This document shows positions 1 through 64,000 of a stretch of 64,000 bases of DNA, piece after piece. Both the position numbers and the translations under genes were made by a program. Origin of the DNA: Paenibacillus sp. JNUCC32 (GTDB lineage Bacteria > Bacillota > Bacilli > Paenibacillales > Paenibacillaceae); contig NZ_CP062260.1 of NCBI RefSeq assembly GCF_014863545.1, forward strand, positions 6,873,001 through 6,937,000. The letters are read 5' to 3'. Each line of letters opens with the position of its first letter. Positions within the stretch are counted from its first letter, which is position 1. The notes beneath the pieces are model-generated. The model was not told where the DNA came from, did no database searches, and saw only the letters and a list, made by a program, of their open reading frames with translations.

Positions 1-1
1 C

Positions 2-262
2 AAACGAATCATGATCAGTTTACCGGATCATCTTTTGCAGGAAGTGGACGGGATCGCTCAGCTGGAAAATTCCAACCGCAGTGAGCTTATTAGGCAGGCC
101 ATGAAGTTGTACCTGAATGAACGGAAGAAACGTTACATTCGTGAATCCATGCAGCGGGGTTATATGGAAATGGCCAAAATTAACCTGACCATGGCTTCTG
201 AGGCGTTTCACGCGGAGGAAGATGCAGACAACACTCTAGACCGCTTAGTAAGCGGGGTGTAA
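2..262 (+). CDS. ndoAI: EndoAI antitoxin, 5'-truncated by window edge
   Basis: Ribbon-helix-helix (CopG/MetJ-type) antitoxin that binds and inhibits the EndoA mRNA interferase and represses its own operon. The visible protein matches the Bacillus/Paenibacillus EndoAI family closely: an N-terminal RHH region (ISLPDHLLQEVD, then RSELIRQAMKLYL) followed by the toxin-wrapping C-terminal tail (EDADNTLDRLVSGV). An ATG lies at 11, but the reading frame stays open to base 2 (codons Lys-Arg-Ile), and family members carry about ten residues before this Met. The true start is therefore probably upstream of the window. The gene ends 3 nt before ndoA, as expected for a translationally coupled toxin-antitoxin pair. 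Confidence 0.93.
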   Translation, partial: KRIMISLPDHLLQEVDGIAQLENSNRSELIRQAMKLYLNERKKRYIRESMQRGYMEMAKINLTMASEAFHAEEDADNTLDRLVSGV

Positions 263-265
263 ACA

Positions 266-616
266 GTGATCGTTAAACGGGGCGACGTATTTTTTGCGGA
301 TTTATCACCTGTTGTCGGTTCTGAGCAAGGCGGCGTGAGACCGGTCCTTGTCATTCAGAACGATATCGGCAACCGGTTTAGTCCGACTGTGATTGTTGCA
401 GCCATTACGGCACAGATTCAAAAAGCCAAGCTGCCGACTCACGTCGAAATCGACGCGGCGTCGCATGGATTTGACCGGGATTCCGTCATTTTGCTAGAGC
501 AGATCCGGACGATTGATAAGCAGCGGCTAACCGACAAAATCACCCATCTTGATGATGAAATGATGAGCAAGGTGGATGATTCCCTGCAAATAAGTCTGGG
601 CTTGATTGATTTTTGA
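266..616 (+). CDS. ndoA: EndoA mRNA interferase toxin (MazF/PemK family)
   Basis: Sequence-specific single-strand endoribonuclease of the MazF/PemK fold; in Bacillus subtilis EndoA cleaves mRNA at a U-ACAU site. The 116-residue length is exactly that of the family. Hallmarks are visible: [19 protein letters not shown] at residues 4-22 with the conserved GxxxGG-R-P loop, and a C-terminal block [12 protein letters not shown]. It starts with GTG at 266, after a GGGG-containing stretch at the end of ndoAI. It is the distal gene of the antitoxin-toxin operon and is followed by an intrinsic terminator at 665-694. Nothing suggests inactivation. Confidence 0.96.
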
Positions 617-664
617 TTCAATCCAAGCGTTGCATGTTCCACATAGAACGGTTACGGCCAAAAA

Positions 665-694
665 ACCCTCAAGGAGTATTCCTTGAGGGTTTTT
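665..694. terminator. Bidirectional intrinsic terminator after ndoA
   Basis: A ten-base perfect stem, ACCCTCAAGG (665-674) pairing with CCTTGAGGGT (681-690), with a 6-nt loop. It is flanked by T-run TTTTT on the + side and A-run AAAAA on the other. It can end ndoAI-ndoA on the + strand and the small minus-strand gene at 735-833. Confidence 0.9.
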
Positions 695-734
695 ATGTGG
701 CGGCGAGGCGCGTTTATCCCTTAGGGACGATCGA

Positions 735-833
735 TTACGCGTTTGTAGGTATGAGCACGTATGCCGTCGTGACCGCTGCTGCAATGAACAGTAGGCAGAC
801 AACAGACCAGGCAATCGCATGTTTGTCATTCAT
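735..833 (-). CDS. Predicted 32-residue membrane micro-protein
   Basis: A short minus-strand reading frame in the otherwise empty ndoA-tex spacer. It begins ATG at 833 and encodes MNDKHAIAWSVVCLLF followed by IAAAVTTAYVLIPTNA. A near-perfect ribosome-binding site (TCGGGAGGTC on the minus strand, 841-850) sits 8 nt before the ATG. A single hydrophobic helix (roughly residues 8-27) dominates the protein, with a charged N-terminus. The minus-strand transcript would end at the bidirectional terminator 665-694. I do not recognise a family. The support is the RBS, the spacing and the membrane-helix composition. It could still be a chance frame. Confidence 0.5.
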   Translation of the reverse strand: MNDKHAIAWSVVCLLFIAAAVTTAYVLIPTNA

Positions 834-1038
834 CGAAGGTGACCTCCCGATCGTTATGGAGTGTGGATATCCGGCAGCAGCATGTTCGTAGTAACAGAAT
901 ATAAGCCGAAACTTAAAATCAGATGAAATTGACATTAAATGCAGCTTAAAGCCTTGCGAAGTGAGCGATGTAGTGGAAATGAGCGCTTAAGTTTGGGATA
1001 ATAGCAAATATAGTTTCATTGAAGAAAGAGGGATATCA

Positions 1039-3255
1039 TTGTCTGAATTAGAAGCTGTTGTGGAAGTAAATGAAGAACAGATTCGCAAGGAAGAATCGAA
1101 ACGGATCGTGAAGCAGATCGCGAAGGAGCTTCAATTGTCCGAGAAACAGGTGCGCACGACCGTTGAACTTCTGGATGAGGGCAATACCATACCGTTTATT
1201 GCGCGTTACCGTAAAGAAATGACAGGCGAACTGGATGAGAACCAATTGCGTGATATCGAAGAGCGGACAGGCTATTTGCGCAATTTGGAGGTCCGTAAGC
1301 GGGAAGTCATCCGCATCATAGAAGAGCAAGGCAAGCTGACGGAAGAGCTGAAAGCATCGATTACGGCGGCTGTGAAGCTGCAGGAAGTAGAAGATCTCTA
1401 CCGTCCGTATAAGCAAAAACGCAAGACGCGGGCGAGCGTCGCCAAGGAAAAGGGACTCGAGCCGCTGTCGGAGTGGATATGGTCGCAGCCGAAGCAGGCC
1501 GATGCGATGGTGGAGGCTGCGAAATATATCGATGAGGAGAAAGGCGTGGCTTCGGCGGAAGAGGCCCTCCAAGGCGCGATGGATATATTGGCGGAGAACA
1601 TCGCCGATGATGCAGCCGTTCGTTCCTGGGTACGCCGGTTCAGCCTGGATCATGGCATTTTGACGTCGGAGGCAAAGGATACCGAAGCGGAATCCGTGTA
1701 CGAGAACTATTACAATTACCGGGAATTGGCGAAGAAAATGCCGCCGCATCGGATACTGGCCATTAACCGGGGCGAGCGCGAGAACATATTGAAGGTGGGG
1801 CTGGAGGTTCCTTCCGAATCCATACACGGGTATATCGGAAAGCAGGTGCTTAAAGGGCCGTCGGCCGTTTCGGACATTCTGACGGCGGTGATCGAGGACT
1901 CCTACAAGCGTCTCATAGCCCCATCGATAGAGCGCGAGGTGCGCGGGGAGTTGACGGAAAAAGGGGAGAACCAGGCGATCTCCATCTTTGCGGGGAATCT
2001 GCGCAGCTTGCTGCTGCAGCCGCCGGTGAAGGGGCGCCGCGTGCTGGGCGTCGATCCGGCTTACCGTACCGGATGTAAGCTTGCTGTAGTCGATGACACG
2101 GGCAAGCTGCTCGAGGTAGCCGTCACGTATCCGACGCCGCCGGCCAACAAGAAGCGGGAGGCTGCCGCGAAGTTCAAGGAGCTGATTGCGAAATACGGAA
2201 TCAAGCTCATTGTCATCGGGAACGGTACGGCATCCCGCGAAACGGAGCAGTTCGTAGCGGAAGAAGTCATTGCGGAGCTCGCCGACCCAGAGCTTGCTTA
2301 CCTCATCGTAAACGAAGCCGGGGCAAGCGTGTATTCGGCTTCGAAGCTGGCGCAGGAAGAGTTCCCGGATCTGGATGTGGCCGAGCGCAGCGCAGCCTCG
2401 ATTGCGCGCCGCGTGCAGGATCCGCTGGCCGAACTGGTGAAGATCGATCCGAAGTCGATCGGCGTGGGCCAATATCAGCATGACGTTACCCAGAAGCATC
2501 TGGAGGAAAGCTTGAAGGCCGTCGTGGAGTCCGCGGTGAACCATGTCGGGGTGGACGTGAATACGGCATCGCCATCGCTGCTCTCTTATGTGGCCGGCAT
2601 CAATGCCACCATTGCGAAAAATATCGTGAAGTACCGGGAAGAGAACGGGAAGTTTGTCAGCCGGAAGCAGCTCCAGAAGGTTCCGCGTCTCGGTGCCAAG
2701 ACCTATGAGCAGTGCGTGGGCTTCATGCGGATTTCGGAAGGCGAGAACATCCTGGATCGTACTCCGATTCACCCGGAATCCTATGCAGTGGTTGACCGTT
2801 TGTTCCAGGAGCTCCAGGTTGGCCTGGACAAGCTGGGAAGCAAGGAGCTGGCTGAGCTGCTGGATGCCCAGCAGCCGGAGAGCCTGGCCGTGAAGCTTGA
2901 GGTGGGCGTGCCGACGCTTCGCGATATTCTGGACAGCCTGCAGCGTCCGGGACGCGATCCGCGGGAGGAACTGCCGCTGCCGATTTTCCGCCAGGACGTG
3001 CTGAAGATCGAGGATCTTGTGCCGGGAATGGAGCTTCAGGGAACGGTACGCAATGTCATCGATTTCGGCGCCTTTGTCGATATCGGCATCAAGAGCGACG
3101 GCCTGGTGCATATCTCCCAGCTGAGCGATGGATTTGTTAAACATCCGATGGATGTCGTCTCCGTGGGGGATAACGTGACCGTTTGGGTGCTGAACGTGGA
3201 TTTGAAGAAGGGGCGCGTCGGATTGACGATGCGCAAGCCGAAAGACCAAGGATAG
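1039..3255 (+). CDS. tex: Tex-family RNA-binding transcription accessory protein
   Basis: Tex (YdcI in Bacillus) is a cytoplasmic nucleic-acid-binding protein linked to transcription and stress survival; its exact role is unsettled. The 738-residue length is typical. The order of domains is visible: helical Tex N-terminal region (about 15-200), a YqgF/RNase H-like fold (RRVLGVDPAYRTGCKLAVVDD begins near 333), helix-hairpin-helix region (about 495-560, VNTASPSLLSYVAGI), and a C-terminal S1 domain (about 660-730, GTVRNVIDFGAFVDIG). The start is TTG at 1039 after GAAAGAGGGA; no in-frame ATG fits the family N-terminus better. The neighbourhood ndoA-tex-cmpA-sprT is the conserved Bacillales order. 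Confidence 0.95.
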   Translation: MSELEAVVEVNEEQIRKEESKRIVKQIAKELQLSEKQVRTTVELLDEGNTIPFIARYRKEMTGELDENQLRDIEERTGYLRNLEVRKREVIRIIEEQGKLTEELKASITAAVKLQEVEDLYRPYKQKRKTRASVAKEKGLEPLSEWIWSQPKQADAMVEAAKYIDEEKGVASAEEALQGAMDILAENIADDAAVRSWVRRFSLDHGILTSEAKDTEAESVYENYYNYRELAKKMPPHRILAINRGERENILKVGLEVPSESIHGYIGKQVLKGPSAVSDILTAVIEDSYKRLIAPSIEREVRGELTEKGENQAISIFAGNLRSLLLQPPVKGRRVLGVDPAYRTGCKLAVVDDTGKLLEVAVTYPTPPANKKREAAAKFKELIAKYGIKLIVIGNGTASRETEQFVAEEVIAELADPELAYLIVNEAGASVYSASKLAQEEFPDLDVAERSAASIARRVQDPLAELVKIDPKSIGVGQYQHDVTQKHLEESLKAVVESAVNHVGVDVNTASPSLLSYVAGINATIAKNIVKYREENGKFVSRKQLQKVPRLGAKTYEQCVGFMRISEGENILDRTPIHPESYAVVDRLFQELQVGLDKLGSKELAELLDAQQPESLAVKLEVGVPTLRDILDSLQRPGRDPREELPLPIFRQDVLKIEDLVPGMELQGTVRNVIDFGAFVDIGIKSDGLVHISQLSDGFVKHPMDVVSVGDNVTVWVLNVDLKKGRVGLTMRKPKDQG

Positions 3256-3270
3256 AACTAAAATAAGCTA

Positions 3271-3316
3271 AAAAAGAGCCGTATTCTCCTTCTGGGAGAA
3301 ACGGCTCTTTTTTTGG
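3271..3316 (+). terminator. Intrinsic terminator after tex
   Basis: Long stem AGAGCCGTATTCTCC / GGGAGAAACGGCTCT around a short TTCT loop, followed by a run of T. It ends the tex transcript. Confidence 0.9.
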
Positions 3317-3460
3317 GTTCTTTTTTTCATCATGGGCTGGATCGACTGCGAATAGAGTTTATTCTGGAGGAAGGTTTAGTCATGACTCAGCTTTAGAAGC
3401 AGGACGTTTTTATCGTAAGCATGTATGTTGCGATATACTGCGCCAGCTTAAACGATCGGC

Positions 3461-4021
3461 CTATTTCTCAGGCTCTGACTGCTGCTTTTTCTTCGCCCGA
3501 AAACGTCTGACCTTCATCAGATTGCCGCACATTTTATCATCGCAATAACGTTTGGAGCGGTTCCGCGTGTCATCGTAATACACCCAGAGACAATCCGGAT
3601 TGGTGCAGATGCGAAATCGAGTCAACTCGCCTTGCTCGATGGCTTGCGCAAAGGAGCCGGCGATCTCGGCAGCGGCTGCTTGCAGGCCTGGATTTTGCGG
3701 TATATAAGAAAGTACCCCTTTTTGATCCTCTTCGATCTTGAGCTGCCGAATGACCGGCCCTGTCGCCATCCAGCGGTTCAATTCCTCTACTTGCTGGCGG
3801 GAAGGGAGGGTACCTGCAACGATGCGCTGAACGCATAATCGCAGGAAGGATCGGAGCTGCCGGAGAAGTTCCAGTTCATCCGAAGTCAGCGGAACGGCGA
3901 TGTGGAGCTCATGCTCGCTAATAAATTCAGTGAGCCAATCCTCCCGGGCGAGCCGGTCCTCGGATCGGCCGCTGCCTCTCCAGTCATGCCATTCGCTGTT
4001 TATAAAATCATCCCATAACAT
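3461..4021 (-). CDS. CGNR zinc-finger / ABATE-domain putative regulator
   Basis: A 186-residue protein with an N-terminal ABATE-type domain and a C-terminal CGNR zinc finger, a family proposed to be stress-related transcription regulators. The zinc-finger part is clear: CTNPDCLWVYYDDTRNRSKR, then the cysteine pair YCDDKMCGN, then a basic tail (KVRRFRAKKKQQ). The start chosen is the ATG at 4021 (MLWDDFINSEWHDW) because AGAAAGGA lies 8 nt upstream; two earlier in-frame ATGs (4048, 4030) lack a spaced RBS. It is transcribed away from the DinB gene, and an 8-bp inverted repeat lies in the shared promoter region (4053-4084). The regulatory role is inferred from the family, not shown by the sequence. 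Confidence 0.8.
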   Translation of the reverse strand: MLWDDFINSEWHDWRGSGRSEDRLAREDWLTEFISEHELHIAVPLTSDELELLRQLRSFLRLCVQRIVAGTLPSRQQVEELNRWMATGPVIRQLKIEEDQKGVLSYIPQNPGLQAAAAEIAGSFAQAIEQGELTRFRICTNPDCLWVYYDDTRNRSKRYCDDKMCGNLMKVRRFRAKKKQQSEPEK

Positions 4022-4052
4022 GAAGCTCATCCTTTCTTGTCTCATCATTGTA

Positions 4053-4084
4053 ACAAGTAAATATATATGTTGCTAGTTACTTGT
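4053..4084. promoter_or_regulatory. Inverted repeat, possible operator between divergent genes
   Basis: ACAAGTAA (4053-4060) and TTACTTGT (4077-4084) form a perfect 8-bp inverted repeat with a 16-bp A+T-rich spacer. It sits between the CGNR regulator and the DinB gene, where both promoters must lie. It is a candidate binding site for the adjacent regulator, by inference from its position. Confidence 0.4.
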
Positions 4085-4165
4085 ATTGGGATCTGAAGTG
4101 TGTTAGTTTTTATGTAACGCTCTATTTTATTTATGGTAGTTACATTCAAAGCGGAGGCGATGGAT

Positions 4166-4636
4166 ATGAACATGAAGGAATTGCTGCTGCAAAACTGGGA
4201 TTATGCGATGGATCAGGAGGATTGGTATCCTCCGATTCTACCGGCGCTGAAGGAGGTTACGCTCGAGCAGGCATTGTGGAAGCCGGAAGGGGAGGCGGCG
4301 AATTCCATTTGGGAGAACGTGCAGCATTTGCTGTATTATAAGCAGCGTTTGCTCGGCAGATTGGAAGGGAGACCGCTTCATAATGAAGGGATAGGAAACG
4401 ACGAGACGTTTCTGATCCATGACACCAGTGAGGAGGCCTGGAATACGGCCCGGAATCAGCTTCAGGAGGTTCATGCAACGTTAAGACAGAAGTTCGAGGC
4501 GATGACGGAAGCCGAGATCGAAGAATCGCCGCAGCGGATACTCAGCTTAATCATGCATGACGCCTATCATACGGGGCAAATCGTTTTTATGCGGAAGCTT
4601 CAGGGCTCCTGGCCAGCTAGACGAAGCGAATTATAG
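4166..4636 (+). CDS. DinB-family (four-helix) putative metal-dependent enzyme
   Basis: DinB/DUF664-type four-helix-bundle protein; the family binds a divalent metal through three histidines and includes thiol transferases, but most members are of unknown substrate. The 156 residues show the expected pattern: an N-terminal helix with LQNWDYAMDQEDWYPP, an internal His in WENVQHLLYYKQ, and the C-terminal pair in SLIMHDAYHTGQIV, giving the three candidate ligands (H, H, H). The start is set at the ATG at 4166, 8 nt after GGAGG; the ATG at 4160 is too close to that RBS. It is divergent from the CGNR gene and ends at the hairpin terminator 4678-4706. Confidence 0.85.
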   Translation: MNMKELLLQNWDYAMDQEDWYPPILPALKEVTLEQALWKPEGEAANSIWENVQHLLYYKQRLLGRLEGRPLHNEGIGNDETFLIHDTSEEAWNTARNQLQEVHATLRQKFEAMTEAEIEESPQRILSLIMHDAYHTGQIVFMRKLQGSWPARRSEL

Positions 4637-4677
4637 GAGCGGATTCGACGAATGCAGTCCACCTATTACAATGCAAA

Positions 4678-4706
4678 AATAAGCCGGACAGAGCGTCCGG
4701 CTTATT
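4678..4706. terminator. Bidirectional intrinsic terminator
   Basis: Perfect 12-bp stem AATAAGCCGGAC / GTCCGGCTTATT with a 5-nt loop. It separates the + strand DinB gene from the minus-strand cmpA gene and can serve both. Confidence 0.8.
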
Positions 4707-4733
4707 GTCAACCTTATGGATCGATTGCAGGCC

Positions 4734-4865
4734 CTAACGGGCATTCGAATTTTCTTCACCTGGGGAATTCCGGTAAAAGTACCAGCATTCGTTCAGCAGC
4801 TTGATCTGACGTCTGTCCTTCTTGCGGAAAGCGCGTGTCAACTGATTGCAGAGCCATTGCGGCAA
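4734..4865 (-). CDS. cmpA: Cortex morphogenetic protein CmpA
   Basis: A 43-residue protein on the minus strand. It reads PQWLCNQLTRAFRKKDRR, QIKLLNECWYFYR and a short acidic tail. This is the pattern of CmpA (in B. subtilis a 37-residue protein that, with ClpXP, monitors spore-coat assembly by promoting SpoIVA turnover): an N-terminal PxWL, a basic middle RKKDRRQIKLLN and the aromatic CWYFYR. It starts with TTG at 4865, 7 nt after a very strong GAGGAGGAG site, and ends at TAG 4734. The position between tex and the SprT-like gene matches the Bacillus order. It should be expressed in the mother cell; no sigma-E promoter was verified. Confidence 0.88.
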   Translation of the reverse strand: MPQWLCNQLTRAFRKKDRRQIKLLNECWYFYRNSPGEENSNAR

Positions 4866-4945
4866 GGGTATCTCCTCCTCTTGCTATTTCCATCTGTATG
4901 GATAGCATATGGGGAAAATGCCCAAAGCGTGCAGGTCTACCTCGA

Positions 4946-5296
4946 TTATTGCGCTTCTTCCTCGTACCATTGCTCGAGCTGAGCTTGAAGGGCCCGAATT
5001 TCGGTAAGCAGCGAGATGAGCGGATATTCCTTTTCGTTCAGGGAAGCAAAGGCCTGCTCAAGCTCATTTATGTATTCAAGACCACCCTGAATGCTCAGCG
5101 ATTCCTGCAGCAAATCCAAATGGTCGCATTCGGCTACGGCAAGAGGCAGCTGAGGTTTGCCTGCTGCGGTGAGTTTATCGATTTCCTTGTTCAGGCGTAA
5201 ATTCAGGGCACTGAGCTGGTAAGCATAGTCACTGGGCATTTCGACAAAGAACAGCTCGTCCTGACCCTTTAAAATAACGTAGCGCATGTTCGGCAT
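4946..5296 (-). CDS. Conserved hypothetical protein, 116 aa, helical
   Basis: Not recognised. The protein begins MPNMRYVILKGQDELFFVEM (a short beta-like region), then becomes predominantly helical and charged, with likely coiled-coil stretches (YQLSALNLRLNKEIDKL and ALQAQLEQWYEEEA at the end). No cysteines beyond one, no signal peptide, no membrane segment: probably cytoplasmic. The start is the ATG at 5296, preceded at 11 nt by GGAGGGAGA; an upstream ATG at 5317 has no good RBS. It lies just upstream of cmpA on the same strand (80 nt apart), so the two may be co-transcribed, and it is divergent from the SprT-like gene. Confidence 0.65.
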   Translation of the reverse strand: MPNMRYVILKGQDELFFVEMPSDYAYQLSALNLRLNKEIDKLTAAGKPQLPLAVAECDHLDLLQESLSIQGGLEYINELEQAFASLNEKEYPLISLLTEIRALQAQLEQWYEEEAQ

Positions 5297-5394
5297 GATT
5301 GCAGGTTCTCCCTCCATACTTTCTACTTGACAGTGTAGCCCAGAGAGAAGTTAAAATTCAAGTAGCATTTATCAGGGCAAAGGAAGGATCAGAC

Positions 5395-5901
5395 ATGGTG
5401 ACAACGAACGAGATGAGTAATGAGGAGCTGCAGGTCTGGGTCGAGAAAATCTCGCTGGAGAGCTTTCGGGTTCCGTTCAGGCATCAGGCTACGTTTAACC
5501 GGCGATTGTCCTCGACCGGCGGCCGCTATTTCATGAAAAGCCATCATATCGAGATCAATCCGCATCAGCTGGCCACGCACGGCAGGGAAGAGGTGGAGAA
5601 GATCATCAAGCATGAGCTGTGCCATTATCATCTCCACATTGCGGGCAGGGGATATCGCCATCGCGATGCCGATTTCAAGAAACTGCTGCAGGCCGTTGGA
5701 GGAAGCCGTTTCTGCAAATCGTTGCCGAAGGGCAAGACGGCGGGTCGACGTCAACCGGAACCGTACCGATACATGCTTCGCTGCGGCGACTGCGGGACGG
5801 AATACCTGCGTAAACGGAAGATGGATCCGGCCCGGTATCGGTGCGGAAAGTGCGGCGGGCGTCTAACGCTTCTGAAGCTTGACTCCCCTAAGAAGTCATG
5901 A
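5395..5901 (+). CDS. SprT-like zinc metalloprotein
   Basis: SprT-family cytoplasmic metalloprotein, 168 residues. The zinc-protease signature HELCHYH is at about 73-79 (two His and catalytic Glu), with the third ligand expected in the HRDADFKKL helix at about 89. A C-terminal rubredoxin-like knuckle has CGDCG (from 130) and CGKCGG (from 150). The mammalian relative SPRTN degrades DNA-protein crosslinks; the role of the bacterial proteins is unclear. The start is ATG 5395, 8 nt downstream of AAGGAAGGATC. The short divergent spacer to the minus-strand gene at 5296 must carry both promoters. It ends 26 nt before tRNA-Asn. Confidence 0.9.
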   Translation: MVTTNEMSNEELQVWVEKISLESFRVPFRHQATFNRRLSSTGGRYFMKSHHIEINPHQLATHGREEVEKIIKHELCHYHLHIAGRGYRHRDADFKKLLQAVGGSRFCKSLPKGKTAGRRQPEPYRYMLRCGDCGTEYLRKRKMDPARYRCGKCGGRLTLLKLDSPKKS

Positions 5902-5927
5902 TAAATTATTAGTATTCAACTTCACGT

Positions 5928-6003
5928 TCCCTGATAGCTCAGTTGGTAGAGCACTCGACTGTTAATCGAGTTGTCACAGGTTCGAGTCCTGTTCGGGGAG
6001 CCA
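5928..6003 (+). tRNA. tRNA-Asn (GTT)
   Basis: Complete cloverleaf: acceptor TCCCTGA pairs with TCGGGGA, D-arm AGCTCAGTTGGTAGAGC, anticodon GTT at 5961-5963 in the stem CTCGA/TCGAG, T-arm GGTTCGAGTCC, discriminator G and encoded CCA. It is the first gene of a tRNA group. Confidence 0.97.
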
Positions 6004-6006
6004 TAT

Positions 6007-6095
6007 GGAGAGATACCCAAGTGGCTATAAGGGGACCCTCTGCTAAGGGGTTAGACTGCGTAAGCGGTGCGAGGGTTCGAATCCCTCTCTCTCCG
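6007..6095 (+). tRNA. tRNA-Ser (GCT)
   Basis: Class II tRNA with a long variable arm: acceptor GGAGAGA / TCTCTCC, anticodon GCT at 6042-6044, T-arm GGGTTCGAATCCC, discriminator G6095. No CCA is encoded. It lies 3 nt after tRNA-Asn. Its 3' end (from ATCCC at 6081) is the first member of the tandem repeat that follows. Confidence 0.96.
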
Positions 6096-6546
6096 TTGAG
6101 CATTACATCGAAGAAAGCTCCCATCACCAAGTGATCGGGAGCTTTTTTTGCATAGGGATGAGAACCCTGATAGGGTTCGTCGGAGCATAATCAGCGTTAG
6201 GGAAACTTCGCAGTCTCGACCGAAGGGAGAGTATCCCTCTCTCTTTCGCTTTAGCATGACATCGAAGAAAGCTCCCATCACCAAGTGATCGGGAGCTTTT
6301 TTTGCATAGGGATGAGAACCCTGATAGGTTTCGTCGGAGCATAATCAGCGTTAGGGATACTTCGCAGTCTCGACCGAAGGGAGAGTATCCCTCTCTCTTT
6401 CGCTTTAGCATGACATCGAAGAAAGCTCCCATCACCAAGTGATCGGGAGCTTTTTTTTGCATAGGGATGAGAACCCTGATAGGTTTCGTCGGAGCATAAT
6501 CAGCGTTAAGGATACTTCGCAGTCTCGACCGAAGGGAGAGTATCCC
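6081..6546 (+). repeat. Three tandem 152-155 bp repeats built on the tRNA-Ser 3' end
   Basis: Units run 6081-6232, 6233-6386 and 6387-6541, with a fourth ATCCC at 6542-6546. Each unit consists of a copy of the tRNA-Ser 3' tail (ATCCCTCTCTCT), a spacer with TTACATCGAAG or TGACATCGAAG, an intrinsic terminator, and a roughly 100-bp core running from GGGATGAGAACCC to GAGAGTATCCC. The core contains GAACCC/GGGTTC and CTTCG/CGAAG inverted repeats. Units 2 and 3 are nearly identical. A related core follows tRNA-Glu at 7438-7686. Short frames through these units are repeat artefacts and are not called. Confidence 0.9.
6114..6149 (+). terminator. Intrinsic terminator after tRNA-Ser (copy 1 of 3)
   Basis: AAAGCTCCCATCAC / GTGATCGGGAGCTTT hairpin (one bulged base) followed by T7. 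It is repeated at about 6268-6303 and 6422-6458 in the tandem units, so three terminators stand in series downstream of the tRNA. Confidence 0.85.
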
Positions 6547-6568
6547 ATGAATGGGGGAATAAAGCCCG

Positions 6569-7264
6569 ATGAAACAGATTATTGCAATGGGTGGCGGCGG
6601 TTTCTCGATGGAACCTGATAATTTGCTGCTTGATCGCTATGTTTTGGCACAAGTATCGAAAGAATTGCCTAAAGTGTGTTTTGTTCCGACGGCAAGCGGA
6701 GATGCGGATGGTTATGTTGAACGGTTCTATCATGCTTTCCGGACACTGCCGTGTATTCCCAGTCATCTGTCACTGTTCCAGCCGAACTTTGCCGATCTTC
6801 GGTCTTTTGTACTCGAGAAGGATATCATTTATGTTGGCGGGGGCAATACCCGGAATATGCTGGTCTTGTGGAAGGAATGGGGCCTGGATCAGATACTCAA
6901 AGAGGCATATGAACAGGGTGTCATTTTAACCGGGTTAAGCGCTGGCTCCATTTGCTGGTTTGAGCAAGGGGTGACGGACCCGTTGAACGGGCCTTTGTAC
7001 GAACTTGATGGTCTGGGTATATTACAAGGCAGTCATTGCCCGCATTATGATGCTGAGAGCAAAAGAAGGCCCGCCTATCACAAACTCGTGCTTCAAGGTG
7101 AAGCAAAAGCAGGATATGCTGCTGATGATGGGGTTGCATTGCATTTCATGGACGGACGGTTGCATCGAATCGTAAGCTCAAGGGAAAATGCACATGCATA
7201 CCATGTGAAGCGTGAAGGAAATAGCGTTCAAGAAGGGAAGTTGACACCGGATTTTTTAGGCTGA
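6569..7264 (+). CDS. Peptidase E (S51 family)
   Basis: Cytoplasmic serine peptidase of the PepE/S51 family, which has a class-I-glutamine-amidotransferase-like fold and hydrolyses Asp-X dipeptides; related YgaJ proteins are widespread in Bacillales. The 231 residues show IIAMGGGGFSMEP at the N-terminus, YVGGGNTRNML near 90-100, and the nucleophile elbow GLSAGSICW with Ser about 124; GSHCPHYD near 155 supplies the expected His. The start is ATG 6569, about 10 nt after GGGGGA. The gene directly follows the last tandem repeat, so its promoter lies in or next to repeat sequence. Confidence 0.88.
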   Translation: MKQIIAMGGGGFSMEPDNLLLDRYVLAQVSKELPKVCFVPTASGDADGYVERFYHAFRTLPCIPSHLSLFQPNFADLRSFVLEKDIIYVGGGNTRNMLVLWKEWGLDQILKEAYEQGVILTGLSAGSICWFEQGVTDPLNGPLYELDGLGILQGSHCPHYDAESKRRPAYHKLVLQGEAKAGYAADDGVALHFMDGRLHRIVSSRENAHAYHVKREGNSVQEGKLTPDFLG

Positions 7265-7318
7265 TTTATTGGCCGAATAAGCTCCGTAAATAAATTTAAA
7301 AATTTGCGAAAAAAAAGC

Positions 7319-7348
7319 TTGCCAGCATTTTTGAAATTGTGCTATACT
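7319..7348 (+). promoter_or_regulatory. Sigma-A promoter for the tRNA-Glu-Lys-Leu cluster
   Basis: TTGCCA (7319-7324), 18-bp spacer, TATACT (7343-7348), ending 32 bp before tRNA-Glu. The A+T-rich upstream stretch AAAATTTGCGAAAAAAAA could act as an UP element. Confidence 0.75.
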
Positions 7349-7380
7349 CAATCTTGTCGTCACGGCGACGTGGTTAAAGT

Positions 7381-7455
7381 GGCCCGTTGGTCAAGGGGTT
7401 AAGACACCTCCCTTTCACGGAGGTAACAGGGGTTCGAATCCCCTACGGGTCACCA
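7381..7455 (+). tRNA. tRNA-Glu (TTC)
   Basis: Acceptor GGCCCGT / ACGGGTC, anticodon TTC at 7414-7416 within the stem CCTCC/GGAGG, T-arm GGGGTTCGAATCCCC, discriminator A and encoded CCA at 7453-7455. First tRNA behind the promoter at 7319. Confidence 0.97.
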
Positions 7456-7686
7456 CTTTCTATATAACTTCGGGATGAGAACCCCGTCGGTTCGTCGAAG
7501 CATAACCATCGTTAGGATAAACTTCGCAGTCTCGAACGAAGTGAGAGTATCCCCTACGGGTCACCACTTTCTATATAACTTCGGGATGAGAACCCCGTCG
7601 GTTCGTCGAAGCATAACCATCGTTAGGATAAACTTCGCAGTCTCGAACGAAGTGAGAGTATCCCCTACGGGTCACCACTTTCTATA
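7438..7686 (+). repeat. Two perfect 111-bp tandem repeats on the tRNA-Glu 3' end
   Basis: Units 7438-7548 and 7549-7659 are followed by a partial third copy (7660-7686). Each unit carries ATCCCCTACGGGTCACCA (the tRNA-Glu 3' end including CCA), the spacer CTTTCTATATAACTTC, and the same kind of core (GGGATGAGAACCCC to GAGAGTATCCCC) found after tRNA-Ser. No terminator is present within these units, so the cluster can be read through to tRNA-Lys. Confidence 0.92.
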
Positions 7687-7710
7687 TGGCAGCCGCACGA
7701 TTGTCATCGA

Positions 7711-7786
7711 GAGCCATTAGCTCAGTTGGTAGAGCACCTGACTTTTAATCAGGGTGTCGAAGGTTCGAGTCCTTCATGGCTCACCA
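7711..7786 (+). tRNA. tRNA-Lys (TTT)
   Basis: Acceptor GAGCCAT / ATGGCTC, D-arm AGCTCAGTTGGTAGAGC, anticodon TTT (7744-7746) in the stem CCTGA/TCAGG, T-arm AAGGTTCGAGTCCTT, discriminator A, encoded CCA. Confidence 0.97.
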
Positions 7787-7824
7787 TTTTTACTTAGCAC
7801 GAAAAGATGTATCCCTTATATTAT

Positions 7825-7907
7825 GCGGTAGTGGTGGAATGGCAGACACGCTATCTTGAGGGGGTAGTGGGTGTATACCCGTGGAGGTTCGAGTCCTCTC
7901 TACCGCA
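7825..7907 (+). tRNA. tRNA-Leu (GAG), copy 1
   Basis: Class II tRNA: acceptor GCGGTAG / CTACCGC, anticodon GAG (7858-7860) in the stem CTATC/GGTAG, long variable arm GTGGGTGTATACCC, T-arm GAGGTTCGAGTCCTC, discriminator A, no directly encoded CCA. It is identical over its 83 nt to the tRNA at 16791-16873. Confidence 0.95.
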
Positions 7908-7923
7908 TACCAGGTTGAAGAAG

Positions 7924-7953
7924 AAGCTTCACGCATAGCGTGGAGCTTTTTTA
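7924..7953 (+). terminator. Intrinsic terminator of the tRNA cluster
   Basis: AAGCTTCACGC / GCGTGGAGCTT with a 3-nt ATA loop, followed by T6. Confidence 0.88.
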
Positions 7954-8027
7954 TTTATATATCAGGATTTCCATAGAGATTATCCATATTTTAGATATTT
8001 TTCATTGCGCGTTTATGCAAAACCGGT

Positions 8028-8052
8028 GTTTCATCTCTGGTCAAGAGGTTAA
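8028..8052 (+). promoter_or_regulatory. Possible sigma-B-like promoter of the KGG protein gene
   Basis: GTTTCA (8028-8033), 13-bp spacer, GGTTAA (8047-8052) resembles the GTTT...GGGTAT class of general-stress promoters, and the gene downstream is of the GsiB type, which is sigma-B-dependent in B. subtilis. The match is partial. Confidence 0.3.
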
Positions 8053-8106
8053 TATCATATCGTGGACGAGCAACAACTTCCAAAAACCTATAAGGAGTGA
8101 TTCAGA

Positions 8107-8571
8107 ATGGCTAATAACAATAATGGTAAGATGAGCCGTGAAGAAGCAGGACGTTTAGGTGGAGAAGCAACAGCGAACAACCATGATAAAGAGTTTTACC
8201 AAGAGATCGGACGGAAGGGCGGCGAAGCGACGTCCCGCTCCCATGACAAAGAATTTTATCAGGAAATCGGCAAAAAAGGCGGAGACTCCACGTCAAACTC
8301 CCATGATAAGGAGTTTTATCAAGAGATTGGCCAGAAGGGCGGCGAAGCGACTTCCGACTCCCATGGCAGGGAGTTCTATGAGGAAATCGGCCGCAAAGGC
8401 GGCGAGGCTACCTCGGATTCCCATGGTCGCGAGTTCTACCAAGAAATTGGACAGCAGGGCGGCGAAGCCAGAAACGGCAGCGGCAGCAACGGGGATGGCA
8501 AGATGAGCCGTGAAGAAGCGGGCCGCAAAGGCGGCGAGGCTAGAGCCCGGCAGCGCCAACGGGGAAATTAA
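8107..8571 (+). CDS. KGG-repeat general stress protein (GsiB-like)
   Basis: Very hydrophilic 154-residue protein made of KGG-type repeats (Pfam 'stress-induced bacterial acidophilic repeat'). It opens with GKMSREEAGRLGGEA, contains five roughly 20-residue repeats of the type SHGREFYEEIGRKGGEATS (about 25-123), then ends with a second GKMSREEAGRKGGEA motif and a basic tail. There is no Cys, signal peptide or membrane segment. Such proteins resemble the LEA-like B. subtilis GsiB, thought to protect against desiccation or general stress. RBS AAGGAGTG stands 8 nt before the ATG. It is monocistronic; the terminator is at 8666-8711. Confidence 0.88.
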   Translation: MANNNNGKMSREEAGRLGGEATANNHDKEFYQEIGRKGGEATSRSHDKEFYQEIGKKGGDSTSNSHDKEFYQEIGQKGGEATSDSHGREFYEEIGRKGGEATSDSHGREFYQEIGQQGGEARNGSGSNGDGKMSREEAGRKGGEARARQRQRGN

Positions 8572-8665
8572 TGAAAATTCAGCGGATGTAAGAAGAGACT
8601 CCCGTTGGAGGGGGTTGAAACTCTTTCATTCAAAAGATCCGCCTTCAGACACATTTGTAAATAGC

Positions 8666-8711
8666 AGCAGCCATGACTCCTTTTAGGGAGACATGGCTGC
8701 TTTCTTTTTTA
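8666..8711 (+). terminator. Intrinsic terminator after KGG gene
   Basis: AGCAGCCATGACTCC / GGGAGACATGGCTGCT stem with one internal mismatch, then TTCTTTTTT. Apart from this, the 8572-8785 spacer holds nothing I recognise. Confidence 0.85.
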
Positions 8712-8785
8712 GCCTGACTATCATGGCGCATTATGGAAAAGACGAAGAACGTACTGGACATTTGATACGGTGTATGATAATTATA

Positions 8786-8806
8786 TGATAATGATAACCA
8801 TTCTCA
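8786..8806 (+). promoter_or_regulatory. Fur box upstream of the AraC/PBP regulator
   Basis: TGATAATGATAACCATTCTCA closely matches the 19-bp Fur box consensus (GATAATGATAATCATTATC). It lies 20 bp before the regulator start, overlapping the A+T-rich promoter region, so iron-replete repression is expected. Confidence 0.75.
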
Positions 8807-8825
8807 TTTAAGGTTGGGGTCTGCA

Positions 8826-10493
8826 ATGATGTTAAACCTATCGATGAATACCAGCAAGGGAGAGCCAAGAGAATACAGCGGGTTCATGGCCCGTTTATGG
8901 AATATGGATATTGTTCATGGGCAAGGGATGTCCTTGGAACAACAGTTGGCCGTGCAGCCGGCCTTGATCGTCCCGCTTAGCGGAGAGACCTGTTTGCAGC
9001 AGGCAGAGCAAGTGACACGCATGAATAAGGGGTGCGTTTATTTTTGCGCGGCTGGATCTACTTTTGGTATTACGAGCGGCGAGTACTGGAGTTCCGAGGA
9101 ACAGGAACAGACAGCGGTGGCGATTCTTCATTTTGGCTTCTATGAAGGGATGTCGGGCTGCGGTCGGTTGCATGAAGTGGACGGCGCCGCATTCATGCCC
9201 TATGACGGCATCTTTGTCGTCAGCTCCCCGGACCGCTTGAATCTCGTCTGCCGGGCGATGTATAAGGATTTTCACAGCATGGAGCCCATGAAGCAGTGGA
9301 GGGCTCAGCTGGATTTTCAGGAGCTGTTGTACACGATGATGGCCGAATGCAGCCCATATGCCAAGAATGATAAACGGCAAGCGCTGGAGCGGGTGAAGGA
9401 GTATATCGAAGAGCATTATGATGAAGATTTAACGATCGAGCAGCTGGCGAATCTCTCCGAGCTGAGCCCCAAGTATTTTGTAGAGGTATATAAGAAGACC
9501 TATGGGCACAGCGCGATGGATTATTTGGCGAGCGTCCGTTTGAACAAGGCCAAACAATTGATGCTGGGTTCGGATTCCTTGCTGCGTGAGGTTGCCCATA
9601 TGGTGGGGTATAAGGATGAATTTTATTTCAGCCGCAAATTTAAGAAAGCTTTCGGGATCTCGCCCTCCGCCTATATGAAGACAAGGAAAAACAAACTGGC
9701 GATGTACGGCTCAACGAGCCTATTGGGTTACGCCATGCCGCTGGATTTCACGCCGTATGCGGCTCCGCTTCATCCGAAGTGGTCACAGCATTACTATAAC
9801 CATCTCGGCCCCGATATTCCGGTTCATCTGGATGCATACCGCCAGAACCATAACAAATATGCGAATCTGGAAAAGCTGGCCACGGCACGTCCGGAGCTCA
9901 TCGTGTGCGCGCAGGGGGTCGAGGAGTGGGAGAAGGAGCAGCTTCGGCAGATCGCCCCTCTCTATGAAATGCCGGGAGAGCAGGAAGGATGGCGGTTCAA
10001 CTTGCTTAGTCTCGCCAAAATGCTGGACAGGCTGCCTGAAGCAGAGCAGTGGATTGAAGCGTTTCATCACAAAATATCGGCTTACCGGGAGAAGCTCCCA
10101 TCTAGCAATAGGGAAGCCCGCACGCTTTTGACCGCCCGCCTGCATCAGGATGAACTTCGGGCATACAGCCATCCGGGCATGAAGGAAATACTATTCGATG
10201 ATTTCGGTTTTCAGCCGGCCCTGCCTATGGATCAGCTGAATGAGGGGTGTTTAACGATGGAGCAGATCAGGGAGAGCCGTGCAAACCATCTGCTTCTTCT
10301 GATCCGTCAAGATTCCGAAACGCTTGCCTATTGGAGGAGACTGCAGGCGACGCCGGAGTGGATGACCATCTCCGCGGTGAGAGAGGGAACGTTCCATCAA
10401 ATATCCTCTTATCCTTGGCGTGAGTATTCGCCCATTGCAATGGAGCAGATGGCGGAGGAGGCCATCCGGTTGTTTTCCGGAAAATGTCCATGA
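8826..10493 (+). CDS. AraC-family regulator with siderophore-binding (PBP) domain, Btr-like
   Basis: 555-residue transcription activator combining an N-terminal cupin-like region, a double helix-turn-helix AraC domain (about 185-285: ALERVKEYIEEHYDED, then SELSPKYFVEVYKK and the second helix VGYKDEFYFSRKFKKAFG) and a C-terminal Fe-siderophore periplasmic-binding-type domain (about 300-550, with LEKLATARPELIVCAQG). This is the build of B. subtilis Btr, which senses bacillibactin in the cytoplasm and activates the feu operon. The start is set at ATG 8826, 6 nt after GGTTGGGG. It is flanked by Fur boxes at 8786 and 10552 and is followed by the uptake genes it most likely activates. The ligand cannot be read from the sequence. 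Confidence 0.9.
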   Translation: MMLNLSMNTSKGEPREYSGFMARLWNMDIVHGQGMSLEQQLAVQPALIVPLSGETCLQQAEQVTRMNKGCVYFCAAGSTFGITSGEYWSSEEQEQTAVAILHFGFYEGMSGCGRLHEVDGAAFMPYDGIFVVSSPDRLNLVCRAMYKDFHSMEPMKQWRAQLDFQELLYTMMAECSPYAKNDKRQALERVKEYIEEHYDEDLTIEQLANLSELSPKYFVEVYKKTYGHSAMDYLASVRLNKAKQLMLGSDSLLREVAHMVGYKDEFYFSRKFKKAFGISPSAYMKTRKNKLAMYGSTSLLGYAMPLDFTPYAAPLHPKWSQHYYNHLGPDIPVHLDAYRQNHNKYANLEKLATARPELIVCAQGVEEWEKEQLRQIAPLYEMPGEQEGWRFNLLSLAKMLDRLPEAEQWIEAFHHKISAYREKLPSSNREARTLLTARLHQDELRAYSHPGMKEILFDDFGFQPALPMDQLNEGCLTMEQIRESRANHLLLLIRQDSETLAYWRRLQATPEWMTISAVREGTFHQISSYPWREYSPIAMEQMAEEAIRLFSGKCP

Positions 10494-10547
10494 GGAATCC
10501 GGTTATTTGTCCATGGTGCAAAAAGAGCAAATCCGATAGTATGATCA

Positions 10548-10568
10548 ATAATGATAATCATTATCAAT
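10548..10568 (+). promoter_or_regulatory. Perfect Fur box before the uptake operon
   Basis: TGATAATCATTATCA (10552-10566) is a perfect 7-1-7 palindrome, extended by further dyad symmetry on both sides (ATAAT...ATTAT). It lies just upstream of the lipoprotein gene at 10611. Direct Fur repression is expected, with the Btr-like activator probably binding nearby. Confidence 0.88.
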
Positions 10569-10610
10569 TATTAAATGATCATGGATCATGGAAGGGGTAA
10601 CTGGAGAGAG

Positions 10611-11627
10611 ATGAAACGGATGAAAATGGTCTTGGGGTTATTGCTGGTATTTGCTTTGGTACTATCTGCTTGTGGCGGAGGTAACGAGGTTAAAGATACA
10701 GACGGAGCAAGCACGAGTAATGCAGGAAGCACGAACACCGCTGAGGAGAATAAAGCTTCGAACGAAGAAACACCCGCTGCGGGCGAAACCAAAGTTGTGA
10801 AATATCTTGATCAGGAATACACGCTTCCTGCCAAAACGGAGCGGATCGTTATCACGGGTGCCGTCGAAGCCATGGAGGACTCTATTGTGCTGGAAGTGAA
10901 TCCGGTCGGAGCGATCAGTTTCTCGGGCTCTTTCCCTCCATTGTTTGAGTCGATTACGAAGGATGCCCAGTCGGTAGGCGAGAAAACCGAGCCGAATTTC
11001 GAAACGATCCTCTCGCTTAAACCGGACGTGATTTTGGGATCTTCCAAGTTCAAGCCGGAGGTCGTGGAACAATTGAATAAAATTGCCCCGACGATACCTT
11101 ATTCTCATGTATCCACCAACTGGGAGAGCAATTTGAGATTGCTGGGCGAGTTGAGCGGCAAGCAGGAACAGGCTGAGCAAGAGATCGCTAAATATAAAGA
11201 GGATCTGGAAGCCGCAAAGGCAACCATCGGAGACAGCCTGAAGGACAAGAAGGTTTTGGCGCTAAGGGTTCGTGCGGGGGAGATGTACATTTACCCGGCT
11301 GGGGTATTCTTTAATCCGGTATTGTACGAGGATCTGGGAATCGCCGTACCGGCTGAGGTAGAAGCCGCGCAAGCGCAGGAGCTGGTCTCCAAAGAGAAAA
11401 TGGCTGAGATGAATCCGGATTACGTGTTTGTCCAGTTCTCTCCGGACGAGAACAAGGATACGCCGAACGCACTGGAAGAGCTGCAGAATGATCCTATCAT
11501 GAAAAACCTGAACGCGTTCAAGAACGGAACGGCTTTTGTCAACGTGGTTGACCCGCTTGCTCAAGGCGGTACCGCGTACAGTAAAATCGAGTTTCTGAAA
11601 GCTGCCGTCGAAAATCTTACGAAATAA
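10611..11627 (+). CDS. Iron-siderophore ABC transporter substrate-binding lipoprotein (FeuA-like)
   Basis: Extracytoplasmic, lipid-anchored receptor of the FepB/FeuA class. The 338 residues begin with a lipoprotein signal (FALVLSAC, lipid-modified Cys at 21), then a Ser/Asn/Glu-rich linker to about 60, then the two-lobe binding fold of this class: RIVITGAVEAMEDSI, LSLKPDVILGSSKF, YVFVQFSPDE and a C-terminal TAFVNVVDPLAQGG. The start ATG at 10611 follows GGAGAG closely; ATG at 10620 is better spaced and equally possible. First gene of a Fur-controlled operon with two permeases and an esterase, as in the feu locus. Confidence 0.93.
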   Translation: MKRMKMVLGLLLVFALVLSACGGGNEVKDTDGASTSNAGSTNTAEENKASNEETPAAGETKVVKYLDQEYTLPAKTERIVITGAVEAMEDSIVLEVNPVGAISFSGSFPPLFESITKDAQSVGEKTEPNFETILSLKPDVILGSSKFKPEVVEQLNKIAPTIPYSHVSTNWESNLRLLGELSGKQEQAEQEIAKYKEDLEAAKATIGDSLKDKKVLALRVRAGEMYIYPAGVFFNPVLYEDLGIAVPAEVEAAQAQELVSKEKMAEMNPDYVFVQFSPDENKDTPNALEELQNDPIMKNLNAFKNGTAFVNVVDPLAQGGTAYSKIEFLKAAVENLTK

Positions 11628-11667
11628 TATCATTGATTCCAGTATAAACGTATAAGGCGTGTTGTTC

Positions 11668-12675
11668 ATGGGGTTCAAAAAATCGCTGCCGGCTGTCATC
11701 CTTGTGATGGCCCCGGCAGTCTGCTTATTGCTCATAGCGGCCTCCATCCTGTATGGAGCCAAGAATATTTCGATGGATACCGTCTGGGACTCCATCTTCG
11801 CTTTTGACCCGGAGAGCATCGACCATCAGATCATTATGAGTTCCCGGCTGCCCCGAGTCGTCGGGGCTATGCTGATCGGTGCTTTTCTGGCGGTTTCGGG
11901 CGCTCTTATGCAGGGGATGACAAGAAACTATCTAGCCTCCCCCTCCATTATGGGGGTATCGGACGGTTCGGTGTTCGCGGTGACCTTGTTCATGGTATTC
12001 ATTCCGAATGCCAGCTCCAATATGTACATTGTCAGTTCATTGGTTGGTTCCGCGATCGGTGCAGCCGTCGTGTTCGGATTAGCATGGCTAATTCCAGGGG
12101 GGCTCAGTCCGGTTCGGCTGGCTATACTCGGAACCGTGATCGGGACGTTTCTTAGCGGAACGGCCGAAGCTTTGGCAGCTTATTTTCAGATTTCCCAAAG
12201 CATCAGTTTTTGGTACAATGCCCGGCTGCATGCCATGGATCCCGAGCTGATCAAGCTGAGCATTCCGTTTGCGATCGTCGGTTTGTGCCTCGCCGTGGTT
12301 TTGTCCAAATCGATCACGCTGCTCTCCCTCGGGGACGAGACGGCCAAGGGGCTTGGCGTCAAAACATGGCTGGTGAAAGGCCTTGCGATGCTGGCGGTCG
12401 TGATCTTGACGGGCGTATCGGTGGCGCTGGCAGGGAAGGTTGCCTTTGTAGGCTTGATTGTCCCTCATATTGCCCGGTACTTATCGGGCTCCGATTACCG
12501 ATGGATCGTACCGGTGTCGGGCGTGCTTGGCGGCATGTTCCTGGCGCTGTGCGACATTCTCGCCAGGTTCGTGAACAGCCCTTTCGAGACGCCGGTCGGT
12601 GTCATCACTTCGCTGATCGGCGTGCCGTTCTTCCTCTATCTGATCAAGACGAGGGGAGGGGCTCAGCGTGCGTAA
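11668..12675 (+). CDS. FecCD-family siderophore ABC permease 1 (FeuB-like)
   Basis: Polytopic inner-membrane permease of the BtuC/FecCD family, 335 residues, about nine or ten transmembrane helices. Family marks are SSRLPRVVGAMLIGAFLAVS (residues about 57-76), GLGVKTWLVKGLA, and GKVAFVGLIVPHIARYLSG near 255-275, the region that contacts the ATPase. The start is ATG 11668, about 10 nt after AAGG. It overlaps the second permease by 8 bp, so the two are probably made in equal amounts and form a heterodimeric channel. No ATPase gene lies nearby; a shared one such as a YusV/FhuC type must serve. Confidence 0.93.
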   Translation: MGFKKSLPAVILVMAPAVCLLLIAASILYGAKNISMDTVWDSIFAFDPESIDHQIIMSSRLPRVVGAMLIGAFLAVSGALMQGMTRNYLASPSIMGVSDGSVFAVTLFMVFIPNASSNMYIVSSLVGSAIGAAVVFGLAWLIPGGLSPVRLAILGTVIGTFLSGTAEALAAYFQISQSISFWYNARLHAMDPELIKLSIPFAIVGLCLAVVLSKSITLLSLGDETAKGLGVKTWLVKGLAMLAVVILTGVSVALAGKVAFVGLIVPHIARYLSGSDYRWIVPVSGVLGGMFLALCDILARFVNSPFETPVGVITSLIGVPFFLYLIKTRGGAQRA

Positions 12676-13687
12676 CACATCTTATCGGTTCCCGATGGTG
12701 CTGGCAGGCGGGATAGCGGTCGTATTGGCAGCCGTTTATTTCAGTCTGACCAACGGCACGTTTGACATGTCCATCAAGGAAGTAATCCAGACGCTCTTTC
12801 GGATGAAGCCCAATGCGGACTTTGATCTTGTCGTGTTTGAATTCAGGCTCCCACGAATCGTGCTTGGCGCCCTTGTCGGGTTTGCGCTCGGTATGGCCGG
12901 TGCCGTCATCCAAGGGGTTACCCGCAACGGGCTTGCGGATCCGGGCATCCTCGGCATCAATGCAGGCGCCGGCATGGCGGTCGTACTGTTTATGTTCCTG
13001 CTGCAGGGGCAGATCACGATGACCGGCTGGCTCGGGGTGATGATGATGCCCATGTTCGGCATCGCGGGCGGTTTGGCAGCGACCACGGCCATATACATGT
13101 TTGCGAGAGAAAACGGAAAGCTGGATCCCCAGCGGCTCATACTTGTGGGCATTGCGATCGCATCCGGCTTTGGAGCCGTTACCATGTATGTTTCGCTAAA
13201 AATGAACCCGAAAGATTATGAGATGGCGGTTGCCTGGCTCGCCGGCAGCCTTCATAGCGCCAACTGGAAGTTTGTGGTGACCATGCTGCCGTGGCTCGTT
13301 ATTTTGCCGCCTGTCATCTGGCTTCGCTCTCAAGTGCTCGACTTGTTCCAGCTGAGCGAGGAAAGCGTGAAGAGCGTCGGGGTATCCGTCGAGCGCGAGA
13401 AAAATAGATTGCTTCTCTGCAGCATCGGTCTGGTAAGTGCCAGCGTAGCTGTATCCGGCAGCATCGGGTTTGTCGGCCTGATTGCTCCGCATATGGCCAG
13501 GCAGCTTGTCGGACTGCGGCACAGGCATATCATCCCGATCAGCGGCATAGCGGGCATGGCGATTGTTGTCATAGGCGACTTCATCGGCAGAACGATATTC
13601 GCTCCGGCCGAGCTGGCTGCAGGCATTGTGGTATCCGTGATCGGGGTTCCGTATTTTATCTATTTATTAATTCGCATGAGAAAATAA
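12668..13687 (+). CDS. FecCD-family siderophore ABC permease 2 (FeuC-like)
   Basis: Second FecCD/BtuC-family membrane permease, 339 residues. It shows FRLPRIVLGALVGFALGMAG, SLHSANWKFV, and GSIGFVGLIAPHMARQLVG (about 270-290), the conserved ATPase-coupling segment, and ends with VVSVIGVPYFIYLL. GTG start at 12668, preceded at 7 nt by GAGGGGAGGG and lying inside the last codons of permease 1. It partners with permease 1 and the FeuA-like lipoprotein for import of a ferric siderophore. Confidence 0.93.
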   Translation: MRNTSYRFPMVLAGGIAVVLAAVYFSLTNGTFDMSIKEVIQTLFRMKPNADFDLVVFEFRLPRIVLGALVGFALGMAGAVIQGVTRNGLADPGILGINAGAGMAVVLFMFLLQGQITMTGWLGVMMMPMFGIAGGLAATTAIYMFARENGKLDPQRLILVGIAIASGFGAVTMYVSLKMNPKDYEMAVAWLAGSLHSANWKFVVTMLPWLVILPPVIWLRSQVLDLFQLSEESVKSVGVSVEREKNRLLLCSIGLVSASVAVSGSIGFVGLIAPHMARQLVGLRHRHIIPISGIAGMAIVVIGDFIGRTIFAPAELAAGIVVSVIGVPYFIYLLIRMRK

Positions 13688-13709
13688 AAGCAGCTTTCGG
13701 GAGGATCAC

Positions 13710-15404
13710 ATGAATCGTTACAAGCAGCTGGCAGTTGAAGGCAGAGAGCTTACACTGTATCTGCCTCCTTCCTATCTGGAGTATGACCGTTCCTATCCTG
13801 TTGCCTATGTTCAAGATGAAGGAGATATGTTCACGGACTGCCTGAACTATTTGAATCATTTGTTTGCGACAGGCCGGCTGGAAGAGGTCATCCTGGTCGG
13901 AATCTCGACAACGAACCGGAATCGTGAGTATACGCCTTGGCCGGCTGAGCCTTTGCTGGAGAGCAACCCTCCTTTCGGCGGGGAGGGGAGAGCTTATGTC
14001 GATGAGGTAGCGGATGTCATCAAAGCATACATAGACCATCGGTACCGAACGCTTCCAGCGCCTGAGCATACGGCCATCATGGGAGGCTCCTTTGGCGGTT
14101 TGATCTCGATGTTCGCGGGATATTGGCGTCCCGATACCTTCGGACGGATCGGCATGCTGTCGGCTTCGTTATGGTACGAGGGGGTGATGGACTACATCCG
14201 CCAGCAGGGAAAATGGCCGGCTGAGCAGCGGGTGTATATGTCCGTAGGGCAGCTTGAAGGGGCGTATAAGCAAAATGCGCAGAAAAACATGTTTGTGAAC
14301 AACGTGGAGGCCCATCGGTTCTGGCTTGAGCAAGGGGTGAGCCCTGAGCGGCTGCAGCTGGCGGTAGATCCTGACGGAACCCATGATCCTATCTTTATGT
14401 CCAGAAGATTTCCGGATGCGCTGCGGTGGCTGTTCGTCGGGGAAGCAGAGGAGCAAGCATCGGCGAAGGGGCGGGCTCAACATGAGGATCCGGATTATCA
14501 GGAAAAGCAAGAAATGCATAATAACCAAGATAACCAAGATAACCAAGATAACCAAGATAACCAAGATAACCAAGATAACCAAGATAACCAAGATAACCAA
14601 GATAACCAAGTAAAGGCCACTTTGTTTTCCGTACCGGGAACGCTGACCTGGTCCATGCAGTCCGACGTGACGGGCCGCGAATACCGCATTTTCATCGCCG
14701 AGCCGATGGGACCGCCTCCTGAGGGAGGTTATCCCGTGTTATATTCGCTGGATGCCAATGCCACCTTCGGCACGCTGGCCGAAGCCATCCGCCTGCAATC
14801 CCGTACGCCTCGGGGCATTCCCTCTGCGCTCATTGTCGGCATCGGCTTTGACAGCGACAGCCCCATCGTAAGCAGCGAACGCTTCTATAACTTTACGGAA
14901 TATGCCGATCCCGCTGAACTGCCAGTCCGGCCAAACGGCATGGATTGGCCGGAGACGGGCGGCGTGGAGGCGTTCCTTACCTTCATCGAGCAGCAGCTGA
15001 AGCCGGCCGTGGAGCGGCGGTATGCCGTGAACCGATCGAAGCAGGCGCTGTTCGGACACTCGCTCGGTGGATTTTTCACCTTGTATACCTTATTCACCAG
15101 ACCGGATGCCTTTTCGCGGTATATTGCGGCATGTCCCTCGGTGTGGTGGAAGAACTACGCGCTGTACCAGCGATGGGAAGAGGGGAAGAACCGCTTACGA
15201 CAGAGCGGGGAGCGCAAGTCGCTCCGCCTGTACGTGGGGGCCGAGGAGAAGCCGTCCATGGTGAAGGATGCCAGGGAACTCTATGCCTTTCTCAGAGGGC
15301 ATGAAGAGGTGCTGGAGACGACGTTCGACGAAATTGAGGGTGAAGGGCATGTTTCGGTACTGCCGACCCTCATAAGCCCCCTGCTTCGTTTTGTGAACGC
15401 GTAA
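13710..15404 (+). CDS. Tandem double-domain siderophore esterase (BesA/YbbA-related fusion)
   Basis: 564-residue cytoplasmic protein made of two alpha/beta-hydrolase esterase domains of the Fes/BesA/esterase-D class. Domain 1 (about 1-260) has its nucleophile in MGGSFGGL (Ser 127) and a candidate His in DPDGTHDP. Domain 2 (about 305-564) has FGHSLGGFF (Ser 451) and EGEGHVSV for the His. They are joined by a linker of repeated Asp-Asn-Gln (about residues 271-300) coded by a 9-bp tandem repeat. B. subtilis BesA, which hydrolyses ferric bacillibactin to release iron, has one such domain. RBS GGGAGG stands 6 nt before the ATG. It is the last gene of the operon; terminator at 15430. Confidence 0.85.
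   Translation: MNRYKQLAVEGRELTLYLPPSYLEYDRSYPVAYVQDEGDMFTDCLNYLNHLFATGRLEEVILVGISTTNRNREYTPWPAEPLLESNPPFGGEGRAYVDEVADVIKAYIDHRYRTLPAPEHTAIMGGSFGGLISMFAGYWRPDTFGRIGMLSASLWYEGVMDYIRQQGKWPAEQRVYMSVGQLEGAYKQNAQKNMFVNNVEAHRFWLEQGVSPERLQLAVDPDGTHDPIFMSRRFPDALRWLFVGEAEEQASAKGRAQHEDPDYQEKQEMHNNQDNQDNQDNQDNQDNQDNQDNQDNQDNQVKATLFSVPGTLTWSMQSDVTGREYRIFIAEPMGPPPEGGYPVLYSLDANATFGTLAEAIRLQSRTPRGIPSALIVGIGFDSDSPIVSSERFYNFTEYADPAELPVRPNGMDWPETGGVEAFLTFIEQQLKPAVERRYAVNRSKQALFGHSLGGFFTLYTLFTRPDAFSRYIAACPSVWWKNYALYQRWEEGKNRLRQSGERKSLRLYVGAEEKPSMVKDARELYAFLRGHEEVLETTFDEIEGEGHVSVLPTLISPLLRFVNA
14521..14609 (+). repeat. 9-bp tandem repeat coding an Asp-Asn-Gln linker
   Basis: About ten perfect copies of ATAACCAAG joined head to tail. 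The period is a multiple of three, so gain or loss of copies changes linker length without shifting the frame. It lies between the two esterase domains. Confidence 0.95.
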
Positions 15405-15429
15405 TCCACCAAAGAATGCCTCAAGCATA

Positions 15430-15483
15430 AATAAGCAGCTTCGAATCCAGTGATCATCGGGATATCGAAGCTGCTTATTCTGT
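15430..15483. terminator. Bidirectional intrinsic terminator
   Basis: AATAAGCAGCTTCGA (15430-15444) pairs perfectly with TCGAAGCTGCTTATT (15465-15479) around a 20-nt loop. It lies between the convergent esterase and PAS genes. Confidence 0.8.
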
Positions 15484-15502
15484 GTTGTATGCAGACGGGT
15501 TG

Positions 15503-16144
15503 TTAATCGGGCAATTCCGGATCATCGAGAATGGAGGAATATTTCGGGTATAATCTGCGAATGCAATCCGGACAAATATCATGGGTAAACTCAATGGGGA
15601 GGCGGCTCTCCAAATAGCTCTCCACAGGCTCCCATTCATCCGCTTGTCGAACATATTTGCATACGGCACAGATAGGAATATGTCCTGGAAGAGGGAAGCT
15701 GTGAGCCAGCGCTTGTTCCAGCAGCAGTTCCTTGTGCTTGAACTTCGTAATATCCGTGAACGATATCATGGCTCCGTGAACACGGCCGTCCTTGTTCATC
15801 ATCAGCGGCAGCACCTCGCACAGAACCCAGTTCTGCCGGTCATTCCATTCCACGGCATATTCAAAAGAATAATCAGGCAGCTTGCCCAGCATCACTTCCT
15901 TTACGGAGGGCAAATCCATCTCATGGGAAAATGGATCGAATACAGAACCAAAGTGCCTGAAAGTCATATCGAAAAAAGATGCTCCATGCCACCTAAAGTC
16001 AGGAGGGACACCGTATTTTTCGGCCATGGCAATGAGCGGATCGTTGATTTTGTCTATGATGCCATCCGGGGTAATGACCATCAGCCCCTTATTCAAGGAG
16101 TGCACCGCATTATTCCAGGATGTGGTCATGGTATCGTAGGGCAA
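15503..16144 (-). CDS. PAS-domain protein with C-terminal cysteine motif
   Basis: 213 residues. The N-terminal two thirds form a PAS fold (NKGLMVITPDGIIDKINDPL at about 18-37, and the closing strand GAMISFTDITKFKHKE near 130). The C-terminus carries a cysteine/His segment known from other PAS and response-regulator proteins: PICAVCKYVRQ, WEPVESYLE, then FTHDICPDCIRRLYP, giving two CxxC pairs that could bind metal. There is no output enzyme domain, so it may act by protein contact. TTG start at 16144, 8 nt after GAGGAG. It is divergent from the XRE gene. The signal sensed is unknown. Confidence 0.8.
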   Translation of the reverse strand: MPYDTMTTSWNNAVHSLNKGLMVITPDGIIDKINDPLIAMAEKYGVPPDFRWHGASFFDMTFRHFGSVFDPFSHEMDLPSVKEVMLGKLPDYSFEYAVEWNDRQNWVLCEVLPLMMNKDGRVHGAMISFTDITKFKHKELLLEQALAHSFPLPGHIPICAVCKYVRQADEWEPVESYLESRLPIEFTHDICPDCIRRLYPKYSSILDDPELPD

Positions 16145-16321
16145 TTTACTCGCTCCTCGTACGGAATAGACTCATGAGTAAAAGATACGACGATCCATGA
16201 GTACTATGGTATAATTTAGGCAATATATCTAGATTATACACGTAATTAAGTCATTATGCAAGACAAAAATACGTACATAAGATATTTTTCTTTTAAAGAG
16301 AAATAGGAAGGCGGTTGTTTG

Positions 16322-16687
16322 ATGCAGTCTATTTACCAACGAATCGAACATCTCATAGAAAGCCGGGGTATGACCAAGAAGGCGTTTTGTGAAACCCTCG
16401 GGATCAGCACAGGAAATTTTGGTGACTGGAAGAGGGGAAAAACAACGCCGAGCACGAATAAATTGATTGAGATTGCAGCATTTTTTTCCGTCAGCCTGGA
16501 TTGGCTGATTATAGGAAGAGGCAGTCCGACCAACCGTGTCAAGGAAGCCCGCGGGGAATATGAAGTAGATCCGGAATCTTTGGATCCTGCCTTAATGTCC
16601 GGTCTGGCAGAGCATGAGAAGGAATTTATCCGCGAATACATCGAGTTTTCGGCCTATCGGAAGGACAAGCGCAGCGATAAGAGCTAA
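16322..16687 (+). CDS. XRE-family HTH transcriptional regulator
   Basis: 121 residues. The N-terminal half is an XRE/Cro-type helix-turn-helix (about 4-65): IYQRIEHLIESRGMTKKAF, LGISTGNFGDWKRGKTTP, and LIEIAAFFSVSLDWLIIGRG. The C-terminal half (VDPESLDPALMSGL, EKEFIREYIEFS) is acidic and helical and probably serves in dimerisation or ligand response. The start is ATG 16322 after AGGAAGGCGG. It is divergent from the PAS gene, and the 174-bp A+T-rich spacer must hold both promoters. The target is unknown. Confidence 0.85.
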   Translation: MQSIYQRIEHLIESRGMTKKAFCETLGISTGNFGDWKRGKTTPSTNKLIEIAAFFSVSLDWLIIGRGSPTNRVKEARGEYEVDPESLDPALMSGLAEHEKEFIREYIEFSAYRKDKRSDKS

Positions 16688-16727
16688 CTGATGCAAAAGC
16701 CTGATCCTAAGGCCCAGATTTTGGCGC

Positions 16728-16756
16728 TTTACTTTTGAGCAAGAGGGCAGTATAAT
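16728..16756 (+). promoter_or_regulatory. Promoter of the second tRNA-Leu
   Basis: TTTACT (16728-16733), 17-bp spacer, perfect TATAAT (16751-16756), 34 bp before the mature 5' end of the tRNA. Confidence 0.65.
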
Positions 16757-16790
16757 AGGGAATGTTCGCTGCAGAACATCCCTTATACAT

Positions 16791-16873
16791 GCGGTAGTGG
16801 TGGAATGGCAGACACGCTATCTTGAGGGGGTAGTGGGTGTATACCCGTGGAGGTTCGAGTCCTCTCTACCGCA
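16791..16873 (+). tRNA. tRNA-Leu (GAG), copy 2
   Basis: 83 nt, identical to the tRNA-Leu at 7825-7907, including the first bases after the discriminator. Anticodon GAG, long variable arm, no CCA encoded. It stands alone with its own promoter and terminator. Confidence 0.95.
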
Positions 16874-16885
16874 TACTTCATAAAG

Positions 16886-16930
16886 AAGCTGTTTATCAAG
16901 TGGAATTCCCTTTGATAAGCGGCTTTTTTT
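16886..16930 (+). terminator. Intrinsic terminator of tRNA-Leu copy 2
   Basis: AAGCTGTTTATCAA pairs with TTGATAAGCGGCTT (G-U pairs included) around an 11-nt loop, followed by T7. Confidence 0.82.
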
Positions 16931-17059
16931 GTTATGTTCTTCGCGTGCCGGGATAATGCTCATCTATGGTGAAATGCCTTATTTATCGTTTCAAATTGCC
17001 CTGAAAGTTTAAAGAGTACATGTAGAGACCATAATAGGGCATGAAGGAGATGAACGAGC

Positions 17060-17479
17060 ATGAAACCATTATACACAGCAGATGTTAAAGTCGTCGGAGG
17101 GCGGGAAGGCTCCGTTGAATCTACCGATGGCGTTCTCAATCACAAATTAAGCATGCCGAAAGAGCTCGGAGGTCCGGGCGGAGCCGGAACCAATCCGGAG
17201 CAGCTGTTCGCGGCCGGTTATGGCGCCTGCTATGAAAGCGCCCTGGCCAACATCGCCCGCAAGGAGGGCGTCGAGCTGAAGGATGTCGTGATCCACTCCC
17301 AGGTGTCGATCGGAAAAGACGAAGGCGCTGACGGCTTTAAGCTGGCAGTGAAGCTGAAGATCGAAATGCCCGGCATCGAACGAAGCCAGGCGGAGGATCT
17401 CGCGAAGAAAGCGCACGCGTTTTGCCCGTATTCCAAAGCAACCCGGGGCAACATCGACGTGGAGTTAAGCGTAAGCTGA
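17060..17479 (+). CDS. Organic hydroperoxide resistance protein (Ohr/OsmC family)
   Basis: Cytoplasmic dithiol peroxidase that reduces organic and lipid hydroperoxides to alcohols. The 139-residue length is that of Ohr proteins. Both redox cysteines are in the expected contexts: Cys57 in GYGACYESAL and Cys122 in HAFCPYSKATRGN; the catalytic Arg-type loop and NPEQLFAAGY near 44-53 are also present. RBS GAAGGAGATG precedes the ATG. No adjacent MarR/OhrR gene is present, so control may resemble B. subtilis OhrB (general stress) rather than OhrA; a clean sigma-B promoter could not be confirmed. A weak hairpin (GGATG/CATCC plus T6) near 17494-17526 may terminate it. Confidence 0.93.
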   Translation: MKPLYTADVKVVGGREGSVESTDGVLNHKLSMPKELGGPGGAGTNPEQLFAAGYGACYESALANIARKEGVELKDVVIHSQVSIGKDEGADGFKLAVKLKIEMPGIERSQAEDLAKKAHAFCPYSKATRGNIDVELSVS

Positions 17480-17610
17480 CGATAGAGGATTCGGATGGCT
17501 CTCTAAAATGGGGGTCATCCTTTTTTGTCGGCTAAAGACGCTCGATATGAAACTTTTTACATGATACGCCGTACTTCAGTTAAAGCTATGCATTGAAAGG
17601 GGCGCTTGGA

Positions 17611-17853
17611 ATGCGAATAGAACAAATGATAGAGGAACGGTTTGTATGCAGCAAATGCGGAGGGAACCACTGCCAGACGAAAGAGGTCTCGATGTCGGGG
17701 GCAGGCTTGAGCAAAATGTTTGATATTCAGCACAATCATTTCCTATTTGTTTCCTGCACGAACTGCGGATATGTGGAAGTCTTCAACCCGGATATATTGG
17801 AAGGTAAAAAGAGGGGGCAGCTGGGCTCGATCCTGGATGTGTTCTTCGGTTGA
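17611..17853 (+). CDS. Small zinc-ribbon protein
   Basis: 80 residues containing two CxxC knuckles about 34 residues apart: FVCSKCGGNHC near the N-terminus and FVSCTNCGYVEVF in the second half. This matches small bacterial zinc-ribbon proteins annotated as nucleic-acid-binding (DUF2082-like). A hydrophobic C-terminal GSILDVFFG end is typical of the group. The start ATG at 17611 follows AAAGGGGCG at about 6 nt. It is cytoplasmic with no known function. It stands alone between ohr and another small cysteine protein. Confidence 0.75.
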   Translation: MRIEQMIEERFVCSKCGGNHCQTKEVSMSGAGLSKMFDIQHNHFLFVSCTNCGYVEVFNPDILEGKKRGQLGSILDVFFG

Positions 17854-17942
17854 CATCACCCCTAAAATTCTTTAATATGACTAAGTACCAGAAAGTACAA
17901 ACCAGTCATAAGGAATTTAAATAAAATAAACGGGTGATGAAC

Positions 17943-18218
17943 ATGCCATACAGACCGCAGATTGCAAATGTGACCACAGCTGGAAGCAATGAAAAGGAAG
18001 GGCTTTACGAATTCATTATCCACACGGCTGACGGAACGGATATTCGCGTATTCTATAACCGCTTCCCGGAATGGAAACTGACTGCGCTTAGCCGACTTGG
18101 GAAAGTACCTTGCCCGGTTTGTCGTAAGGATTTCATATGCAAATGCATGGAGAAATTCTCGAACGAATTCGACCAGCAGATGAGAGACGGCGAGTGGCTG
18201 AACAAAGCTGCTGAGTAA
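17943..18218 (+). CDS. Hypothetical small Cys-containing protein
   Basis: Not recognised. 91 residues: an N-terminal beta-rich part (YEFIIHTADGTDIRVFYN), then KVPCPVCRKDFICKCMEKF with four cysteines (CPVC and CKC) that could bind zinc, and a helical acidic tail (FSNEFDQQMRDGEWLNKA). The start is placed at ATG 17943 because GGGTGATG stands just upstream; GTG 17934 and ATG 17937 are alternatives. A clear terminator follows at 18243-18270. Confidence 0.65.
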   Translation: MPYRPQIANVTTAGSNEKEGLYEFIIHTADGTDIRVFYNRFPEWKLTALSRLGKVPCPVCRKDFICKCMEKFSNEFDQQMRDGEWLNKAAE

Positions 18219-18242
18219 TAAACCAATAAGCGTACTTGATCA

Positions 18243-18270
18243 AGCGTAGGAGAGGGCTCCTGCGTTTTTT
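18243..18270 (+). terminator. Intrinsic terminator
   Basis: CGTAGGAG / CTCCTGCG stem with a 4-nt AGGG loop followed by T6. Confidence 0.85.
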
Positions 18271-18303
18271 CTTTTTTTATGGCGTGAAGGGAGCGAAGAA
18301 AAT

Positions 18304-18729
18304 ATGAAGGATCGTGCAACCGAAAATCATGAGGAATATGCAATTGTGCTGATTGATGGCGTGTGCCATATGTGCCAGGGGCTGACCCAATTCATTATCA
18401 AGCGAGATCCCGCGGGTGCTTTCCGGTTCGCTTCGCTGCAATCCGAGATCGGTCAGGAGCTGTTGAGGCAGGGAGGGCTCGATGGAGATTCGCCGGAGAC
18501 GATGGTGCTGATTGAACAGGGGAGATATTACACCAGATCGACGGGAGCTCTTCGGATTGCGCGGCGTCTTCGTTTTCCTTGGCCGCTGTCGTATGTCCTG
18601 ATCCTGATACCCCCTTTCTTACGGAACCTGGTGTACCGCTGGGTGGCGAAGAACCGTTACCGGTGGTTCGGGCAATCCAGTGAGTGCATGGTGCCGACGC
18701 CGGACATTCGGCGCCGGTTTTTATCCTGA
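18304..18729 (+). CDS. DCC-family thiol-disulfide oxidoreductase-like protein
   Basis: 141-residue member of the DCC family (DUF393), named after its D-x-x-C-x-x-C start: here DGVCHMC at residues 18-24. The fold is thioredoxin-like in part; functions are largely unproven. Other family marks are FIIKRDPAGAFRFASLQS, RYYTRSTGALRIARRL and the membrane-proximal hydrophobic stretch LSYVLILIPPFLRNLVYRWV. The start ATG at 18304 follows GAAGGGAG. It converges with the lipoprotein/PepSY pair on the other strand, with only 11 bp between the coding ends. Confidence 0.85.
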   Translation: MKDRATENHEEYAIVLIDGVCHMCQGLTQFIIKRDPAGAFRFASLQSEIGQELLRQGGLDGDSPETMVLIEQGRYYTRSTGALRIARRLRFPWPLSYVLILIPPFLRNLVYRWVAKNRYRWFGQSSECMVPTPDIRRRFLS

Positions 18730-18740
18730 TTCCGCTTGTT

Positions 18741-19217
18741 TTAATGATGATGCTCTGCCGTGCCTTCTTGGAATGTCGGAGTTCCCGCCTCCAGGTAGGC
18801 AAGCTCGGCCTCGGACAGTTTGCCGACGGCGAACGGTTTCTGGGGAATGATGATGGAGCCGTTGTTGCCGCTGTGCAGCTTGATGAAATACAGCCCCTCT
18901 TTTACGAAGGTTTTGGTCACCGTATACACGCCATCGCCCACCTCGACCGCATCCGTCATGGGATCCCGCAGGGAACCGTTATGGCTCCACAGCTCGTAGT
19001 GGACAAAATCCGCACCGGGCACTCTTTTGCCGTCTTGGGTAAGGATAATCTCGATGGTCTCCGGCTGTTGGACGGATAATACATCCGGAATGTTCACCTC
19101 GGCCATCAGCGGAATTTCTTTTACATACCGGTCGGCTGCCTCGGGACTGGCCGAACAAGCGCTCAGCAGCAGAACCGATAGCAGTACGGTTATAATAATA
19201 CGGCCTTTTACGATCAT
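18741..19217 (-). CDS. FixH/YtkA-like lipoprotein
   Basis: 158-residue lipoprotein: signal with lipobox LLLSAC (Cys21), then an extracellular beta-sandwich domain of the YtkA/FixH type (PETIEIILTQDGKRVPGADF, HYELWSHNG, VGDGVYTVTKTFVKEGLY, KLHSGNNGS), ending with a His-rich tip (EGTAEHHH) that might bind metal. It lies 40 bp downstream of the PepSY-type membrane protein on the same strand, so both likely form one operon. YtkA-like domains often occur in metal- or heme-related envelope loci. The function here is inferred only from family and context. Confidence 0.75.
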   Translation of the reverse strand: MIVKGRIIITVLLSVLLLSACSASPEAADRYVKEIPLMAEVNIPDVLSVQQPETIEIILTQDGKRVPGADFVHYELWSHNGSLRDPMTDAVEVGDGVYTVTKTFVKEGLYFIKLHSGNNGSIIIPQKPFAVGKLSEAELAYLEAGTPTFQEGTAEHHH

Positions 19218-19257
19218 GAAACCGCCACCCCTTATTTTTGATTAAGTCCTAAGCGAA

Positions 19258-20670
19258 TCAGGCGTTCAGGAAAGCCTTGATCGCCAGTATCTTCCGCACG
19301 ATGACAGAATCGATGATCCACACGATGATGAGAGACAAGCCCACAAGCGGGAACAGAATCCCCAAAGAGATAAGCACCAGCAGGAACAGCCTCATGCTCT
19401 TGGCGCCCGTCTCGGGCGCTTTCGGAGCCCCCAGTCCGTGATCCGGTTTTCGTTTCCACCACAAGTACAAACCGCTTACCGCAATGAGAATGATGCCTAG
19501 GCATATCAGCAAACTGAAAATCTGGTTGACGATGCCGAATTGGGTTCCTTTGTGCAGCGTAATGCCCAGGGCAACGGCTTTGCCGACGAATCCGTAATGA
19601 TCATAGCGATAATCCGCCAACACCGCGCCGCTGTACTGGTCGATATGCAGGGTGGCTTCGTCCTGCGCTTTCGGCGGATAGGCCGACAACGTATACACGC
19701 CGCCCGCTTGCTGCGGGATGCTGATGGTGTAACTCGGATGCATCCCCTCGCTTCGGGCTACGTACATGACGTCTTCAATCGGAAGCGGCATAAAGTCGGA
19801 GATGGTGGAGTTGGGAACCTCCAGATTTTCGGCCGCCCAAGGGACCTCTGCGACTTCCTTCGTCCGTACCACATGGGAGGACGGCGCACTGCCCGACCAG
19901 ATGGAAGGAGGATAGCCGGCACCGGTATTGGTTGCCATGGTTTGGAAATTGCTGCCCCACAGGCCTGACCAGGGTAATCCGGTCATGACGAGAAACAGCA
20001 TGCCAGCCGCGATCCAGAATGCGGGAACGGCGTGCAGGTCCCGGCGAAGAATCTGCTTGCCCTTGCCGAGCCTCGGATACAGGATCCCTGCGAGGCTTCT
20101 TTTCTTTTTGCTTTTGTTTTTATTTTTCGGGAACCATAAAAACAAACCGGTGATGATGAGCACGATCGCCCAGCAGGCGGCAAGCTCCACGATCCGGTCC
20201 CCGATCGTCCCGACCATCAGCTCGCCGTGGAACTCCTCGATTTTGTCCATGATCCGGTCTTTGTCTTTCAGCTCGCCCATCTTTTCTCCCGTATAGGGGT
20301 CCATGAAGACGGTCATGGATTCGCTGCCCGAGGTCAGACTGATTTCCGTGGAGCGGGAATCCGACTCGCCGGGGCGGTATTTCGTGATGGTAGCGTCAGG
20401 GTAGAGCTCTTTCACTTGTCCGACCAGCTTGCTGGGCGTTACCCGTTCGGATTGTGGGGTTACCGTGTAGAAGTCCCGATATAACGCTTGTTCAATCTGA
20501 GGCTTAAATAAGTAAACGGAGCCGGTTACAGCCAGGATGATCAGAAAAGGAGCGAACATGATGCCGGCATAGAAATGCCATCTCCAGACGGTTTTGTATA
20601 ATGCGGCAGAGCTTGGATTTGCTGATTGATTTTCATTGGGTTTGGCTGCCGGCGTTTTCTTTTTCCCCAT
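19258..20670 (-). CDS. PepSY-associated transmembrane protein
   Basis: 470-residue inner-membrane protein of the PepSY_TM family (related to iron-uptake reductases such as PiuB/FsrB). Domain order: Lys/Pro-rich cytoplasmic N-terminus, helix 1 (WRWHFYAGIMFAPFLIILAV near 30-50), an extracytoplasmic PepSY region (SKLVGQVKELYPDATITKYR), helix 2 (VELAACWAIVLIITGLFLWF), a Lys-rich cytoplasmic loop, helix 3, a second PepSY-like region with HIDQYSGAVLADYRYDH, and C-terminal helices (QIFSLLICLGIILIAVSGLY, LGILFPLVGLSLIIVW). Conserved helix histidines (HFYAG, EFHGEL, RRDLHA, LHKGT) suggest heme or metal ligation. Start ATG 20670. It is upstream of the FixH-like lipoprotein. Confidence 0.83.
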   Translation of the reverse strand: MGKKKTPAAKPNENQSANPSSAALYKTVWRWHFYAGIMFAPFLIILAVTGSVYLFKPQIEQALYRDFYTVTPQSERVTPSKLVGQVKELYPDATITKYRPGESDSRSTEISLTSGSESMTVFMDPYTGEKMGELKDKDRIMDKIEEFHGELMVGTIGDRIVELAACWAIVLIITGLFLWFPKNKNKSKKKRSLAGILYPRLGKGKQILRRDLHAVPAFWIAAGMLFLVMTGLPWSGLWGSNFQTMATNTGAGYPPSIWSGSAPSSHVVRTKEVAEVPWAAENLEVPNSTISDFMPLPIEDVMYVARSEGMHPSYTISIPQQAGGVYTLSAYPPKAQDEATLHIDQYSGAVLADYRYDHYGFVGKAVALGITLHKGTQFGIVNQIFSLLICLGIILIAVSGLYLWWKRKPDHGLGAPKAPETGAKSMRLFLLVLISLGILFPLVGLSLIIVWIIDSVIVRKILAIKAFLNA

Positions 20671-20754
20671 GGCTCGTGGCTCCTTTTCAAATACGGCTAA
20701 AATTTATATAAGATGAACAATGCGTTCATTTCATATATGCAAACAGGTTTATAG

Positions 20755-21615
20755 CTACTTCAGCGGGGCCCGGAAACCGGCTTGCTCGGCTTCTTCCTCG
20801 CTGCAGAACCACTGCTCCTGCTTCGTGCGCTCATAGTACGGGGATTCGGGCGTATGATAGATTTTCTCGCCCTTGGAGTTGATGTTGCCTTTAATGTCGC
20901 AGGCTTGCTTGGACGGTTGGGGTTTCTCGGTAGGCGCTTGGGTTGCTGTGGTGTCATGGTTGTTGCTCTTATTCGTATCGTCCTGTTCCTCGGGATGGAA
21001 TCCGTCTTCCTGGGCGTAGTTCTCTACGCTCCATATGCCGAGCCCCTTGTCCCGGCTGATCCGCTGCAAATCATCGAATTTGTCCACATAGCGCGTGTTG
21101 GGCGGATAGATGTAGGCGACGCGGGCCAGTCCTTCTTCAAGCAGCGATTCCTGGACCATTTTCCCGTCGGCATACACGTAAGCGAGCAGCCTGGAATATT
21201 TATCCCGGTTCGGACCGATATCGAACTCCAATTCAAGCCGATCGGCTTGTTCCACGAGCTCCTTCGTAAAAGCCTTGGCCTCGGGCCCGAACGGCTGGAC
21301 GCCCAGTTTCGGATGGCTTGTCTCGGGCGTGTCGACCAGCAGCATGCGAACATTCTCTTTTTTGCCCTCGAACATGACGCTGATGGTGTCGCCGTCAACG
21401 GCTTTGACCAATTCCACGGCAACCCGCGGCAGGTTCAGATCATCGGTGGGATAGGTCGTCTGCTTGGCATTCGTTGTGCCGGCGTCTGTCTCGGCTTCGG
21501 ATGTACGGGACGCTGCGGTTTCTTCGTTCGACGTCGCAGGGGACATCAGCGGCTGGCTGCAGCCGGATAATAACAGCAGGGCGGTTAGAAAAGCGGCTAG
21601 TATACGTTTGTTCAT
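20755..21615 (-). CDS. Lipoprotein thermonuclease (SNase family)
   Basis: 286-residue extracytoplasmic nuclease. A lipoprotein signal ends in LLLSGC (Cys19); a Ser/Thr/Glu linker precedes a staphylococcal-nuclease domain (about 63-205). Catalytic residues match SNase: Arg90, Asp95, Thr96 and Glu98 in VRMLLVDTPE and Arg142 in DKYSRLLAYVY. A low-complexity linker (DDTNKSNNHDTTATQ) leads to a C-terminal Cys motif (CDIKGNINSKGEKIYH ... WFCSEEEAEQAGF) common in Gram-positive nuclease-like proteins. The start is ATG 21615 with GGAGAG 8 nt upstream; GTG 21624 is not needed. It probably degrades extracellular DNA or RNA at the cell surface. Confidence 0.9.
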   Translation of the reverse strand: MNKRILAAFLTALLLLSGCSQPLMSPATSNEETAASRTSEAETDAGTTNAKQTTYPTDDLNLPRVAVELVKAVDGDTISVMFEGKKENVRMLLVDTPETSHPKLGVQPFGPEAKAFTKELVEQADRLELEFDIGPNRDKYSRLLAYVYADGKMVQESLLEEGLARVAYIYPPNTRYVDKFDDLQRISRDKGLGIWSVENYAQEDGFHPEEQDDTNKSNNHDTTATQAPTEKPQPSKQACDIKGNINSKGEKIYHTPESPYYERTKQEQWFCSEEEAEQAGFRAPLK

Positions 21616-21792
21616 GGGTGTCACTCTCCAAGCTTGGAAGTATTGGTTTAGATGGTTTAGGAGTTTATATATGTTAATTCTATATAAGAAGTTTCTATAT
21701 AGAGAACACTCGTTCTAAGCCTATATAGTAGGACATTTATCCTTGTTTTGACAATAGTGATTAAGGGCTATATCTACATAAAAAATAAAATC

Positions 21793-21821
21793 TTGCCGTT
21801 ATCCTGCAACTGTGATATTCT
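21793..21821 (+). promoter_or_regulatory. Predicted promoter of the tad operon
   Basis: TTGCCG (21793-21798), 17-bp spacer, TATTCT (21816-21821). Transcription would start near 21828, so a leader of about 95 nt precedes the tadZ start and includes the terminator hairpin at 21843-21897. Confidence 0.6.
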
Positions 21822-21842
21822 AATGTCAAATTATAACAGACA

Positions 21843-21897
21843 ACGGAAGCACCGTTCATTGTCCGCGATTTTCGCGGCTTTGACGGTGCTTTTTTTG
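21843..21897 (+). terminator. Leader terminator (possible attenuator) before the tad operon
   Basis: AAGCACCGTTCA (21847-21858) pairs with TGACGGTGCTT (21881-21891), enclosing an inner hairpin CCGCGA/TCGCGG, followed by T7. An alternative hairpin AACGG/CCGTT (about 21842-21856) would use the same bases and prevent the terminator. It lies between the promoter and tadZ. Confidence 0.7.
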
Positions 21898-21923
21898 CGT
21901 TGTTACAGAAGAGAGGGATTGGC

Positions 21924-23081
21924 ATGATGATACCGGCCCGACTAGTGCTGGCAGTGCAGGATTCCCGGTATGTCGAACCGCTGCTGAATTATGTGCATGG
22001 AAGCTCCTACGGATCGGCCCTGCAGGTGACCGCATTCACCCGCGTAGAATCATTCCTTCATTATATGGACTCGGGGGAGAAGCCGAATTTGGTCGTGGGG
22101 GATGCGGATATGCTGGAGAACTGGCTCAGCCAGAGGGAGGCATCGGTTCCATGGATGCTCCTAAGCGAAGGCCATTCAGCGCTTTCTCTTATGGAGGGCT
22201 GCGACAGCACCCCCAAATACCAGCCGCTGCCTCAGCTGCTGGACATCATGGTAACCCGTTGCAGGCGAAGCGGGGGAACGCTGGAGAAATTGAATTCGGG
22301 ATCAACACCGGTGATCGGCATCGTCTCTTCCCTGGGAGGGAGCGGGAAATCAACGATCGCCATGAACATGGCGAAGCAGCTTGGCGTGCTCGGTTTGAGA
22401 GTTTTCTATCTCAATTTGGAGAGCGTGAACAGCAGTGCGTTGTTTCCGTCCGGATCCGTCGGCATGGAGGGGAGCTTTTCGCGATTACTGTATGACGTTA
22501 AGGCCTCCCAAGAATCGGCTTCCGAGACGGAGCTGTCGATAGCTCCCTATATCATCAGGCATCATGGCTTGAAGTGCGATTCCTTTGAGCCCAGCTTCAA
22601 CGTTAAGGAAATATCGGAAATGACCGTGGACGATACATCCCTGCTGTTGACCTCCCTGATATCATGCCATCATTACGATGCCATTGTGGTGGATACCGAG
22701 GGGGACTCGGGGGAACGATTGCAGGCGGTTCTCGAACAGGCCGGACTGCTGATCTGGGTGCTGTTGGATGATTTGATCAGCATGCATAAGAGCGGCGTAT
22801 GGCTGGATCAATTGGAGCTTAAGAGCCCCGCCCTGTTCGGAAGCGTGAGGAAACGGAGCCGCTTCATCGTCAACCGGTACACGGGTCAGCTTGTTAACGG
22901 GCTTCCCCGCAAGGATATGAGCATAGACGGCGTGCTGCCTTATATACCTTCATGGAAGCAGCTCCATCGGGAAGATCTGCTGTTGTCCTCGCCGATCTAT
23001 CAAAGGGAGGTATTGAAGCTCTGCCAGCAGCTGCTGGAGGGCTCGGGTATCATGCCGGTTCATGCGGGCGGTGGGAAGTGA
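21924..23081 (+). CDS. TadZ/CpaE-like P-loop ATPase of the Flp pilus system
   Basis: 385 residues. The N-terminal part resembles a degenerate receiver domain (LVLAVQDSRYVEPLLNY, NLVVGDADMLENWL); the C-terminal part is a MinD/ParA-type ATPase that localises Tad pilus machinery to a cell position. The P-loop is GIVSSLGGSGKSTIAMNMA (about 132-150); the signature lysine of the MinD 'KGGxGK' motif is Leu here. The start is ATG 21924 after GAGAGGGA (ATG 21927 possible). First gene of the tad operon; its stop overlaps the cpaF start (TGATG). Confidence 0.85.
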   Translation: MMIPARLVLAVQDSRYVEPLLNYVHGSSYGSALQVTAFTRVESFLHYMDSGEKPNLVVGDADMLENWLSQREASVPWMLLSEGHSALSLMEGCDSTPKYQPLPQLLDIMVTRCRRSGGTLEKLNSGSTPVIGIVSSLGGSGKSTIAMNMAKQLGVLGLRVFYLNLESVNSSALFPSGSVGMEGSFSRLLYDVKASQESASETELSIAPYIIRHHGLKCDSFEPSFNVKEISEMTVDDTSLLLTSLISCHHYDAIVVDTEGDSGERLQAVLEQAGLLIWVLLDDLISMHKSGVWLDQLELKSPALFGSVRKRSRFIVNRYTGQLVNGLPRKDMSIDGVLPYIPSWKQLHREDLLLSSPIYQREVLKLCQQLLEGSGIMPVHAGGGK

Positions 23082-24328
23082 TGATGGAGGATCCGTTTAA
23101 ATCGGTTCGGGATCAGGTTCGGTCCGAGCTTGATATGAGTGCGAGCGTTAACAATTCGGAATTGATGGCCCGCATCGAGGAAATGGTGTGGAGAAGACGC
23201 GAGCTCATGGAGCTGACCGCAGCCGAGAAGCGGAGGCTGGTGCGGAGGGTATTCGATTCTTTTCGCGGGCTGGATGTGCTTCAGCCTCTGGTGGACGACC
23301 CACGGATTACGGAAATTATGATAAACAGCCACCAGGATATATTCATCGAGCAGGACGGCGAGGTCAAGAAGCTGCCGGTCCAATTCGAGTCCCAGAGCCG
23401 GCTGGAGGATATCATTCAGAGCATTGTGGGTACGGTAAACCGGGTGGTGAATGAATCGACGCCCATCGTTGACGCGAGATTGAAGGACGGCTCCCGGGTG
23501 AATATCGTGCTCCCGCCCATCGCGCTGAAAGGGCCGACCATGACGATCCGCAAGTTTCCGGAATCGCCGATGACGATGGATGATTTGGTTGGAAGGGGAG
23601 CGCTGACGGAGGAGGCGGCAGAGCAGCTTCGGATATTGGTCAAGGGCAAGTATAACATTTTTATAGGCGGCGGGACGGGGTCGGGGAAGACGACTTTCCT
23701 GAATGCGCTGTCGCAATATATTCCGCCTGATGAACGTGTCATTACGATCGAGGACTCGGCGGAGCTGAAAATCGTGACGGTCCCGAACCTCGTGTCGCTG
23801 GAGACCCGGAATGCCAACACGGAAGGCCGGGGGGAGATCGCGATGCGCGATCTGATCCGTTCCTCGCTGCGGATGCGTCCCAATCGGATCGTGGTGGGCG
23901 AGGTGCGGGGCAGCGAGGCGCTGGATATGCTGCAGGCCATGAATACAGGGCATGACGGAAGTTTGTCGACGGGGCACGCCAACAGCACGCAGGACATGAT
24001 CAGCCGTTTGGAGACGATGGTACTGAGCGGTGCGGATCTTCCGATCAGCGTGGTCCGCCAGCAGATTAGCTCGGCGATTGATATATTTGTGCATTTATCC
24101 CGGTTAAGGGATCGATCGCGACGCGTAACGGAGATTAGCGAAGTGATTGGAATGAGCGACGGCGAGGTGGTGCTGAACCCGCTGTACCGGTTCCGTGAAA
24201 CGGGCGAATCGGGCGGCCGGGTGATTGGGCGCCTGGAGCCTTGCGGCAATCCGCTTCAATCGGCGGACAAGCTTCATATGGCCGGGATTACGGCTTGGCC
24301 GCTGCAGAAGATGATGGAGGTGACATAA
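23081..24328 (+). CDS. CpaF/TadA secretion ATPase
   Basis: 415-residue hexameric ATPase of the type II/IV secretion superfamily that powers Flp pilus assembly. It has the CpaF N-terminal region (DPRITEIMINSHQDIFIEQD), Walker A GGGTGSGKTTF at about 196-206, the Asp-box ITIEDSAELK, Walker B-like RIVVGEVRGSEALDML and the His-box TGHDGSLSTGHANS. ATG 23081 overlaps the tadZ stop; ATG 23084 is an alternative. Motifs are intact, so it should be active. Genes for the membrane platform follow at once. Confidence 0.95.
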   Translation: MMEDPFKSVRDQVRSELDMSASVNNSELMARIEEMVWRRRELMELTAAEKRRLVRRVFDSFRGLDVLQPLVDDPRITEIMINSHQDIFIEQDGEVKKLPVQFESQSRLEDIIQSIVGTVNRVVNESTPIVDARLKDGSRVNIVLPPIALKGPTMTIRKFPESPMTMDDLVGRGALTEEAAEQLRILVKGKYNIFIGGGTGSGKTTFLNALSQYIPPDERVITIEDSAELKIVTVPNLVSLETRNANTEGRGEIAMRDLIRSSLRMRPNRIVVGEVRGSEALDMLQAMNTGHDGSLSTGHANSTQDMISRLETMVLSGADLPISVVRQQISSAIDIFVHLSRLRDRSRRVTEISEVIGMSDGEVVLNPLYRFRETGESGGRVIGRLEPCGNPLQSADKLHMAGITAWPLQKMMEVT

Positions 24329-25186
24329 ATGAAACGCTCCGGTAGTTCTGCCTGGATGTCCAAAGAGGGCCAAGGCGGCCGAGTGATCAAGAGGAGCAAA
24401 ATCGCCGGTAAACCCGAGCATGCAGCCGCGGCCCGAACCCACGCCCTTCCGGATTACAGTGTCTATCATCTCTCGATGAGTCACAGAACGGCATGTGTGA
24501 TCCTTGGCGGCCTTTTGTTTTGCTTCATCGGTTATCTGTTTTATCACAATCTGATATTGTCGCTGCTGCTGGGAGCGGGAGGGCTGATGATCCCTAAATT
24601 ATGGCGGCGGTTTATGCTGGATCGCAGACGCAGGACGCTGAATCTTCACTTCAAGCAAGCTCTCTATTCCTTGTCCTCGTCCCTGTCGGCCGGCCGCTCC
24701 GTGGAGAACGGGTTCAGGGATGCCGTTCAGGACTTGCTGCTGCTGGATCCCGGAGGCAGCAGCGATCTGATCTTCGAACTTAAGGTCATTGTGTCCCGTT
24801 TGGAGTACGGCGAGCCTATCGAAGTGGCACTGCAGGATTTTGCAAGAAGGGCGGGGATGGAGGATCTAACGAATTTTGCGGATGTCTTCTCGACTTGCAA
24901 ACGCACAGGCGGCGATTTGGTCGAAGTCGTGCGCAGAACCTCCTCCGTCATCGGGGAGAAGCTGGATATCCAGCAGGAGATATCCGTGATGATTGCACAG
25001 AAGCGGTTCGAATCCAAGGCGCTTCTTGCCGCCCCGTTCCTCCTGCTGCTGTTCATGAATATGACATCCCCCGATTATATGGAGCCCATGTACAGCGGAT
25101 CGGGGATCATGATCTCTACTCTTGCACTTGCGGCTTTAGGAGGCTGTTTCTTATGGATCACCAAAATGATGGATATCAAGGTGTAA
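24329..25186 (+). CDS. TadB-like platform protein (type II secretion F family)
   Basis: 285-residue inner-membrane protein with a GspF/T2SSF domain. A basic cytoplasmic N-terminus is followed by two helices (TACVILGGLLFCFIGYLFY, LILSLLLGAGGLMI), the cytoplasmic F domain (LNLHFKQALYSLSSSLSAGR, VFSTCKRTGGDLVEVVRRTS, MIAQKRFESKALLA) and two C-terminal helices. RBS GGAGGTGA sits inside the end of cpaF and the ATG follows directly after its TAA. With TadC it should form the platform on which CpaF acts. Confidence 0.9.
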   Translation: MKRSGSSAWMSKEGQGGRVIKRSKIAGKPEHAAAARTHALPDYSVYHLSMSHRTACVILGGLLFCFIGYLFYHNLILSLLLGAGGLMIPKLWRRFMLDRRRRTLNLHFKQALYSLSSSLSAGRSVENGFRDAVQDLLLLDPGGSSDLIFELKVIVSRLEYGEPIEVALQDFARRAGMEDLTNFADVFSTCKRTGGDLVEVVRRTSSVIGEKLDIQQEISVMIAQKRFESKALLAAPFLLLLFMNMTSPDYMEPMYSGSGIMISTLALAALGGCFLWITKMMDIKV

Positions 25187-25202
25187 GGAGGGTGAGGGGG
25201 GG

Positions 25203-26075
25203 ATGCTGACATGGATGTCCGGCGCGCTGACGGTTCTGCTTGTGGGTGGTTGGGTGGTGCTGAATCGAACGTGCGGCGAACGATACCATCGTCTTGGCAG
25301 ATTGTCCATGGATGGGCTCAGGCTGCAGCGGTTAGCGCCGCCTGTGTTGTTCCTGCTGGAGCGGGGGAAGGTTCCGATGCGCTTCCCGATTGTATTCTAC
25401 CGGATGCAGGGCTCCGTTCAGAAGATCCATGGTCTGCGGCACAGCGCGGAAATGACGTTGTTATTTATGGCCGAGGCCCTTGCGTATACATGGCTTATTT
25501 TGATCGGCGGCTGCTTGTGGTCGTTGCTGTCCGGGGGCGTAATCGGACTTCTGGCTGGATTCGGATTGGGGGCATTGCTGCCCGTCGCTTTGGTGAAGGA
25601 TCTCCATAAAAAGGTCACGCTGCGTGAGCAGGATATCGTGATGGAGCTGCCGGAGCTTCTGAACAAGATTGTGCTGCTTGTCGGCGCCGGCGAGACGGTG
25701 CAGCGGGCGATCATTCATTGCGTGGAACGGAACAAGGACGAGAGCCATCCCCTGTATGCTGAGCTGAAGAGAATGGTGCTTGAATGGGAGGGAGGCCATC
25801 CGTTCCAGCAAGCCTTCGAGCAGTTCAATAAACGGTGCGGCGTTCAGGAAGTATCGATATTTACAACAACCGTCCTGCTTAATTTTCGGCGCGGCGGGAA
25901 CGACTTTGTCCTGGCACTGCGGGATTTGTCCCGCGTGCTGTGGGAGAAGCGCAAGGCCATTGCAAGAACAAGGGGCGAGCAGGCCTCCTCGAAGCTGGTG
26001 CTGCCAATGGTGGTCATCTTCATGATCGTGATTGTTTTGCTCGGAGCGCCTGCATTTATGATGATGAACATGTAG
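25203..26075 (+). CDS. TadC-like platform protein (type II secretion F family)
   Basis: 290-residue partner of TadB. It has an N-terminal helix, a pair of central helices (TLLFMAEALAYTWLILIGG and the Gly-rich LLAGFGLGALLPVAL), the F domain (EQDIVMELPELLNKIVLLVG, QRAIIHCVERNKD, VSIFTTTVLLNFRRGGNDFV) and a terminal helix (LVLPMVVIFMIVIVLLGAP). The start ATG follows AAGGAGGGTGAGGGGGG. Spacing of 16 bp after tadB indicates one operon. Confidence 0.9.
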   Translation: MLTWMSGALTVLLVGGWVVLNRTCGERYHRLGRLSMDGLRLQRLAPPVLFLLERGKVPMRFPIVFYRMQGSVQKIHGLRHSAEMTLLFMAEALAYTWLILIGGCLWSLLSGGVIGLLAGFGLGALLPVALVKDLHKKVTLREQDIVMELPELLNKIVLLVGAGETVQRAIIHCVERNKDESHPLYAELKRMVLEWEGGHPFQQAFEQFNKRCGVQEVSIFTTTVLLNFRRGGNDFVLALRDLSRVLWEKRKAIARTRGEQASSKLVLPMVVIFMIVIVLLGAPAFMMMNM

Positions 26076-26095
26076 AAGGGACCGGTGTACGAAAT

Positions 26096-26287
26096 ATGAT
26101 GTTAAACATGGCGAAGAATGGTATGAAAGCTTTTTGGAAGGATGAGAAAGGGATCGGAACGCTTGAGATGATCCTGATCCTCGTCGTTATTTTGATTATC
26201 GCGCTTATATTTAAAGATCAGATTACGGCCTTGGTGAACAACTTGTTTAAAAACGTGAACAACAAGAGCAAAGAGTTCCTTGAATAA
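26096..26287 (+). CDS. Flp-type type IVb pilin
   Basis: 63-residue prepilin. Short basic leader MMLNMAKNGMKAFWKDEKG followed by IGTLEMILILVVILIIALIF: cleavage after the Gly would put Glu at +5, the hallmark of class III (type IV-like) pilins. A short hydrophilic tail (DQITALVNNLFKNVNNKS) matches the small Flp subunit. The start is ATG 26096 (26099 possible). Its stop overlaps the next gene by 8 bp. It is the likely major subunit of the pilus. Confidence 0.88.
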   Translation: MMLNMAKNGMKAFWKDEKGIGTLEMILILVVILIIALIFKDQITALVNNLFKNVNNKSKEFLE

Positions 26288-26957
26288 TAGGCTCCAGAAA
26301 AGATGGAAGGACGATACGGGGAGCTTCACGGTTGAAGCCTCCCTGGTTCTTCCCATCGTGCTGATGGTGACGGTTTTGCTTCTGTTCCTATGCTTGTATA
26401 TCTATCAGCAGTCCATGCTGGTTCAGGCATCGGCGGCGGCTTCCGAAAGGACCGCGTATATCTGGGACAACAGCCATAAGATCGCTGCCTCGGGATCCGT
26501 GGAACAGGGACGCCATGATGCGTTATATTGGCGGTTAACCGACGATAACGTTGTCGGGACCTTATTCGGTTTGGCGGGGGGAGACAGTACGAGGTCGATT
26601 ACACTGCCGCAAGGGGAGGCTGAGAGCGCAGGGAAATTGCCCGAGCTTAAGATGTCCAAGGGCGGCACGGCCGTGCCTTCCAGCATGGTTGGAGAGATTC
26701 GTTATACGAATCAGCTGCTCATACGAAAAGTAACGACGTCGTTAAACGAGCAGGTCTCTCTGACGCCAATCAGCCGAATGCTGGACGATGGCGGCCAGAT
26801 CGAGGTCAACTCACAATCGATTGTGGTTGATCCCGTTGAATTTATCCGCACGGTGGATTTGATGCGATATTACGGATCGAAGTTTCAAGGCGGGAGAAAC
26901 GGAACGGATAAGGCAGCCGCAGGGGAAGTTCTACAAAAGTTCGGAGGTTCGCGATAG
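26280..26957 (+). CDS. TadE-like pseudopilin
   Basis: 225-residue protein with a prepilin-like N-terminus: leader ending DDTG, then SFTVEASLVLPIVLMVTVLL with Glu at +5 after the Gly. The remainder is an extracellular domain without recognised motifs (YIWDNSHKIAASG ... VNSQSIVVDPVEFIRTVDLM). Such TadE/TadF-type pseudopilins are processed by the dedicated peptidase and support pilus assembly. TTG start at 26280 overlaps the pilin stop, indicating coupled translation. Confidence 0.8.
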   Translation: MNNRLQKRWKDDTGSFTVEASLVLPIVLMVTVLLLFLCLYIYQQSMLVQASAAASERTAYIWDNSHKIAASGSVEQGRHDALYWRLTDDNVVGTLFGLAGGDSTRSITLPQGEAESAGKLPELKMSKGGTAVPSSMVGEIRYTNQLLIRKVTTSLNEQVSLTPISRMLDDGGQIEVNSQSIVVDPVEFIRTVDLMRYYGSKFQGGRNGTDKAAAGEVLQKFGGSR

Positions 26958-26959
26958 TC

Positions 26960-29191
26960 ATGACGAAGCATGGGAAAGCGCGGTCTAGTTGGAGAAGGAG
27001 AGAGGTGGGCCGATCGTCCGATGGATCTGTATCTGTTTTTTTGATTATCGCCCTGGCAGCCGTATTTATGTTTGTAGCCATATTCATTGATTTCTCGCGT
27101 ATCGCGGCCATGAAGGTGCAAAGCGAGAGGCTGACAAGAGCAGCCGTACGCTCCGTGATGTCATCCTACGATCCGCAGCTGCAGAAGGAATACGGACTGT
27201 ATGCCCATGGGGGCACCAGCGGGGATCTCATTATGGGCAACGTGCTGAATGACAGCTTGAACCCGGGAGACCGCAGCGATGCGTTCCGGTTAATGGCGAT
27301 GGAACTCGATAGCTCGGGGCTTGAATTGCAGCGTCCATTGGGCACTTATGACATCTTCAACCGGCAGATCATCGAGGACATGAAGTATAAAGCGCCGATC
27401 GATTTCACTTTGGAATTAGTGGGCAAGTTCAAACCTTTATCGCAGTCCATGAAGGAAGCTTCCAATACGGTCGATGTGCTTAAGAAGCTGCGCAGGCTGT
27501 ATGACAAGCGGGAAGCGGCGCTGGATGAGATGCTGGCAAAGCAGCGCAAGGCAGGAGAGCATGCGATCCGGCTATCGAAGCTGGTCATGGATCCGCCTGG
27601 ACAACCGATCAACGATACTTCGCTCGGGGGCAGCATCCAAACCGCTGCCGACGGGGCATCGCAGTATGAGGATTATAAAGATAAACAACAGGAGGACGCG
27701 GACAGGCCCCCAAAAGAGAAACAGTATACGCTTCTGCTCATGGCTTACCGGAGCGGAATGTCTTCCATCGGCTCGCAGATATCGAGAGAGGCCGAACGGT
27801 TTCAGCGCGAGAATGACAAGCTCCTAGCGGACGCGCAGCAATTATGGGAGGAAGCCAGGAGTTTGAACGAGGAGATGAAGCAGGTCATCAAGGAATCCGA
27901 GAACCGTTCATCTAATGCGGGGTATGACCAAGTGACGAATGACATAACGCCGGGGTCAGCCGATTCCTCCGGGTCGGAAGCGGAGATGATCCAATCCATT
28001 CGGAAGCAAGCGGACAAGTTAATTCATGGCGATGTCTTCTTAAACGGCTTTCGGCAAGAAATTGACAACCAGGAGCGTCGTTATCAACAGGTTGTCCGAG
28101 CTGTGGCCGCGCTACAGTCTTCATTGGGCGGGGAGGGGATGAAGGGAGCCGTGATCGGAGCTAGCCGCGAATTGCAGAATTACATTTCTAATTATGGGGT
28201 ATCAGGCAGCGGAAATATCATGGATCGGCAGCAGGCGGCATTGGAGCAGTTTCGCACATCGGATAAGGAACGGAAGGCGATGGAGAAGCTGGCCAATCAG
28301 AAGCTGAAGCAGGCATCCAAAGCCATCGAGGCGATCAACGGGCTGAATGGGCAGAATCAAGCCATTATGGATGAGTTTCGTGAACTCCAGCAGTACTATG
28401 ACGAAAGCCTTCAATTTAATGCGGAAGCAGACAGCATGAGTAAGGGAAAGCCGCTGGACGACGATCCGTATGATGCCGGCAAACAAGCAATGGATAACAT
28501 GGACGGCATGTTTGGATTTATGGGGAACGTGCTTGGCGGTGTTAGGGACGAACTGTTTCAGAATGAGTACGCCGTTCATTATTATCAGCATTTCGATGTC
28601 GGGAACTTATCCGGAATCGTTGACGGGTCCAGCACGGGAGAGGAGATAGTGCAGGAGTTCGCTATCGGGAATCAGGAAGTGGAATATATTCTGTACGGAT
28701 TCCACAACCCCGCCGGGAATATTTCGGCGGCTTATGCAGAAATCTTCGCTTCCAGGCTCGCGATTCGGACGATGGAAGGATTCGTCGTCAACAGCAAATT
28801 AGGAAATCCGTTGGCGGTTTTGGCGGCAGCCATCCTGTATGGGATCGAGAAGGCTATCGAGGATATGATCCAGCTGTGTCAGAAGGGAAGCGTTCAGCTT
28901 TCCAAGTATGTACCCGTTGAGCTTACCTACAGGGATCATTTACGAATATTTTTGTTTATTCACAGCAATAACGAGAAGAAGTTATCACGCATGCTGGCGC
29001 TGATACGATTAAACACCGGCATCAATCCTGCGGAGCGATTTACTTACGCTTCAGGGGAAGTTAGGACGGCCATGCGTTTATGGTTTCTTCCGGGAGTGAC
29101 GAAGTCGATCGGCGTTGCATTCGGAAGCGACGGGGATGAAGTTCAAGGAAGTCGGTACTTGGTCAAGCGCAAGGCGGATTTTTCCTATTAG
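26960..29191 (+). CDS. Large TadG-like pilus-associated protein
   Basis: 743 residues. A basic cytoplasmic N-terminus is followed by DGSVSVFLIIALAAVFMFVA (about 21-40), a TadG/Flp-like hydrophobic segment, then a very long extracellular region with coiled-coil character (for example LKKLRRLYDKREAALDEMLA and LEQFRTSDKERKAMEKLA). No enzymatic motif is visible. Alpha-helical extracellular parts of this type are common in TadG-like proteins of Bacillota tad clusters. ATG 26960 starts 2 bp after the previous stop; GGAGG lies 13 nt upstream. It could be an adhesive tip or a stabilising component, by inference only. Confidence 0.75.
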   Translation: MTKHGKARSSWRRREVGRSSDGSVSVFLIIALAAVFMFVAIFIDFSRIAAMKVQSERLTRAAVRSVMSSYDPQLQKEYGLYAHGGTSGDLIMGNVLNDSLNPGDRSDAFRLMAMELDSSGLELQRPLGTYDIFNRQIIEDMKYKAPIDFTLELVGKFKPLSQSMKEASNTVDVLKKLRRLYDKREAALDEMLAKQRKAGEHAIRLSKLVMDPPGQPINDTSLGGSIQTAADGASQYEDYKDKQQEDADRPPKEKQYTLLLMAYRSGMSSIGSQISREAERFQRENDKLLADAQQLWEEARSLNEEMKQVIKESENRSSNAGYDQVTNDITPGSADSSGSEAEMIQSIRKQADKLIHGDVFLNGFRQEIDNQERRYQQVVRAVAALQSSLGGEGMKGAVIGASRELQNYISNYGVSGSGNIMDRQQAALEQFRTSDKERKAMEKLANQKLKQASKAIEAINGLNGQNQAIMDEFRELQQYYDESLQFNAEADSMSKGKPLDDDPYDAGKQAMDNMDGMFGFMGNVLGGVRDELFQNEYAVHYYQHFDVGNLSGIVDGSSTGEEIVQEFAIGNQEVEYILYGFHNPAGNISAAYAEIFASRLAIRTMEGFVVNSKLGNPLAVLAAAILYGIEKAIEDMIQLCQKGSVQLSKYVPVELTYRDHLRIFLFIHSNNEKKLSRMLALIRLNTGINPAERFTYASGEVRTAMRLWFLPGVTKSIGVAFGSDGDEVQGSRYLVKRKADFSY

Positions 29192-29208
29192 GATTAGGGG
29201 TTACTTGA

Positions 29209-30198
29209 ATGAAATGTTTATCGGTATTACGAAAGCCTTTGCGTAAGAGCAGAGCGTCGGCGGAGCAAGGAAGCATGGTCGTGGAAGCTGCGCTTGTGCT
29301 GCCGATGTTTATGTTTTTTGTCATTTTTCTCATATATATCGTGCAGATGACGTTGATATCGACGGCGCTCCAAAGCACCGTTTCCGATACCGTCAAAACC
29401 GCAGCGGCCCATATGTATCCTGTTTCTCTAGCCGTGCAGGCGAATGCAGGCGGTAACGGAACAAGCGAAGGCACGCCCAGCACGTCCCATTGGGAAATAC
29501 CCAAATTGTCGCTGTCCGATTGGGTTTCGAATTATAGCGACTCGCTTCCTTCTCCTGCTAAGGAGTGGATCACGGAAGCTGTCGCTTCAGGTGAGGAGCC
29601 TCTGCAGCAGCTTAAGAACCAAACCGTGGAAGCCGTACTCGACCCCGTGGTTAAGCCGATGATGAAGCCGTTCATGCCTGACCGCCTTCTGGATTATGAC
29701 CGAATCCATGTGTCGAATGTTCACATACCCAATTTGAAGAGCGGCACGAGTCCTTATTTTGGCATTGAGGTGAATTATGCCCTTCCAATCCGGGTTCCTT
29801 TCTTGAACAAACGCATCGTGCTGCAAGCGAAGGCCAAGGAGAGGCTGTGGATTGGAGACACCGGAGAAGGCGGGGGCGATTCGGGGAACGGGGACGGCTC
29901 GGAGAACGGAGCCATTGAGCTGTTGGAGAAGCCGAATCCGGCCGTCGCAAGCAAGCAGGCTAAGGTAAAGGTGAAAGTAGAGCCAGGGGCCAGCGCTCAA
30001 TTATCAGTCTATTATAAGAGCGGCCAGAGCACGGCTAAATATTTGGGTTGGAAGACCGCGGATGATAATGGCTATATCGATTGGGAATGGAACGTGGGAT
30101 TTAATACAACGCCGGGGACTTGGCTGTTCGTGGTTGAGACGGCCGACGGGCAGCGGATCGAGGTGCCGTTTACGGTGGTAGCGCGGTCGGGCTCATGA
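29209..30198 (+). CDS. TadE-like pseudopilin with extracellular domain
   Basis: 329 residues. The N-terminal EQG then SMVVEAALVLPMFMFFVIFL gives a prepilin cleavage site with Glu at +5. An extracellular portion follows, with a Gly/Asp-rich linker (TGEGGGDSGNGDGSENG near 221-237), and a C-terminal beta-rich domain (AKVKVKVEPGASAQLSVYY ... TWLFVVETADGQRIEVPF) that resembles an Ig-like surface fold. ATG 29209 is 17 bp after the TadG-like gene. It is a probable minor pilin presenting the C-terminal domain at the surface. Confidence 0.78.
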   Translation: MKCLSVLRKPLRKSRASAEQGSMVVEAALVLPMFMFFVIFLIYIVQMTLISTALQSTVSDTVKTAAAHMYPVSLAVQANAGGNGTSEGTPSTSHWEIPKLSLSDWVSNYSDSLPSPAKEWITEAVASGEEPLQQLKNQTVEAVLDPVVKPMMKPFMPDRLLDYDRIHVSNVHIPNLKSGTSPYFGIEVNYALPIRVPFLNKRIVLQAKAKERLWIGDTGEGGGDSGNGDGSENGAIELLEKPNPAVASKQAKVKVKVEPGASAQLSVYYKSGQSTAKYLGWKTADDNGYIDWEWNVGFNTTPGTWLFVVETADGQRIEVPFTVVARSGS

Positions 30199-30340
30199 GA
30201 GGTTCAAGAGCAAGGTTATGAAATATAGGGTTCTAAAGTAATATCCAATAAAAGTCTTTCCAATAAAAGCAATTCGTTGTGCGTCAATAGTTAAAGTTCT
30301 ATTCAGACTATTCCTTTGAATAGTCGCGCAGGGGAGGTTG
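30199..30340. other. Intergenic spacer inside the tad cluster
   Basis: About 140 bp, A+T-rich, with a direct repeat CCAATAAAAG (about 30244-30267) and an inverted repeat GACTATTC/GAATAGTC (about 30307-30324) without a T-run. It may contain a secondary promoter for the peptidase and FHA genes; none is convincing. Confidence 0.4.
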
Positions 30341-30859
30341 ATGGGTGTGGCCGTTGCCTTTGGTATTTGTGCCGTTTATCTGATTGCGGCCTTTATTACA
30401 GACCTTCGTTCCATGAAGATACCGAATGCTCTAACCGTATCGGCTATGCTGTCCGGTCCGATCTTTCATGGCGCTCTGGACGGATGGGAAGGCCTGCTCT
30501 TTTCTTTGAAGGGTCTTGGAGCAGGGTTTCTCATCTTGTTGATCATGTATTTTATAGGGGCTGTAGGAGCGGGCGACGTTAAGCTGTTCGGTGGGATCGG
30601 CGCCTGGACCGGCTTGTGGTTTACCTTGCAGGGCATTATGTATTCTGTCCTTTTTGCCGGTGCCATCGGTTTGCTCATTCTGCTCTGGCGGCGGGAGACG
30701 ATGAAGCGAATACGCCATGTCGTTGGCAGTATCGCCGGAGTTTTTGTCATGAAGAGCTGGTTGCCGTGGTGCAACAGCCAGGAGGAGCACTTGCGATTTC
30801 CCTTTATGATGGCTGTCCTTCCTGGCATGATCAGCACGTATCTAGTACTGCACATGTAG
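30341..30859 (+). CDS. Prepilin peptidase (A24 family, TadV/CpaA type)
   Basis: Polytopic membrane aspartic peptidase, about 172 residues, that removes the leader of Flp pilins and TadE-like proteins. Both catalytic aspartates are visible: Asp in FITDLRSMKIPN (about residue 22) and Asp in GAGDVKLFGGIG (about 79), with five or six helices. It lacks the N-methylation domain, as usual for tad peptidases. ATG 30341 is near GGGGAGG (3 nt); the GTG at 30347 has better spacing (9 nt). It is followed 12 bp later by the FHA gene. Confidence 0.9.
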   Translation: MGVAVAFGICAVYLIAAFITDLRSMKIPNALTVSAMLSGPIFHGALDGWEGLLFSLKGLGAGFLILLIMYFIGAVGAGDVKLFGGIGAWTGLWFTLQGIMYSVLFAGAIGLLILLWRRETMKRIRHVVGSIAGVFVMKSWLPWCNSQEEHLRFPFMMAVLPGMISTYLVLHM

Positions 30860-30871
30860 GAGGCGGCGCTT

Positions 30872-32731
30872 ATGTTCGGATTAAAGGCGGATTTTATGCA
30901 GAACGGCGGAACGATCATGGTGCTGGACCGGGATGAAGGGATCCAGTCAACAGAACTGAATCATGTGCAGCTGGGCATGATCCGTTCTTCGAGAATCCCG
31001 CACTTTTTGAAGCTGCATATGAAAGAAGTCGATTACAAAGTAACCTTGGAATATGATATCACCGGCAAAAAGATGCTGTCTCAGGCATTGAAGAGCGAGC
31101 GCATGACGTTGACCGAGTACTATGGGCTGCTGCTGCAGATCGCTACCGCATTGGAGGACAGCAGGCTGTATATGCTTCAACCCGAGAATTACATACTTCA
31201 TGAGGATTTTCTGTTTGTTGAAGGCTCCCTGCATCTTGGCACATTATATTTAACCTATGTTCCCCTTGCCGTTAATGAGACAAGCAGTAACCGTCTCCCT
31301 GTAACGCTTAAGGAACTTATGACAAGGCTTCTCTTATCGGTCTCGGAGCTGAAAGGAGGAGGGATACAAGCATTGATGACCTTCTGCAGTGAACAGAGCT
31401 TCAGTTTGCCGGGACTTAAGCGGCTTGTCATTGAACTGCTTGCAGGAGAAGATGGTGAAAGCGATCAAGCAGGAACGCAAGCGAAGATGGCAGTGCCTGC
31501 ACATGTGAATGAAAGATTGCCCTATACCGATAATCCCTCAAACAGCAGCGTCTCCAGGACTGCCTTCTCATTTGCAGAGCCGGCTCACAGCCGGAGTGCG
31601 GCATTGCAGACGGAGAATGACGGCAACACGGATAAACAGAGTTTAATTCGAAGCCTGACGGAACGTACCAACGAGATGTTTGGGAAAAGCGGCCGAAACG
31701 AAGAAGGTAATTCTCACGCCGGTCGCACCCCATCAGGTCTTCCTGCGTGGTCATCTGGCACAGATGATTCAAGTCTTGATGAAGCGGAGCATGGCAGGTC
31801 TTCGCCGGTTCGGACTTATATTTTGCTAGGATGTTTGCTCGCCGCAGCGGGAGCTTGGAGAATGTTGTACATGAATCAACCGGGTCCGCTGATGTTGGGG
31901 CTATCGGTAGGGATTACGATTCTGCTTGCCGTGATCGCTTGGCTCGGCTACACGGGCAAACTCCGGCTGCTCCCACGGAGAACGGAGGATTGGTCCGGTT
32001 CATTGCCCGTGTTTGAATCCACAGAGCTGAGTCCGCAAGAGCATGCCAAGTGGAAGTCCGTCCCGCGTTTTGAGGCAGATCCCTTATCAGGTCTTCTTAC
32101 GGGAAGACAGGCAGCGGACTCAGGGAAAGCGGCAGAAGCAGAGCTTGGTGAGGGGAATGAGCATTGGAGATGGCAGGTTCCTAAATCTCCATTTAACCTT
32201 GAGCGGGATCAGCCTTCAGCGGGATCTTCCGTACAGTCTTTTCGGGACCAGGCTTTTTCGCGTTCTCCTAACGCCGGGGCAGGAGATTCTTATAGGGAAG
32301 AAGGGGATTATTATGCCCAGCTGTCCCAACGGACGGAGGTGCTTTCGTCCTCTGGTGGTGGGGGAGCTACCGTGCTGTTAAGTCCAGAGACCGCCGTTCG
32401 TCCGCCCGGACACCATTCGGCCAGGGACTATCTTGAGCTTACCGAACCGAATGCAGCCGTCCCGAAGCGAATTGAATTGCATCAGCCCCATTTCATCATC
32501 GGCCGCTCTCCCGACGTCGCCCAATTTGTAGCTGAAGGTGTGGGAACTTCACGGGCACATGTCGAGCTCTCTCGCGAAAGCGGTGGATACGTCCTGAAGG
32601 ATCTGGGTTCCAGAAACGGTACAATGTTGAAGGGAGAATCCATGGTGCCTTATAAAGAATACCCTTTGATGGAAGGGGATGCCTTTATTATTGCCGGATG
32701 GACGTTTACCCTGCGCAGGGGGGGATATTAA
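30872..32731 (+). CDS. DUF6382/FHA-domain membrane protein of the tad cluster
   Basis: 619 residues. The N-terminal ~190 residues (GLKADFMQNGGTIMVLDRD ... LQPENYILHEDFLFVEG) match the DUF6382 region found with FHA domains in Bacillota; a disordered Ser/Gly/Glu region follows; two helices (YILLGCLLAAAGAWRML and LMLGLSVGITILLAVIAWLG, about 312-350) cross the membrane; the C-terminal FHA domain (about 535-610) has HFIIGRSPD, GTSRAHVEL and DLGSRNGTML, the phosphothreonine-binding residues. It suggests Ser/Thr-kinase-dependent control of pilus assembly. RBS TAGGAGGCGG. Last gene of the cluster; terminator 32810. Confidence 0.83.
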   Translation: MFGLKADFMQNGGTIMVLDRDEGIQSTELNHVQLGMIRSSRIPHFLKLHMKEVDYKVTLEYDITGKKMLSQALKSERMTLTEYYGLLLQIATALEDSRLYMLQPENYILHEDFLFVEGSLHLGTLYLTYVPLAVNETSSNRLPVTLKELMTRLLLSVSELKGGGIQALMTFCSEQSFSLPGLKRLVIELLAGEDGESDQAGTQAKMAVPAHVNERLPYTDNPSNSSVSRTAFSFAEPAHSRSAALQTENDGNTDKQSLIRSLTERTNEMFGKSGRNEEGNSHAGRTPSGLPAWSSGTDDSSLDEAEHGRSSPVRTYILLGCLLAAAGAWRMLYMNQPGPLMLGLSVGITILLAVIAWLGYTGKLRLLPRRTEDWSGSLPVFESTELSPQEHAKWKSVPRFEADPLSGLLTGRQAADSGKAAEAELGEGNEHWRWQVPKSPFNLERDQPSAGSSVQSFRDQAFSRSPNAGAGDSYREEGDYYAQLSQRTEVLSSSGGGGATVLLSPETAVRPPGHHSARDYLELTEPNAAVPKRIELHQPHFIIGRSPDVAQFVAEGVGTSRAHVELSRESGGYVLKDLGSRNGTMLKGESMVPYKEYPLMEGDAFIIAGWTFTLRRGGY

Positions 32732-32809
32732 TACGGGATTATTATAGTAGAAGTAAGATTTGCGAAGCCATTATTCTATGAAGTTTAGAGGGAATTCGGA
32801 TTATTGCAG

Positions 32810-32857
32810 AAAACCAAAGGTGTACCCTAATTTTTAGAGGGGCCTTTGGTTTTTTAT
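32810..32857 (+). terminator. Intrinsic terminator after the tad cluster
   Basis: AAAACCAAAGG pairs with CCTTTGGTTTT around a loop of about 22 nt, then TTTTATTTTT. It separates the pilus operon from the A+T-rich islet. Confidence 0.8.
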
Positions 32858-32917
32858 TTTTACTAGATCTATAAAAAACATCTGGTATGATAATTATGGT
32901 AAAATGTACCGATTAAC

Positions 32918-32923
32918 TATAAT
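32918..32923 (+). promoter_or_regulatory. Candidate -10 element of the A+T-rich islet
   Basis: Perfect TATAAT at 32918-32923, 45 bp before the first gene of the islet. The -35 region 17 bp upstream (TATGGT) is poor. Confidence 0.35.
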
Positions 32924-32967
32924 TTTAAGGCGAGATAATAATACTTTAATGAGAGGACAAGAGGATT

Positions 32968-33363
32968 TTGCATAGGAAAATTAAAAGCAACTTTTTTTAC
33001 TTGGCTGCAGGAATATATCTAGGTATTGCAATAGTAGCATTTATTCCATGGATTCAGATTGACGCAAAAATTACAGCATATACAAGTATCATCGCATTAT
33101 TTATAACAATTTATGACTCATCTAAGGTTGGCCTAAAAATAGCTGCTACAGAAGGGGATTCACGCAAGCAAAGAATCCAGTATGTTTTTACGTTAGTTAT
33201 GAAAGCCTTCATGATAATTTCGCCATTTGCCCTCTTGTACTGGATTAATTATGAGGACGATGAAGCAGTCATAACGAGAATAAGCAATTACGTGACTTTT
33301 GCTGCGATTGGGGTTGTATTTTTTACTAGAGGCATGGAATTAAAAAAATCAAGTGAACGATAA
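32968..33363 (+). CDS. Small four-helix membrane protein of unknown function
   Basis: 131 residues, not recognised. Four predicted membrane helices: NFFYLAAGIYLGIAIVAFIPW, AYTSIIALFITIYDSS, FTLVMKAFMIISPFALLYWI and ISNYVTFAAIGVVFFTRGM. Charged loops with short Lys-rich ends suggest both termini are cytoplasmic. TTG start at 32968, 10 nt after GAGAGGA. Composition is plainly more A+T-rich than the flanking genes, as in the next two genes, so the three may have arrived together. It resembles small effector-like membrane proteins in accessory loci only in general build; no function is claimed. Confidence 0.65.
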   Translation: MHRKIKSNFFYLAAGIYLGIAIVAFIPWIQIDAKITAYTSIIALFITIYDSSKVGLKIAATEGDSRKQRIQYVFTLVMKAFMIISPFALLYWINYEDDEAVITRISNYVTFAAIGVVFFTRGMELKKSSER

Positions 33364-33417
33364 CTCAAATTAAATCCAGTATTGCAATTCTTTTATCAAT
33401 CATTAAAAGGAGCAAAC

Positions 33418-34158
33418 ATGAAAAAGGACGACTTTGGCAACCGAATGAAGGGTTACGAAAACATTTTTAGACAAACGCTTCCTCAGAGACTTCCAGTGAT
33501 TATTCGTATAGATGGTTCACATTTCCATACATTTACTCGTGGAATGATAAAACCGTTTGATGAGGTACTAATTCAGGCTTTTTGGGAGACGTGTAAATAC
33601 TTAGCGCAAAATATTATGGGTTGTAAGTTGATCTACCATCAAAGTGATGAAATATCTATTCTGCTGACCAATTATGATAAGTTAACAACGCAGTCTTGGT
33701 TTGAAAATAATCTACAAAAAATGGTTTCAGTGTCTGCTTCAATGGCTACTGCAAAGTTCAATGAGGTTATACAAAAAGCCTTTCCCGACAAGCCGCTCGC
33801 CACATTTGATAGCAGAGCTTGGGTACTGCCTCATGATGAGGTAGCGAACTATTTTCTTTGGAGACAGCAGGACGCAACCAAAAACAGCATTTCGATGGTT
33901 GCTCAGGCAAGCTTTCCACATAAGGAGTTACAGGGATTAGATGGAAAGAAACTTCAGGACAAGTTATTTCTCGAAAAAGGTGTAAATTGGAACGATCTGC
34001 CTATTTGGCAAAAACGCGGAGCGTGCATTACAAAGCAGTACTATAAAAAAGGAGAGGCGCTTCGGAGCAAGTGGGATGTTGATTTTAATACACCGATTTT
34101 TAGTCAGAATAGAGAGTACATAAATCAGTACGTTTATTTATCAAAGGATGAAAAATAA
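33418..34158 (+). CDS. Thg1-like protein (3'-5' RNA polymerase, tRNA repair)
   Basis: 246 residues homologous to tRNA-His guanylyltransferase. Bacterial Thg1-like proteins add nucleotides to RNA 5' ends in the 3'-5' direction, restoring truncated tRNAs. The two-metal catalytic residues are intact: Asp32 in VIIRIDGSHFHTFTR and Asp77/Glu78 in YHQSDEISIL, matching Asp29, Asp76 and Glu77 of human THG1. Downstream TFDSRAWVLPHDEVANYFLW and KNSISMVAQASF are also family-typical. ATG 33418 follows AAAGGAG at 7 nt. A+T-rich composition suggests transfer. Its stop overlaps the following kinase start (TAATG), so the two are translationally coupled. Confidence 0.9.
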   Translation: MKKDDFGNRMKGYENIFRQTLPQRLPVIIRIDGSHFHTFTRGMIKPFDEVLIQAFWETCKYLAQNIMGCKLIYHQSDEISILLTNYDKLTTQSWFENNLQKMVSVSASMATAKFNEVIQKAFPDKPLATFDSRAWVLPHDEVANYFLWRQQDATKNSISMVAQASFPHKELQGLDGKKLQDKLFLEKGVNWNDLPIWQKRGACITKQYYKKGEALRSKWDVDFNTPIFSQNREYINQYVYLSKDEK

Positions 34159-34601
34159 TGGAGTGTGTCATTTTCATTGGGATTCAAGCTTCTGGAAAAT
34201 CAACATTTTATAAAGAAAAGTTTTTCAAAACTCATATGAGAATAAACCTTGATATGTTGCGGACAAGGCATCGTGAGAATGTTTTTCTTGAAGCATCAAT
34301 CAGTACTAGTCTGCCGTTTGTAATTGATAATACGAATCCAACAATGGATGAACGAAAAAAATATATCGAATTAGGTAAAAAACATAGGTATAAGATCGTG
34401 GGTTATTACTTTGAACCGAATTATGATTTATCTTATGCACGTAACGAACAGAGACAAGGAAAAGATAAGATTCCTGAGGTTGGAATCAAAAGTACACTGA
34501 AGATGTTGCAAACTCCTTACTATGATGAGGGTTTTGATGAATTGTATTTGGTGCGGTCACTTAATGAAGGATTTGAAGTCGAAGAAATGAAAATGAAATG
34601 A
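34158..34601 (+). CDS. P-loop kinase, polynucleotide-kinase-like (AAA_33)
   Basis: 147 residues. P-loop FIGIQASGKSTFYKE (Gly8 to Ser15), DxD-like LDMLRTRHRENV, a strand/loop PFVIDNTNPTMDERKKYIE typical of T4 PNK/PNKP-related kinases, and a lid with NEQRQGKDKIPE, with YYFEPNYDLSYARN before it. The family phosphorylates nucleic-acid 5'-OH ends or small molecules; substrate cannot be told from sequence. The ATG overlaps the Thg1-like stop by 1 bp, so a joint role in RNA 5'-end repair is the natural inference. It is A+T-rich like its neighbours. No phosphatase or ligase is adjacent. Confidence 0.82.
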   Translation: MECVIFIGIQASGKSTFYKEKFFKTHMRINLDMLRTRHRENVFLEASISTSLPFVIDNTNPTMDERKKYIELGKKHRYKIVGYYFEPNYDLSYARNEQRQGKDKIPEVGIKSTLKMLQTPYYDEGFDELYLVRSLNEGFEVEEMKMK

Positions 34602-34687
34602 GTCTTTCAACTTTTTGAATATATCCCCCATAGATAAAGGTTTATTACATAGGATTTAATTTCTGGAGATGAAGGAGAATGATCAAT

Positions 34688-35863
34688 GTGATAAAAAAAG
34701 CCTTATTATGGTCACCCTTGTTTGTGGTGTTATGGTTACTGCTTCCGAGCCCATCCCATGCCGCCACTTTATTTGTAAAAGCAAACGTGGAATATGGGCC
34801 ATTCAAATCGCCCTTCTCTTTGGAAGACCCGATAATGATGAAGGAGGGGAGAGTATTGCTTCCTCTGCGGGAGGTCGGCGATATATTGGGTTTGAAGGTA
34901 CATTGGAATCAAGGACAGCAAAGGGCGAGTCTGTATGGCGTAAATCTTGAAATGACCCTGCAGCCAGGATCCGATGCTGCTTACGTGAACAATGAAAAGA
35001 AAAAACTCCAGACTTCTGCGGAAATCATCAACGGAAAGCTGTACATTCCTCTTCGGTTTGTTGCCGAGACCGCGAGTGAGGAAGTGAGGTGGAAATCCGA
35101 TACGAAGACGTTGTCTGTTGGCAGCAGTTACGCTATGGGGACAGATAAGGGCATTACATTTTGGCTTAACCGGAAGAATGGTGAATTCTATCAAGCCATC
35201 GGAAACAGGACGCCGTCGCTCATTGGAAAATTGGATATCCTGGTAGAGGAGCTGAGACATCTCCAAGTGGAAAGACTGTCCGACAACAGTTCGTACGTGC
35301 GACTATATGAAGCAGTAGGGATGTCCGCATTAGGTAAGAGATCCGGCCAGGTTTTTGTGAAGGACGGACAGATCATAAAGGAATCGCACTTTGGATTCAT
35401 GGGATATTATCCGGATACCAACACGTATAGCCTGTACGATCTGCAAGGAAAAGTATTGTTCACGGATGGCAAGCATGCAGAGTTTCTGAATCATGAAGGA
35501 GAAGTGGTGGCTTCATTCGATCTAAGGGAGCTTACTGGAAAAAAAGACGAGGTCTATATGATCGAATACGTTACGGATTCGTACATGATCTTGCGGGAAT
35601 ATGGTACGCAGCATCTGATACTCTATCATCGAATGCGTGAAATCACCGCCTATGTTCATGAGATGCTATCGCTTCCTCTATCAGAGAAAAAATTCCTCGA
35701 GGAAGTTGCCTTGGACAGAAATAATGAACCGGACCGTGAGCTTATCATTCGCTTCAATAAACAAGAGGAGAATACGCTTTTGTTCCTATATAAGAGCAAA
35801 ACAACAGGCCAAGTTGATTTGTATCCCTTCAATTTAGCAGACTTAAAAAACGAATCCCCCTAA
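34688..35863 (+). CDS. Copper-amine-oxidase-N 'stalk' domain surface protein
   Basis: 391 residues with a signal peptide (ALLWSPLFVVLWLLLPSPSHA). Then a copper-amine-oxidase N-terminal-like domain, duplicated beta-rich element with GRVLLPLREVGDILGLKVHW and NGKLYIPLRFVAETASEEVRW (residues about 50-140), which is a non-catalytic stalk module common in Paenibacillus surface proteins. The C-terminal half is of unknown fold. GTG start at 34688 is chosen because AAGGAG stands 10 nt upstream; ATG 34679 is too close. It lies 86 bp after the kinase; composition returns toward the local average here, so it belongs to the host backbone. Confidence 0.75.
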   Translation: MIKKALLWSPLFVVLWLLLPSPSHAATLFVKANVEYGPFKSPFSLEDPIMMKEGRVLLPLREVGDILGLKVHWNQGQQRASLYGVNLEMTLQPGSDAAYVNNEKKKLQTSAEIINGKLYIPLRFVAETASEEVRWKSDTKTLSVGSSYAMGTDKGITFWLNRKNGEFYQAIGNRTPSLIGKLDILVEELRHLQVERLSDNSSYVRLYEAVGMSALGKRSGQVFVKDGQIIKESHFGFMGYYPDTNTYSLYDLQGKVLFTDGKHAEFLNHEGEVVASFDLRELTGKKDEVYMIEYVTDSYMILREYGTQHLILYHRMREITAYVHEMLSLPLSEKKFLEEVALDRNNEPDRELIIRFNKQEENTLLFLYKSKTTGQVDLYPFNLADLKNESP

Positions 35864-35906
35864 TCCTCTATAAGAGGACTTGGGGGAAATGACCAAACGG
35901 CTTGGT
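35852..35906 (+). terminator. Double hairpin after the stalk-domain gene
   Basis: TCCCCC/GGGGGA with inner TCCTC/GAGGA (about 35853-35888) and then GACCAAACGGCTTGGTC. There is no long T-run, so termination is uncertain. Confidence 0.4.
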
Positions 35907-35950
35907 CGTTCATTTAAGACGAGTACCGCCATTCCGTATTAGGGTGTTCA

Positions 35951-36424
35951 TTACTTATTGATCAAATGCTGATAAGGCTTGTAGTCGATTTCCTTCTTCT
36001 GGAGGAAGTTCATCAGGAATTTGTAATCCCGCTTCGGCGTAGCCACGATGTAACCTTTGATGCAGTGATCCCGGGTGACTTCGGTTGCGCCGGATTCGAC
36101 GGCGATTTTGCCGATTTCGGCTGCAATGGAGTGTTTGGCGATATCCCGGAACGGTCCCGGAACAGGCTGCACCAGCTCGTCCAGAAATGCTTTGGATTCA
36201 TCCGTCCAGAGCGGGCGGCTTCGCTCTACCCAGTAATTTTGCCAATCGAGCTTCGATTTGCCGTCGGCCTTGGGAAGCACTTTCAGAAACTTGCGGAACA
36301 TGAAAAATCCGCCGATGCCCATCAGCCCGAGCATGACCCATCCCCAGAAGGCAATGGAGTTCATGAACCATGACGGCGGCGCACTGGACGACAAATAGCC
36401 CATGACGGCCCCTGTGCTCTTCAT
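35951..36424 (-). CDS. DUF2621-family membrane protein (YneK-like)
   Basis: 157 residues. The N-terminal membrane segment is AFWGWVMLGLMGIGGFFMFR; the rest is cytoplasmic and shows LDWQNYWVERSRPLWTDESK and VTRDHCIKGYIVATPKRDY, which is related to the small protochlorophyllide-reductase-like C-terminal domain and typical of the DUF2621 family (B. subtilis YneK). ATG 36424 with an AGGTGATAT region upstream. It is divergent from nfo. The function of the family is not established. Confidence 0.72.
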   Translation of the reverse strand: MKSTGAVMGYLSSSAPPSWFMNSIAFWGWVMLGLMGIGGFFMFRKFLKVLPKADGKSKLDWQNYWVERSRPLWTDESKAFLDELVQPVPGPFRDIAKHSIAAEIGKIAVESGATEVTRDHCIKGYIVATPKRDYKFLMNFLQKKEIDYKPYQHLINK

Positions 36425-36549
36425 CTGTATATCACCTCAATGATTATTGTCACATGACACTTTCATGAGAATTATAACGCATTTCTAGATTTATTTCGAT
36501 ATACAAGCTAAAATAGGTGTAATTGTGTGTTAAAAAAGGGGGATGCAGC

Positions 36550-37671
36550 ATGTTGAAAATTGGTTCCCACGTGTCGTTTTCGGACAAGGGATTGCTGACT
36601 GCGACGGCTGAAGCCACGTCTTACGGCTCAAGCTCGTTCATGATATATACCGGTGCGCCGCAAAATACGCGCCGCAAGCCGATCGACTCCATGTTTATCG
36701 AAGAAGGCAAAGCCGCCATGCAGGAAAGCGGGATTGAAGAAATCGTGGTCCACGCGCCGTACATTATCAACCTCGGATCGTACAAGCCGAATACGTTTGA
36801 GCTGGCGGTGAGCTTTCTGCAGGAGGAGATTCGCCGCACGCATGCGGTCGGCGTGAAGAACATCGTTCTCCATCCCGGCGCATATACCGACAAGGATGCG
36901 GAATACGGCATCGACCGAATTGCGGAAGGTCTTAATGAAGTGCTAGGCGGTACGGATGAGACCGAAGTGAAGATTGCGCTTGAGACGATGGCCGGCAAAG
37001 GTACTGAAATGGGACGCAGCTTTGAAGAAATTGCTTCCATTATTGATAAGGTGAAGTACAACGACCGATTAGCCATTTGCCTGGACACCTGCCATATTCA
37101 TGACGCGGGATATGATATCGTGAATGATCTGGACGGCGTGCTGGAGCAGTTCGACAAGCTGATCGGGCTCGACCGTTTAACGGTCGTCCACGTGAACGAT
37201 AGCAAGAACCCGCGCGGAGCGGGCAAAGACCGTCATACGCCGATTGGAACCGGATGGATCGGGTATGAAGCCATTCAGAGAGTGGTTCATCACGAAAAAC
37301 TCCAGGGCAGACCGTTCATTCTCGAAACGCCGTGGATCGGTAAAGATCCAAAAACCCAGCGTCCGATGTACGAGATCGAGATTGCGCTTCTGCGCGGGGA
37401 TGTGGAAGGCCGTTTCGGCCAAGCTTTCACGCAGCAAGTGGAAGAGCTGGGTGCTTTCTTTGCCAAGGAAGGCATCGAGTCCCGTTCATTTGTACTGGAT
37501 ACCTGGACGCTGCTGAAGAATGATGCCAAAGCCAAAAAGGCCGATCCGCGCGAACCGATGGAGCGCCTGTACGATATGGTCATGGCGGCCGGCCTGCTGT
37601 CCGACCTGTCGGAGGAGCAGATCAATCAGCGCCTGATCGCTTGGTTGTCGGGTGTTTCCCTGACATCCTAA
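36550..37671 (+). CDS. nfo: Deoxyribonuclease IV (apurinic/apyrimidinic endonuclease)
   Basis: Endonuclease IV of the xylose-isomerase-like TIM-barrel fold, which cuts at abasic sites in base-excision repair using three zinc ions. Ligand motifs are visible: [63 protein letters not shown], and [17 protein letters not shown]. The 373-residue length is about 75-90 longer than usual; the extra C-terminal part (from about residue 285) reads [20 protein letters not shown] and [18 protein letters not shown]. The start is ATG 36550 with GGGGGA upstream. The barrel looks complete, so activity is expected. Confidence 0.92.
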
Positions 37672-37704
37672 GCTTCATTAGAAATGGCATATTAGTAAGA
37701 AACT

Positions 37705-37760
37705 GAGGCATTCTCAAGAAAACGTCCGTATGCTGCGGATTGTTTTTCTTGAGAGATGCC
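37705..37760 (+). terminator. Long hairpin between nfo and purU
   Basis: GGCATTCTCAAGAAAA pairs with TTTTCTTGAGAGATGCC (one bulge) around a 20-nt loop. A T-run lies within the 3' arm. It probably terminates nfo, or forms leader structure for purU. Confidence 0.55.
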
Positions 37761-37803
37761 GTTCATGTTCATTGCAGATTTAAAAGGAGGATCACCGAGT
37801 CTC

Positions 37804-38703
37804 ATGGAAATTCACATCAAGAAGGATCTGCCGTCTGCGGCAGGTCAGTACCCTAATCGTGCCCGCATGCTGATCTCCTGTCCGGATGGACCGGGAATCG
37901 TGGCAGCAGTATCCCAGTTCCTGTACCAGCATGGTGCGAATATCGTTCAGTCTGACCAATATACGATGGACCCGGCCGGCGGCATGTTTTTTATGCGGGT
38001 TGAGTTCGATCTGGAGGACTTGAACACGAAGCTTCCCCAGCTGGAGGAATCCTTCCGGGAAGTAGCCGATCAATTCCGCATGGAATGGAATATCTATCAT
38101 GCCGCCCGCAAGAAACGCCTGGCGATTTTTGTTTCGAAAGAGGATCACTGCCTTGTAGAGTTGTTGTGGCAATGGCAGGCTGGCGACCTGGATGCGGATA
38201 TCGCATTGGTGGTCAGCAACCATCTGGATATGAAGGAATACGTGGAATCCTTCGGTATCCCGTATCACCACATTCCGGTTACTGCGGATACGAAGCCTCA
38301 AGCGGAGCAGCGTCAGTTGGACGTGATCGGGGATGATATCGACGTGATCATCCTTGCGCGTTACATGCAGATTATTTCGCCAACCTTTATCGATCATTAC
38401 CGGAACCGGATTATCAATATCCACCATTCCTTCCTCCCGGCCTTCGTCGGCGGCAAGCCTTATGCGCAAGCATATAACCGCGGCGTCAAGATTATCGGGG
38501 CAACCGCCCACTACGTAACGGAAGAGCTCGATGGCGGACCGATTATCGAGCAGGACGTGCAGCGCGTAAGCCACCGTGACGACGTCAATGAGCTGAAGCG
38601 CATCGGACGTACCATTGAACGCGTGGTACTGGCAAGAGCCGTCAAATGGCATGTCGAGGATCGGATTCTGGTCCATAACAATAAAACGGTTGTATTCAGC
38701 TAG
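37804..38703 (+). CDS. purU: Formyltetrahydrofolate deformylase
   Basis: Releases formate from 10-formyl-THF, balancing one-carbon pools. 299 residues: an N-terminal ACT domain (RMLISCPDGPGIVAAVSQFL ... MRVEFDL, about 20-90) and a C-terminal formyltransferase-fold hydrolase domain (about 100-295). Catalytic-site motifs are present: INIHHSFLPAFVGGKPY near 204-220 and TEELDGGPIIEQD near 237-249, giving the expected His and Asp. The start is ATG 37804; AAAGGAGG stands 13 nt upstream, a little far. No other in-frame start is better. Monocistronic with a terminator at 38784. Confidence 0.95.
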   Translation: MEIHIKKDLPSAAGQYPNRARMLISCPDGPGIVAAVSQFLYQHGANIVQSDQYTMDPAGGMFFMRVEFDLEDLNTKLPQLEESFREVADQFRMEWNIYHAARKKRLAIFVSKEDHCLVELLWQWQAGDLDADIALVVSNHLDMKEYVESFGIPYHHIPVTADTKPQAEQRQLDVIGDDIDVIILARYMQIISPTFIDHYRNRIINIHHSFLPAFVGGKPYAQAYNRGVKIIGATAHYVTEELDGGPIIEQDVQRVSHRDDVNELKRIGRTIERVVLARAVKWHVEDRILVHNNKTVVFS

Positions 38704-38783
38704 TCCCGGACATTCCGACGATTCATCATAGAGAGTATAATGGAGCAGCCTGACACTTTAACGCTGCAATGGATTACCCCTTG

Positions 38784-38818
38784 ATCCCGCTCCTCTTCTT
38801 GGAGCGGGATTTTATTTT
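38784..38818 (+). terminator. Intrinsic terminator after purU
   Basis: ATCCCGCTCC / GGAGCGGGAT with a 7-nt loop, then TTTTATTTTAT. Confidence 0.9.
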
Positions 38819-38819
38819 A

Positions 38820-39029
38820 TATTTGACTTAAGCAATAACACGAATTTCTTGCCAAAAGCTGAAAAAATGGTTCCTTGGAGCTTTTTATGGAAGTAAACGT
38901 CAAACTTTTTATAAATTCGACTCGTCAATATAGTTGAGCTTGTGAAGAGAGTCTTTACATACATCTTCTAAAACCTATGCATCGTTTGTCTTTGAACAGC
39001 AATTTATATTTGGAGAGGGGAATCATCAG
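38820..39029. other. Promoter region of the envelope cluster
   Basis: A+T-rich spacer. It contains TTTATAAATTCGAC and CAATATAG blocks that may be promoter parts, and ends in the RBS GGAGAGGGG before the TTG at 39030. No coding frame with an RBS and no known riboswitch was recognised. Confidence 0.5.
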
Positions 39030-41390
39030 TTGTCGTTTTATACAAAGAAAACGTGGATGCTGCTGCCGATGGTGGCGCTGCTGATTGTGGCAACGTTATC
39101 TCTGTCGATTCCGGCAGGAAACGTCTACGCCGACGGAGCGAAGATTGGCATTCAATCCGAAATGGGCTACCAAGGCAAAATCAAACATGAGAAATGGAAC
39201 CCGCTCAAACTCACCCTAACGAGCGACCGGGATATATCCGGCGATGTGGTCGTGCAGATTCAGAACTACAACGGCTTCGGGTATCAGACTTCTTATGTTC
39301 AGCAGGTGGACCTGCCGAAGGATACGCCGAAGGAAGTCGTGATCGGCATTCCGGGAGCCGTACTGAATAAAGACAATAACCAAATCCTTTTCTATGAAGG
39401 TTCTTATACGAAGGGGAAGCAGGTACCGTTTGCCACAGGGAAAAATTACGTGCAGGCTTCTCCGTATCAAGGCGCGCTCATGGCCGTCTTGTCCAATGAT
39501 CCGGACACGATGAATTTTATGAACGTCCTGAACGGCAAAGGCAGCAGCGTGAACGTGTTCCCGCTTAAAGACGCTAACGTTCCTACGGATGCGATGCTGC
39601 TGAACGGGCTGGACGTCATCGTAATGAACAATTATGCATCCGATACGCTGTCTGAGCCTCAACAAAAGGCGATTACGGATTGGGTCAATGGCGGCGGCAC
39701 CCTGGTTCTGGCCGGGGGCGCGGGGTATGCCAAAACGGCGGCGCCGTTTGCCGACATATCGCCGGTCGCTGCGAATGGCACCGCGACCGTGAACTCGCTG
39801 GATGAACTGGAGAAGCTTGGCGGGAAACCGCTGAAACTGGATGGGCCATTTACCATTTCTACGGCGAAAGCCGTGGAAGGCGCCCAAATCGGGATTGCCG
39901 CGGACGGACAACCTTTGTTTGCCTCGAAGGCTTACGGCCAGGGTAGCGTTCAATATGCCGCTTACGATCTGGCGATGGAGCCGGTAAGCTCTTGGGCAGG
40001 CCATCCGGACGCGTGGGCATCGGTACTGCGCAATAACCTGCCGATGATGAATTCGCAGAATGGCATGTATTACAATTCGCTCATGGACAATTTGAATTAT
40101 GTTCTGGAGTATTTCCCGTCGCTGAAGATGCCTTCCTTCACGCTGCTGCTGTGGATGCTCATTATTTATGCGGTCGTCGTCGCACCGCTGCTCTACTATA
40201 TATTGAAGAAGGCGGACAAGCGGGAATGGGCGTGGTTCTTGATTCCGATCATTGCCGTCATCGCGAGCGCTTCCGTCTATGCGGTCGGCTCGTCGGACAA
40301 GACGCGCGAGCTCGCGCATACCATCAATCTGATTGAACTAAATGGCCAGGGAGATGCGGTGAAATCGACCGCTTCTGCATTCTTCACGCCTCGAAGCGGG
40401 AACTATGCCTTGGAATTTGGGGAGAATACGTATTTGAAAACGGGGCAGTCCCGGAACTCGTTTGGAGGAACCGCCGAGAACAAAAGTTTTGTCCGGGTAG
40501 GGCAGGAGTCCACGACGCTGGAGCTTCGGGACATGTCCCAATGGTCGTTGGCCAAGGTATGGGTGGACCATCAGGGTACGGAGGAGATGGGACGTCTTGC
40601 CATGGATTTAAAGCTGGATGCCAAAGGGGGATTAAACGGTAAGATCACCAATGACACCATTAACGATTTAACCGAGGTGGTGCTGGTTGTCGGAGGCAGT
40701 GCCTATAAGCTGGGAGATATCAAGAAGGGCGAGGCGGCTGCCATTCCTCAGGATCCGAAACAAATCATCAAATTTACGGGCGGTGACTTGTCCGGGATGC
40801 TGTACCCATACTCGCAGAATGATCCGAAACAGCGGGAGCGCGACATTTTGTCCAACTACGGATACTCGAAGGGAATGGTCAACAAGGATGCTTACATTCT
40901 GGGATGGAGCAAAGACCATTTGACGAATTATACGCTGAAAGGCGCCGAGGTGGACAGTGATCAGCTCAATTTCTGGATACAGCCGGTGGAAATGGATTGG
41001 GGACTGAACGGGGAAATCAACATTCCTTACGGCTTCCTGTCTCCGGAGATATCGCAGGTGAATTCGCCGATGTTCGGGGTTTATCCGCACGGAGTTGAAA
41101 TGGGACAAGGCAATCTGATCGCTGAATTCCCGCTCATATCCGAAGGCCAAGTGAAGTATTCCGAATTGTCCATCAAAGGCACCAAATTCAACAACAACGT
41201 CACGATGGAGATCTGGAACTCGAAGAAGAGCGAATGGGAGCCTGTTACAGACGCGAACAATGTGCATACCATTAACCAGAATCCGGAGCAGTATATCGTG
41301 GGGAATCGCATCCGATTCATGATCACCGCCAAGGATCAGACCAACTTTATGATGCCGGAGCTGTCTGTGAAAGGGGAGGCCACTCAATGA
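39030..41390 (+). CDS. Large membrane protein with GATase-like extracellular domain
   Basis: 786 residues. A signal-like helix (LLPMVALLIVATLSLSIPA, about 12-30), a large extracytoplasmic beta-rich part with a class-I-glutamine-amidotransferase-like fold (ALMAVLSNDPDTMNF, DVIVMNNYASDTLSEPQQKA, WVNGGGTLVLAGGAGY, about 150-320, without a nucleophile Cys), two or three central helices (FTLLLWMLIIYAVVVAPLLYY and WFLIPIIAVIASASVYAVG, about 370-425), and a C-terminal extracytoplasmic part. TTG start at 39030 with GGAGAGGGG upstream. Its stop overlaps the ABC ATPase start by 4 bp. It is likely a large partner of the ABC-2 exporter; the substrate is unknown. Confidence 0.75.
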   Translation: MSFYTKKTWMLLPMVALLIVATLSLSIPAGNVYADGAKIGIQSEMGYQGKIKHEKWNPLKLTLTSDRDISGDVVVQIQNYNGFGYQTSYVQQVDLPKDTPKEVVIGIPGAVLNKDNNQILFYEGSYTKGKQVPFATGKNYVQASPYQGALMAVLSNDPDTMNFMNVLNGKGSSVNVFPLKDANVPTDAMLLNGLDVIVMNNYASDTLSEPQQKAITDWVNGGGTLVLAGGAGYAKTAAPFADISPVAANGTATVNSLDELEKLGGKPLKLDGPFTISTAKAVEGAQIGIAADGQPLFASKAYGQGSVQYAAYDLAMEPVSSWAGHPDAWASVLRNNLPMMNSQNGMYYNSLMDNLNYVLEYFPSLKMPSFTLLLWMLIIYAVVVAPLLYYILKKADKREWAWFLIPIIAVIASASVYAVGSSDKTRELAHTINLIELNGQGDAVKSTASAFFTPRSGNYALEFGENTYLKTGQSRNSFGGTAENKSFVRVGQESTTLELRDMSQWSLAKVWVDHQGTEEMGRLAMDLKLDAKGGLNGKITNDTINDLTEVVLVVGGSAYKLGDIKKGEAAAIPQDPKQIIKFTGGDLSGMLYPYSQNDPKQRERDILSNYGYSKGMVNKDAYILGWSKDHLTNYTLKGAEVDSDQLNFWIQPVEMDWGLNGEINIPYGFLSPEISQVNSPMFGVYPHGVEMGQGNLIAEFPLISEGQVKYSELSIKGTKFNNNVTMEIWNSKKSEWEPVTDANNVHTINQNPEQYIVGNRIRFMITAKDQTNFMMPELSVKGEATQ

Positions 41391-42316
41391 TCGAGATTAC
41401 AAATCTGAGCAAAAGATACGGAGCGTTCCATGCGCTGAAAGATATCAGTCTTCATATCGAAAAAGGGACGGTATTCGGATTTGTCGGTCCGAACGGAGCA
41501 GGCAAATCCACGACGATGTCCATATTGGCTACCCTGATGCTTCCTACCTCGGGCGTTGCCAAAGTCGGCGGCTATGACGTGACCCAGCATCCCAAGGAGG
41601 TCCGCAAGCGGATCGGTTATATGCCCGATTTCTTCGGCGTGTACGATCAGCTGAAGTCTACAGAATATCTGCATTTCTACGGGGCAAGTTACGGCATCCC
41701 GCGCGCCGAGCGGGAGCAGCTTATTCCGCAGCTGCTGGAGCTTGTCAACCTGAGCGACAAGGCGGATACGTACGTTGACAGTCTCTCGCGGGGGATGAAG
41801 CAGCGTTTATGCCTGGCCCGGTGCCTGGTGCATGATCCGGAGGTATTGATCCTGGATGAGCCGGCGTCGGGGCTGGATCCGCGGGCGCGGATCGAGATGC
41901 GCGAAATATTGAAGGAACTGAAGCTCATGGGCAAGACCATCATCATTTCATCGCATATTTTGCCTGAGCTGGCCGAGATGGTGGATGAGATTGGGGTAAT
42001 CGAGCACGGCGAGATGGTTGCCCAAGGCAAGGTGGCCGATATTCAGAGCCGTCTTCGCGTGAAAAAAGTCATTCATATCCGCACGCTGGAGCGTGAAGAG
42101 GAGCTGGCCGAGAAACTGCGGGACGAACCGTTCGTCACGTCGGTATTAACGGATAACACCGGCGTCCATGTTCATTACGGCGGGGATGACGCGCAGCAAA
42201 GCGCCCTGCTTCGGCAGGTGGTTTCCTGGGAAATTCCGATTGTCTCGTTTCAGGAAGCGCAGAGCAATCTGGAGGATGTATTCCTCGAAATTACCAAAGG
42301 AGGGCCCCGCGAATGA
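41387..42316 (+). CDS. ABC exporter ATP-binding protein
   Basis: 309-residue ATPase of the ABC-2 exporter (CcmA/DrrA) class. Walker A GPNGAGKSTTM at about 36-46, Q-loop region YMPDFFGVYDQL, signature LSRGMKQRLCLARCL, Walker B VLILDEPASGLDP, and His-switch IIISSHILPEL; the last ~80 residues form a regulatory domain (VKKVIHIRTLEREEEL ... EDVFLEITKGG). It overlaps the upstream gene (ATGA) and the permease gene (ATGA), so the three form one coupled unit. Confidence 0.93.
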   Translation: MIEITNLSKRYGAFHALKDISLHIEKGTVFGFVGPNGAGKSTTMSILATLMLPTSGVAKVGGYDVTQHPKEVRKRIGYMPDFFGVYDQLKSTEYLHFYGASYGIPRAEREQLIPQLLELVNLSDKADTYVDSLSRGMKQRLCLARCLVHDPEVLILDEPASGLDPRARIEMREILKELKLMGKTIIISSHILPELAEMVDEIGVIEHGEMVAQGKVADIQSRLRVKKVIHIRTLEREEELAEKLRDEPFVTSVLTDNTGVHVHYGGDDAQQSALLRQVVSWEIPIVSFQEAQSNLEDVFLEITKGGPRE

Positions 42317-43260
42317 ATTGGAGCAGAAAGCTGATCAATCCGGTCATCGACAAGGAATTCCGGCTGCGGATGCGTTCTACGCGTTCCATGCTGTCGGTGT
42401 TGTTTTATGTATTGGCGCTAGGCGCCATAGCCATGGGCTTCATTTATCTCTTCTTATATTTGGGACAGCAGGGGCCTCAGCGATTCGATCCGCAGATGAG
42501 CCAGATGATGTTCTATGTCCTGAGTTTTGCCCAGCTTGTCCTTATCGCGTTCATGGCCCCTGCGCTTACGGCGGGCGTCATCAGCAGCGAGCGGGAGAAG
42601 CAAACGCTGAGCATGCTGCTGACGACGCAGCAGAGCTCGGCTACGATCGTGCTGAGCAAGCTGGTATCGGCACTCAGCTTCATGACGCTGATCGTGCTGG
42701 CTACGCTGCCGATCTACAGCATTGTGTTCCTGTACGGCGGGATTTCGCCGAAGCAGCTCGTTTCCGTGTTTGCCTTTTATTTATTCGTGATGCTGCTGCT
42801 CGGTTCGCTCGGCGTGATGTTCTCCACGTTATTCAAAAGAACCATCGTTGCAATAATCGTCACTTACGGGGCCGGACTGATCATATTCCTTGTTACCGGC
42901 CTGCTGTACCTGTTCTTCATGGGAATCGAACAGCGGAATATGTATCAAAGCGGGCAGCCGATCGTACCGGGCAGCTATTCTTGGGTCGGTTATGTGCTGG
43001 GCCTGAACCCGGCCGGGGCGATGATGAGTTTGTTCAACCCGTCTTTTTCGGAGGACGCGTTCTTGCTGCGCGGAGGAAGCCTGAACAGCAAAGCCCCGAT
43101 CGAATTGTGGCTGGAATTTTTCATCGTCTATTCGGTGGTGATCGTTCTTGCCCTGTGGGTTGCCGTACGGAATATCCGTCCTGTCGCAAGGCGCAAACGC
43201 AAGGATAAGAACGAAACCCAGCTGCCGAAGGAGCCGGAAACGGCGGGGGACGAAGCGTAA
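42313..43260 (+). CDS. ABC-2 type exporter permease
   Basis: 315-residue polytopic protein. Cytoplasmic N-terminus VIDKEFRLRMRSTRSML, then about six or seven helices (SVLFYVLALGAIAMGFIYLF, LSFAQLVLIAFMAPALTAGV, FMTLIVLATLPIYSIVFL, VFAFYLFVMLLLGSLGVMF, IIVTYGAGLIIFLVTGLLYL) and the last near WLEFFIVYSVVIVLALWVAV, ending in a basic tail. The motif ISSEREKQTLSMLLTT is typical of ABC-2 permeases. It partners with the ATPase immediately upstream. Confidence 0.92.
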   Translation: MNWSRKLINPVIDKEFRLRMRSTRSMLSVLFYVLALGAIAMGFIYLFLYLGQQGPQRFDPQMSQMMFYVLSFAQLVLIAFMAPALTAGVISSEREKQTLSMLLTTQQSSATIVLSKLVSALSFMTLIVLATLPIYSIVFLYGGISPKQLVSVFAFYLFVMLLLGSLGVMFSTLFKRTIVAIIVTYGAGLIIFLVTGLLYLFFMGIEQRNMYQSGQPIVPGSYSWVGYVLGLNPAGAMMSLFNPSFSEDAFLLRGGSLNSKAPIELWLEFFIVYSVVIVLALWVAVRNIRPVARRKRKDKNETQLPKEPETAGDEA

Positions 43261-43294
43261 CATCATGCAAGGAGTACGGTAAGGAGGGAGAGCA

Positions 43295-44980
43295 ATGGAC
43301 AACATCATGCGTTTTATCGAAGCCGCAAGACGGCGGCTGCAGCGGTTCCGCGTCATCACGTATGCATTATACGGGCATATGGCAGGATTGGCCGTGCTGC
43401 TGCTGCTCCTGGTCCTTGGGAGATTCGTGCCTATAGCCTGGCTTCCAGTCGCATCCGCGGCCGTTCCCGTGGGGGCGGGCTTCATAGGCTTGTTATGGGG
43501 ATGGCTGCATCGGGTGCCGATCGAAGAAGCGGCTTCAGCGATGGACCATGTTCCGGACGGAGCGGAACGAAGCGATATGATGGTGACGGCGCTGTCGTTC
43601 AAGGAGGAAGAATCGTTGGCCGCCAAATGGCAGCGCGAGCAGGCGGAGCGTTACGGTGCGCGTTTTGCGGAACGGTTACCGGAGCGCCTGCCTTCCCCTA
43701 ACCGAAAAAAACAGCTTCTAATCTGCGGTGCCTCGCTTGCTGCCGTACTCATCCTGGTGTTCGTTCCGAACCCGATGGATAAGAAGGTGGAGGCTGCCAA
43801 AGAGGCGCAGAGCTGGATGAAGGAGCAGGCAGCCAAAACCGAACAGCTGGCGGAGGAGCTCCAGAAGGAAACGCTGGATCCTGCCGATCGAAAAAAGCTC
43901 CAGGAAAAGCTGGATGCCCTGAAAAAAGCGCTGGAGCAGGAGAAGCATCCTGAGCAAGCGCTGGAGAAGCTGGAAGAAGCCATGAAAGAGCTGGAGAAAC
44001 TGGCGAAACAGCAGGAGGAAAAAGCGAAGGCGCTGTCGGAGCTGGCTAAGCAAATGCAGCAGGAGAAGGCGCTGTCCCAGGTGGGGAAAAAGCTTGCCGA
44101 GGGCATGGCCGATGAGCTGAAGCAGGAAATGAAGAAACTCACCGAGCAGGTGAAGAAGATGTCCCAGGAAGAGAAGAACGAGCTGTCCGATGCTTTGAAA
44201 AAGCTGGCTGAGGAAGCTGCCAAGCAGATGGAAGACGGGAAGCTGGAGCAGGAGCTCAAAAAAGCGGCCGATGCGCTGAAGGAGGGCAAGCTGCCGAAGG
44301 AGCTGGAAGAAGCGCTCCAGCAGCTGGCCGAGGAGCTGGCGAAAGCAGCGCAAGCCAAAGCCGCGTCGGACAGCCAGTCGCAGTCCGCGTCCTCGCTGGC
44401 GTCCTCCCTTGCTTCGCAAGGATTGAGCTTGGCCGATCAGATGGCGGCTGCAGGGATGTCGGTATCCGATGCCTGGAGTAACGGCGGCAGTGCCGAGGCC
44501 TTGGCTCAGGCCGGCTCCGGTGCAGGCTCGGGCGAACAAGGAGAGGGCTCGGAGGGAGCCCCAGGTGAAGGCGGCTCCGGTACAGGCCAAGGTCAAGGCT
44601 CCGGCACAGGCAGCGGTTCCGGATCGGGAAGCGGCTCGGGCTCAGGAGCAGGTTCCGGCTCGGGCGGCAGCGGCGGATCGGGAAGCGGCACAGGCAGCGG
44701 AGCCGGTCTTGGATCAGGCGGCCGTGAGCTCGTGACCATCCCTAGGGACTATAAGGGCAGCGGCAATGTGCAGAACGATTCCGGCGAGATCAAGGGCAGC
44801 GGCGGAGATATACAGAAGGGCGGCGTATCGCCGACGGTTCCGGGCATGTCCAGGCCTTATGAGGAAGTGTACCGCGATTATGAGACCGAAGCGCGCAAAA
44901 CGTTAGACCGGAATCAGCTGCCGGACCAGATGCAAGGGTTGGTTGAGGAATATTTCATACAGATCAATCCGAACCCGTAA
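43295..44980 (+). CDS. Membrane-anchored coiled-coil protein with Gly/Ser/Ala-rich segment (DUF4175-like)
   Basis: 561 residues. Two N-terminal helices (GLAVLLLLLVLGRFVPIAWL and ASAAVPVGAGFIGLLWGWL) and a third near 145-160 (LLICGASLAAVLILVFVP) are followed by a long charged coiled coil (about 170-370, EELQKETLDPADRKKLQEKL repeats), then a Gly/Ser-rich low-complexity region (about 410-480) and a C-terminal YEEVYRDYETEARKTL. The build (helices, coiled coil, Gly-rich linker) matches DUF4175-type proteins found next to MoxR/DUF58/VWA genes. The coiled coil probably scaffolds the complex at the membrane. RBS AAGGAGGGAG. Confidence 0.72.
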   Translation: MDNIMRFIEAARRRLQRFRVITYALYGHMAGLAVLLLLLVLGRFVPIAWLPVASAAVPVGAGFIGLLWGWLHRVPIEEAASAMDHVPDGAERSDMMVTALSFKEEESLAAKWQREQAERYGARFAERLPERLPSPNRKKQLLICGASLAAVLILVFVPNPMDKKVEAAKEAQSWMKEQAAKTEQLAEELQKETLDPADRKKLQEKLDALKKALEQEKHPEQALEKLEEAMKELEKLAKQQEEKAKALSELAKQMQQEKALSQVGKKLAEGMADELKQEMKKLTEQVKKMSQEEKNELSDALKKLAEEAAKQMEDGKLEQELKKAADALKEGKLPKELEEALQQLAEELAKAAQAKAASDSQSQSASSLASSLASQGLSLADQMAAAGMSVSDAWSNGGSAEALAQAGSGAGSGEQGEGSEGAPGEGGSGTGQGQGSGTGSGSGSGSGSGSGAGSGSGGSGGSGSGTGSGAGLGSGGRELVTIPRDYKGSGNVQNDSGEIKGSGGDIQKGGVSPTVPGMSRPYEEVYRDYETEARKTLDRNQLPDQMQGLVEEYFIQINPNP

Positions 44981-45051
44981 GGGATCGAAGAGCCGAGCGC
45001 CGAAGCTAGAATGAGAACTTGAACTTTACCAAGAAGATGGAGGTTTCGTCC

Positions 45052-46041
45052 ATGTCGGATATTGCAGTGAGACCACAGGAATGGATGGAGAAAATATCAG
45101 GCCTGCGCGAACATATCGGCAAGGTGATTGTCGGACAGCAGGATGTTGTGGAGCAGATGCTTTGGTGTATCTTTGCGGGGGGCCATGCCCTCCTGGAAGG
45201 GATTCCGGGTCTCGGCAAAACGATGCTCGTCCGCACCGTGTCGGAGGCGTTGGACCTGTCCTTTTCTCGCATACAGTTTACGCCGGATTTGATGCCGAGC
45301 GATATAACGGGCACCAATATCCTGTCGTTCGGGCAGCATGGGGACACCGGGATGACCTTTCAAAAGGGTCCGCTGTTCAGCAGCATCGTGCTGGCCGATG
45401 AGATTAACCGCGCCACGCCCAAAACCCAGAGCGCCTTGCTCGAGGCGATGCAGGAGAAGACCGTCACCGTGGGGGGCGTAACCCATCAGCTGCCAAAACC
45501 TTTTTTCGTTCTGGCCACGCAAAATCCCTTGGAGAACGAGGGGACGTATCCATTGCCGGAGGCCCAGCTTGACCGCTTTCTGCTGAAGATCGAAGTATCG
45601 TATCCCAGCGCGGACGAATTGAAGGAAATCGTAAAGCGGACGACGTCCTCACACGAATTCCAGGTGGAACGGCAAATGACCGGGGACGAGCTGCTGGAAA
45701 TCCAGCGCGGGGCGAAGGAAGTGTTGGTTGCCGAAGAGATTCTGGATTATGCGGTTCGTCTGCTGATGATGACGCATCCGGAGGAGGCGGCCGCACCGGA
45801 GGCTGTACGTAAATACGTCCAGTTCGGTTCCGGACCGCGCGGCATTCAGTCCATCATTTCGGTAAGCAAAGTCCGGGCCTTGTGCAGCGGGCGGATGCAT
45901 GTATCCACGGGCGATATTCGCGCCGTGGCTTTATCAGCGCTGCGACACCGCTTGTTCCTGAATTTCGAGGGGCAGGCGCTCGGCATTACCACGGACCATG
46001 TCATTCGGGAGGTTCTGCAAGCGCTGGAGGCATCCGCGTGA
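45052..46041 (+). CDS. MoxR-family AAA+ ATPase
   Basis: 329-residue AAA+ chaperone-like ATPase. Walker A LEGIPGLGKTMLVRT (about 48-62), Walker B-type SSIVLADEINRATPKTQSAL, sensor 1 FVLATQNPLENEGTYPLPEAQ, arginine-finger/sensor region LDRFLLKIEVSYPS. The family works with VWA-domain proteins to activate or assemble partner complexes. ATG 45052 is chosen because GGAGG lies 8 nt upstream. Its stop overlaps the DUF58 gene start (GTGA), so the two are coupled, as is usual for MoxR-DUF58 pairs. Confidence 0.94.
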   Translation: MSDIAVRPQEWMEKISGLREHIGKVIVGQQDVVEQMLWCIFAGGHALLEGIPGLGKTMLVRTVSEALDLSFSRIQFTPDLMPSDITGTNILSFGQHGDTGMTFQKGPLFSSIVLADEINRATPKTQSALLEAMQEKTVTVGGVTHQLPKPFFVLATQNPLENEGTYPLPEAQLDRFLLKIEVSYPSADELKEIVKRTTSSHEFQVERQMTGDELLEIQRGAKEVLVAEEILDYAVRLLMMTHPEEAAAPEAVRKYVQFGSGPRGIQSIISVSKVRALCSGRMHVSTGDIRAVALSALRHRLFLNFEGQALGITTDHVIREVLQALEASA

Positions 46042-46985
46042 GCGGGGGCGCGCACCTGCTTCCTCCGGAATGGCTTCCCCGTCTGGAGCGCTTGAGCCTG
46101 GATGCCAAACGCCGGGTCGCCGGAACGCTGCAGGGAAAGAGGCGATCCCGCCGGCTCGGCTCGTCCCTCGAATTCGCCGATTACCGCGTGTATTCGCCCG
46201 GGGATGATGTCCGCAGGTTTGACTGGGGCGTCTATTCCCGTACGGGAAAAGCTTTCGTTCGTCAATTCATGGACGAGCAGGAGCTGACCGTGAGCCTATT
46301 CGTGGATTGCTCCGCATCGATGGGGGCCGTCATGTCATCGCCTACGGAACCAAGCACCGCCGACCCGGAGGGAACGAAGGGCAGCCCTAAATGGCTGCTA
46401 GCGCGTCAACTCGCCGCAAGCATCGGCTACATGGCGTTGTCGTCTTACGACAGGCTGCAGGTTGCCTGTTACAGCCGTTCGATTAACGCCCGTCTTCCGA
46501 TCATGAGAGGAAAGGGCTCGGCTCATCGCCTGTTTTCGTTCCTGCAAGGGGCAGAAACGGGAGGCGAGGGCAGCTTGGGCGCAGCGCTTGCGGTTCCTGG
46601 CGCACTACCCCGGCAGCCGGGAATGACCTGGGTGTTCTCCGATTTTTGGCTGGAGGGCGGCGAGGAGGAATTGTTCAGGTCGCTTTCCCTGTTGTCCGGT
46701 ACCGGACAGGAAGTGGTGCTGGTGCATGTGTTGTCGCGGGAGGAGCTGGAGCCTAAATTATCCGGCGATCTGCGGCTGGTGGACAGCGAAACGATGAGCG
46801 GCAAGGAAGTGGCGCTGACGGGCAAAGTGCTGGATGCTTACAAAGAGGAGCTGGAGCGATACCGGACGATGCTGTCCCGCGTTTGCGCGGAACGGGGCAT
46901 GTCTTACGTGCTCATTCCGGCGGATATGCCGCTTACGGACGCGATGTTCGGGGTGCTTGCGGGAGCTGGTCTGGTTACTGGATAG
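46038..46985 (+). CDS. DUF58-domain protein (VWA-like)
   Basis: 315 residues. Typical DUF58 motif LEFADYRVYSPGDDVRRFDWGVYSRTG (split across residues about 35-62), then a von Willebrand A-like fold with MIDAS-type SLFVDCSASMGAV, and TWVFSDFWLEGGEEE near 200. GTG start at 46038 overlaps the moxR stop and has GGAGG 7 nt upstream. Proteins of this family act with MoxR ATPases; no catalytic activity is known. The 260-bp gap before the next gene contains no convincing gene. Confidence 0.92.
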   Translation: MSGGAHLLPPEWLPRLERLSLDAKRRVAGTLQGKRRSRRLGSSLEFADYRVYSPGDDVRRFDWGVYSRTGKAFVRQFMDEQELTVSLFVDCSASMGAVMSSPTEPSTADPEGTKGSPKWLLARQLAASIGYMALSSYDRLQVACYSRSINARLPIMRGKGSAHRLFSFLQGAETGGEGSLGAALAVPGALPRQPGMTWVFSDFWLEGGEEELFRSLSLLSGTGQEVVLVHVLSREELEPKLSGDLRLVDSETMSGKEVALTGKVLDAYKEELERYRTMLSRVCAERGMSYVLIPADMPLTDAMFGVLAGAGLVTG

Positions 46986-47245
46986 AGCGGGACCTCCTAT
47001 AGAGGTGCTGTCCATGCATCTGCAGCATTCCTCATGCTTTCGGAGGTTTGGCGACAGGAAACAGAGATGATACACAAGCGATTGCTTAACAGGCTTCACC
47101 AGGACCTGTCTGCGATCTCAAGAAACGAACAAGTTGAAATCTTGTTCGAAAAATAGGAAGAGATGGATAGGCCTTCATCCGATGCTCGGGGAAAGTACAG
47201 GCATGTCTCGTTAGTCAGGGTCCATGGGAGTAAGGAGGGGACACG
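46986..47245. other. 260-bp gap before the VWA genes
   Basis: There is a 29-codon frame starting ATG at about 47067 (MIHKRLLNRLHQDLS), with a weak AGGAAACAGAG upstream, but nothing supports it as a gene. The inverted repeat CGAACAAG/CTTGTTCG (about 47126-47152) could be a weak terminator or operator. The segment ends with the RBS AAGGAGGGG before TTG 47246. Confidence 0.4.
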
Positions 47246-49252
47246 TTGGGGATTCAATCTTGGCTGAGTCTATGGTTCGGTTTAACGCTGCCGGCCATCG
47301 TGCTCATGTATATGTTCAAGCGGAAATATGTGGATACAACCGTTCCCAGCCACTTGCTGTGGGAGCGGGTGCTCCGGAACCTGGAGGCCAACAGGCCGTG
47401 GCAGAAGCTGCAGAATCGGCTTCTGCTGTGGCTCCAGCTGCTTGCTGCGGCATTGATGGTCTTCGCACTGATGCAGCCCTTTATGCAGGTGTCCGGCGGA
47501 GGCAGCGCCCATGTGGTCATCGTTGCCGATACCTCGGGCAGCATGAGCGCGCAGATGCAGCCGTCCGCTGAAGGCGGAGCCGCAACCAGGCTGGAATGGA
47601 TGCAGCAACGGATTAAGGAATATGTGAAGGACCGAGGGCGACGGAGCGAGATCACCCTGCTGTCCGTAGGAGCAAGTCCCATGACGCTTGTATCCCATGA
47701 AAGCGACCGCGCCGCCATCGATAAGGCCGTGGATGGTTTACGTCCCTATTACGGACAGGCGTCCTACAGGGAAACCTTATCGCTCGCTTCGGCGCTGACG
47801 CGGGAAGAGCATGATGCAGAGGTCGTTATTTTTACGGACAGCTACTGGAAGCCGGACACGGCCCCCATAGCGTTTCAGGTTCCGGTTTCCGTTGAGAAGG
47901 TGCAGGGCGAGCTCCCGCATAACGTGTCCATTGATCAATTCGGCATTTCACCTAGAGATAATGCGGATTCATCTTATGCGGCAGTCGCCGTCCTCAGCAC
48001 GAATGCCGAGGCATCTGTATCGGCCGAAGTAAATCTTTACGGAGATGAAGAGCTGCTGACCAGCAGAATGCTTGTATTGGAGTCGGGGAAGAGATTAACC
48101 GAATCCTTTACAAATCTGCCTTTTGCTGAAGTGTACCGACTTGAGTTATCTCAGGATGACGGGTATACGGCAGACAATCATTCCTTTGCGTTCGGTTTGG
48201 GGCACGGATCTTCGCGCGTCCTGCTGCTGACTTCAGGCAATCTGTTCTTGGAGAAGGCGCTTCAGCTGAGCGGTGCCGAAGTCACCCGGGTAGCTTTGGA
48301 CGAGTCCAAAGCTAAGACCGCCGAGGACAACGGCAGTGTGGATAAGGAGGCGGGTAAGGGCAGCGCAGCTGCGGATGTGCCGCCCGCGCCCGAAGGCGAA
48401 TTTGATCTGCTTGTCATCGACGGGAACGTGCCGGAAGGGTTCCGGCAAGGGAAGTGGGCGGATCTGATGGCCAAGACTCCGTTATGGACGATTGGCGGAG
48501 AAGGTGACAAAGTCGGCAACCAAGGAGGACGCGCCGTGCTTGCCAAGCATCCGGTGACTGCCTATGTCACCTTGTCCGGGGTCTATTTCGGTACGCTGGT
48601 GGATCAGGCCCCTGCTTGGGGGGAACCCGTCATCAAGCTGGGGGATCAACCGATCGTCTATGCGGGAAGCGAAAACGGGCGGCCTCGATTATCCTTCAAT
48701 TTCCTGCTTCAGGATAGCGACCTTCCGTTATCGCCGGAATTTCCGGTCATGGTCAGCAATGCGCTGGAGTGGATGACCTCGGGCAAGGGAAGCGGGCTTG
48801 GCCGATATATGGCCGGCACGCAAGCGGATATCCCGATTGCAGCGGATACGGTAGCGGCCAAATGGATCCCCAAGAGCGGTCTTGCTCTGGCTGACGGCCT
48901 CCCTGCTGCGGATGTCCTGAGGAATGAGCAAGGGATATCGCCGGTACAGCTCGTGCCGGATTATCCGGGGCTGTACGCTTTTGAACAGCAGAATGAAGCG
49001 GGCGAGAAGCTTAATTATTGGCTTGCTGTAACTGCAGACCCGTACGAGGCGGATTGGAGCAGCGATCAAGGCCCGGCGGTAAGTCAAGCGGCAACGAACG
49101 CGGGTGAGCCTGAAGCGGGAGCTGATTCCGGCACATCCGGGAGTAACGAAACGACGAACCGTGCCGGCTCGTTAATGCCATGGCTGGCCGCTTTGGCACT
49201 GGCTGTGATCGCAGCGGAATGGGGGGTGTACCAGCGTGGGCGTTCAATTTAG
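47246..49252 (+). CDS. BatA-like VWA-domain membrane protein
   Basis: 668 residues. N-terminal helices (WLSLWFGLTLPAIVLMYMF and LLLWLQLLAAALMVFALMQP) of the BatA N-terminal type frame the conserved VPSHLLWERVLRNLEANRPW. A von Willebrand A domain follows (VVIVADTSGSMSAQM at about 91, MIDAS D-S-S; VVIFTDSYWKPD near 195). A long extracytoplasmic beta-rich region and a C-terminal helix (MPWLAALALAVIAAEWGVY) complete it. TTG start with AAGGAGGGG. The stop overlaps the next gene by 17 bp. Confidence 0.83.
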   Translation: MGIQSWLSLWFGLTLPAIVLMYMFKRKYVDTTVPSHLLWERVLRNLEANRPWQKLQNRLLLWLQLLAAALMVFALMQPFMQVSGGGSAHVVIVADTSGSMSAQMQPSAEGGAATRLEWMQQRIKEYVKDRGRRSEITLLSVGASPMTLVSHESDRAAIDKAVDGLRPYYGQASYRETLSLASALTREEHDAEVVIFTDSYWKPDTAPIAFQVPVSVEKVQGELPHNVSIDQFGISPRDNADSSYAAVAVLSTNAEASVSAEVNLYGDEELLTSRMLVLESGKRLTESFTNLPFAEVYRLELSQDDGYTADNHSFAFGLGHGSSRVLLLTSGNLFLEKALQLSGAEVTRVALDESKAKTAEDNGSVDKEAGKGSAAADVPPAPEGEFDLLVIDGNVPEGFRQGKWADLMAKTPLWTIGGEGDKVGNQGGRAVLAKHPVTAYVTLSGVYFGTLVDQAPAWGEPVIKLGDQPIVYAGSENGRPRLSFNFLLQDSDLPLSPEFPVMVSNALEWMTSGKGSGLGRYMAGTQADIPIAADTVAAKWIPKSGLALADGLPAADVLRNEQGISPVQLVPDYPGLYAFEQQNEAGEKLNYWLAVTADPYEADWSSDQGPAVSQAATNAGEPEAGADSGTSGSNETTNRAGSLMPWLAALALAVIAAEWGVYQRGRSI

Positions 49253-52200
49253 CCAACCATGGCTGTTGCTGCTGCTGATTCCGGCAGGTTTATTTCTCTA
49301 CTATGCCTACAAATCGGATTTCCGATTAAGCGGTTTTCGCAAAAAACTGGCCTTATTCTTTAGAACCTGCGTCATTCTGTTATTAATCCTTATGATTTCG
49401 GGTTTGCATGGCTTTACCGTTCTCAGGGATAAACAGGTCGTGTATCTGGCTGACCGTTCCGACAGCATGGGGGATTCGGCCCGGATTACGAGCTGGATCA
49501 ACGATTCCCTTGCGGCAAAAGGCGAAAAGGATGGCACCGCCGTTGTTTCTACGGGTCTTGAAGGCGCCGTGGAACGGCGTCTATCCCCTGCGGACAATGC
49601 GGGCGCTTCCTTGAACGCGCTCCTGGAGCAGCGGTTTACCGGGCTGGAATCCGGTCTTCAGCTGGCCGGCAGCCTGTTCGAGGGCAGGAGCGATTCCCGA
49701 ATCGTGTTGATCTCCGACGGGGAGGAGAATGTGGGCAGCATGGCGGCGGCGGGAAGGCTTCTGAAGGATCGGGGGATAGCCGTTGACGTGCTTCCGACTC
49801 CGAAGCAGGCCGTCCAGGATGCTGCCGTGGAGGAGCTGAAGGTTCCGGACAAGCTGTATCAGGCGGAGTCGTTCTATGTGGAGGTCATGGTTCGCAGCAC
49901 GTTCAAGACCTCCGGCGAACTGCGCATTTACGAGGATAACCGCGAGATCGGCCGGGAACGCGTGGATGTAACACCAGGCGAGAACCGGTACGCCGTGAAG
50001 GGCCTGGCCAAGAACCCGGGACTCCACCGTTACCGTGCCGAAATCTTCATGGACGGGGATGAAGCCTCGGCCAATAATGCGGCATTCGATTTTACCCGGG
50101 TGGAAGGTCCGCCGAACGTGCTGATCGTGGAGGGAACTCCGGGCACGTCGGGCAATATCACGGCAGCGCTCGAGTCCGGCATGATCGGCACCGAAGTGAT
50201 TCCGCCGGAGCTGCTCCCGCTGGAAGCGGCCAAGTATGCCGTGTACGACAGCATCATCTTTAATAACGTTTCCGGCAGCGACGTCGGCGGCAAACAGATG
50301 GAGCTGATCGAGCAGGCTGTCCGTAGCTTCGGCATCGGGTTCATGATGGCGGGCGGCGAGGACAGCTTCGGGATGGGCGGATATTTTAAAACCCCGATCG
50401 AAAAGGCGCTGCCGGTCTCGATGGAGCTGGAAGGCAAGCGGGAGATTCCATCGCTTGGCCTCATATTGGTCATCGACCGTTCGGGCAGCATGGACGGCAA
50501 CAAGATCGAATTGGCCAAAGAATCGGCCATGCGCACGGTGGAGTTGATGAGAGCCAAGGACACGGTCGGCGTCGTCGCCTTTGACGATCAGCCGTGGTGG
50601 GTCGTACCGCCGCAGAAGCTCGGCGATAAGGAAGAGGTGCTAAGCAGCATCCAGTCGATTCCGAGTGCCGGAGGGACCAACATCTATCCTGCCGTTTCCT
50701 CGGCGCTGGAGGAAATGCTGAAGATTGACGCCCAGCGCAGGCATATCATTCTCATGACCGACGGTCAGTCCGCGATGAATTCCGGATATCAGGATCTGAC
50801 CGATACGATGGTGGAGAACAAAATCACGATGTCTTCCGTGGCGGTCGGGATGGATGCGGACACCAACCTGCTTCAATCCTTGGCGGATGCGGCCAAGGGC
50901 CGTTATTATTTCGTTGAGGATGAAACCACGCTGCCGGCGGTATTCAGCCGGGAGGCCGTGATGCTGGCCAAATCCTATATCGTGGATAAACCCTTTGTCC
51001 CGGCCGTTCAGAACCCGGGCGATTGGGCGAGTTTGTTCCAGCAGGGCGTTCCGGGGCTGTATGGTTATGTCGCGGCAACGCCGAAGTCTTCCGCCCAGAC
51101 GGTTCTGTCCAGTCCGGAGCCGGACCCGATCCTGTCGCGATGGCAGTACGGATCCGGCCGGACGGTGGCATGGACGAGCGATTTAAGCGGGAAGTGGTCC
51201 AAGGAGTGGGTGTCATGGTCCGGGTTCGCCGATACGTTGACCGAAATCGTGAAGTGGACGTTCCCGCAGTTTACGTCGTCGCCCTATGAAGTCACTACCG
51301 AGACGGCCGGCAACCAGGTAAAGCTGCAGGTCATCGCCAATGGGGAGAATCCGCCGGAGAAACTGAATGCGGTGATCGGGGATGACGAGGCCGGCGAGCA
51401 GACGGTGGAGCTCATTCAGGAGGCGCCCGGCCGTTATACCGGACTCGTCAACGTCTCCAAGCCGGGAGCCTTCCTCATGTCCCTTGAGGACGCGAGCGGG
51501 GAAGAGCCGCTGCAAGCTGCGCCGGGCACCGGCTTCGTTGTGCCGTATTCGCCGGAATACCGGCTATCTTCCGGCAGCGGCGAGGAAGCGATGAAACGGC
51601 TGGCCGAAGCGACCGGGGGCCGCGTGTTATCCTGGGATGACCCGGCCGAAGTGTTCGACCGGGAGGCGACCTCGCGGATGCAGCTCCATGATTGGAGCTA
51701 CCCGCTGCTGGCGGCGGCCCTGCTGCTGTGGGTCGCCGACATCGCCGTGCGGCGCCTGGCTCTGCCATGGGGCGCCATCGGCGCACGGATGGCCGCCCTG
51801 CTCCGCAGGCGGCCGGCCCCTGCCGGCGAGGCCGCGCCTGACGCCGGCCTCGAGCGGCTGGCGGCGCGCAAAGCCCGCGCCGCTCAGTTCTACGGCGGCA
51901 GCTCCGCGAAGCCGCCGCCGCAGGCCCCGCCCGCGCGCGAGCGCAGCGGCGCGGGCCACGGTGCCGGGGGCGGAAGCCCTGCCCCGGCACCCGGCGCAGC
52001 TCCGGCAGGGGGCCGCAAGGCCCCGCCGGAGGCGCGGGATACGCAGCGGGCGAATGCCCCGCTGCGGGAGGAGCGGCCGGCGCAGGCGAAGCCGGCCGCA
52101 AGCCAGGGCGCGCGCAAGGGAAGCGCGCCCACGCCGCCACCCCCGCCGCCGAAGGCGCAGGGGGACGGCAGCGGCCGGCCCGGGGAGACCGGGCCGGCTC

Positions 52201-52259
52201 CGGAAGGAGGCTCCTCCATGGATCGCCTCCTCAAAGCCAAAAAACGCGGCACGCGCTGA
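49236..52259 (+). CDS. Giant dual-VWA/GATase-like membrane protein with high-G+C tail
   Basis: 1007 residues. Two N-terminal helices (WLLLLLIPAGLFLYYAY, LALFFRTCVILLLILMISG), a first VWA-like domain (VVYLADRSDSMGDSARIT, VLISDGEENVGS; about 70-200), a GATase-like domain (PPNVLIVEGTPGTSG, about 290-400), a second VWA domain (LILVIDRSGSMDGNKIEL, about 405-580, with IILMTDGQSAMNSGY), then a further beta-rich region and a C-terminal helix (YPLLAAALLLWVADIAVRRL, about 822). The last ~150 residues are Ala/Pro/Gly/Arg-rich and probably disordered. GTG start overlapping the upstream gene; RBS GGGGGG. It is the likely substrate or partner of MoxR. Confidence 0.8.
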   Translation: MGVQFSQPWLLLLLIPAGLFLYYAYKSDFRLSGFRKKLALFFRTCVILLLILMISGLHGFTVLRDKQVVYLADRSDSMGDSARITSWINDSLAAKGEKDGTAVVSTGLEGAVERRLSPADNAGASLNALLEQRFTGLESGLQLAGSLFEGRSDSRIVLISDGEENVGSMAAAGRLLKDRGIAVDVLPTPKQAVQDAAVEELKVPDKLYQAESFYVEVMVRSTFKTSGELRIYEDNREIGRERVDVTPGENRYAVKGLAKNPGLHRYRAEIFMDGDEASANNAAFDFTRVEGPPNVLIVEGTPGTSGNITAALESGMIGTEVIPPELLPLEAAKYAVYDSIIFNNVSGSDVGGKQMELIEQAVRSFGIGFMMAGGEDSFGMGGYFKTPIEKALPVSMELEGKREIPSLGLILVIDRSGSMDGNKIELAKESAMRTVELMRAKDTVGVVAFDDQPWWVVPPQKLGDKEEVLSSIQSIPSAGGTNIYPAVSSALEEMLKIDAQRRHIILMTDGQSAMNSGYQDLTDTMVENKITMSSVAVGMDADTNLLQSLADAAKGRYYFVEDETTLPAVFSREAVMLAKSYIVDKPFVPAVQNPGDWASLFQQGVPGLYGYVAATPKSSAQTVLSSPEPDPILSRWQYGSGRTVAWTSDLSGKWSKEWVSWSGFADTLTEIVKWTFPQFTSSPYEVTTETAGNQVKLQVIANGENPPEKLNAVIGDDEAGEQTVELIQEAPGRYTGLVNVSKPGAFLMSLEDASGEEPLQAAPGTGFVVPYSPEYRLSSGSGEEAMKRLAEATGGRVLSWDDPAEVFDREATSRMQLHDWSYPLLAAALLLWVADIAVRRLALPWGAIGARMAALLRRRPAPAGEAAPDAGLERLAARKARAAQFYGGSSAKPPPQAPPARERSGAGHGAGGGSPAPAPGAAPAGGRKAPPEARDTQRANAPLREERPAQAKPAASQGARKGSAPTPPPPPPKAQGDGSGRPGETGPAPEGGSSMDRLLKAKKRGTR

Positions 52260-52269
52260 TGTGCCCCGC

Positions 52270-52318
52270 AAGCTTCGGTCCGGCTGTCGATGTGCAGCTT
52301 AGGCCGAAGCTTTTTCTT
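52270..52318 (+). terminator. Intrinsic terminator after the envelope cluster
   Basis: AAGCTTCGG (52270-52278) pairs with CCGAAGCTT (52304-52312) around a 25-nt loop, then TTTTTCTTT. Confidence 0.75.
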
Positions 52319-52624
52319 TGCCCGAATGCAGTAACTTTTTCCATGCCGCCGATGTCCTCAAAATCGTTTAACGGATGTCGAATCCGGTTATAACCGGACT
52401 AATAAGGGAAATAATGCAAGAGGGATGTCGGCAGTCCTGACGACTTTTACACAACATTGACAATTACGTTATGGAAATGAAAGACGTGTGGTGATACAAT
52501 AAGAGTCAAAATGATATTCTCAACATTCCTAACTGCTCTGATACCAAGCGAATCGGGGCTGGAGGGACGTAAGAAGCCTTCATTTTCGAAGCTTACTATG
52601 GAAAAGATTTGAGGAGGACGAATC
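52319..52624. other. Promoter region of tkt
   Basis: 306-bp spacer with no coding frame. It contains an extended -10 TGATACAAT at 52492-52500 and an isolated TTGACA at 52458 at the wrong distance from it. The RBS GAGGAGG precedes the tkt ATG. No riboswitch was recognised. Confidence 0.55.
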
Positions 52625-54646
52625 ATGACAACTGAACATAACCAAACGATCGACAACCTGTCCATCGCAACGATCCGGACATTGGCGATCGACGCGATCG
52701 AAAAAGCCAACTCCGGTCATCCGGGCATGCCGATGGGATCCGCGCCTATGGGCTACCAGCTGTTCGCGAAGACGATGAATCATAACCCGGACCAGCCGGC
52801 GTGGATTAACCGCGACCGTTTCGTCTTGTCTGCAGGACATGGCTCCATGCTGCTCTACAGTCTGCTCCACCTGAGCGGCTATGACTTGTCCATTGAGGAC
52901 CTGAAACAGTTCCGTCAATGGGGAAGCAAAACCCCGGGGCACCCGGAATTCGGCCACACGGCCGGCGTTGATGCAACGACAGGTCCGCTCGGACAAGGCG
53001 TGGCCATGGCTGTAGGTATGGCAATGGCCGAGGCTCACTTGGGCGCGACTTACAATAAAGACGGCTTCAACGTGGTGGATCACTATACGTACGCGATTTG
53101 CGGCGACGGCGACATGATGGAGGGCGTGGCTTCCGAGGCGGCTTCCCTGGCAGGTCACCTGAAGCTTGGCAAATTGATCATGTTGTACGATTCCAACGAT
53201 ATCTCCCTTGACGGCGAGCTGAACCTGGCCTTCTCCGAGAACGTGGCGAAGCGTTTTGAAGCATATGGCTGGCAAGTGCTGCGCGTAGAAGACGGCAACG
53301 ATCTGCCTGCGATCGAGAAAGCGATCGAGGAAGCGAAAGGTGATTCGAACCGCCCGACGCTGATCGAAGTGAAGACGGTCATCGGTTACGGCAGCCCGAA
53401 CAAACAAGGTAAAGGCGGCCATGGCGGTACGCACGGTTCTCCGCTCGGAGCCGACGAAGCGAAGCTGACCAAGGAATTCTATAAATGGGTATATGAAGAG
53501 GACTTCTACGTGCCGGAGGAAGTGCGCGAGCATTTCGGCAAAGTGAAAGAACGCGGCATTGCTGCATATCAAGCGTGGGTGGACCAGTTCGCGAAATACA
53601 AAGAGGCTTACCCAGAGCTGGCTGCGCAATTCGAGCGCGGCGAATCCGGCGAATTGGCTGAAGGATGGGACAAAGACCTTCCGAAATACAGCGCGGACGA
53701 CAAAGCGGTTTCCACTCGCGTGGCTTCCGGTAAAGCGCTGAACGGTTTGACGGCAGGCGTACCGCAGCTGCTTGGCGGATCGGCTGACCTGGAAAGCTCC
53801 ACCATGACTCACTTGAACGACCTGGCATCTTTCACCGCGGAGAGCTATGAAGGCCGCAACGTGTATTATGGCGTTCGCGAATTTGCGATGGCTGGCGCGA
53901 TGAACGGTATCGCTCTCCATGGCGGATTGAAAATTTTCGGCGGTACGTTCTTCGTATTTACCGATTATCTGCGTCCGGCCATTCGTCTGGCTGCGATCAT
54001 GAAGCTGCCGGTTACGTATGTGCTGACACACGACAGCATCGCTGTCGGCGAAGACGGCCCTACGCATGAGCCGATCGAGCAATTGGCTTCCCTGCGCATC
54101 ATTCCAGGCGTGACCGTTATCCGTCCGGCAGATGCGAATGAGACTTCCGCTGCATGGGCTTATGCGGTTGAGAACACGGATCGTCCGGTAGCCTTGGTGC
54201 TGACTCGTCAAAATCTGCCGATCCTCGCTGGCACGGCGGACCATGCGCGTGAAGGCATCAAACGCGGAGCTTATGTTGTTTCCGACGCGAAAGATGGAAA
54301 CGTGCAGGCTCAAATCATTGCAACGGGTTCCGAGGTTCAGCTTGCCGTTAAAGCACAAGCGGCATTGGCCGAAGAAGGCATTGCCGTACGCGTCATCAGC
54401 ATGCCAAGCTGGGATCTGTTCGACAGCCAGGATCAGGCTTACAAAGATTCCGTGCTGCTTCCTGACGTTAAAGCCCGTCTTGCCATTGAAATGGCTCATC
54501 CGTTCGGATGGGAGCGTTACGTGGGCGACAAAGGCGACATTCTCGGCATCAACACGTTTGGTGCTTCCGCTCCTGGCGACCGCGTCATTGCCGAGTACGG
54601 ATTTACCGTTGAGAACGTGGTTAGCCGCGTAAAAGGCTTGCTGTAA
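52625..54646 (+). CDS. tkt: Transketolase
   Basis: Cytoplasmic thiamine-diphosphate enzyme of the pentose phosphate pathway that moves two-carbon units between sugar phosphates. 673 residues with the family N-terminus ([23 protein letters not shown]), the ThDP motif [10 protein letters not shown] at about 157-166 followed by the Asn of [12 protein letters not shown], the pyrimidine-binding domain ([36 protein letters not shown]), [15 protein letters not shown], and the C-terminal domain ending near [11 protein letters not shown]. The RBS GAGGAGG is 8 nt before ATG. All motifs appear intact. Confidence 0.97.
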
Positions 54647-54678
54647 CAACACCCTGATTTAACTCCATATTGATTTTC

Positions 54679-54704
54679 CGGCACCCGCATCATGCGGGTG
54701 CCGT
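54679..54704 (+). terminator. G+C-rich hairpin after tkt
   Basis: GGCACCCGCA / TGCGGGTGCC with a 3-nt loop, perfect 10-bp stem, but no downstream T-run. It is a probable weak terminator or processing barrier. Confidence 0.5.
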
Positions 54705-54749
54705 CCATATATCAAGCGCCATACATATTTTGGAGGAGGAGAGTTGTCG

Positions 54750-55067
54750 ATGTCTCAATTCAAGAATGCGACCGTCACGAAAGCAGCCAATGTGTACTAT
54801 GAGGGGAAGGTAACCAGCCGCACGGTGCTGCTGGAGAATGGGGAAAAGGTCACGCTCGGCATCATGCTGCCGGGAAGCTATGAATTCGGCACGGATGGCC
54901 CTGAAATTATGGAAATCCTGTCCGGCGATTTGCGTGTTCTGCTGCCCGGGGAGCAAGAGTGGTTGGAGATTCAAGAGCCCGCGACCTTTAACGTGCCGGG
55001 CAATTCAAGCTTCAAGCTGGAAATCCGCACCGTGACGGATTATTGCTGCTCTTATCCGACGATGTAG
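54750..55067 (+). CDS. ppnP: Pyrimidine/purine nucleoside phosphorylase (DUF1255)
   Basis: Small cupin-fold enzyme that phosphorolyses several nucleosides to base and ribose-1-phosphate. 105 residues with SQFKNATVTKAANVYYEGKV, LGIMLPGSYEFGTDGPEIMEI and FNVPGNSSFKLEI, all typical of PpnP. The start is ATG 54750, 8 nt after GGAGGAGGAG (TTG 54744 is too close). It is placed after tkt, but with its own RBS and separated by a hairpin. Probably monocistronic. Confidence 0.93.
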   Translation: MSQFKNATVTKAANVYYEGKVTSRTVLLENGEKVTLGIMLPGSYEFGTDGPEIMEILSGDLRVLLPGEQEWLEIQEPATFNVPGNSSFKLEIRTVTDYCCSYPTM

Positions 55068-55102
55068 CAGGACAAGCGGCGCCTAAAGCAGTGAATATGC
55101 CA

Positions 55103-55134
55103 AAAAGGCTCAAAGCCGATGGCTCTGAGCCTTT
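55103..55134. terminator. Bidirectional intrinsic terminator
   Basis: AAAGGCTCAAAGCC / GGCTCTGAGCCTTT hairpin between the convergent ppnP and stalk-domain genes. Confidence 0.75.
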
Positions 55135-55188
55135 ACTGTCAATGCCGGATGTCAACGCAGGCCGTTAACGGCGGTTGATATAATGGAC

Positions 55189-56115
55189 TTATTCCTCGGG
55201 GATCGTCACGATCTCGCCTTTATATCCGGGAGCCCGGTTGTCAAGCTCTACGTATCCTTCGCCCCATTCTTGGCCGCGATCGAGCAGGCGGTAGCTGGTG
55301 ACGCCGGAAGGGTAGCGGAATACGAAGTTGGCAAGGGTCCAATTGCCGGTATCCGGCTGTTCGCCGATCTCCGCTTTCAACGCAGGCAGGAAGAACAGCT
55401 TTTGGTTTGCCGGTGCCTTGGCGGAATAATCCAGCTTGCCCTGCCATTTCAAATATTTGACGCCGCCGCGGATTTCGAAATAGCTGGCGATATCGTTATC
55501 TACCAGGAAAAAGCGTTGGGATTGGCCTTTGGGAAAATAATAGTCCACGCCCTGCATTTCCACGGGCAGCATGTCCAGCTCAGGTTTCTTCAATTCGGAT
55601 GTATAAGGAAGCTTGGCTGCAGCGTTCCTGGCGGTGGCCAGATCGGAGCTCTTTAAGTCTGCGATGATATCGGGATCTGCCTTATTGATATGGGCTGTTT
55701 TTAAAGAGCCGTTCCAATAGACGCTGGCATCGAAGGCTTGGGCTACGGCCCTTAGGGGAATCAAGGTCTTGCCGTTATGCAGCAGCGGGGCTGCAGGGAG
55801 CGCCTTCATAACGCCGTTCACTTCCATGCTGGTGCTTCCGGCCGCGAGAATCACCGTTCGGTTATCGCCTTGAATGGTCACCTGTTTCTTCTGGTTGTCG
55901 TACTTCATGACGTAGTTCCCCAGAGGCTTGAGATCGGTAAGGGTAACAAAGGTGGTGCCCTGCCTGATCAGCACGTCGCCGCTTGCGGTTACGTTGTTAA
56001 TGGTCGCGGATGGTTTAACTGCTGCAGAAGCTGGCGAAACGGCTATTGCAGGGGCCAGAACAGCGGTTAGTACGACAGCGGCTGCCATTGCTCTTAATCG
56101 TTTGGTCCATTTCAT
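55189..56115 (-). CDS. Copper-amine-oxidase-N 'stalk' domain exported protein
   Basis: 308 residues with a signal peptide (MAAAVVLTAVLAPAIAVSPASA). A stalk/copper-amine-oxidase-N module follows (GTTFVTLTDLKPLGNYVMKY and NGKTLIPLRAVAQAFDASVYW, about 45-145), then an uncharacterised C-terminal domain (YYFPKGQSQRFFLVDNDIAS ... GYKGEIVTIPEE). It has the same module as the protein at 34688-35863 but little visible similarity outside it. RBS AAGGGAGGAA on the minus strand before the ATG at 56115. Surface anchoring is not evident. Confidence 0.8.
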   Translation of the reverse strand: MKWTKRLRAMAAAVVLTAVLAPAIAVSPASAAVKPSATINNVTASGDVLIRQGTTFVTLTDLKPLGNYVMKYDNQKKQVTIQGDNRTVILAAGSTSMEVNGVMKALPAAPLLHNGKTLIPLRAVAQAFDASVYWNGSLKTAHINKADPDIIADLKSSDLATARNAAAKLPYTSELKKPELDMLPVEMQGVDYYFPKGQSQRFFLVDNDIASYFEIRGGVKYLKWQGKLDYSAKAPANQKLFFLPALKAEIGEQPDTGNWTLANFVFRYPSGVTSYRLLDRGQEWGEGYVELDNRAPGYKGEIVTIPEE

Positions 56116-56194
56116 GTTGTAATTCCTCCCTTTGCATAGTAGACGGAAGTGAAACGCAAAAAGTTTCTTGCCGAGGGGAAAATGATGGAATGGC

Positions 56195-56252
56195 CAAAAA
56201 AATAGCTCCTTCCTCCTAGTCCGGATGAACCGAAAACTAAAAAGAAGGAGCC
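56195..56252 (-). terminator. Intrinsic terminator of the 3-hydroxyacid dehydrogenase gene
   Basis: On the minus strand, GGCTCCTTC pairs with GAAGGAGC (about 30-nt loop) followed by TATTTTTTT. Confidence 0.65.
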
Positions 56253-56278
56253 GTTATAGATGCATGGCTTGTCTGGTA

Positions 56279-57175
56279 TTATGGCTGCTGGCCGCCGATC
56301 TTCTGGCCGATCCAAGCCTCATAGCACTTCACGACGGCGGAGAGATCCTCATCGCCATAGCCTTCGCTGGCACCGGCTTGAAACAGGCTCTTGGCCAGGT
56401 TCAGCATAGGCGACGGCATCCCGATGCCATCGGTGAGCGAAGAGGCCAACTTCAGATCTTTGAGCATGAGCGCCAGCGAGAACTGGTTGCTGAAATCGCC
56501 TTCGATGATTTTGCGTCCCTTCAGCTCCGCCGCTTTGCTGCCGGCCGATCCCAGCTGCACGAGCTCCAGGAAGTTGTCTGCCGGTATGCCTGATTTCGCG
56601 GCGATGGCGAAGCCTTCGGCCAGCGCCAGGTTGTTAATGCCCACAATCGTATTGTGCGCGAGCTTGGCCACGGCGCCGCTTCCGTTAGGCCCCATGTGAA
56701 TGACCTTTTTGCCCAAGGTGTCAAAAACGTCGGCTTGCGCTTCGATGACGGCGGCATCACCGCCAACCATGAAGACCAAGGTGCCATCAATCGCTGCAGG
56801 CTTGCTGCCGGTTACCGGGGCATCCAGGAAGGAAGCGCCGAGGCCGGAAACGGCGGAGGCAATTTCCTTAACCAGGCTTTCGGAGATCGTGCTGCAGTCA
56901 ATGACGGTCATCCCGCTCGTCAGGGAGCCAAGCAGGCCGTTCTCTCCGTAGAATACATCCCGGATGGATTGGTCGTTGCTTACCATCGTAATGACAAGAT
57001 CTTGCCCTTCGGCCGCTTCCCGAGGCGTCTCCGCGATGGAGGCTCCCTGTTCGGCGAGCGGACGGCATTTCTCGTGGGTGCGGTTATATACCGTCACATC
57101 GTAATCCTGCTTCAGCAGATTGGAGGCCATGGGAGCTCCCATGGTGCCCAGTCCGATAAACCCGATTTTTTTCAT
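56279..57175 (-). CDS. 3-hydroxyisobutyrate dehydrogenase-family NAD(P)-dependent oxidoreductase
   Basis: 298-residue beta-hydroxyacid dehydrogenase of the HIBADH/GarR/TSR class. N-terminal Rossmann fold MKKIGFIGLGTMGAPMASNL, with VYNRTHEKC after the second strand; substrate-binding motif SFLDAPVTGSKPAAIDGTL at about 115-133; catalytic Lys in GSGAVAKLAHNTIVG (about 166-180). Specificity (3-hydroxyisobutyrate, tartronate semialdehyde or succinic semialdehyde) cannot be told from sequence. ATG 57175 after AGGTGATATAG on the minus strand. Monocistronic. Confidence 0.9.
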   Translation of the reverse strand: MKKIGFIGLGTMGAPMASNLLKQDYDVTVYNRTHEKCRPLAEQGASIAETPREAAEGQDLVITMVSNDQSIRDVFYGENGLLGSLTSGMTVIDCSTISESLVKEIASAVSGLGASFLDAPVTGSKPAAIDGTLVFMVGGDAAVIEAQADVFDTLGKKVIHMGPNGSGAVAKLAHNTIVGINNLALAEGFAIAAKSGIPADNFLELVQLGSAGSKAAELKGRKIIEGDFSNQFSLALMLKDLKLASSLTDGIGMPSPMLNLAKSLFQAGASEGYGDEDLSAVVKCYEAWIGQKIGGQQP

Positions 57176-57315
57176 AGTCTATATCACCTTCGATTATGGA
57201 TTCCTGATCCACTCTATCTTAGCACGGGTTCCCGAAACGAAGCCAGTCTTTGCAGGGAATGGAAGCGGGAAGGAGTCCCGCGCATGAAGAATAGATGACA
57301 GTTGGCCCGTGAAAC

Positions 57316-57344
57316 TTGCGGTCTTTATTAAATTAAAGTATCCT
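57316..57344 (+). promoter_or_regulatory. Predicted promoter of pgi
   Basis: TTGCGG (57316-57321), 17-bp spacer, TATCCT (57339-57344), 28 bp before the ATG and just ahead of the RBS AGGAGG. Confidence 0.55.
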
Positions 57345-57372
57345 ATTTCTAAATTCACAGGAGGTTTAAGGC

Positions 57373-58728
57373 ATGTCTAAAAAAATCAAGTTTGATTACA
57401 GTAAAGCACTGACCTTTGTCAATCAGCACGAAGTTGATTATTTCGCTGAGCCGATCCGCACAGCTCATGAACAGTTACATAACGGTACGGGAGCCGGCTC
57501 CGATTATTTGGGCTGGATCGACCTGCCGACTCAGTACGATAAAGAGGAATTCTCCCGCATCCAGAAAGCGGCCGCCAAAATCCAAAGCGACTCGGACGTT
57601 CTGATCGTAATCGGAATCGGAGGCTCCTACCTGGGAGCGCGCGCGGCCATCGAAATGCTGTCGCATTCGTTCTATAACGAGCTGTCGAAGGACCAGCGCA
57701 AGACGCCGGAAATTTACTTTGCGGGCAACAACATCAGCTCCACGTATGTCTCGCATCTGCTTCAATTGATCGAAGGCAAAGACTTCTCCGTCAACGTCAT
57801 CTCCAAATCCGGCACAACGACGGAGCCGGCTATCGCTTTCCGTATTTTCCGTGCGGAGCTGGAGAAGAAATACGGCAAGGAAGAAGCGCGCAAACGCATT
57901 TACGCTACGACGGATCAAGCGAAGGGAGCCCTCAAGAAGCTGGCAACCGAGGAAGGCTACGAGTCCTTTATCATTCCTGACGACGTGGGCGGACGTTATT
58001 CCGTGCTGACCGCAGTAGGTCTGCTTCCGATCGCGACGGCAGGCATCAACATCGAAGAGATGATGCAGGGCGCGGCTGACGCCTCCAAGGAGTACAGCAG
58101 CCCGAACGTTGCCGAGAACGAAGCTTACCAATACGCAGCGGTTCGCAACGCGCTTTACCGTAAAGGCAAAGGCATCGAGATCCTGGTGAACTACGAGCCT
58201 TCCCTGCATTTTGTATCGGAGTGGTGGAAGCAGCTGTACGGCGAGAGCGAAGGGAAGGATTACAAGGGGATCTACCCGGCATCCGTCGATTTCTCTACCG
58301 ATCTGCACTCCATGGGTCAGTTCATCCAGGAAGGCAGCCGCAACATCTTCGAAACCGTCATTCAGGTGGAGAACGTATCCGAGCATATTACGATCGAATC
58401 GGATCCGGACGATCTGGACGGATTGAACTTCCTGACCGGGAAAACATTGGATTTTGTCAACAAAAAGGCGTTCCAAGGCACGATGCTGGCCCATACAGAC
58501 GGACAAGTTCCGAATTTGATTGTGACAATTCCAGATTTCACTCCCTATTCGTTCGGATATCTGGTATACTTTTTCGAAAAGGCCTGCGGTATCAGCGGCT
58601 ATCTGTTGGGTGTCAACCCGTTTGACCAACCGGGCGTAGAGGCGTACAAGAAAAATATGTTCGCGCTGCTCGGCAAACCTGGGTACGAGAAAGAGAAGGC
58701 CGAATTGGAAGCTAGACTTTCCGAATAA
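57373..58728 (+). CDS. pgi: Glucose-6-phosphate isomerase
   Basis: Interconverts glucose-6-phosphate and fructose-6-phosphate. 451 residues, the length of the short Bacillus-type enzyme. Motifs: [20 protein letters not shown] (about 75-94), [19 protein letters not shown], signature [37 protein letters not shown], and the C-terminal [25 protein letters not shown] stands 7 nt before the ATG. Followed by a terminator at 58768, so it is monocistronic. Confidence 0.97.
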
Positions 58729-58767
58729 CCCGACACTTTCATTGGATTAGACGTAAGACGCTGAAGG

Positions 58768-58808
58768 AAGCAGTCCGCTGGCATATCATTGCCGTGGACT
58801 GCTTTCTT
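58768..58808 (+). terminator. Intrinsic terminator after pgi
   Basis: AAGCAGTCC (58768-58776) pairs with GGACTGCTT (58796-58804) with further pairing (GGC/GCC) inside, then TTCTT. Confidence 0.65.
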
Positions 58809-58834
58809 GGCAATATAGAGGTGGTTGTTGTTTC

Positions 58835-59467
58835 ATGCTGGATCGTTACAAAACGGTACGTCAGGCGGGCTCCAAGGAGATCGTCATCAAGAAATCGCGT
58901 TTCATCGGGCATGTGATGCCGGTAGAGACCGAAGAGGAAGCCGTCGCTTTTATTGAAGAGATCAAGAAAAAACATTGGAATGCTACGCACAATTGTTCCG
59001 CTTACATGATTGGCGAGCGGGATGAGATTCAGAAGCAATCGGATGACGGGGAACCGAGCGGAACGGCCGGCAAGCCGATTCTCGAGGTGATCCGCAATCA
59101 GGGGCGGAAGAATGTAGCTATCGTGGTCACGCGTTATTTTGGCGGCATTATGCTGGGTGCGGGCGGATTAATCCGGGCGTACACCGACGGAGCCGTGGCT
59201 GCGATCGAATCAGGCGAACCGATTACAAGGGTTCTTCACCGGGAGATTTTCGTGGAGCTGGATTATACCTGGCTGGGTAAGGTGGAGAACGAGCTTCGTA
59301 ACCGGAACGTACGCATGGGAGAGACAAACTTTGCCGACACGGTGACTTTGACCTGCTTGCCGCTCGATGGTGATGCGGAGAGCTTTATGACTTGGATGGT
59401 GGATTTGACACAGGGGCAGTCCTTGATCACGGAGGGAGAGCGGCTTTATTTTATTGAAGGGGAATAA
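58835..59467 (+). CDS. YigZ/IMPACT-family protein
   Basis: 210 residues of the UPF0029/YigZ family, related to eukaryotic IMPACT. The IMPACT N-terminal domain has FIGHVMPVETEEEAVAFIEE, HWNATHNCSAYMIG and SDDGEPSGTAGKPIL, with GGIMLGAGGLIRAYTDG near 106-122; the C-terminal ferredoxin-like domain begins near 138. It probably binds RNA or ribosomes; function in bacteria is uncertain. The start ATG is about 10 nt after GAGGTGG. Only 6 bp separate it from the TetR gene, so they are co-transcribed. Confidence 0.9.
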   Translation: MLDRYKTVRQAGSKEIVIKKSRFIGHVMPVETEEEAVAFIEEIKKKHWNATHNCSAYMIGERDEIQKQSDDGEPSGTAGKPILEVIRNQGRKNVAIVVTRYFGGIMLGAGGLIRAYTDGAVAAIESGEPITRVLHREIFVELDYTWLGKVENELRNRNVRMGETNFADTVTLTCLPLDGDAESFMTWMVDLTQGQSLITEGERLYFIEGE

Positions 59468-59473
59468 AATAAT

Positions 59474-60067
59474 ATGGCAAGAAGAGCAGTCGAACGCGAG
59501 TTGTCGAGAGAGCGGATACTGGAAGCAGCCAGGCATTTGTTCATAACCAAAGGATACAGGGCCATTTCGATGCGAAGCATCGGGCAGCATTTGGGTTATA
59601 GCCACGGCTCCTTGTATTATCACTTTAAGGAAAAGGCGGAGCTATTCTACGCCATTGTCATGAAGGACTTTAATGATCTAAATGATTTGCTGTTGGAGGT
59701 CTCGGTAAAGCCTCCCTGTGACGGGGTATCGAAGCTGGAGCAGCTGATGCTGGAATTCGTTCGTTTCGGTCTGGATAATCCTTACCAGTACGAAATCATG
59801 TTCATGATTCGGGACGAAGAGCTGCTGTCCTACTGTCGCTCTGAGCAGGGACGCTGTTTTGAAATGTTTGCTATGCTGGTCCGTCAGTATTTGCTGGAGG
59901 AGAATTACAGCGAGGAAGAACGGCGAACCGTTCCGCTGACTTTGTTTTTGTCGCTGCATGGATTTATATCGTATTATATTCAGGACAGAATCGGTTTTGA
60001 TGAGATTAAACCAGCCGCTCTTACCCATATCAAAGTGTTATGCCGGAGTCTGTACAGCAGGGTCTGA
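59474..60067 (+). CDS. TetR/AcrR-family regulator
   Basis: 197 residues. An N-terminal TetR helix-turn-helix (about 10-57): ERILEAARHLFITKGYRA, SIGQHLGYSHGSLYYHFKEK; the C-terminal ligand-binding and dimerisation domain (about 70-190) is helical (LEFVRFGLDNPYQYEIMFM) and of no recognised ligand type. RBS GAAGGGGA precedes the ATG at 10 nt. It is downstream of yigZ. Targets are unknown; no clear palindrome was found in its promoter region, since it probably has none of its own. Confidence 0.9.
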   Translation: MARRAVERELSRERILEAARHLFITKGYRAISMRSIGQHLGYSHGSLYYHFKEKAELFYAIVMKDFNDLNDLLLEVSVKPPCDGVSKLEQLMLEFVRFGLDNPYQYEIMFMIRDEELLSYCRSEQGRCFEMFAMLVRQYLLEENYSEEERRTVPLTLFLSLHGFISYYIQDRIGFDEIKPAALTHIKVLCRSLYSRV

Positions 60068-60075
60068 TGTTTACA

Positions 60076-60098
60076 TGCTGCCAAGACGCGCAGCTTGG
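60076..60098 (+). terminator. Hairpin after the TetR gene
   Basis: TGCCAAG / CTTGGCA stem near 60072-60094 with an 8-nt loop; no T-run. A weak structure. Confidence 0.35.
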
Positions 60099-60155
60099 CA
60101 CTTCAATCCGTTACAACGGCCTAGCGTTGAAACGTCAATCACCTAATGAACCATA

Positions 60156-60200
60156 AAACAGACAGGTCCGCGCTCCCTTGCATGCACCTGTCTGCTTTTT
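60156..60200. terminator. Terminator between TetR and yjbQ (convergent)
   Basis: CAGACAGGT (60159-60167) pairs with ACCTGTCTG (60186-60194), followed by CTTTTTG on the + side and by a T-rich stretch (TGTTTTATGG) on the minus side. It can serve both genes. Confidence 0.75.
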
Positions 60201-60245
60201 GTGCTTTCATTTCATTCGCTTGACTGTCGGCATCCGTTGCCGGTT

Positions 60246-60647
60246 TTATCCTTCCATGATCTTCACATGATATTGTCGCTGCCTCGGTCCGTCGAATTCG
60301 CAGAAGTAAATCCCCTGCCAACGTCCAAGAAGCAGGTGCCCGTTCTGAATGATCACGGTCTGCGAAGGGCCGCAGGTGATTGATTTAAGGTGGGAGGCCG
60401 TGTTGCCCTCCGCATGGCGATACTTGGGATGATTCCATGGATAGACCTCATCCAAAGACATCAGCACGTCCCGTTTCACATCGGGATCGGCGTTTTCGTT
60501 GATGGCGATTCCCCCCGTCGTATGCGGACAATAAATCAGGACCGTTCCTTGCTGGACTCCGCTTTGTTTCACGAAAGAGTGGATCTCCCTTGTAATATCC
60601 CTCATCTCATCGCGTCCTTGCGTAGCCAATTCACCGGTATACAGCAT
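60246..60647 (-). CDS. YjbQ-family protein (UPF0047)
   Basis: 133 residues. YjbQ/UPF0047 family with the conserved metal-site sequences LIYCPHTTGGIAINENADPD (about 42-61), HRHAEGN-like KYRHAEGNTASHLKSI, and LLLGRWQGIYFCEFDGPR near the end. Members have been assigned weak thiamine-phosphate synthase activity ('secondary'), but the physiological role is unproven. The start is ATG 60647, 9 nt after GAGGAGG; the frame is open further upstream but has no RBS. Divergent from the cys operon. Confidence 0.85.
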   Translation of the reverse strand: MLYTGELATQGRDEMRDITREIHSFVKQSGVQQGTVLIYCPHTTGGIAINENADPDVKRDVLMSLDEVYPWNHPKYRHAEGNTASHLKSITCGPSQTVIIQNGHLLLGRWQGIYFCEFDGPRQRQYHVKIMEG

Positions 60648-60836
60648 CTCAATAACCTCCTCAACTTTTTCCATTTCTTTTATTTTACCCGATAAAGTGC
60701 AAAAGATGGATTGACGATCGGATTCAGCTTTTGGTAAAGTATGTGTAAAGTAAAACCAAGTATACAAATAGGAAATATAAAGATGGTTTGTGGAGGAGTC
60801 GACCGGAATGCCATCCGGAGGCGGGAGGGATACGAG
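60648..60836. other. Divergent promoter region yjbQ / cysT
   Basis: 189-bp spacer. It contains two GTAAAGTA-like direct repeats (about 60735-60752, GTAAAGTATGTGTAAAGTAA) that could be regulator sites or promoter parts, and the RBS GGGAGGGA before the cysT ATG. I see no S-box or T-box leader. Confidence 0.45.
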
Positions 60837-61652
60837 ATGACAACATGGATTCGTCATAAAGGTTGGACTTGGGGGTTTCGAAGCACCGTACTGCTTTATT
60901 TTCTTGCCTTGATCGTACTGCCGATCTTTGGGGTGTATGTGCAATCATTCTCTGCGGGATGGGGCCATTTTGCGGAAAGCGTAATGGATCCGATCGCCTG
61001 GAAGGCCGTGCTGCTTACCATTAAACTGGGCCTAATCTCTACTTTCATCAACGTGCTTATCGGAACGATGATTGCTTGGGTGCTCATACGGTATCGATTT
61101 CCGGGAAGGACGCTGCTGAACAGTCTGGTGGATCTGCCTTTTGCGCTGCCGACGGCCGTTGGCGGCTTGATGATTTTGCTGCTGCTTGGGCCGGGGAGCT
61201 TGCTTGGAGGCCTGGCGGAGAAGCTCGGCTTTGAAATCGTGTTCCATCAGCCGGCGATCGTGGTCGCCATGCTGTTTGTCACGTTCCCGTTTGTAATCCG
61301 GGCGGTTCAGCCGCTGCTGGAAGAGCTGGATCCGCTGGAGGAAGAGGCCGCATATACGATGGGCGCTTCCAGAACGAGAACCTTTTTTAAAGTCATCCTG
61401 CCGTCGATGCTGCCGGGAATCATCAGCGGAGGGATGCTGGCCTTCTCTAGGGCATTGGCTGAATTCGGCGCCGTCGTCCTGGTGGCCGGCAACATTCCGG
61501 GCAGGACGCTGATCGCATCGGTATTTATTTTTGGCGAGGTGGAGAGCGATAATCCGGCCGGAGCGGCTGCCGTATCGATTCTGCTTCTTACGCTCTCCTT
61601 CATGATCCTCTGGGTGATCAATGCCGTGCAGCAGAGGGGGAGACGAGCTTGA
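60837..61652 (+). CDS. cysT: Sulfate/thiosulfate ABC permease CysT
   Basis: 271-residue inner-membrane permease of the CysT (CysU) family. About six helices, beginning TVLLYFLALIVLPIFGVYVQ; permease EAA loop motif EEEAAYTMGASRTRTFFKVI near 175-195; LVDLPFALPTAVGGLMILLLL and ALAEFGAVVLVAGNIPGRTL typical of sulfate permeases. The start ATG 60837 has GGGAGGGA upstream. Its stop overlaps the next gene by 4 bp. It imports sulfate with CysW, CysA and the binding protein. Confidence 0.93.
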   Translation: MTTWIRHKGWTWGFRSTVLLYFLALIVLPIFGVYVQSFSAGWGHFAESVMDPIAWKAVLLTIKLGLISTFINVLIGTMIAWVLIRYRFPGRTLLNSLVDLPFALPTAVGGLMILLLLGPGSLLGGLAEKLGFEIVFHQPAIVVAMLFVTFPFVIRAVQPLLEELDPLEEEAAYTMGASRTRTFFKVILPSMLPGIISGGMLAFSRALAEFGAVVLVAGNIPGRTLIASVFIFGEVESDNPAGAAAVSILLLTLSFMILWVINAVQQRGRRA

Positions 61653-62446
61653 AACGATTATGGATCGGACTTACGTATGCCGTATTTATCATCCTGCTGA
61701 TCATTCCCCTGTCCCGAATTGCGATCGGTGCGTTCGATAAGGGGCTGGACGGGTTTGCGGAGGGGCTGCTCAGGCCGGAAGCCCTGCATGCCCTGATGAT
61801 GACGGGTCTGATTGTGGTATTCGTTACTTTTTTGAATGCGTTGTTTGGCATCATGATGGCGCTGTATCTGGTGCGGGCAAATTGGCTCAGCCGAAAGCTC
61901 AAGGGCATTCTGAACAGCATTGTCGACCTGCCTTACGCTGTTTCGCCGGTCATCGGCGGTTTGATGATTGTGCTGCTGCTGGGACCCGACAGCATCATCG
62001 GCGGTTTTTTTGAAGGGATCGGGTTTAAGGTGGTGTATGCGTTCCCCGGCATGGTGATTGCGACGCTCTTCGTCACGTTCCCGCTGATGGTTCGCGAGGT
62101 CATGCCCGTCCTGCAGGAGATCGGAAACGATCAGGAGCAGGCGGCCGCGACGCTTGGGGCTTACGGGTGGACCACGTTCGTGAAAGTAACGTGGCCTTCC
62201 ATCCGGTGGGCCGTCGTATACGGCCTGGTGCTCACGGTAGCCCGTTCATTGGGCGAGTTCGGCGCCGTGCTGGTGGTCTCCGGCAACATCATGAACAAAA
62301 CCCAGACGGCCACGACGCTTGTGTATCAGGACGTGGAGAATTTCAACGTGGCTGCGGCGAATGGAGTGGCGCTGGTACTGGCCGCCTTCTCCGTAGGTCT
62401 CTTGCTGCTGATGGAATGGGCCAAAAAAAGAAAGGATGTGCATTGA
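61649..62446 (+). CDS. cysW: Sulfate/thiosulfate ABC permease CysW
   Basis: 265-residue permease of the CysW family. About six helices; EAA loop EQAAATLGAYGWTTFVKVTW near 155-175, VDLPYAVSPVIGGLMIVLLL, SLGEFGAVLVVSGNIMNKTQ, and a basic C-terminus (WAKKRKDVH). TTG start at 61649 overlaps the cysT stop (TTGA). It pairs with CysT to form the membrane channel. Confidence 0.94.
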   Translation: MKRLWIGLTYAVFIILLIIPLSRIAIGAFDKGLDGFAEGLLRPEALHALMMTGLIVVFVTFLNALFGIMMALYLVRANWLSRKLKGILNSIVDLPYAVSPVIGGLMIVLLLGPDSIIGGFFEGIGFKVVYAFPGMVIATLFVTFPLMVREVMPVLQEIGNDQEQAAATLGAYGWTTFVKVTWPSIRWAVVYGLVLTVARSLGEFGAVLVVSGNIMNKTQTATTLVYQDVENFNVAAANGVALVLAAFSVGLLLLMEWAKKRKDVH

Positions 62447-62447
62447 T

Positions 62448-63512
62448 ATGCATGTGGAAGTTCGCGATCTGAACAAGCATTTCGGTACGTTTCACGCCGT
62501 CAAGAATGTCAGCTTCGAGATTGAAAAGGGACATCTGATCGGGCTTCTGGGGCCCAGCGGAGGCGGTAAAACCTCCATCCTGCGCATGCTGGCCGGGCTT
62601 GAGAATCCGGATTCCGGACAAATCTCCTTTCATGGCCAAGTGGTCAATGACCTGCCGCCGCAGGAGCGCGGCATCGGCTTTGTGTTCCAGAACTATGCCT
62701 TGTTTAAGCATATGACCGTGTTTGACAACATCGCTTTCGGCTTGAAGGTGAAGAAGGCCGCCAAGGCCAAAATCAAAGACCGGGTGATGGAGCTGGTTGA
62801 ACTGACGGGCTTGAAAGGCTTCGAGAGCCGTTATCCGCACCAGTTATCGGGCGGACAGCGCCAGCGCGTAGCCTTTGCCAGAGCGCTTGCGCCCGAGCCG
62901 CAGCTGCTCTTATTGGATGAACCGTTCGCCGCCATCGATGCGAAGATCCGCCAAGAGCTGCGCTCCTGGCTTCGCGAGCTGATCGAGCGGGTCGGCATCA
63001 CGTCGATTTTTGTTACGCATGACCAGGATGAGGCGATTGAAGTCGCGGACGAAATCATGATCATTAATCAGGGGCGCGTCGAGCAGAAGGGAACGCCGTG
63101 GGATATTTACAAGGAGCCGAAGACGCCGTTTGTCGCTTCCTTCATAGGCGAGTCCACCGTGATTTCAAGCGCTGCCGAACTGAAGGGATTTGAGGCAGCG
63201 GCTAACAAGAATGCGACGCGCGCATTAATTCGCCCGGAATATATCGAGATTGGAAGCGAGCATGATTTCAGCGTGCTGTCCGCCACGGAGACGGGGATCG
63301 TCCGCCATCTGCATTTCCGCGGCAGCGAGTGGCTCGTGGAGGTGGAGGTCAAGGGACATAAACTGATCACCTACCGGTCGCTGGAGAAGGAAACGCTGCA
63401 GCCGGGCCAAGAGGTCCGCGTCCTCGTTCACCGGGCATACCTCTTTAACGACGAGCACAGCTGGATCGAGGAAAATCGCCTGAAGGTCGATCCGATGCCG
63501 ATTATGATCTGA
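62448..63512 (+). CDS. cysA: Sulfate ABC transporter ATP-binding protein CysA
   Basis: 354-residue ATPase. Walker A GLLGPSGGGKTSILRMLAGL (about 30-50), Q-loop IGFVFQNYALFKHMTVF, signature QLSGGQRQRVAFARAL near 130-145, Walker B LLLLDEPFAAIDA, H-loop SIFVTHDQDEAIEVAD, and a C-terminal TOBE-like regulatory domain (RALIRPEYIEIGSEHDFSV ... EVEVKGHKLITY). ATG 62448 is one base after the cysW stop; AAAGGATG lies upstream. The domains are intact. Confidence 0.96.
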   Translation: MHVEVRDLNKHFGTFHAVKNVSFEIEKGHLIGLLGPSGGGKTSILRMLAGLENPDSGQISFHGQVVNDLPPQERGIGFVFQNYALFKHMTVFDNIAFGLKVKKAAKAKIKDRVMELVELTGLKGFESRYPHQLSGGQRQRVAFARALAPEPQLLLLDEPFAAIDAKIRQELRSWLRELIERVGITSIFVTHDQDEAIEVADEIMIINQGRVEQKGTPWDIYKEPKTPFVASFIGESTVISSAAELKGFEAAANKNATRALIRPEYIEIGSEHDFSVLSATETGIVRHLHFRGSEWLVEVEVKGHKLITYRSLEKETLQPGQEVRVLVHRAYLFNDEHSWIEENRLKVDPMPIMI

Positions 63513-63542
63513 TGATTCTAAATAACGAAGGGAAGTGGATTC

Positions 63543-64000
63543 ATGCGGATCTTGAATATGAAACGAACCTCATTCCTGCAAGTGGGCATGGCGCTTCTCT
63601 TCAGTTTGCTTATCGCAGGATGTGCCGATGATCAGTCCGTCAATGAAGATGCGATGTCGCAGCCGGGCGAGCGAACGATCGTGCTGGGCGCGTACAGCGT
63701 AGCCAGGGATGCCTTGTCCGAGATTATCCCCGCTTTTCAAGCCGAGTGGAAGGCACAGACGGGAGAAACCATTCGTTTTCAGGAATCCTACGAGGCCTCC
63801 GGAACACAGGCGCGCGCCATTACGGGCGGGTTTGAGGCTGACGTCACGCTGCTTGCCATGGAAGGGGATGTCGATAAACTCGTCAGGGCAGGGCTCGTCG
63901 ACAAGGCGTGGAAATCCCAGCCTTATAACGGCATGGTGACACGCTCGATTGTCGTTCTCGGTACCCGCGCAGGTAACCCGAAAGGGATACGGGATTTTGA
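63543..64000 (+). CDS. Sulfate-binding lipoprotein (Sbp/CysP-type), 3'-truncated by window edge
   Basis: The frame begins ATG 63543 with GAAGGGAAG upstream and runs open to the window end; about 152 residues are visible. A lipoprotein signal (LLFSLLIAGC, Cys27) is followed by a periplasmic sulfate-binding domain: ERTIVLGAYSVARDALSEII, FQAEWKAQTGETIRFQESYE, SGTQARAITGGFEADVTLLA, VVLGTRAGNPKGIRDF. This matches sulfate/thiosulfate-binding proteins of the Sbp class. It is the fourth gene of the cysT-cysW-cysA operon, with only 30 bp between it and cysA. Unlike most Sbp operons, here it follows the transporter genes. Confidence 0.92.
   Translation, partial: MRILNMKRTSFLQVGMALLFSLLIAGCADDQSVNEDAMSQPGERTIVLGAYSVARDALSEIIPAFQAEWKAQTGETIRFQESYEASGTQARAITGGFEADVTLLAMEGDVDKLVRAGLVDKAWKSQPYNGMVTRSIVVLGTRAGNPKGIRDF

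Follow-up and report, generated by a model that had tools for sequence, protein, structure and literature searches.

The closest described counterpart of the locus analyzed here is the Thg1–PNK neighborhood of Anantharaman, Iyer and Aravind (2010, PMC2904730). In the parts of that paper available to us, a PNK-family kinase is the most persistent neighbor of bacterial Thg1, some of the neighborhoods also hold a MACRO protein or an RNA ligase, and the kinase is predicted to be able to generate the substrate of Thg1, a 5' phosphate. The other point of reference is the Thg1-like protein (TLP) of Bacillus thuringiensis (BtTLP), for which the excerpts that we used (PMC3701042) give 5'-monophosphorylated tRNA as the substrate, with ATP or GTP used for activation. 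There, BtTLP is termed a 5'-end repair enzyme, and in those excerpts it is studied without any partner. As far as the partial texts of the later literature extend (including PMC6471195 and PMC7824862, with few subscription journals covered), we found no experiment on the kinase of the pair.

The window, a stretch of 64,000 nucleotides from Paenibacillus sp. JNUCC32, holds a pair of this kind. The two families lie side by side with the same predicted division of labor, and the Thg1 and PNK genes are adjacent, on one strand, and conserved across lineages, as in the neighborhood described in the available parts of PMC2904730. The pairing and its mechanism were already predicted in 2010, and the present survey both strengthens and amends that prediction. 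The frequency of the pair, its opposite gene orders, and the recurrent loss of Thg1 from loci that keep the kinase were not found in the parts of PMC2904730 available to us; of the new points, the apparent one-way dependence is the most useful. The features of the locus, in coordinates of the window, are as follows:

32732..34678, no strand assigned, A+T-rich islet with the 131-aa ORF, the TLP gene, and the kinase gene (from composition, G+C per segment)
32968..33363, plus strand, 131-aa ORF with a TTG start, inside the islet, no Pfam match
33406..33412, plus strand, AAAGGAG, probable ribosome-binding site of the TLP gene, 6-12 nt upstream of its ATG (read from the sequence)
33418..34158, plus strand, TLP of the 3'-5' RNA polymerase family, 246 aa (PF04446, phrog_4717, BtTLP 4kgk)
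34143..34148, plus strand, AAAGGA, probable ribosome-binding site of the kinase gene, within the last TLP codons (read from the sequence)
34156..34160, plus strand, TAATG stop/start overlap (1 nt) between the TLP and kinase genes (read from the sequence)
34158..34601, plus strand, PNK-like P-loop kinase, 147 aa, with P-loop, D32, DNTN at 57-60, R95, and R99

The first-pass annotation had placed both ORFs correctly on the plus strand. That of the TLP runs from an ATG at 33418 to a TAA at 34156-34158, and all three of the metal-binding carboxylates it had listed (Asp32, Asp77, and Glu78; D32/D77/E78) were recovered by counting on the translation. The protein matches PF04446 with 111.5 bits (3.5e-32), exceeding the cut-off of 29.2, and PHROG 4717 at 2.7e-114. 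Against the Thg1C C-terminal domain (PF14413) it scores 18.2 bits for a cut-off of 26.3; nonetheless, its alignment with BtTLP 4kgk (429 bits) reaches over residues 4-243. Judged by these matches, the window TLP is a member of the Thg1/TLP family, for which 3'-5' nucleotide addition is predicted. BtTLP is its closest solved relative and has the catalytic carboxylates in common with it; unlike the window TLP, BtTLP falls outside the clade of kinase-linked TLPs (SH-aLRT 92, below the 95 mark).

The kinase ORF begins with the ATG at 34158 and carries a P-loop (G8-x4-GKS) and the motif D57-N58-T59-N60. We take D32 to be the acidic residue after strand 2, and R95 and R99 to be lid arginines. An AAA_33 domain was found at 44.8 bits (2.1e-11, above the cut-off of 27), together with four weak NCBIfam matches, the first two to polynucleotide kinase models and the third to tRNA-Sec kinase. 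The best profile and predicted-fold matches are the kinase domains of mammalian PNKP and Clostridium thermocellum Pnkp, and the PNK-like character first proposed from the P-loop and the DNTN motif is borne out by both approaches. Some small-molecule kinases, which have the same fold, outscore T4 PNK against the window kinase. By sequence and predicted fold, it is nearest to PNK domains, above other kinases, and its substrate would be RNA. The P-loop is common to PNKP, Pnkp, and the window protein, and a DNTNP motif is shared with PNKP; the window protein differs from both in consisting of a kinase alone, 147 aa long, with neither phosphatase nor ligase domains. Accordingly, its match to the kinase-phosphatase-ligase equivalog TIGR04075 covers only profile positions 10-160 of 851 and scores 35.5 bits vs a cut-off of 750.

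The spacing between the two genes is short in the Bacilli pairs. Of 48 distinct intact pairs, 30 have a gap of 2 nt, 8 of 1 nt, and 6 of 3 nt, with single cases of -1 (the window), 12, 27, and 60 nt. Close spacing is conserved, while the TAATG overlap, which the first-pass annotation had read as translational coupling, is real at 34156-34160 and private to the window (1 of the 48 pairs), and coupling through it does not hold as a conserved feature. Upstream of the kinase, a loosely defined Shine-Dalgarno motif was seen in 47 of the 48 pairs and for 27 of the 29 unpaired kinases, counts that have no chance control behind them, and in the pairs it sits within the last Thg1 codons. This may be why 10 of 13 Thg1 remnants include part of the last 35 codons.

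The A+T-rich islet is likewise real at 32732-34678, with gene G+C of 0.34-0.39 vs 0.52 and 0.45 in the genes on either side. It had been taken as a sign of transfer. However, the G+C of the pair tracks that of the flanks in 45 relatives (r 0.83), being on average 3.4 points lower and lower in 41 of the 45, and low G+C is consequently weak evidence of recent transfer. The 131-aa ORF in the islet has hydrophobic stretches by eye and, of 254 loci, is present only in the window's own two; given its absence from the other loci fetched, it is probably no part of the TLP–kinase unit. Promoter-like sites showed no excess over shuffles, and Rfam gave no match at window positions 32000-36000.

The first-pass annotation had set the adjacency of the two genes in other genomes as its own test, and the pair passes it. 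A search of 394 genomes from the window's family gave Thg1 model matches in 37 and kinase matches in 66, of which two (G655 and G727) are weak matches near 1e-3 and were set aside, leaving 64. The kinase lies directly downstream of Thg1, on the same strand, in 35 of the 37. The TLPs of the remaining two genomes, G654 and G655, are on phage- or plasmid-like contigs rich in small ORFs and about 141 kb long; the surrounding 10.4 kb of sequence showed no kinase in either. Outside such contigs, the TLPs of the family were found only beside the kinase. Within the genus, 100 genomes include 8 with Thg1 and 16 with the kinase (one of these a fragment), and all eight Thg1 genomes carry both; of 398 genomes drawn from the phylum, three have Thg1, all of them from the window's family. 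A contig scan seeded with short peptides of the window TLP returned 48 loci, 39 of them with a kinase match (L046 a fragment), and the nine without a kinase are all MAG contigs. The adjacency in 35 of 37 is far beyond chance.

Of the 64 kinase-bearing family genomes, 35 have Thg1 (frameshifted in G088) and 29 have no Thg1 match; three of these 29 hold kinase fragments (G028, G577, and G729), so a full-length kinase without a Pfam Thg1 match is found in 26 of the 394 family genomes. Upstream of these 26 kinases, tblastn revealed Thg1 remnants in 13, some of them weak, and none in the other 13, for which loss of Thg1 is thus unproven. Among loci without a tblastn remnant, L190 has the first nine TLP codons fused in frame with the kinase, and L154, L155, and L189 retain the AAGGATGA end sequence. 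Of 12 related Paenibacillus loci with common flanking gene clusters, seven have an intact Thg1, and in the other five the gene is broken or missing. No intact Thg1 next to a broken kinase was seen among the loci examined. The kinase tree, which with 148 columns, 84 rows, and 41 open forks gives rough change counts, implies at least 12 changes when only remnants are counted, 15 with frameshifts, and 21 for all; a quick kinase tree gave 20. The three frameshifted TLPs (L032, L037, and L038) are possible assembly errors. By hand count, there are 11 remnant layouts, or 12 if L169 and L174 are separate. Eleven or 12 losses vs none would have a chance of about 0.004-0.006 at equal per-base rates (738 vs 441 bases), a figure that treats loss events as independent. 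Loss looks one-sided, with the kinase outliving the TLP.

The catalytic positions tested persist in the unpaired kinases as in the paired ones: G8, G13, K14, S or T at 15, D32, D57-N58-T59, R95, and R99 are kept in all 48 distinct paired Bacilli kinases and in all 29 distinct Bacilli kinases that lack an intact TLP. These 29 are made up of 25 sequences from the 26 family genomes (one sequence occurs twice), L048, and three beside frameshifted TLPs. The dN/dS of unpaired kinases ranges from 0.07 to 0.24 with a median of 0.09, over 12 comparisons that cover nine loci in three groups, 10 of them inside one group. Values that plausibly postdate the loss come from L163-L166, with a shared remnant (0.125), and from L154-L155 (0.24) and L187-L188 (0.084), with shared flanks; the others include divergence before the loss. 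For comparison, the median is 0.116 in paired kinases (100 comparisons, duplicates included) and 0.047 in TLPs where present (57 comparisons). There are signs of purifying selection on unpaired kinases. Since many relatives keep the kinase without the polymerase and the kinase outlives loss of the TLP, it probably serves another role of its own.

No recurrent partner family of the unpaired kinases emerged among the matches listed (25 of 81). At L174, an RNA ligase (PF09414, 9e-24; 3062-3943, minus strand) directly follows a kinase with a truncated TLP. L169 and L174 have kinases that stand apart in the tree, yet both retain exactly TLP residues 127-245, in a remnant that lies 361 bases upstream of the kinase, with no N-terminal part within 8.4 kb.

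TLPs also occur on mobile elements, mostly without the kinase nearby. A relative of the kinase was absent at 51 of 52 viral-contig TLP loci (within up to 3 kb on each side) and within 4-5 kb at nine of 11 plasmid TLP loci, the 11 having been examined out of 22 plasmid records with a TLP match. The two-gene module put forward in the first-pass annotation is, as a closed unit, not upheld by these counts and the 26 family genomes that keep the kinase without Thg1. Viral contig L066, without a kinase of this type within 3 kb, encodes a TLP that is the same as BtTLP at all 240 columns compared, and this places the best-studied bacterial TLP on the kinase-less side. A search of viral contigs with the kinase sequence confirmed none, and phage records gave one partial match only, covering 54% of the query. 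In phage Eldridge (166 kb), no PNK-annotated gene was seen near the TLP in the 49-kb stretch examined.

The pair recurs in distant bacteria with the gene order reversed. G500, a Saprospirales MAG, belongs to a phylum that we take to be Bacteroidota. Of 247 genomes of that phylum, three have Thg1, one being G500 itself, without the kinase; the kinase at E <1e-60 is present in two, each time adjoining Thg1, and five further genomes match it weakly, two of these in ORFs of more than 860 aa. In both Bacteroidota pairs the kinase comes first, and in L199 it overlaps the Thg1 ORF by 11 nt. On a Deinococcus plasmid, the kinase gene precedes Thg1 and overlaps it by 4 nt, with Hen1 and two RlaP genes nearby; the kinase is also upstream of the TLP in an Embleya plasmid pair and in one viral contig (L106). 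In Thiodictyon, a related TLP overlaps an RlaP gene. Two Streptomyces-type plasmids (L239 and L240) hold a distant kinase relative, and a TLP was not found within 4 kb of it. The Deinococcus genes recall the Pnkp/Hen1 and RlaP RNA-repair systems; such genes were absent among the four flanking ORFs scanned in the window, as was a MACRO-domain or RNA-ligase gene. Along positions 4525-9784 of the Deinococcus locus (L059) lie the kinase, the TLP, a DUF705 protein, Hen1, and two RlaP nucleotidyltransferases, with one small opposite-strand gene, possibly a larger RNA-repair cluster.

The TLP tree has 121 rows. Its 49 kinase-linked Bacilli TLPs group in a single clade (SH-aLRT 92, below the 95 mark) that is nested within TLPs of phages and plasmids lacking the kinase. 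Those of Bacteroidota, Deinococcus, Embleya, and Thiodictyon fall into another, distant clade. A sister relation of the Bacteroidota TLPs to the kinase-linked Bacilli TLPs was rejected (AU p 4e-99), in a test for which the group was chosen after the tree was viewed and in which long branches are present. Row L058 of this tree is genome G432, the same as L208, and bears the kinase, so that the tree's five changes miscount it as kinase-less. A partner swap was considered when a quick kinase tree put the Bacteroidota kinases among those of the Bacilli, and was dropped: holding Bacteroidota with the Deinococcus and Streptomyces-type kinases fits better (log-likelihood +16.6, p-AU 0.77), and the kinase tree therefore does not contradict the TLP split. 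The TLP tree, the gene order, and the unequal identities (53-57% for the kinase, about 30% for the TLP) suggest, long branches allowed for, that the pairs were probably assembled separately. With opposite gene orders and distant TLP lineages, the Thg1 and kinase families have probably joined more than once, and such repeated joining is good evidence for a functional link.

We favor, with a probability of roughly 0.58, the reading of an RNA 5'-kinase to which a 3'-5' repair polymerase is an optional addition, the dependence being one-way in the window's family. The kinase would add a phosphate to 5'-OH RNA ends. Where present, the TLP would use ATP or GTP to activate such 5'-phosphate ends and would then restore missing 5' nucleotides by 3'-5' polymerization templated by the paired strand, for example in a damaged tRNA acceptor stem. 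As the TLP refills only what the opposite strand templates, this would suit short losses from the 5' acceptor strand and not anticodon cuts. We infer the co-action of both enzymes on one RNA, tRNA as the target, and the second role of the kinase. Its own selected role would probably be the healing of 5'-OH ends, either for ligases or for 5'-phosphate-dependent decay. Candidate partners are decay enzymes that prefer a 5'-phosphate, such as RNase J, or RNA ligases such as that at L174. A more specific version, which we hold tentatively and with the odds somewhat against it, would cast the lone 147-aa kinase as an independent 5'-OH RNA kinase whose conserved function in Paenibacillus-like bacteria is its own, with the TLP as an optional phage- or plasmid-derived module that turns kinase products into repairable ends; dependence would again be one-way, and at least one viral contig (L106) would hold an expanded unit.

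Other readings share much of this evidence. If the kinase worked chiefly for RNA decay or ligation, turning 5'-OH into 5'-P for 5'-phosphate-dependent exonucleases or ATP-dependent RNA ligases, with the TLP a late add-on of little joint effect, then one-sided loss, the RNA ligase adjoining the L174 kinase and its truncated TLP, and the nesting of kinase-linked Bacilli TLPs among kinase-less ones, as though captured later, would all be expected. However, the TLP is under more constraint than the paired kinases (median dN/dS 0.047 vs 0.116), and the kinase adjoins 35 of 37 family TLPs, which makes this account unlikely. We regard as comparably doubtful a conflict system that repairs tRNA cut by host or phage ribonucleases and is induced during infection. 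It would suit the patchy distribution of Thg1 (8 of 100 genus and 3 of 398 phylum genomes), the TLPs in 126 of 50,697 phage records, and the viral contig with a kinase and two TLPs (L106). Against it, PADLOC at E 0.1 gave no match for the TLP, the kinase, or the 131-aa ORF, and matched at most 4 of the 61 nearest-neighbor proteins of pairs (neighbor genes being the longest ORFs of at least 90 aa, not annotation); the window islet lies between an FHA-domain gene and a copper-amine-oxidase-N gene. The defense link suggested in the first-pass annotation found no backing in these searches, and a defense island around the pair was discarded as a candidate, no clear one being seen.

It is less probable still that the kinase has a small-molecule substrate and shares its transcript with an unrelated enzyme, the TLP. 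AAA_33 is a broad family, small-molecule kinases have the same fold and some outscore T4 PNK, and the kinase is retained without the TLP in 26 of 394 genomes; yet the pairing recurs with reversed order and different TLP lineages, the top sequence and fold matches are PNKP and Pnkp, and the distant pairs have RNA-repair neighbors. Addition of G-1 to tRNA-His, for which the family name and the role of eukaryotic Thg1 speak, is very improbable: a pattern search of the window's own genome, which may have missed others, found two tRNA-His genes, each encoding G-1 and C73, so that the addition is not needed. A first tRNA-His pattern had matched a stretch without a tRNA and was rejected.

Natural genomes include all three states, the pair, the kinase alone, and the TLP alone, and make the role of bacterial TLPs testable, and the 12 Paenibacillus loci with common flanks offer a ready comparison. 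If the kinase supplies the substrate of the TLP, the two form a minimal 5'-end repair path; if not, the function of the kinase becomes a new question. One-way dependence, if true, would be a rule for how a reverse polymerase obtains its substrates in bacteria.

Several smaller observations accompany these results. RtcB was not found in the window's own genome, in a search whose control was positive in 9 of 14 genomes. Among the 61 nearest-neighbor proteins (pairs in L001-L033), three match Imm33, one RtcB, one AbiD, and two MzaA. TLPs also occur on megabase contigs of Bacillus licheniformis, B. velezensis, Sporosarcina, and Lederbergia, which are outside the neighbor counts. One protein, P0208, is a 314-aa TLP with an additional PF04255 domain (from the protein search), presumably DUF433. 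Viral contig L106 (1424-3807) combines the kinase with an 80-aa ORF and a tandem pair of TLPs; in the first of these TLPs two of the three carboxylates are lost (RIDG to QVTG, SDE to SNE), while the second keeps all three.
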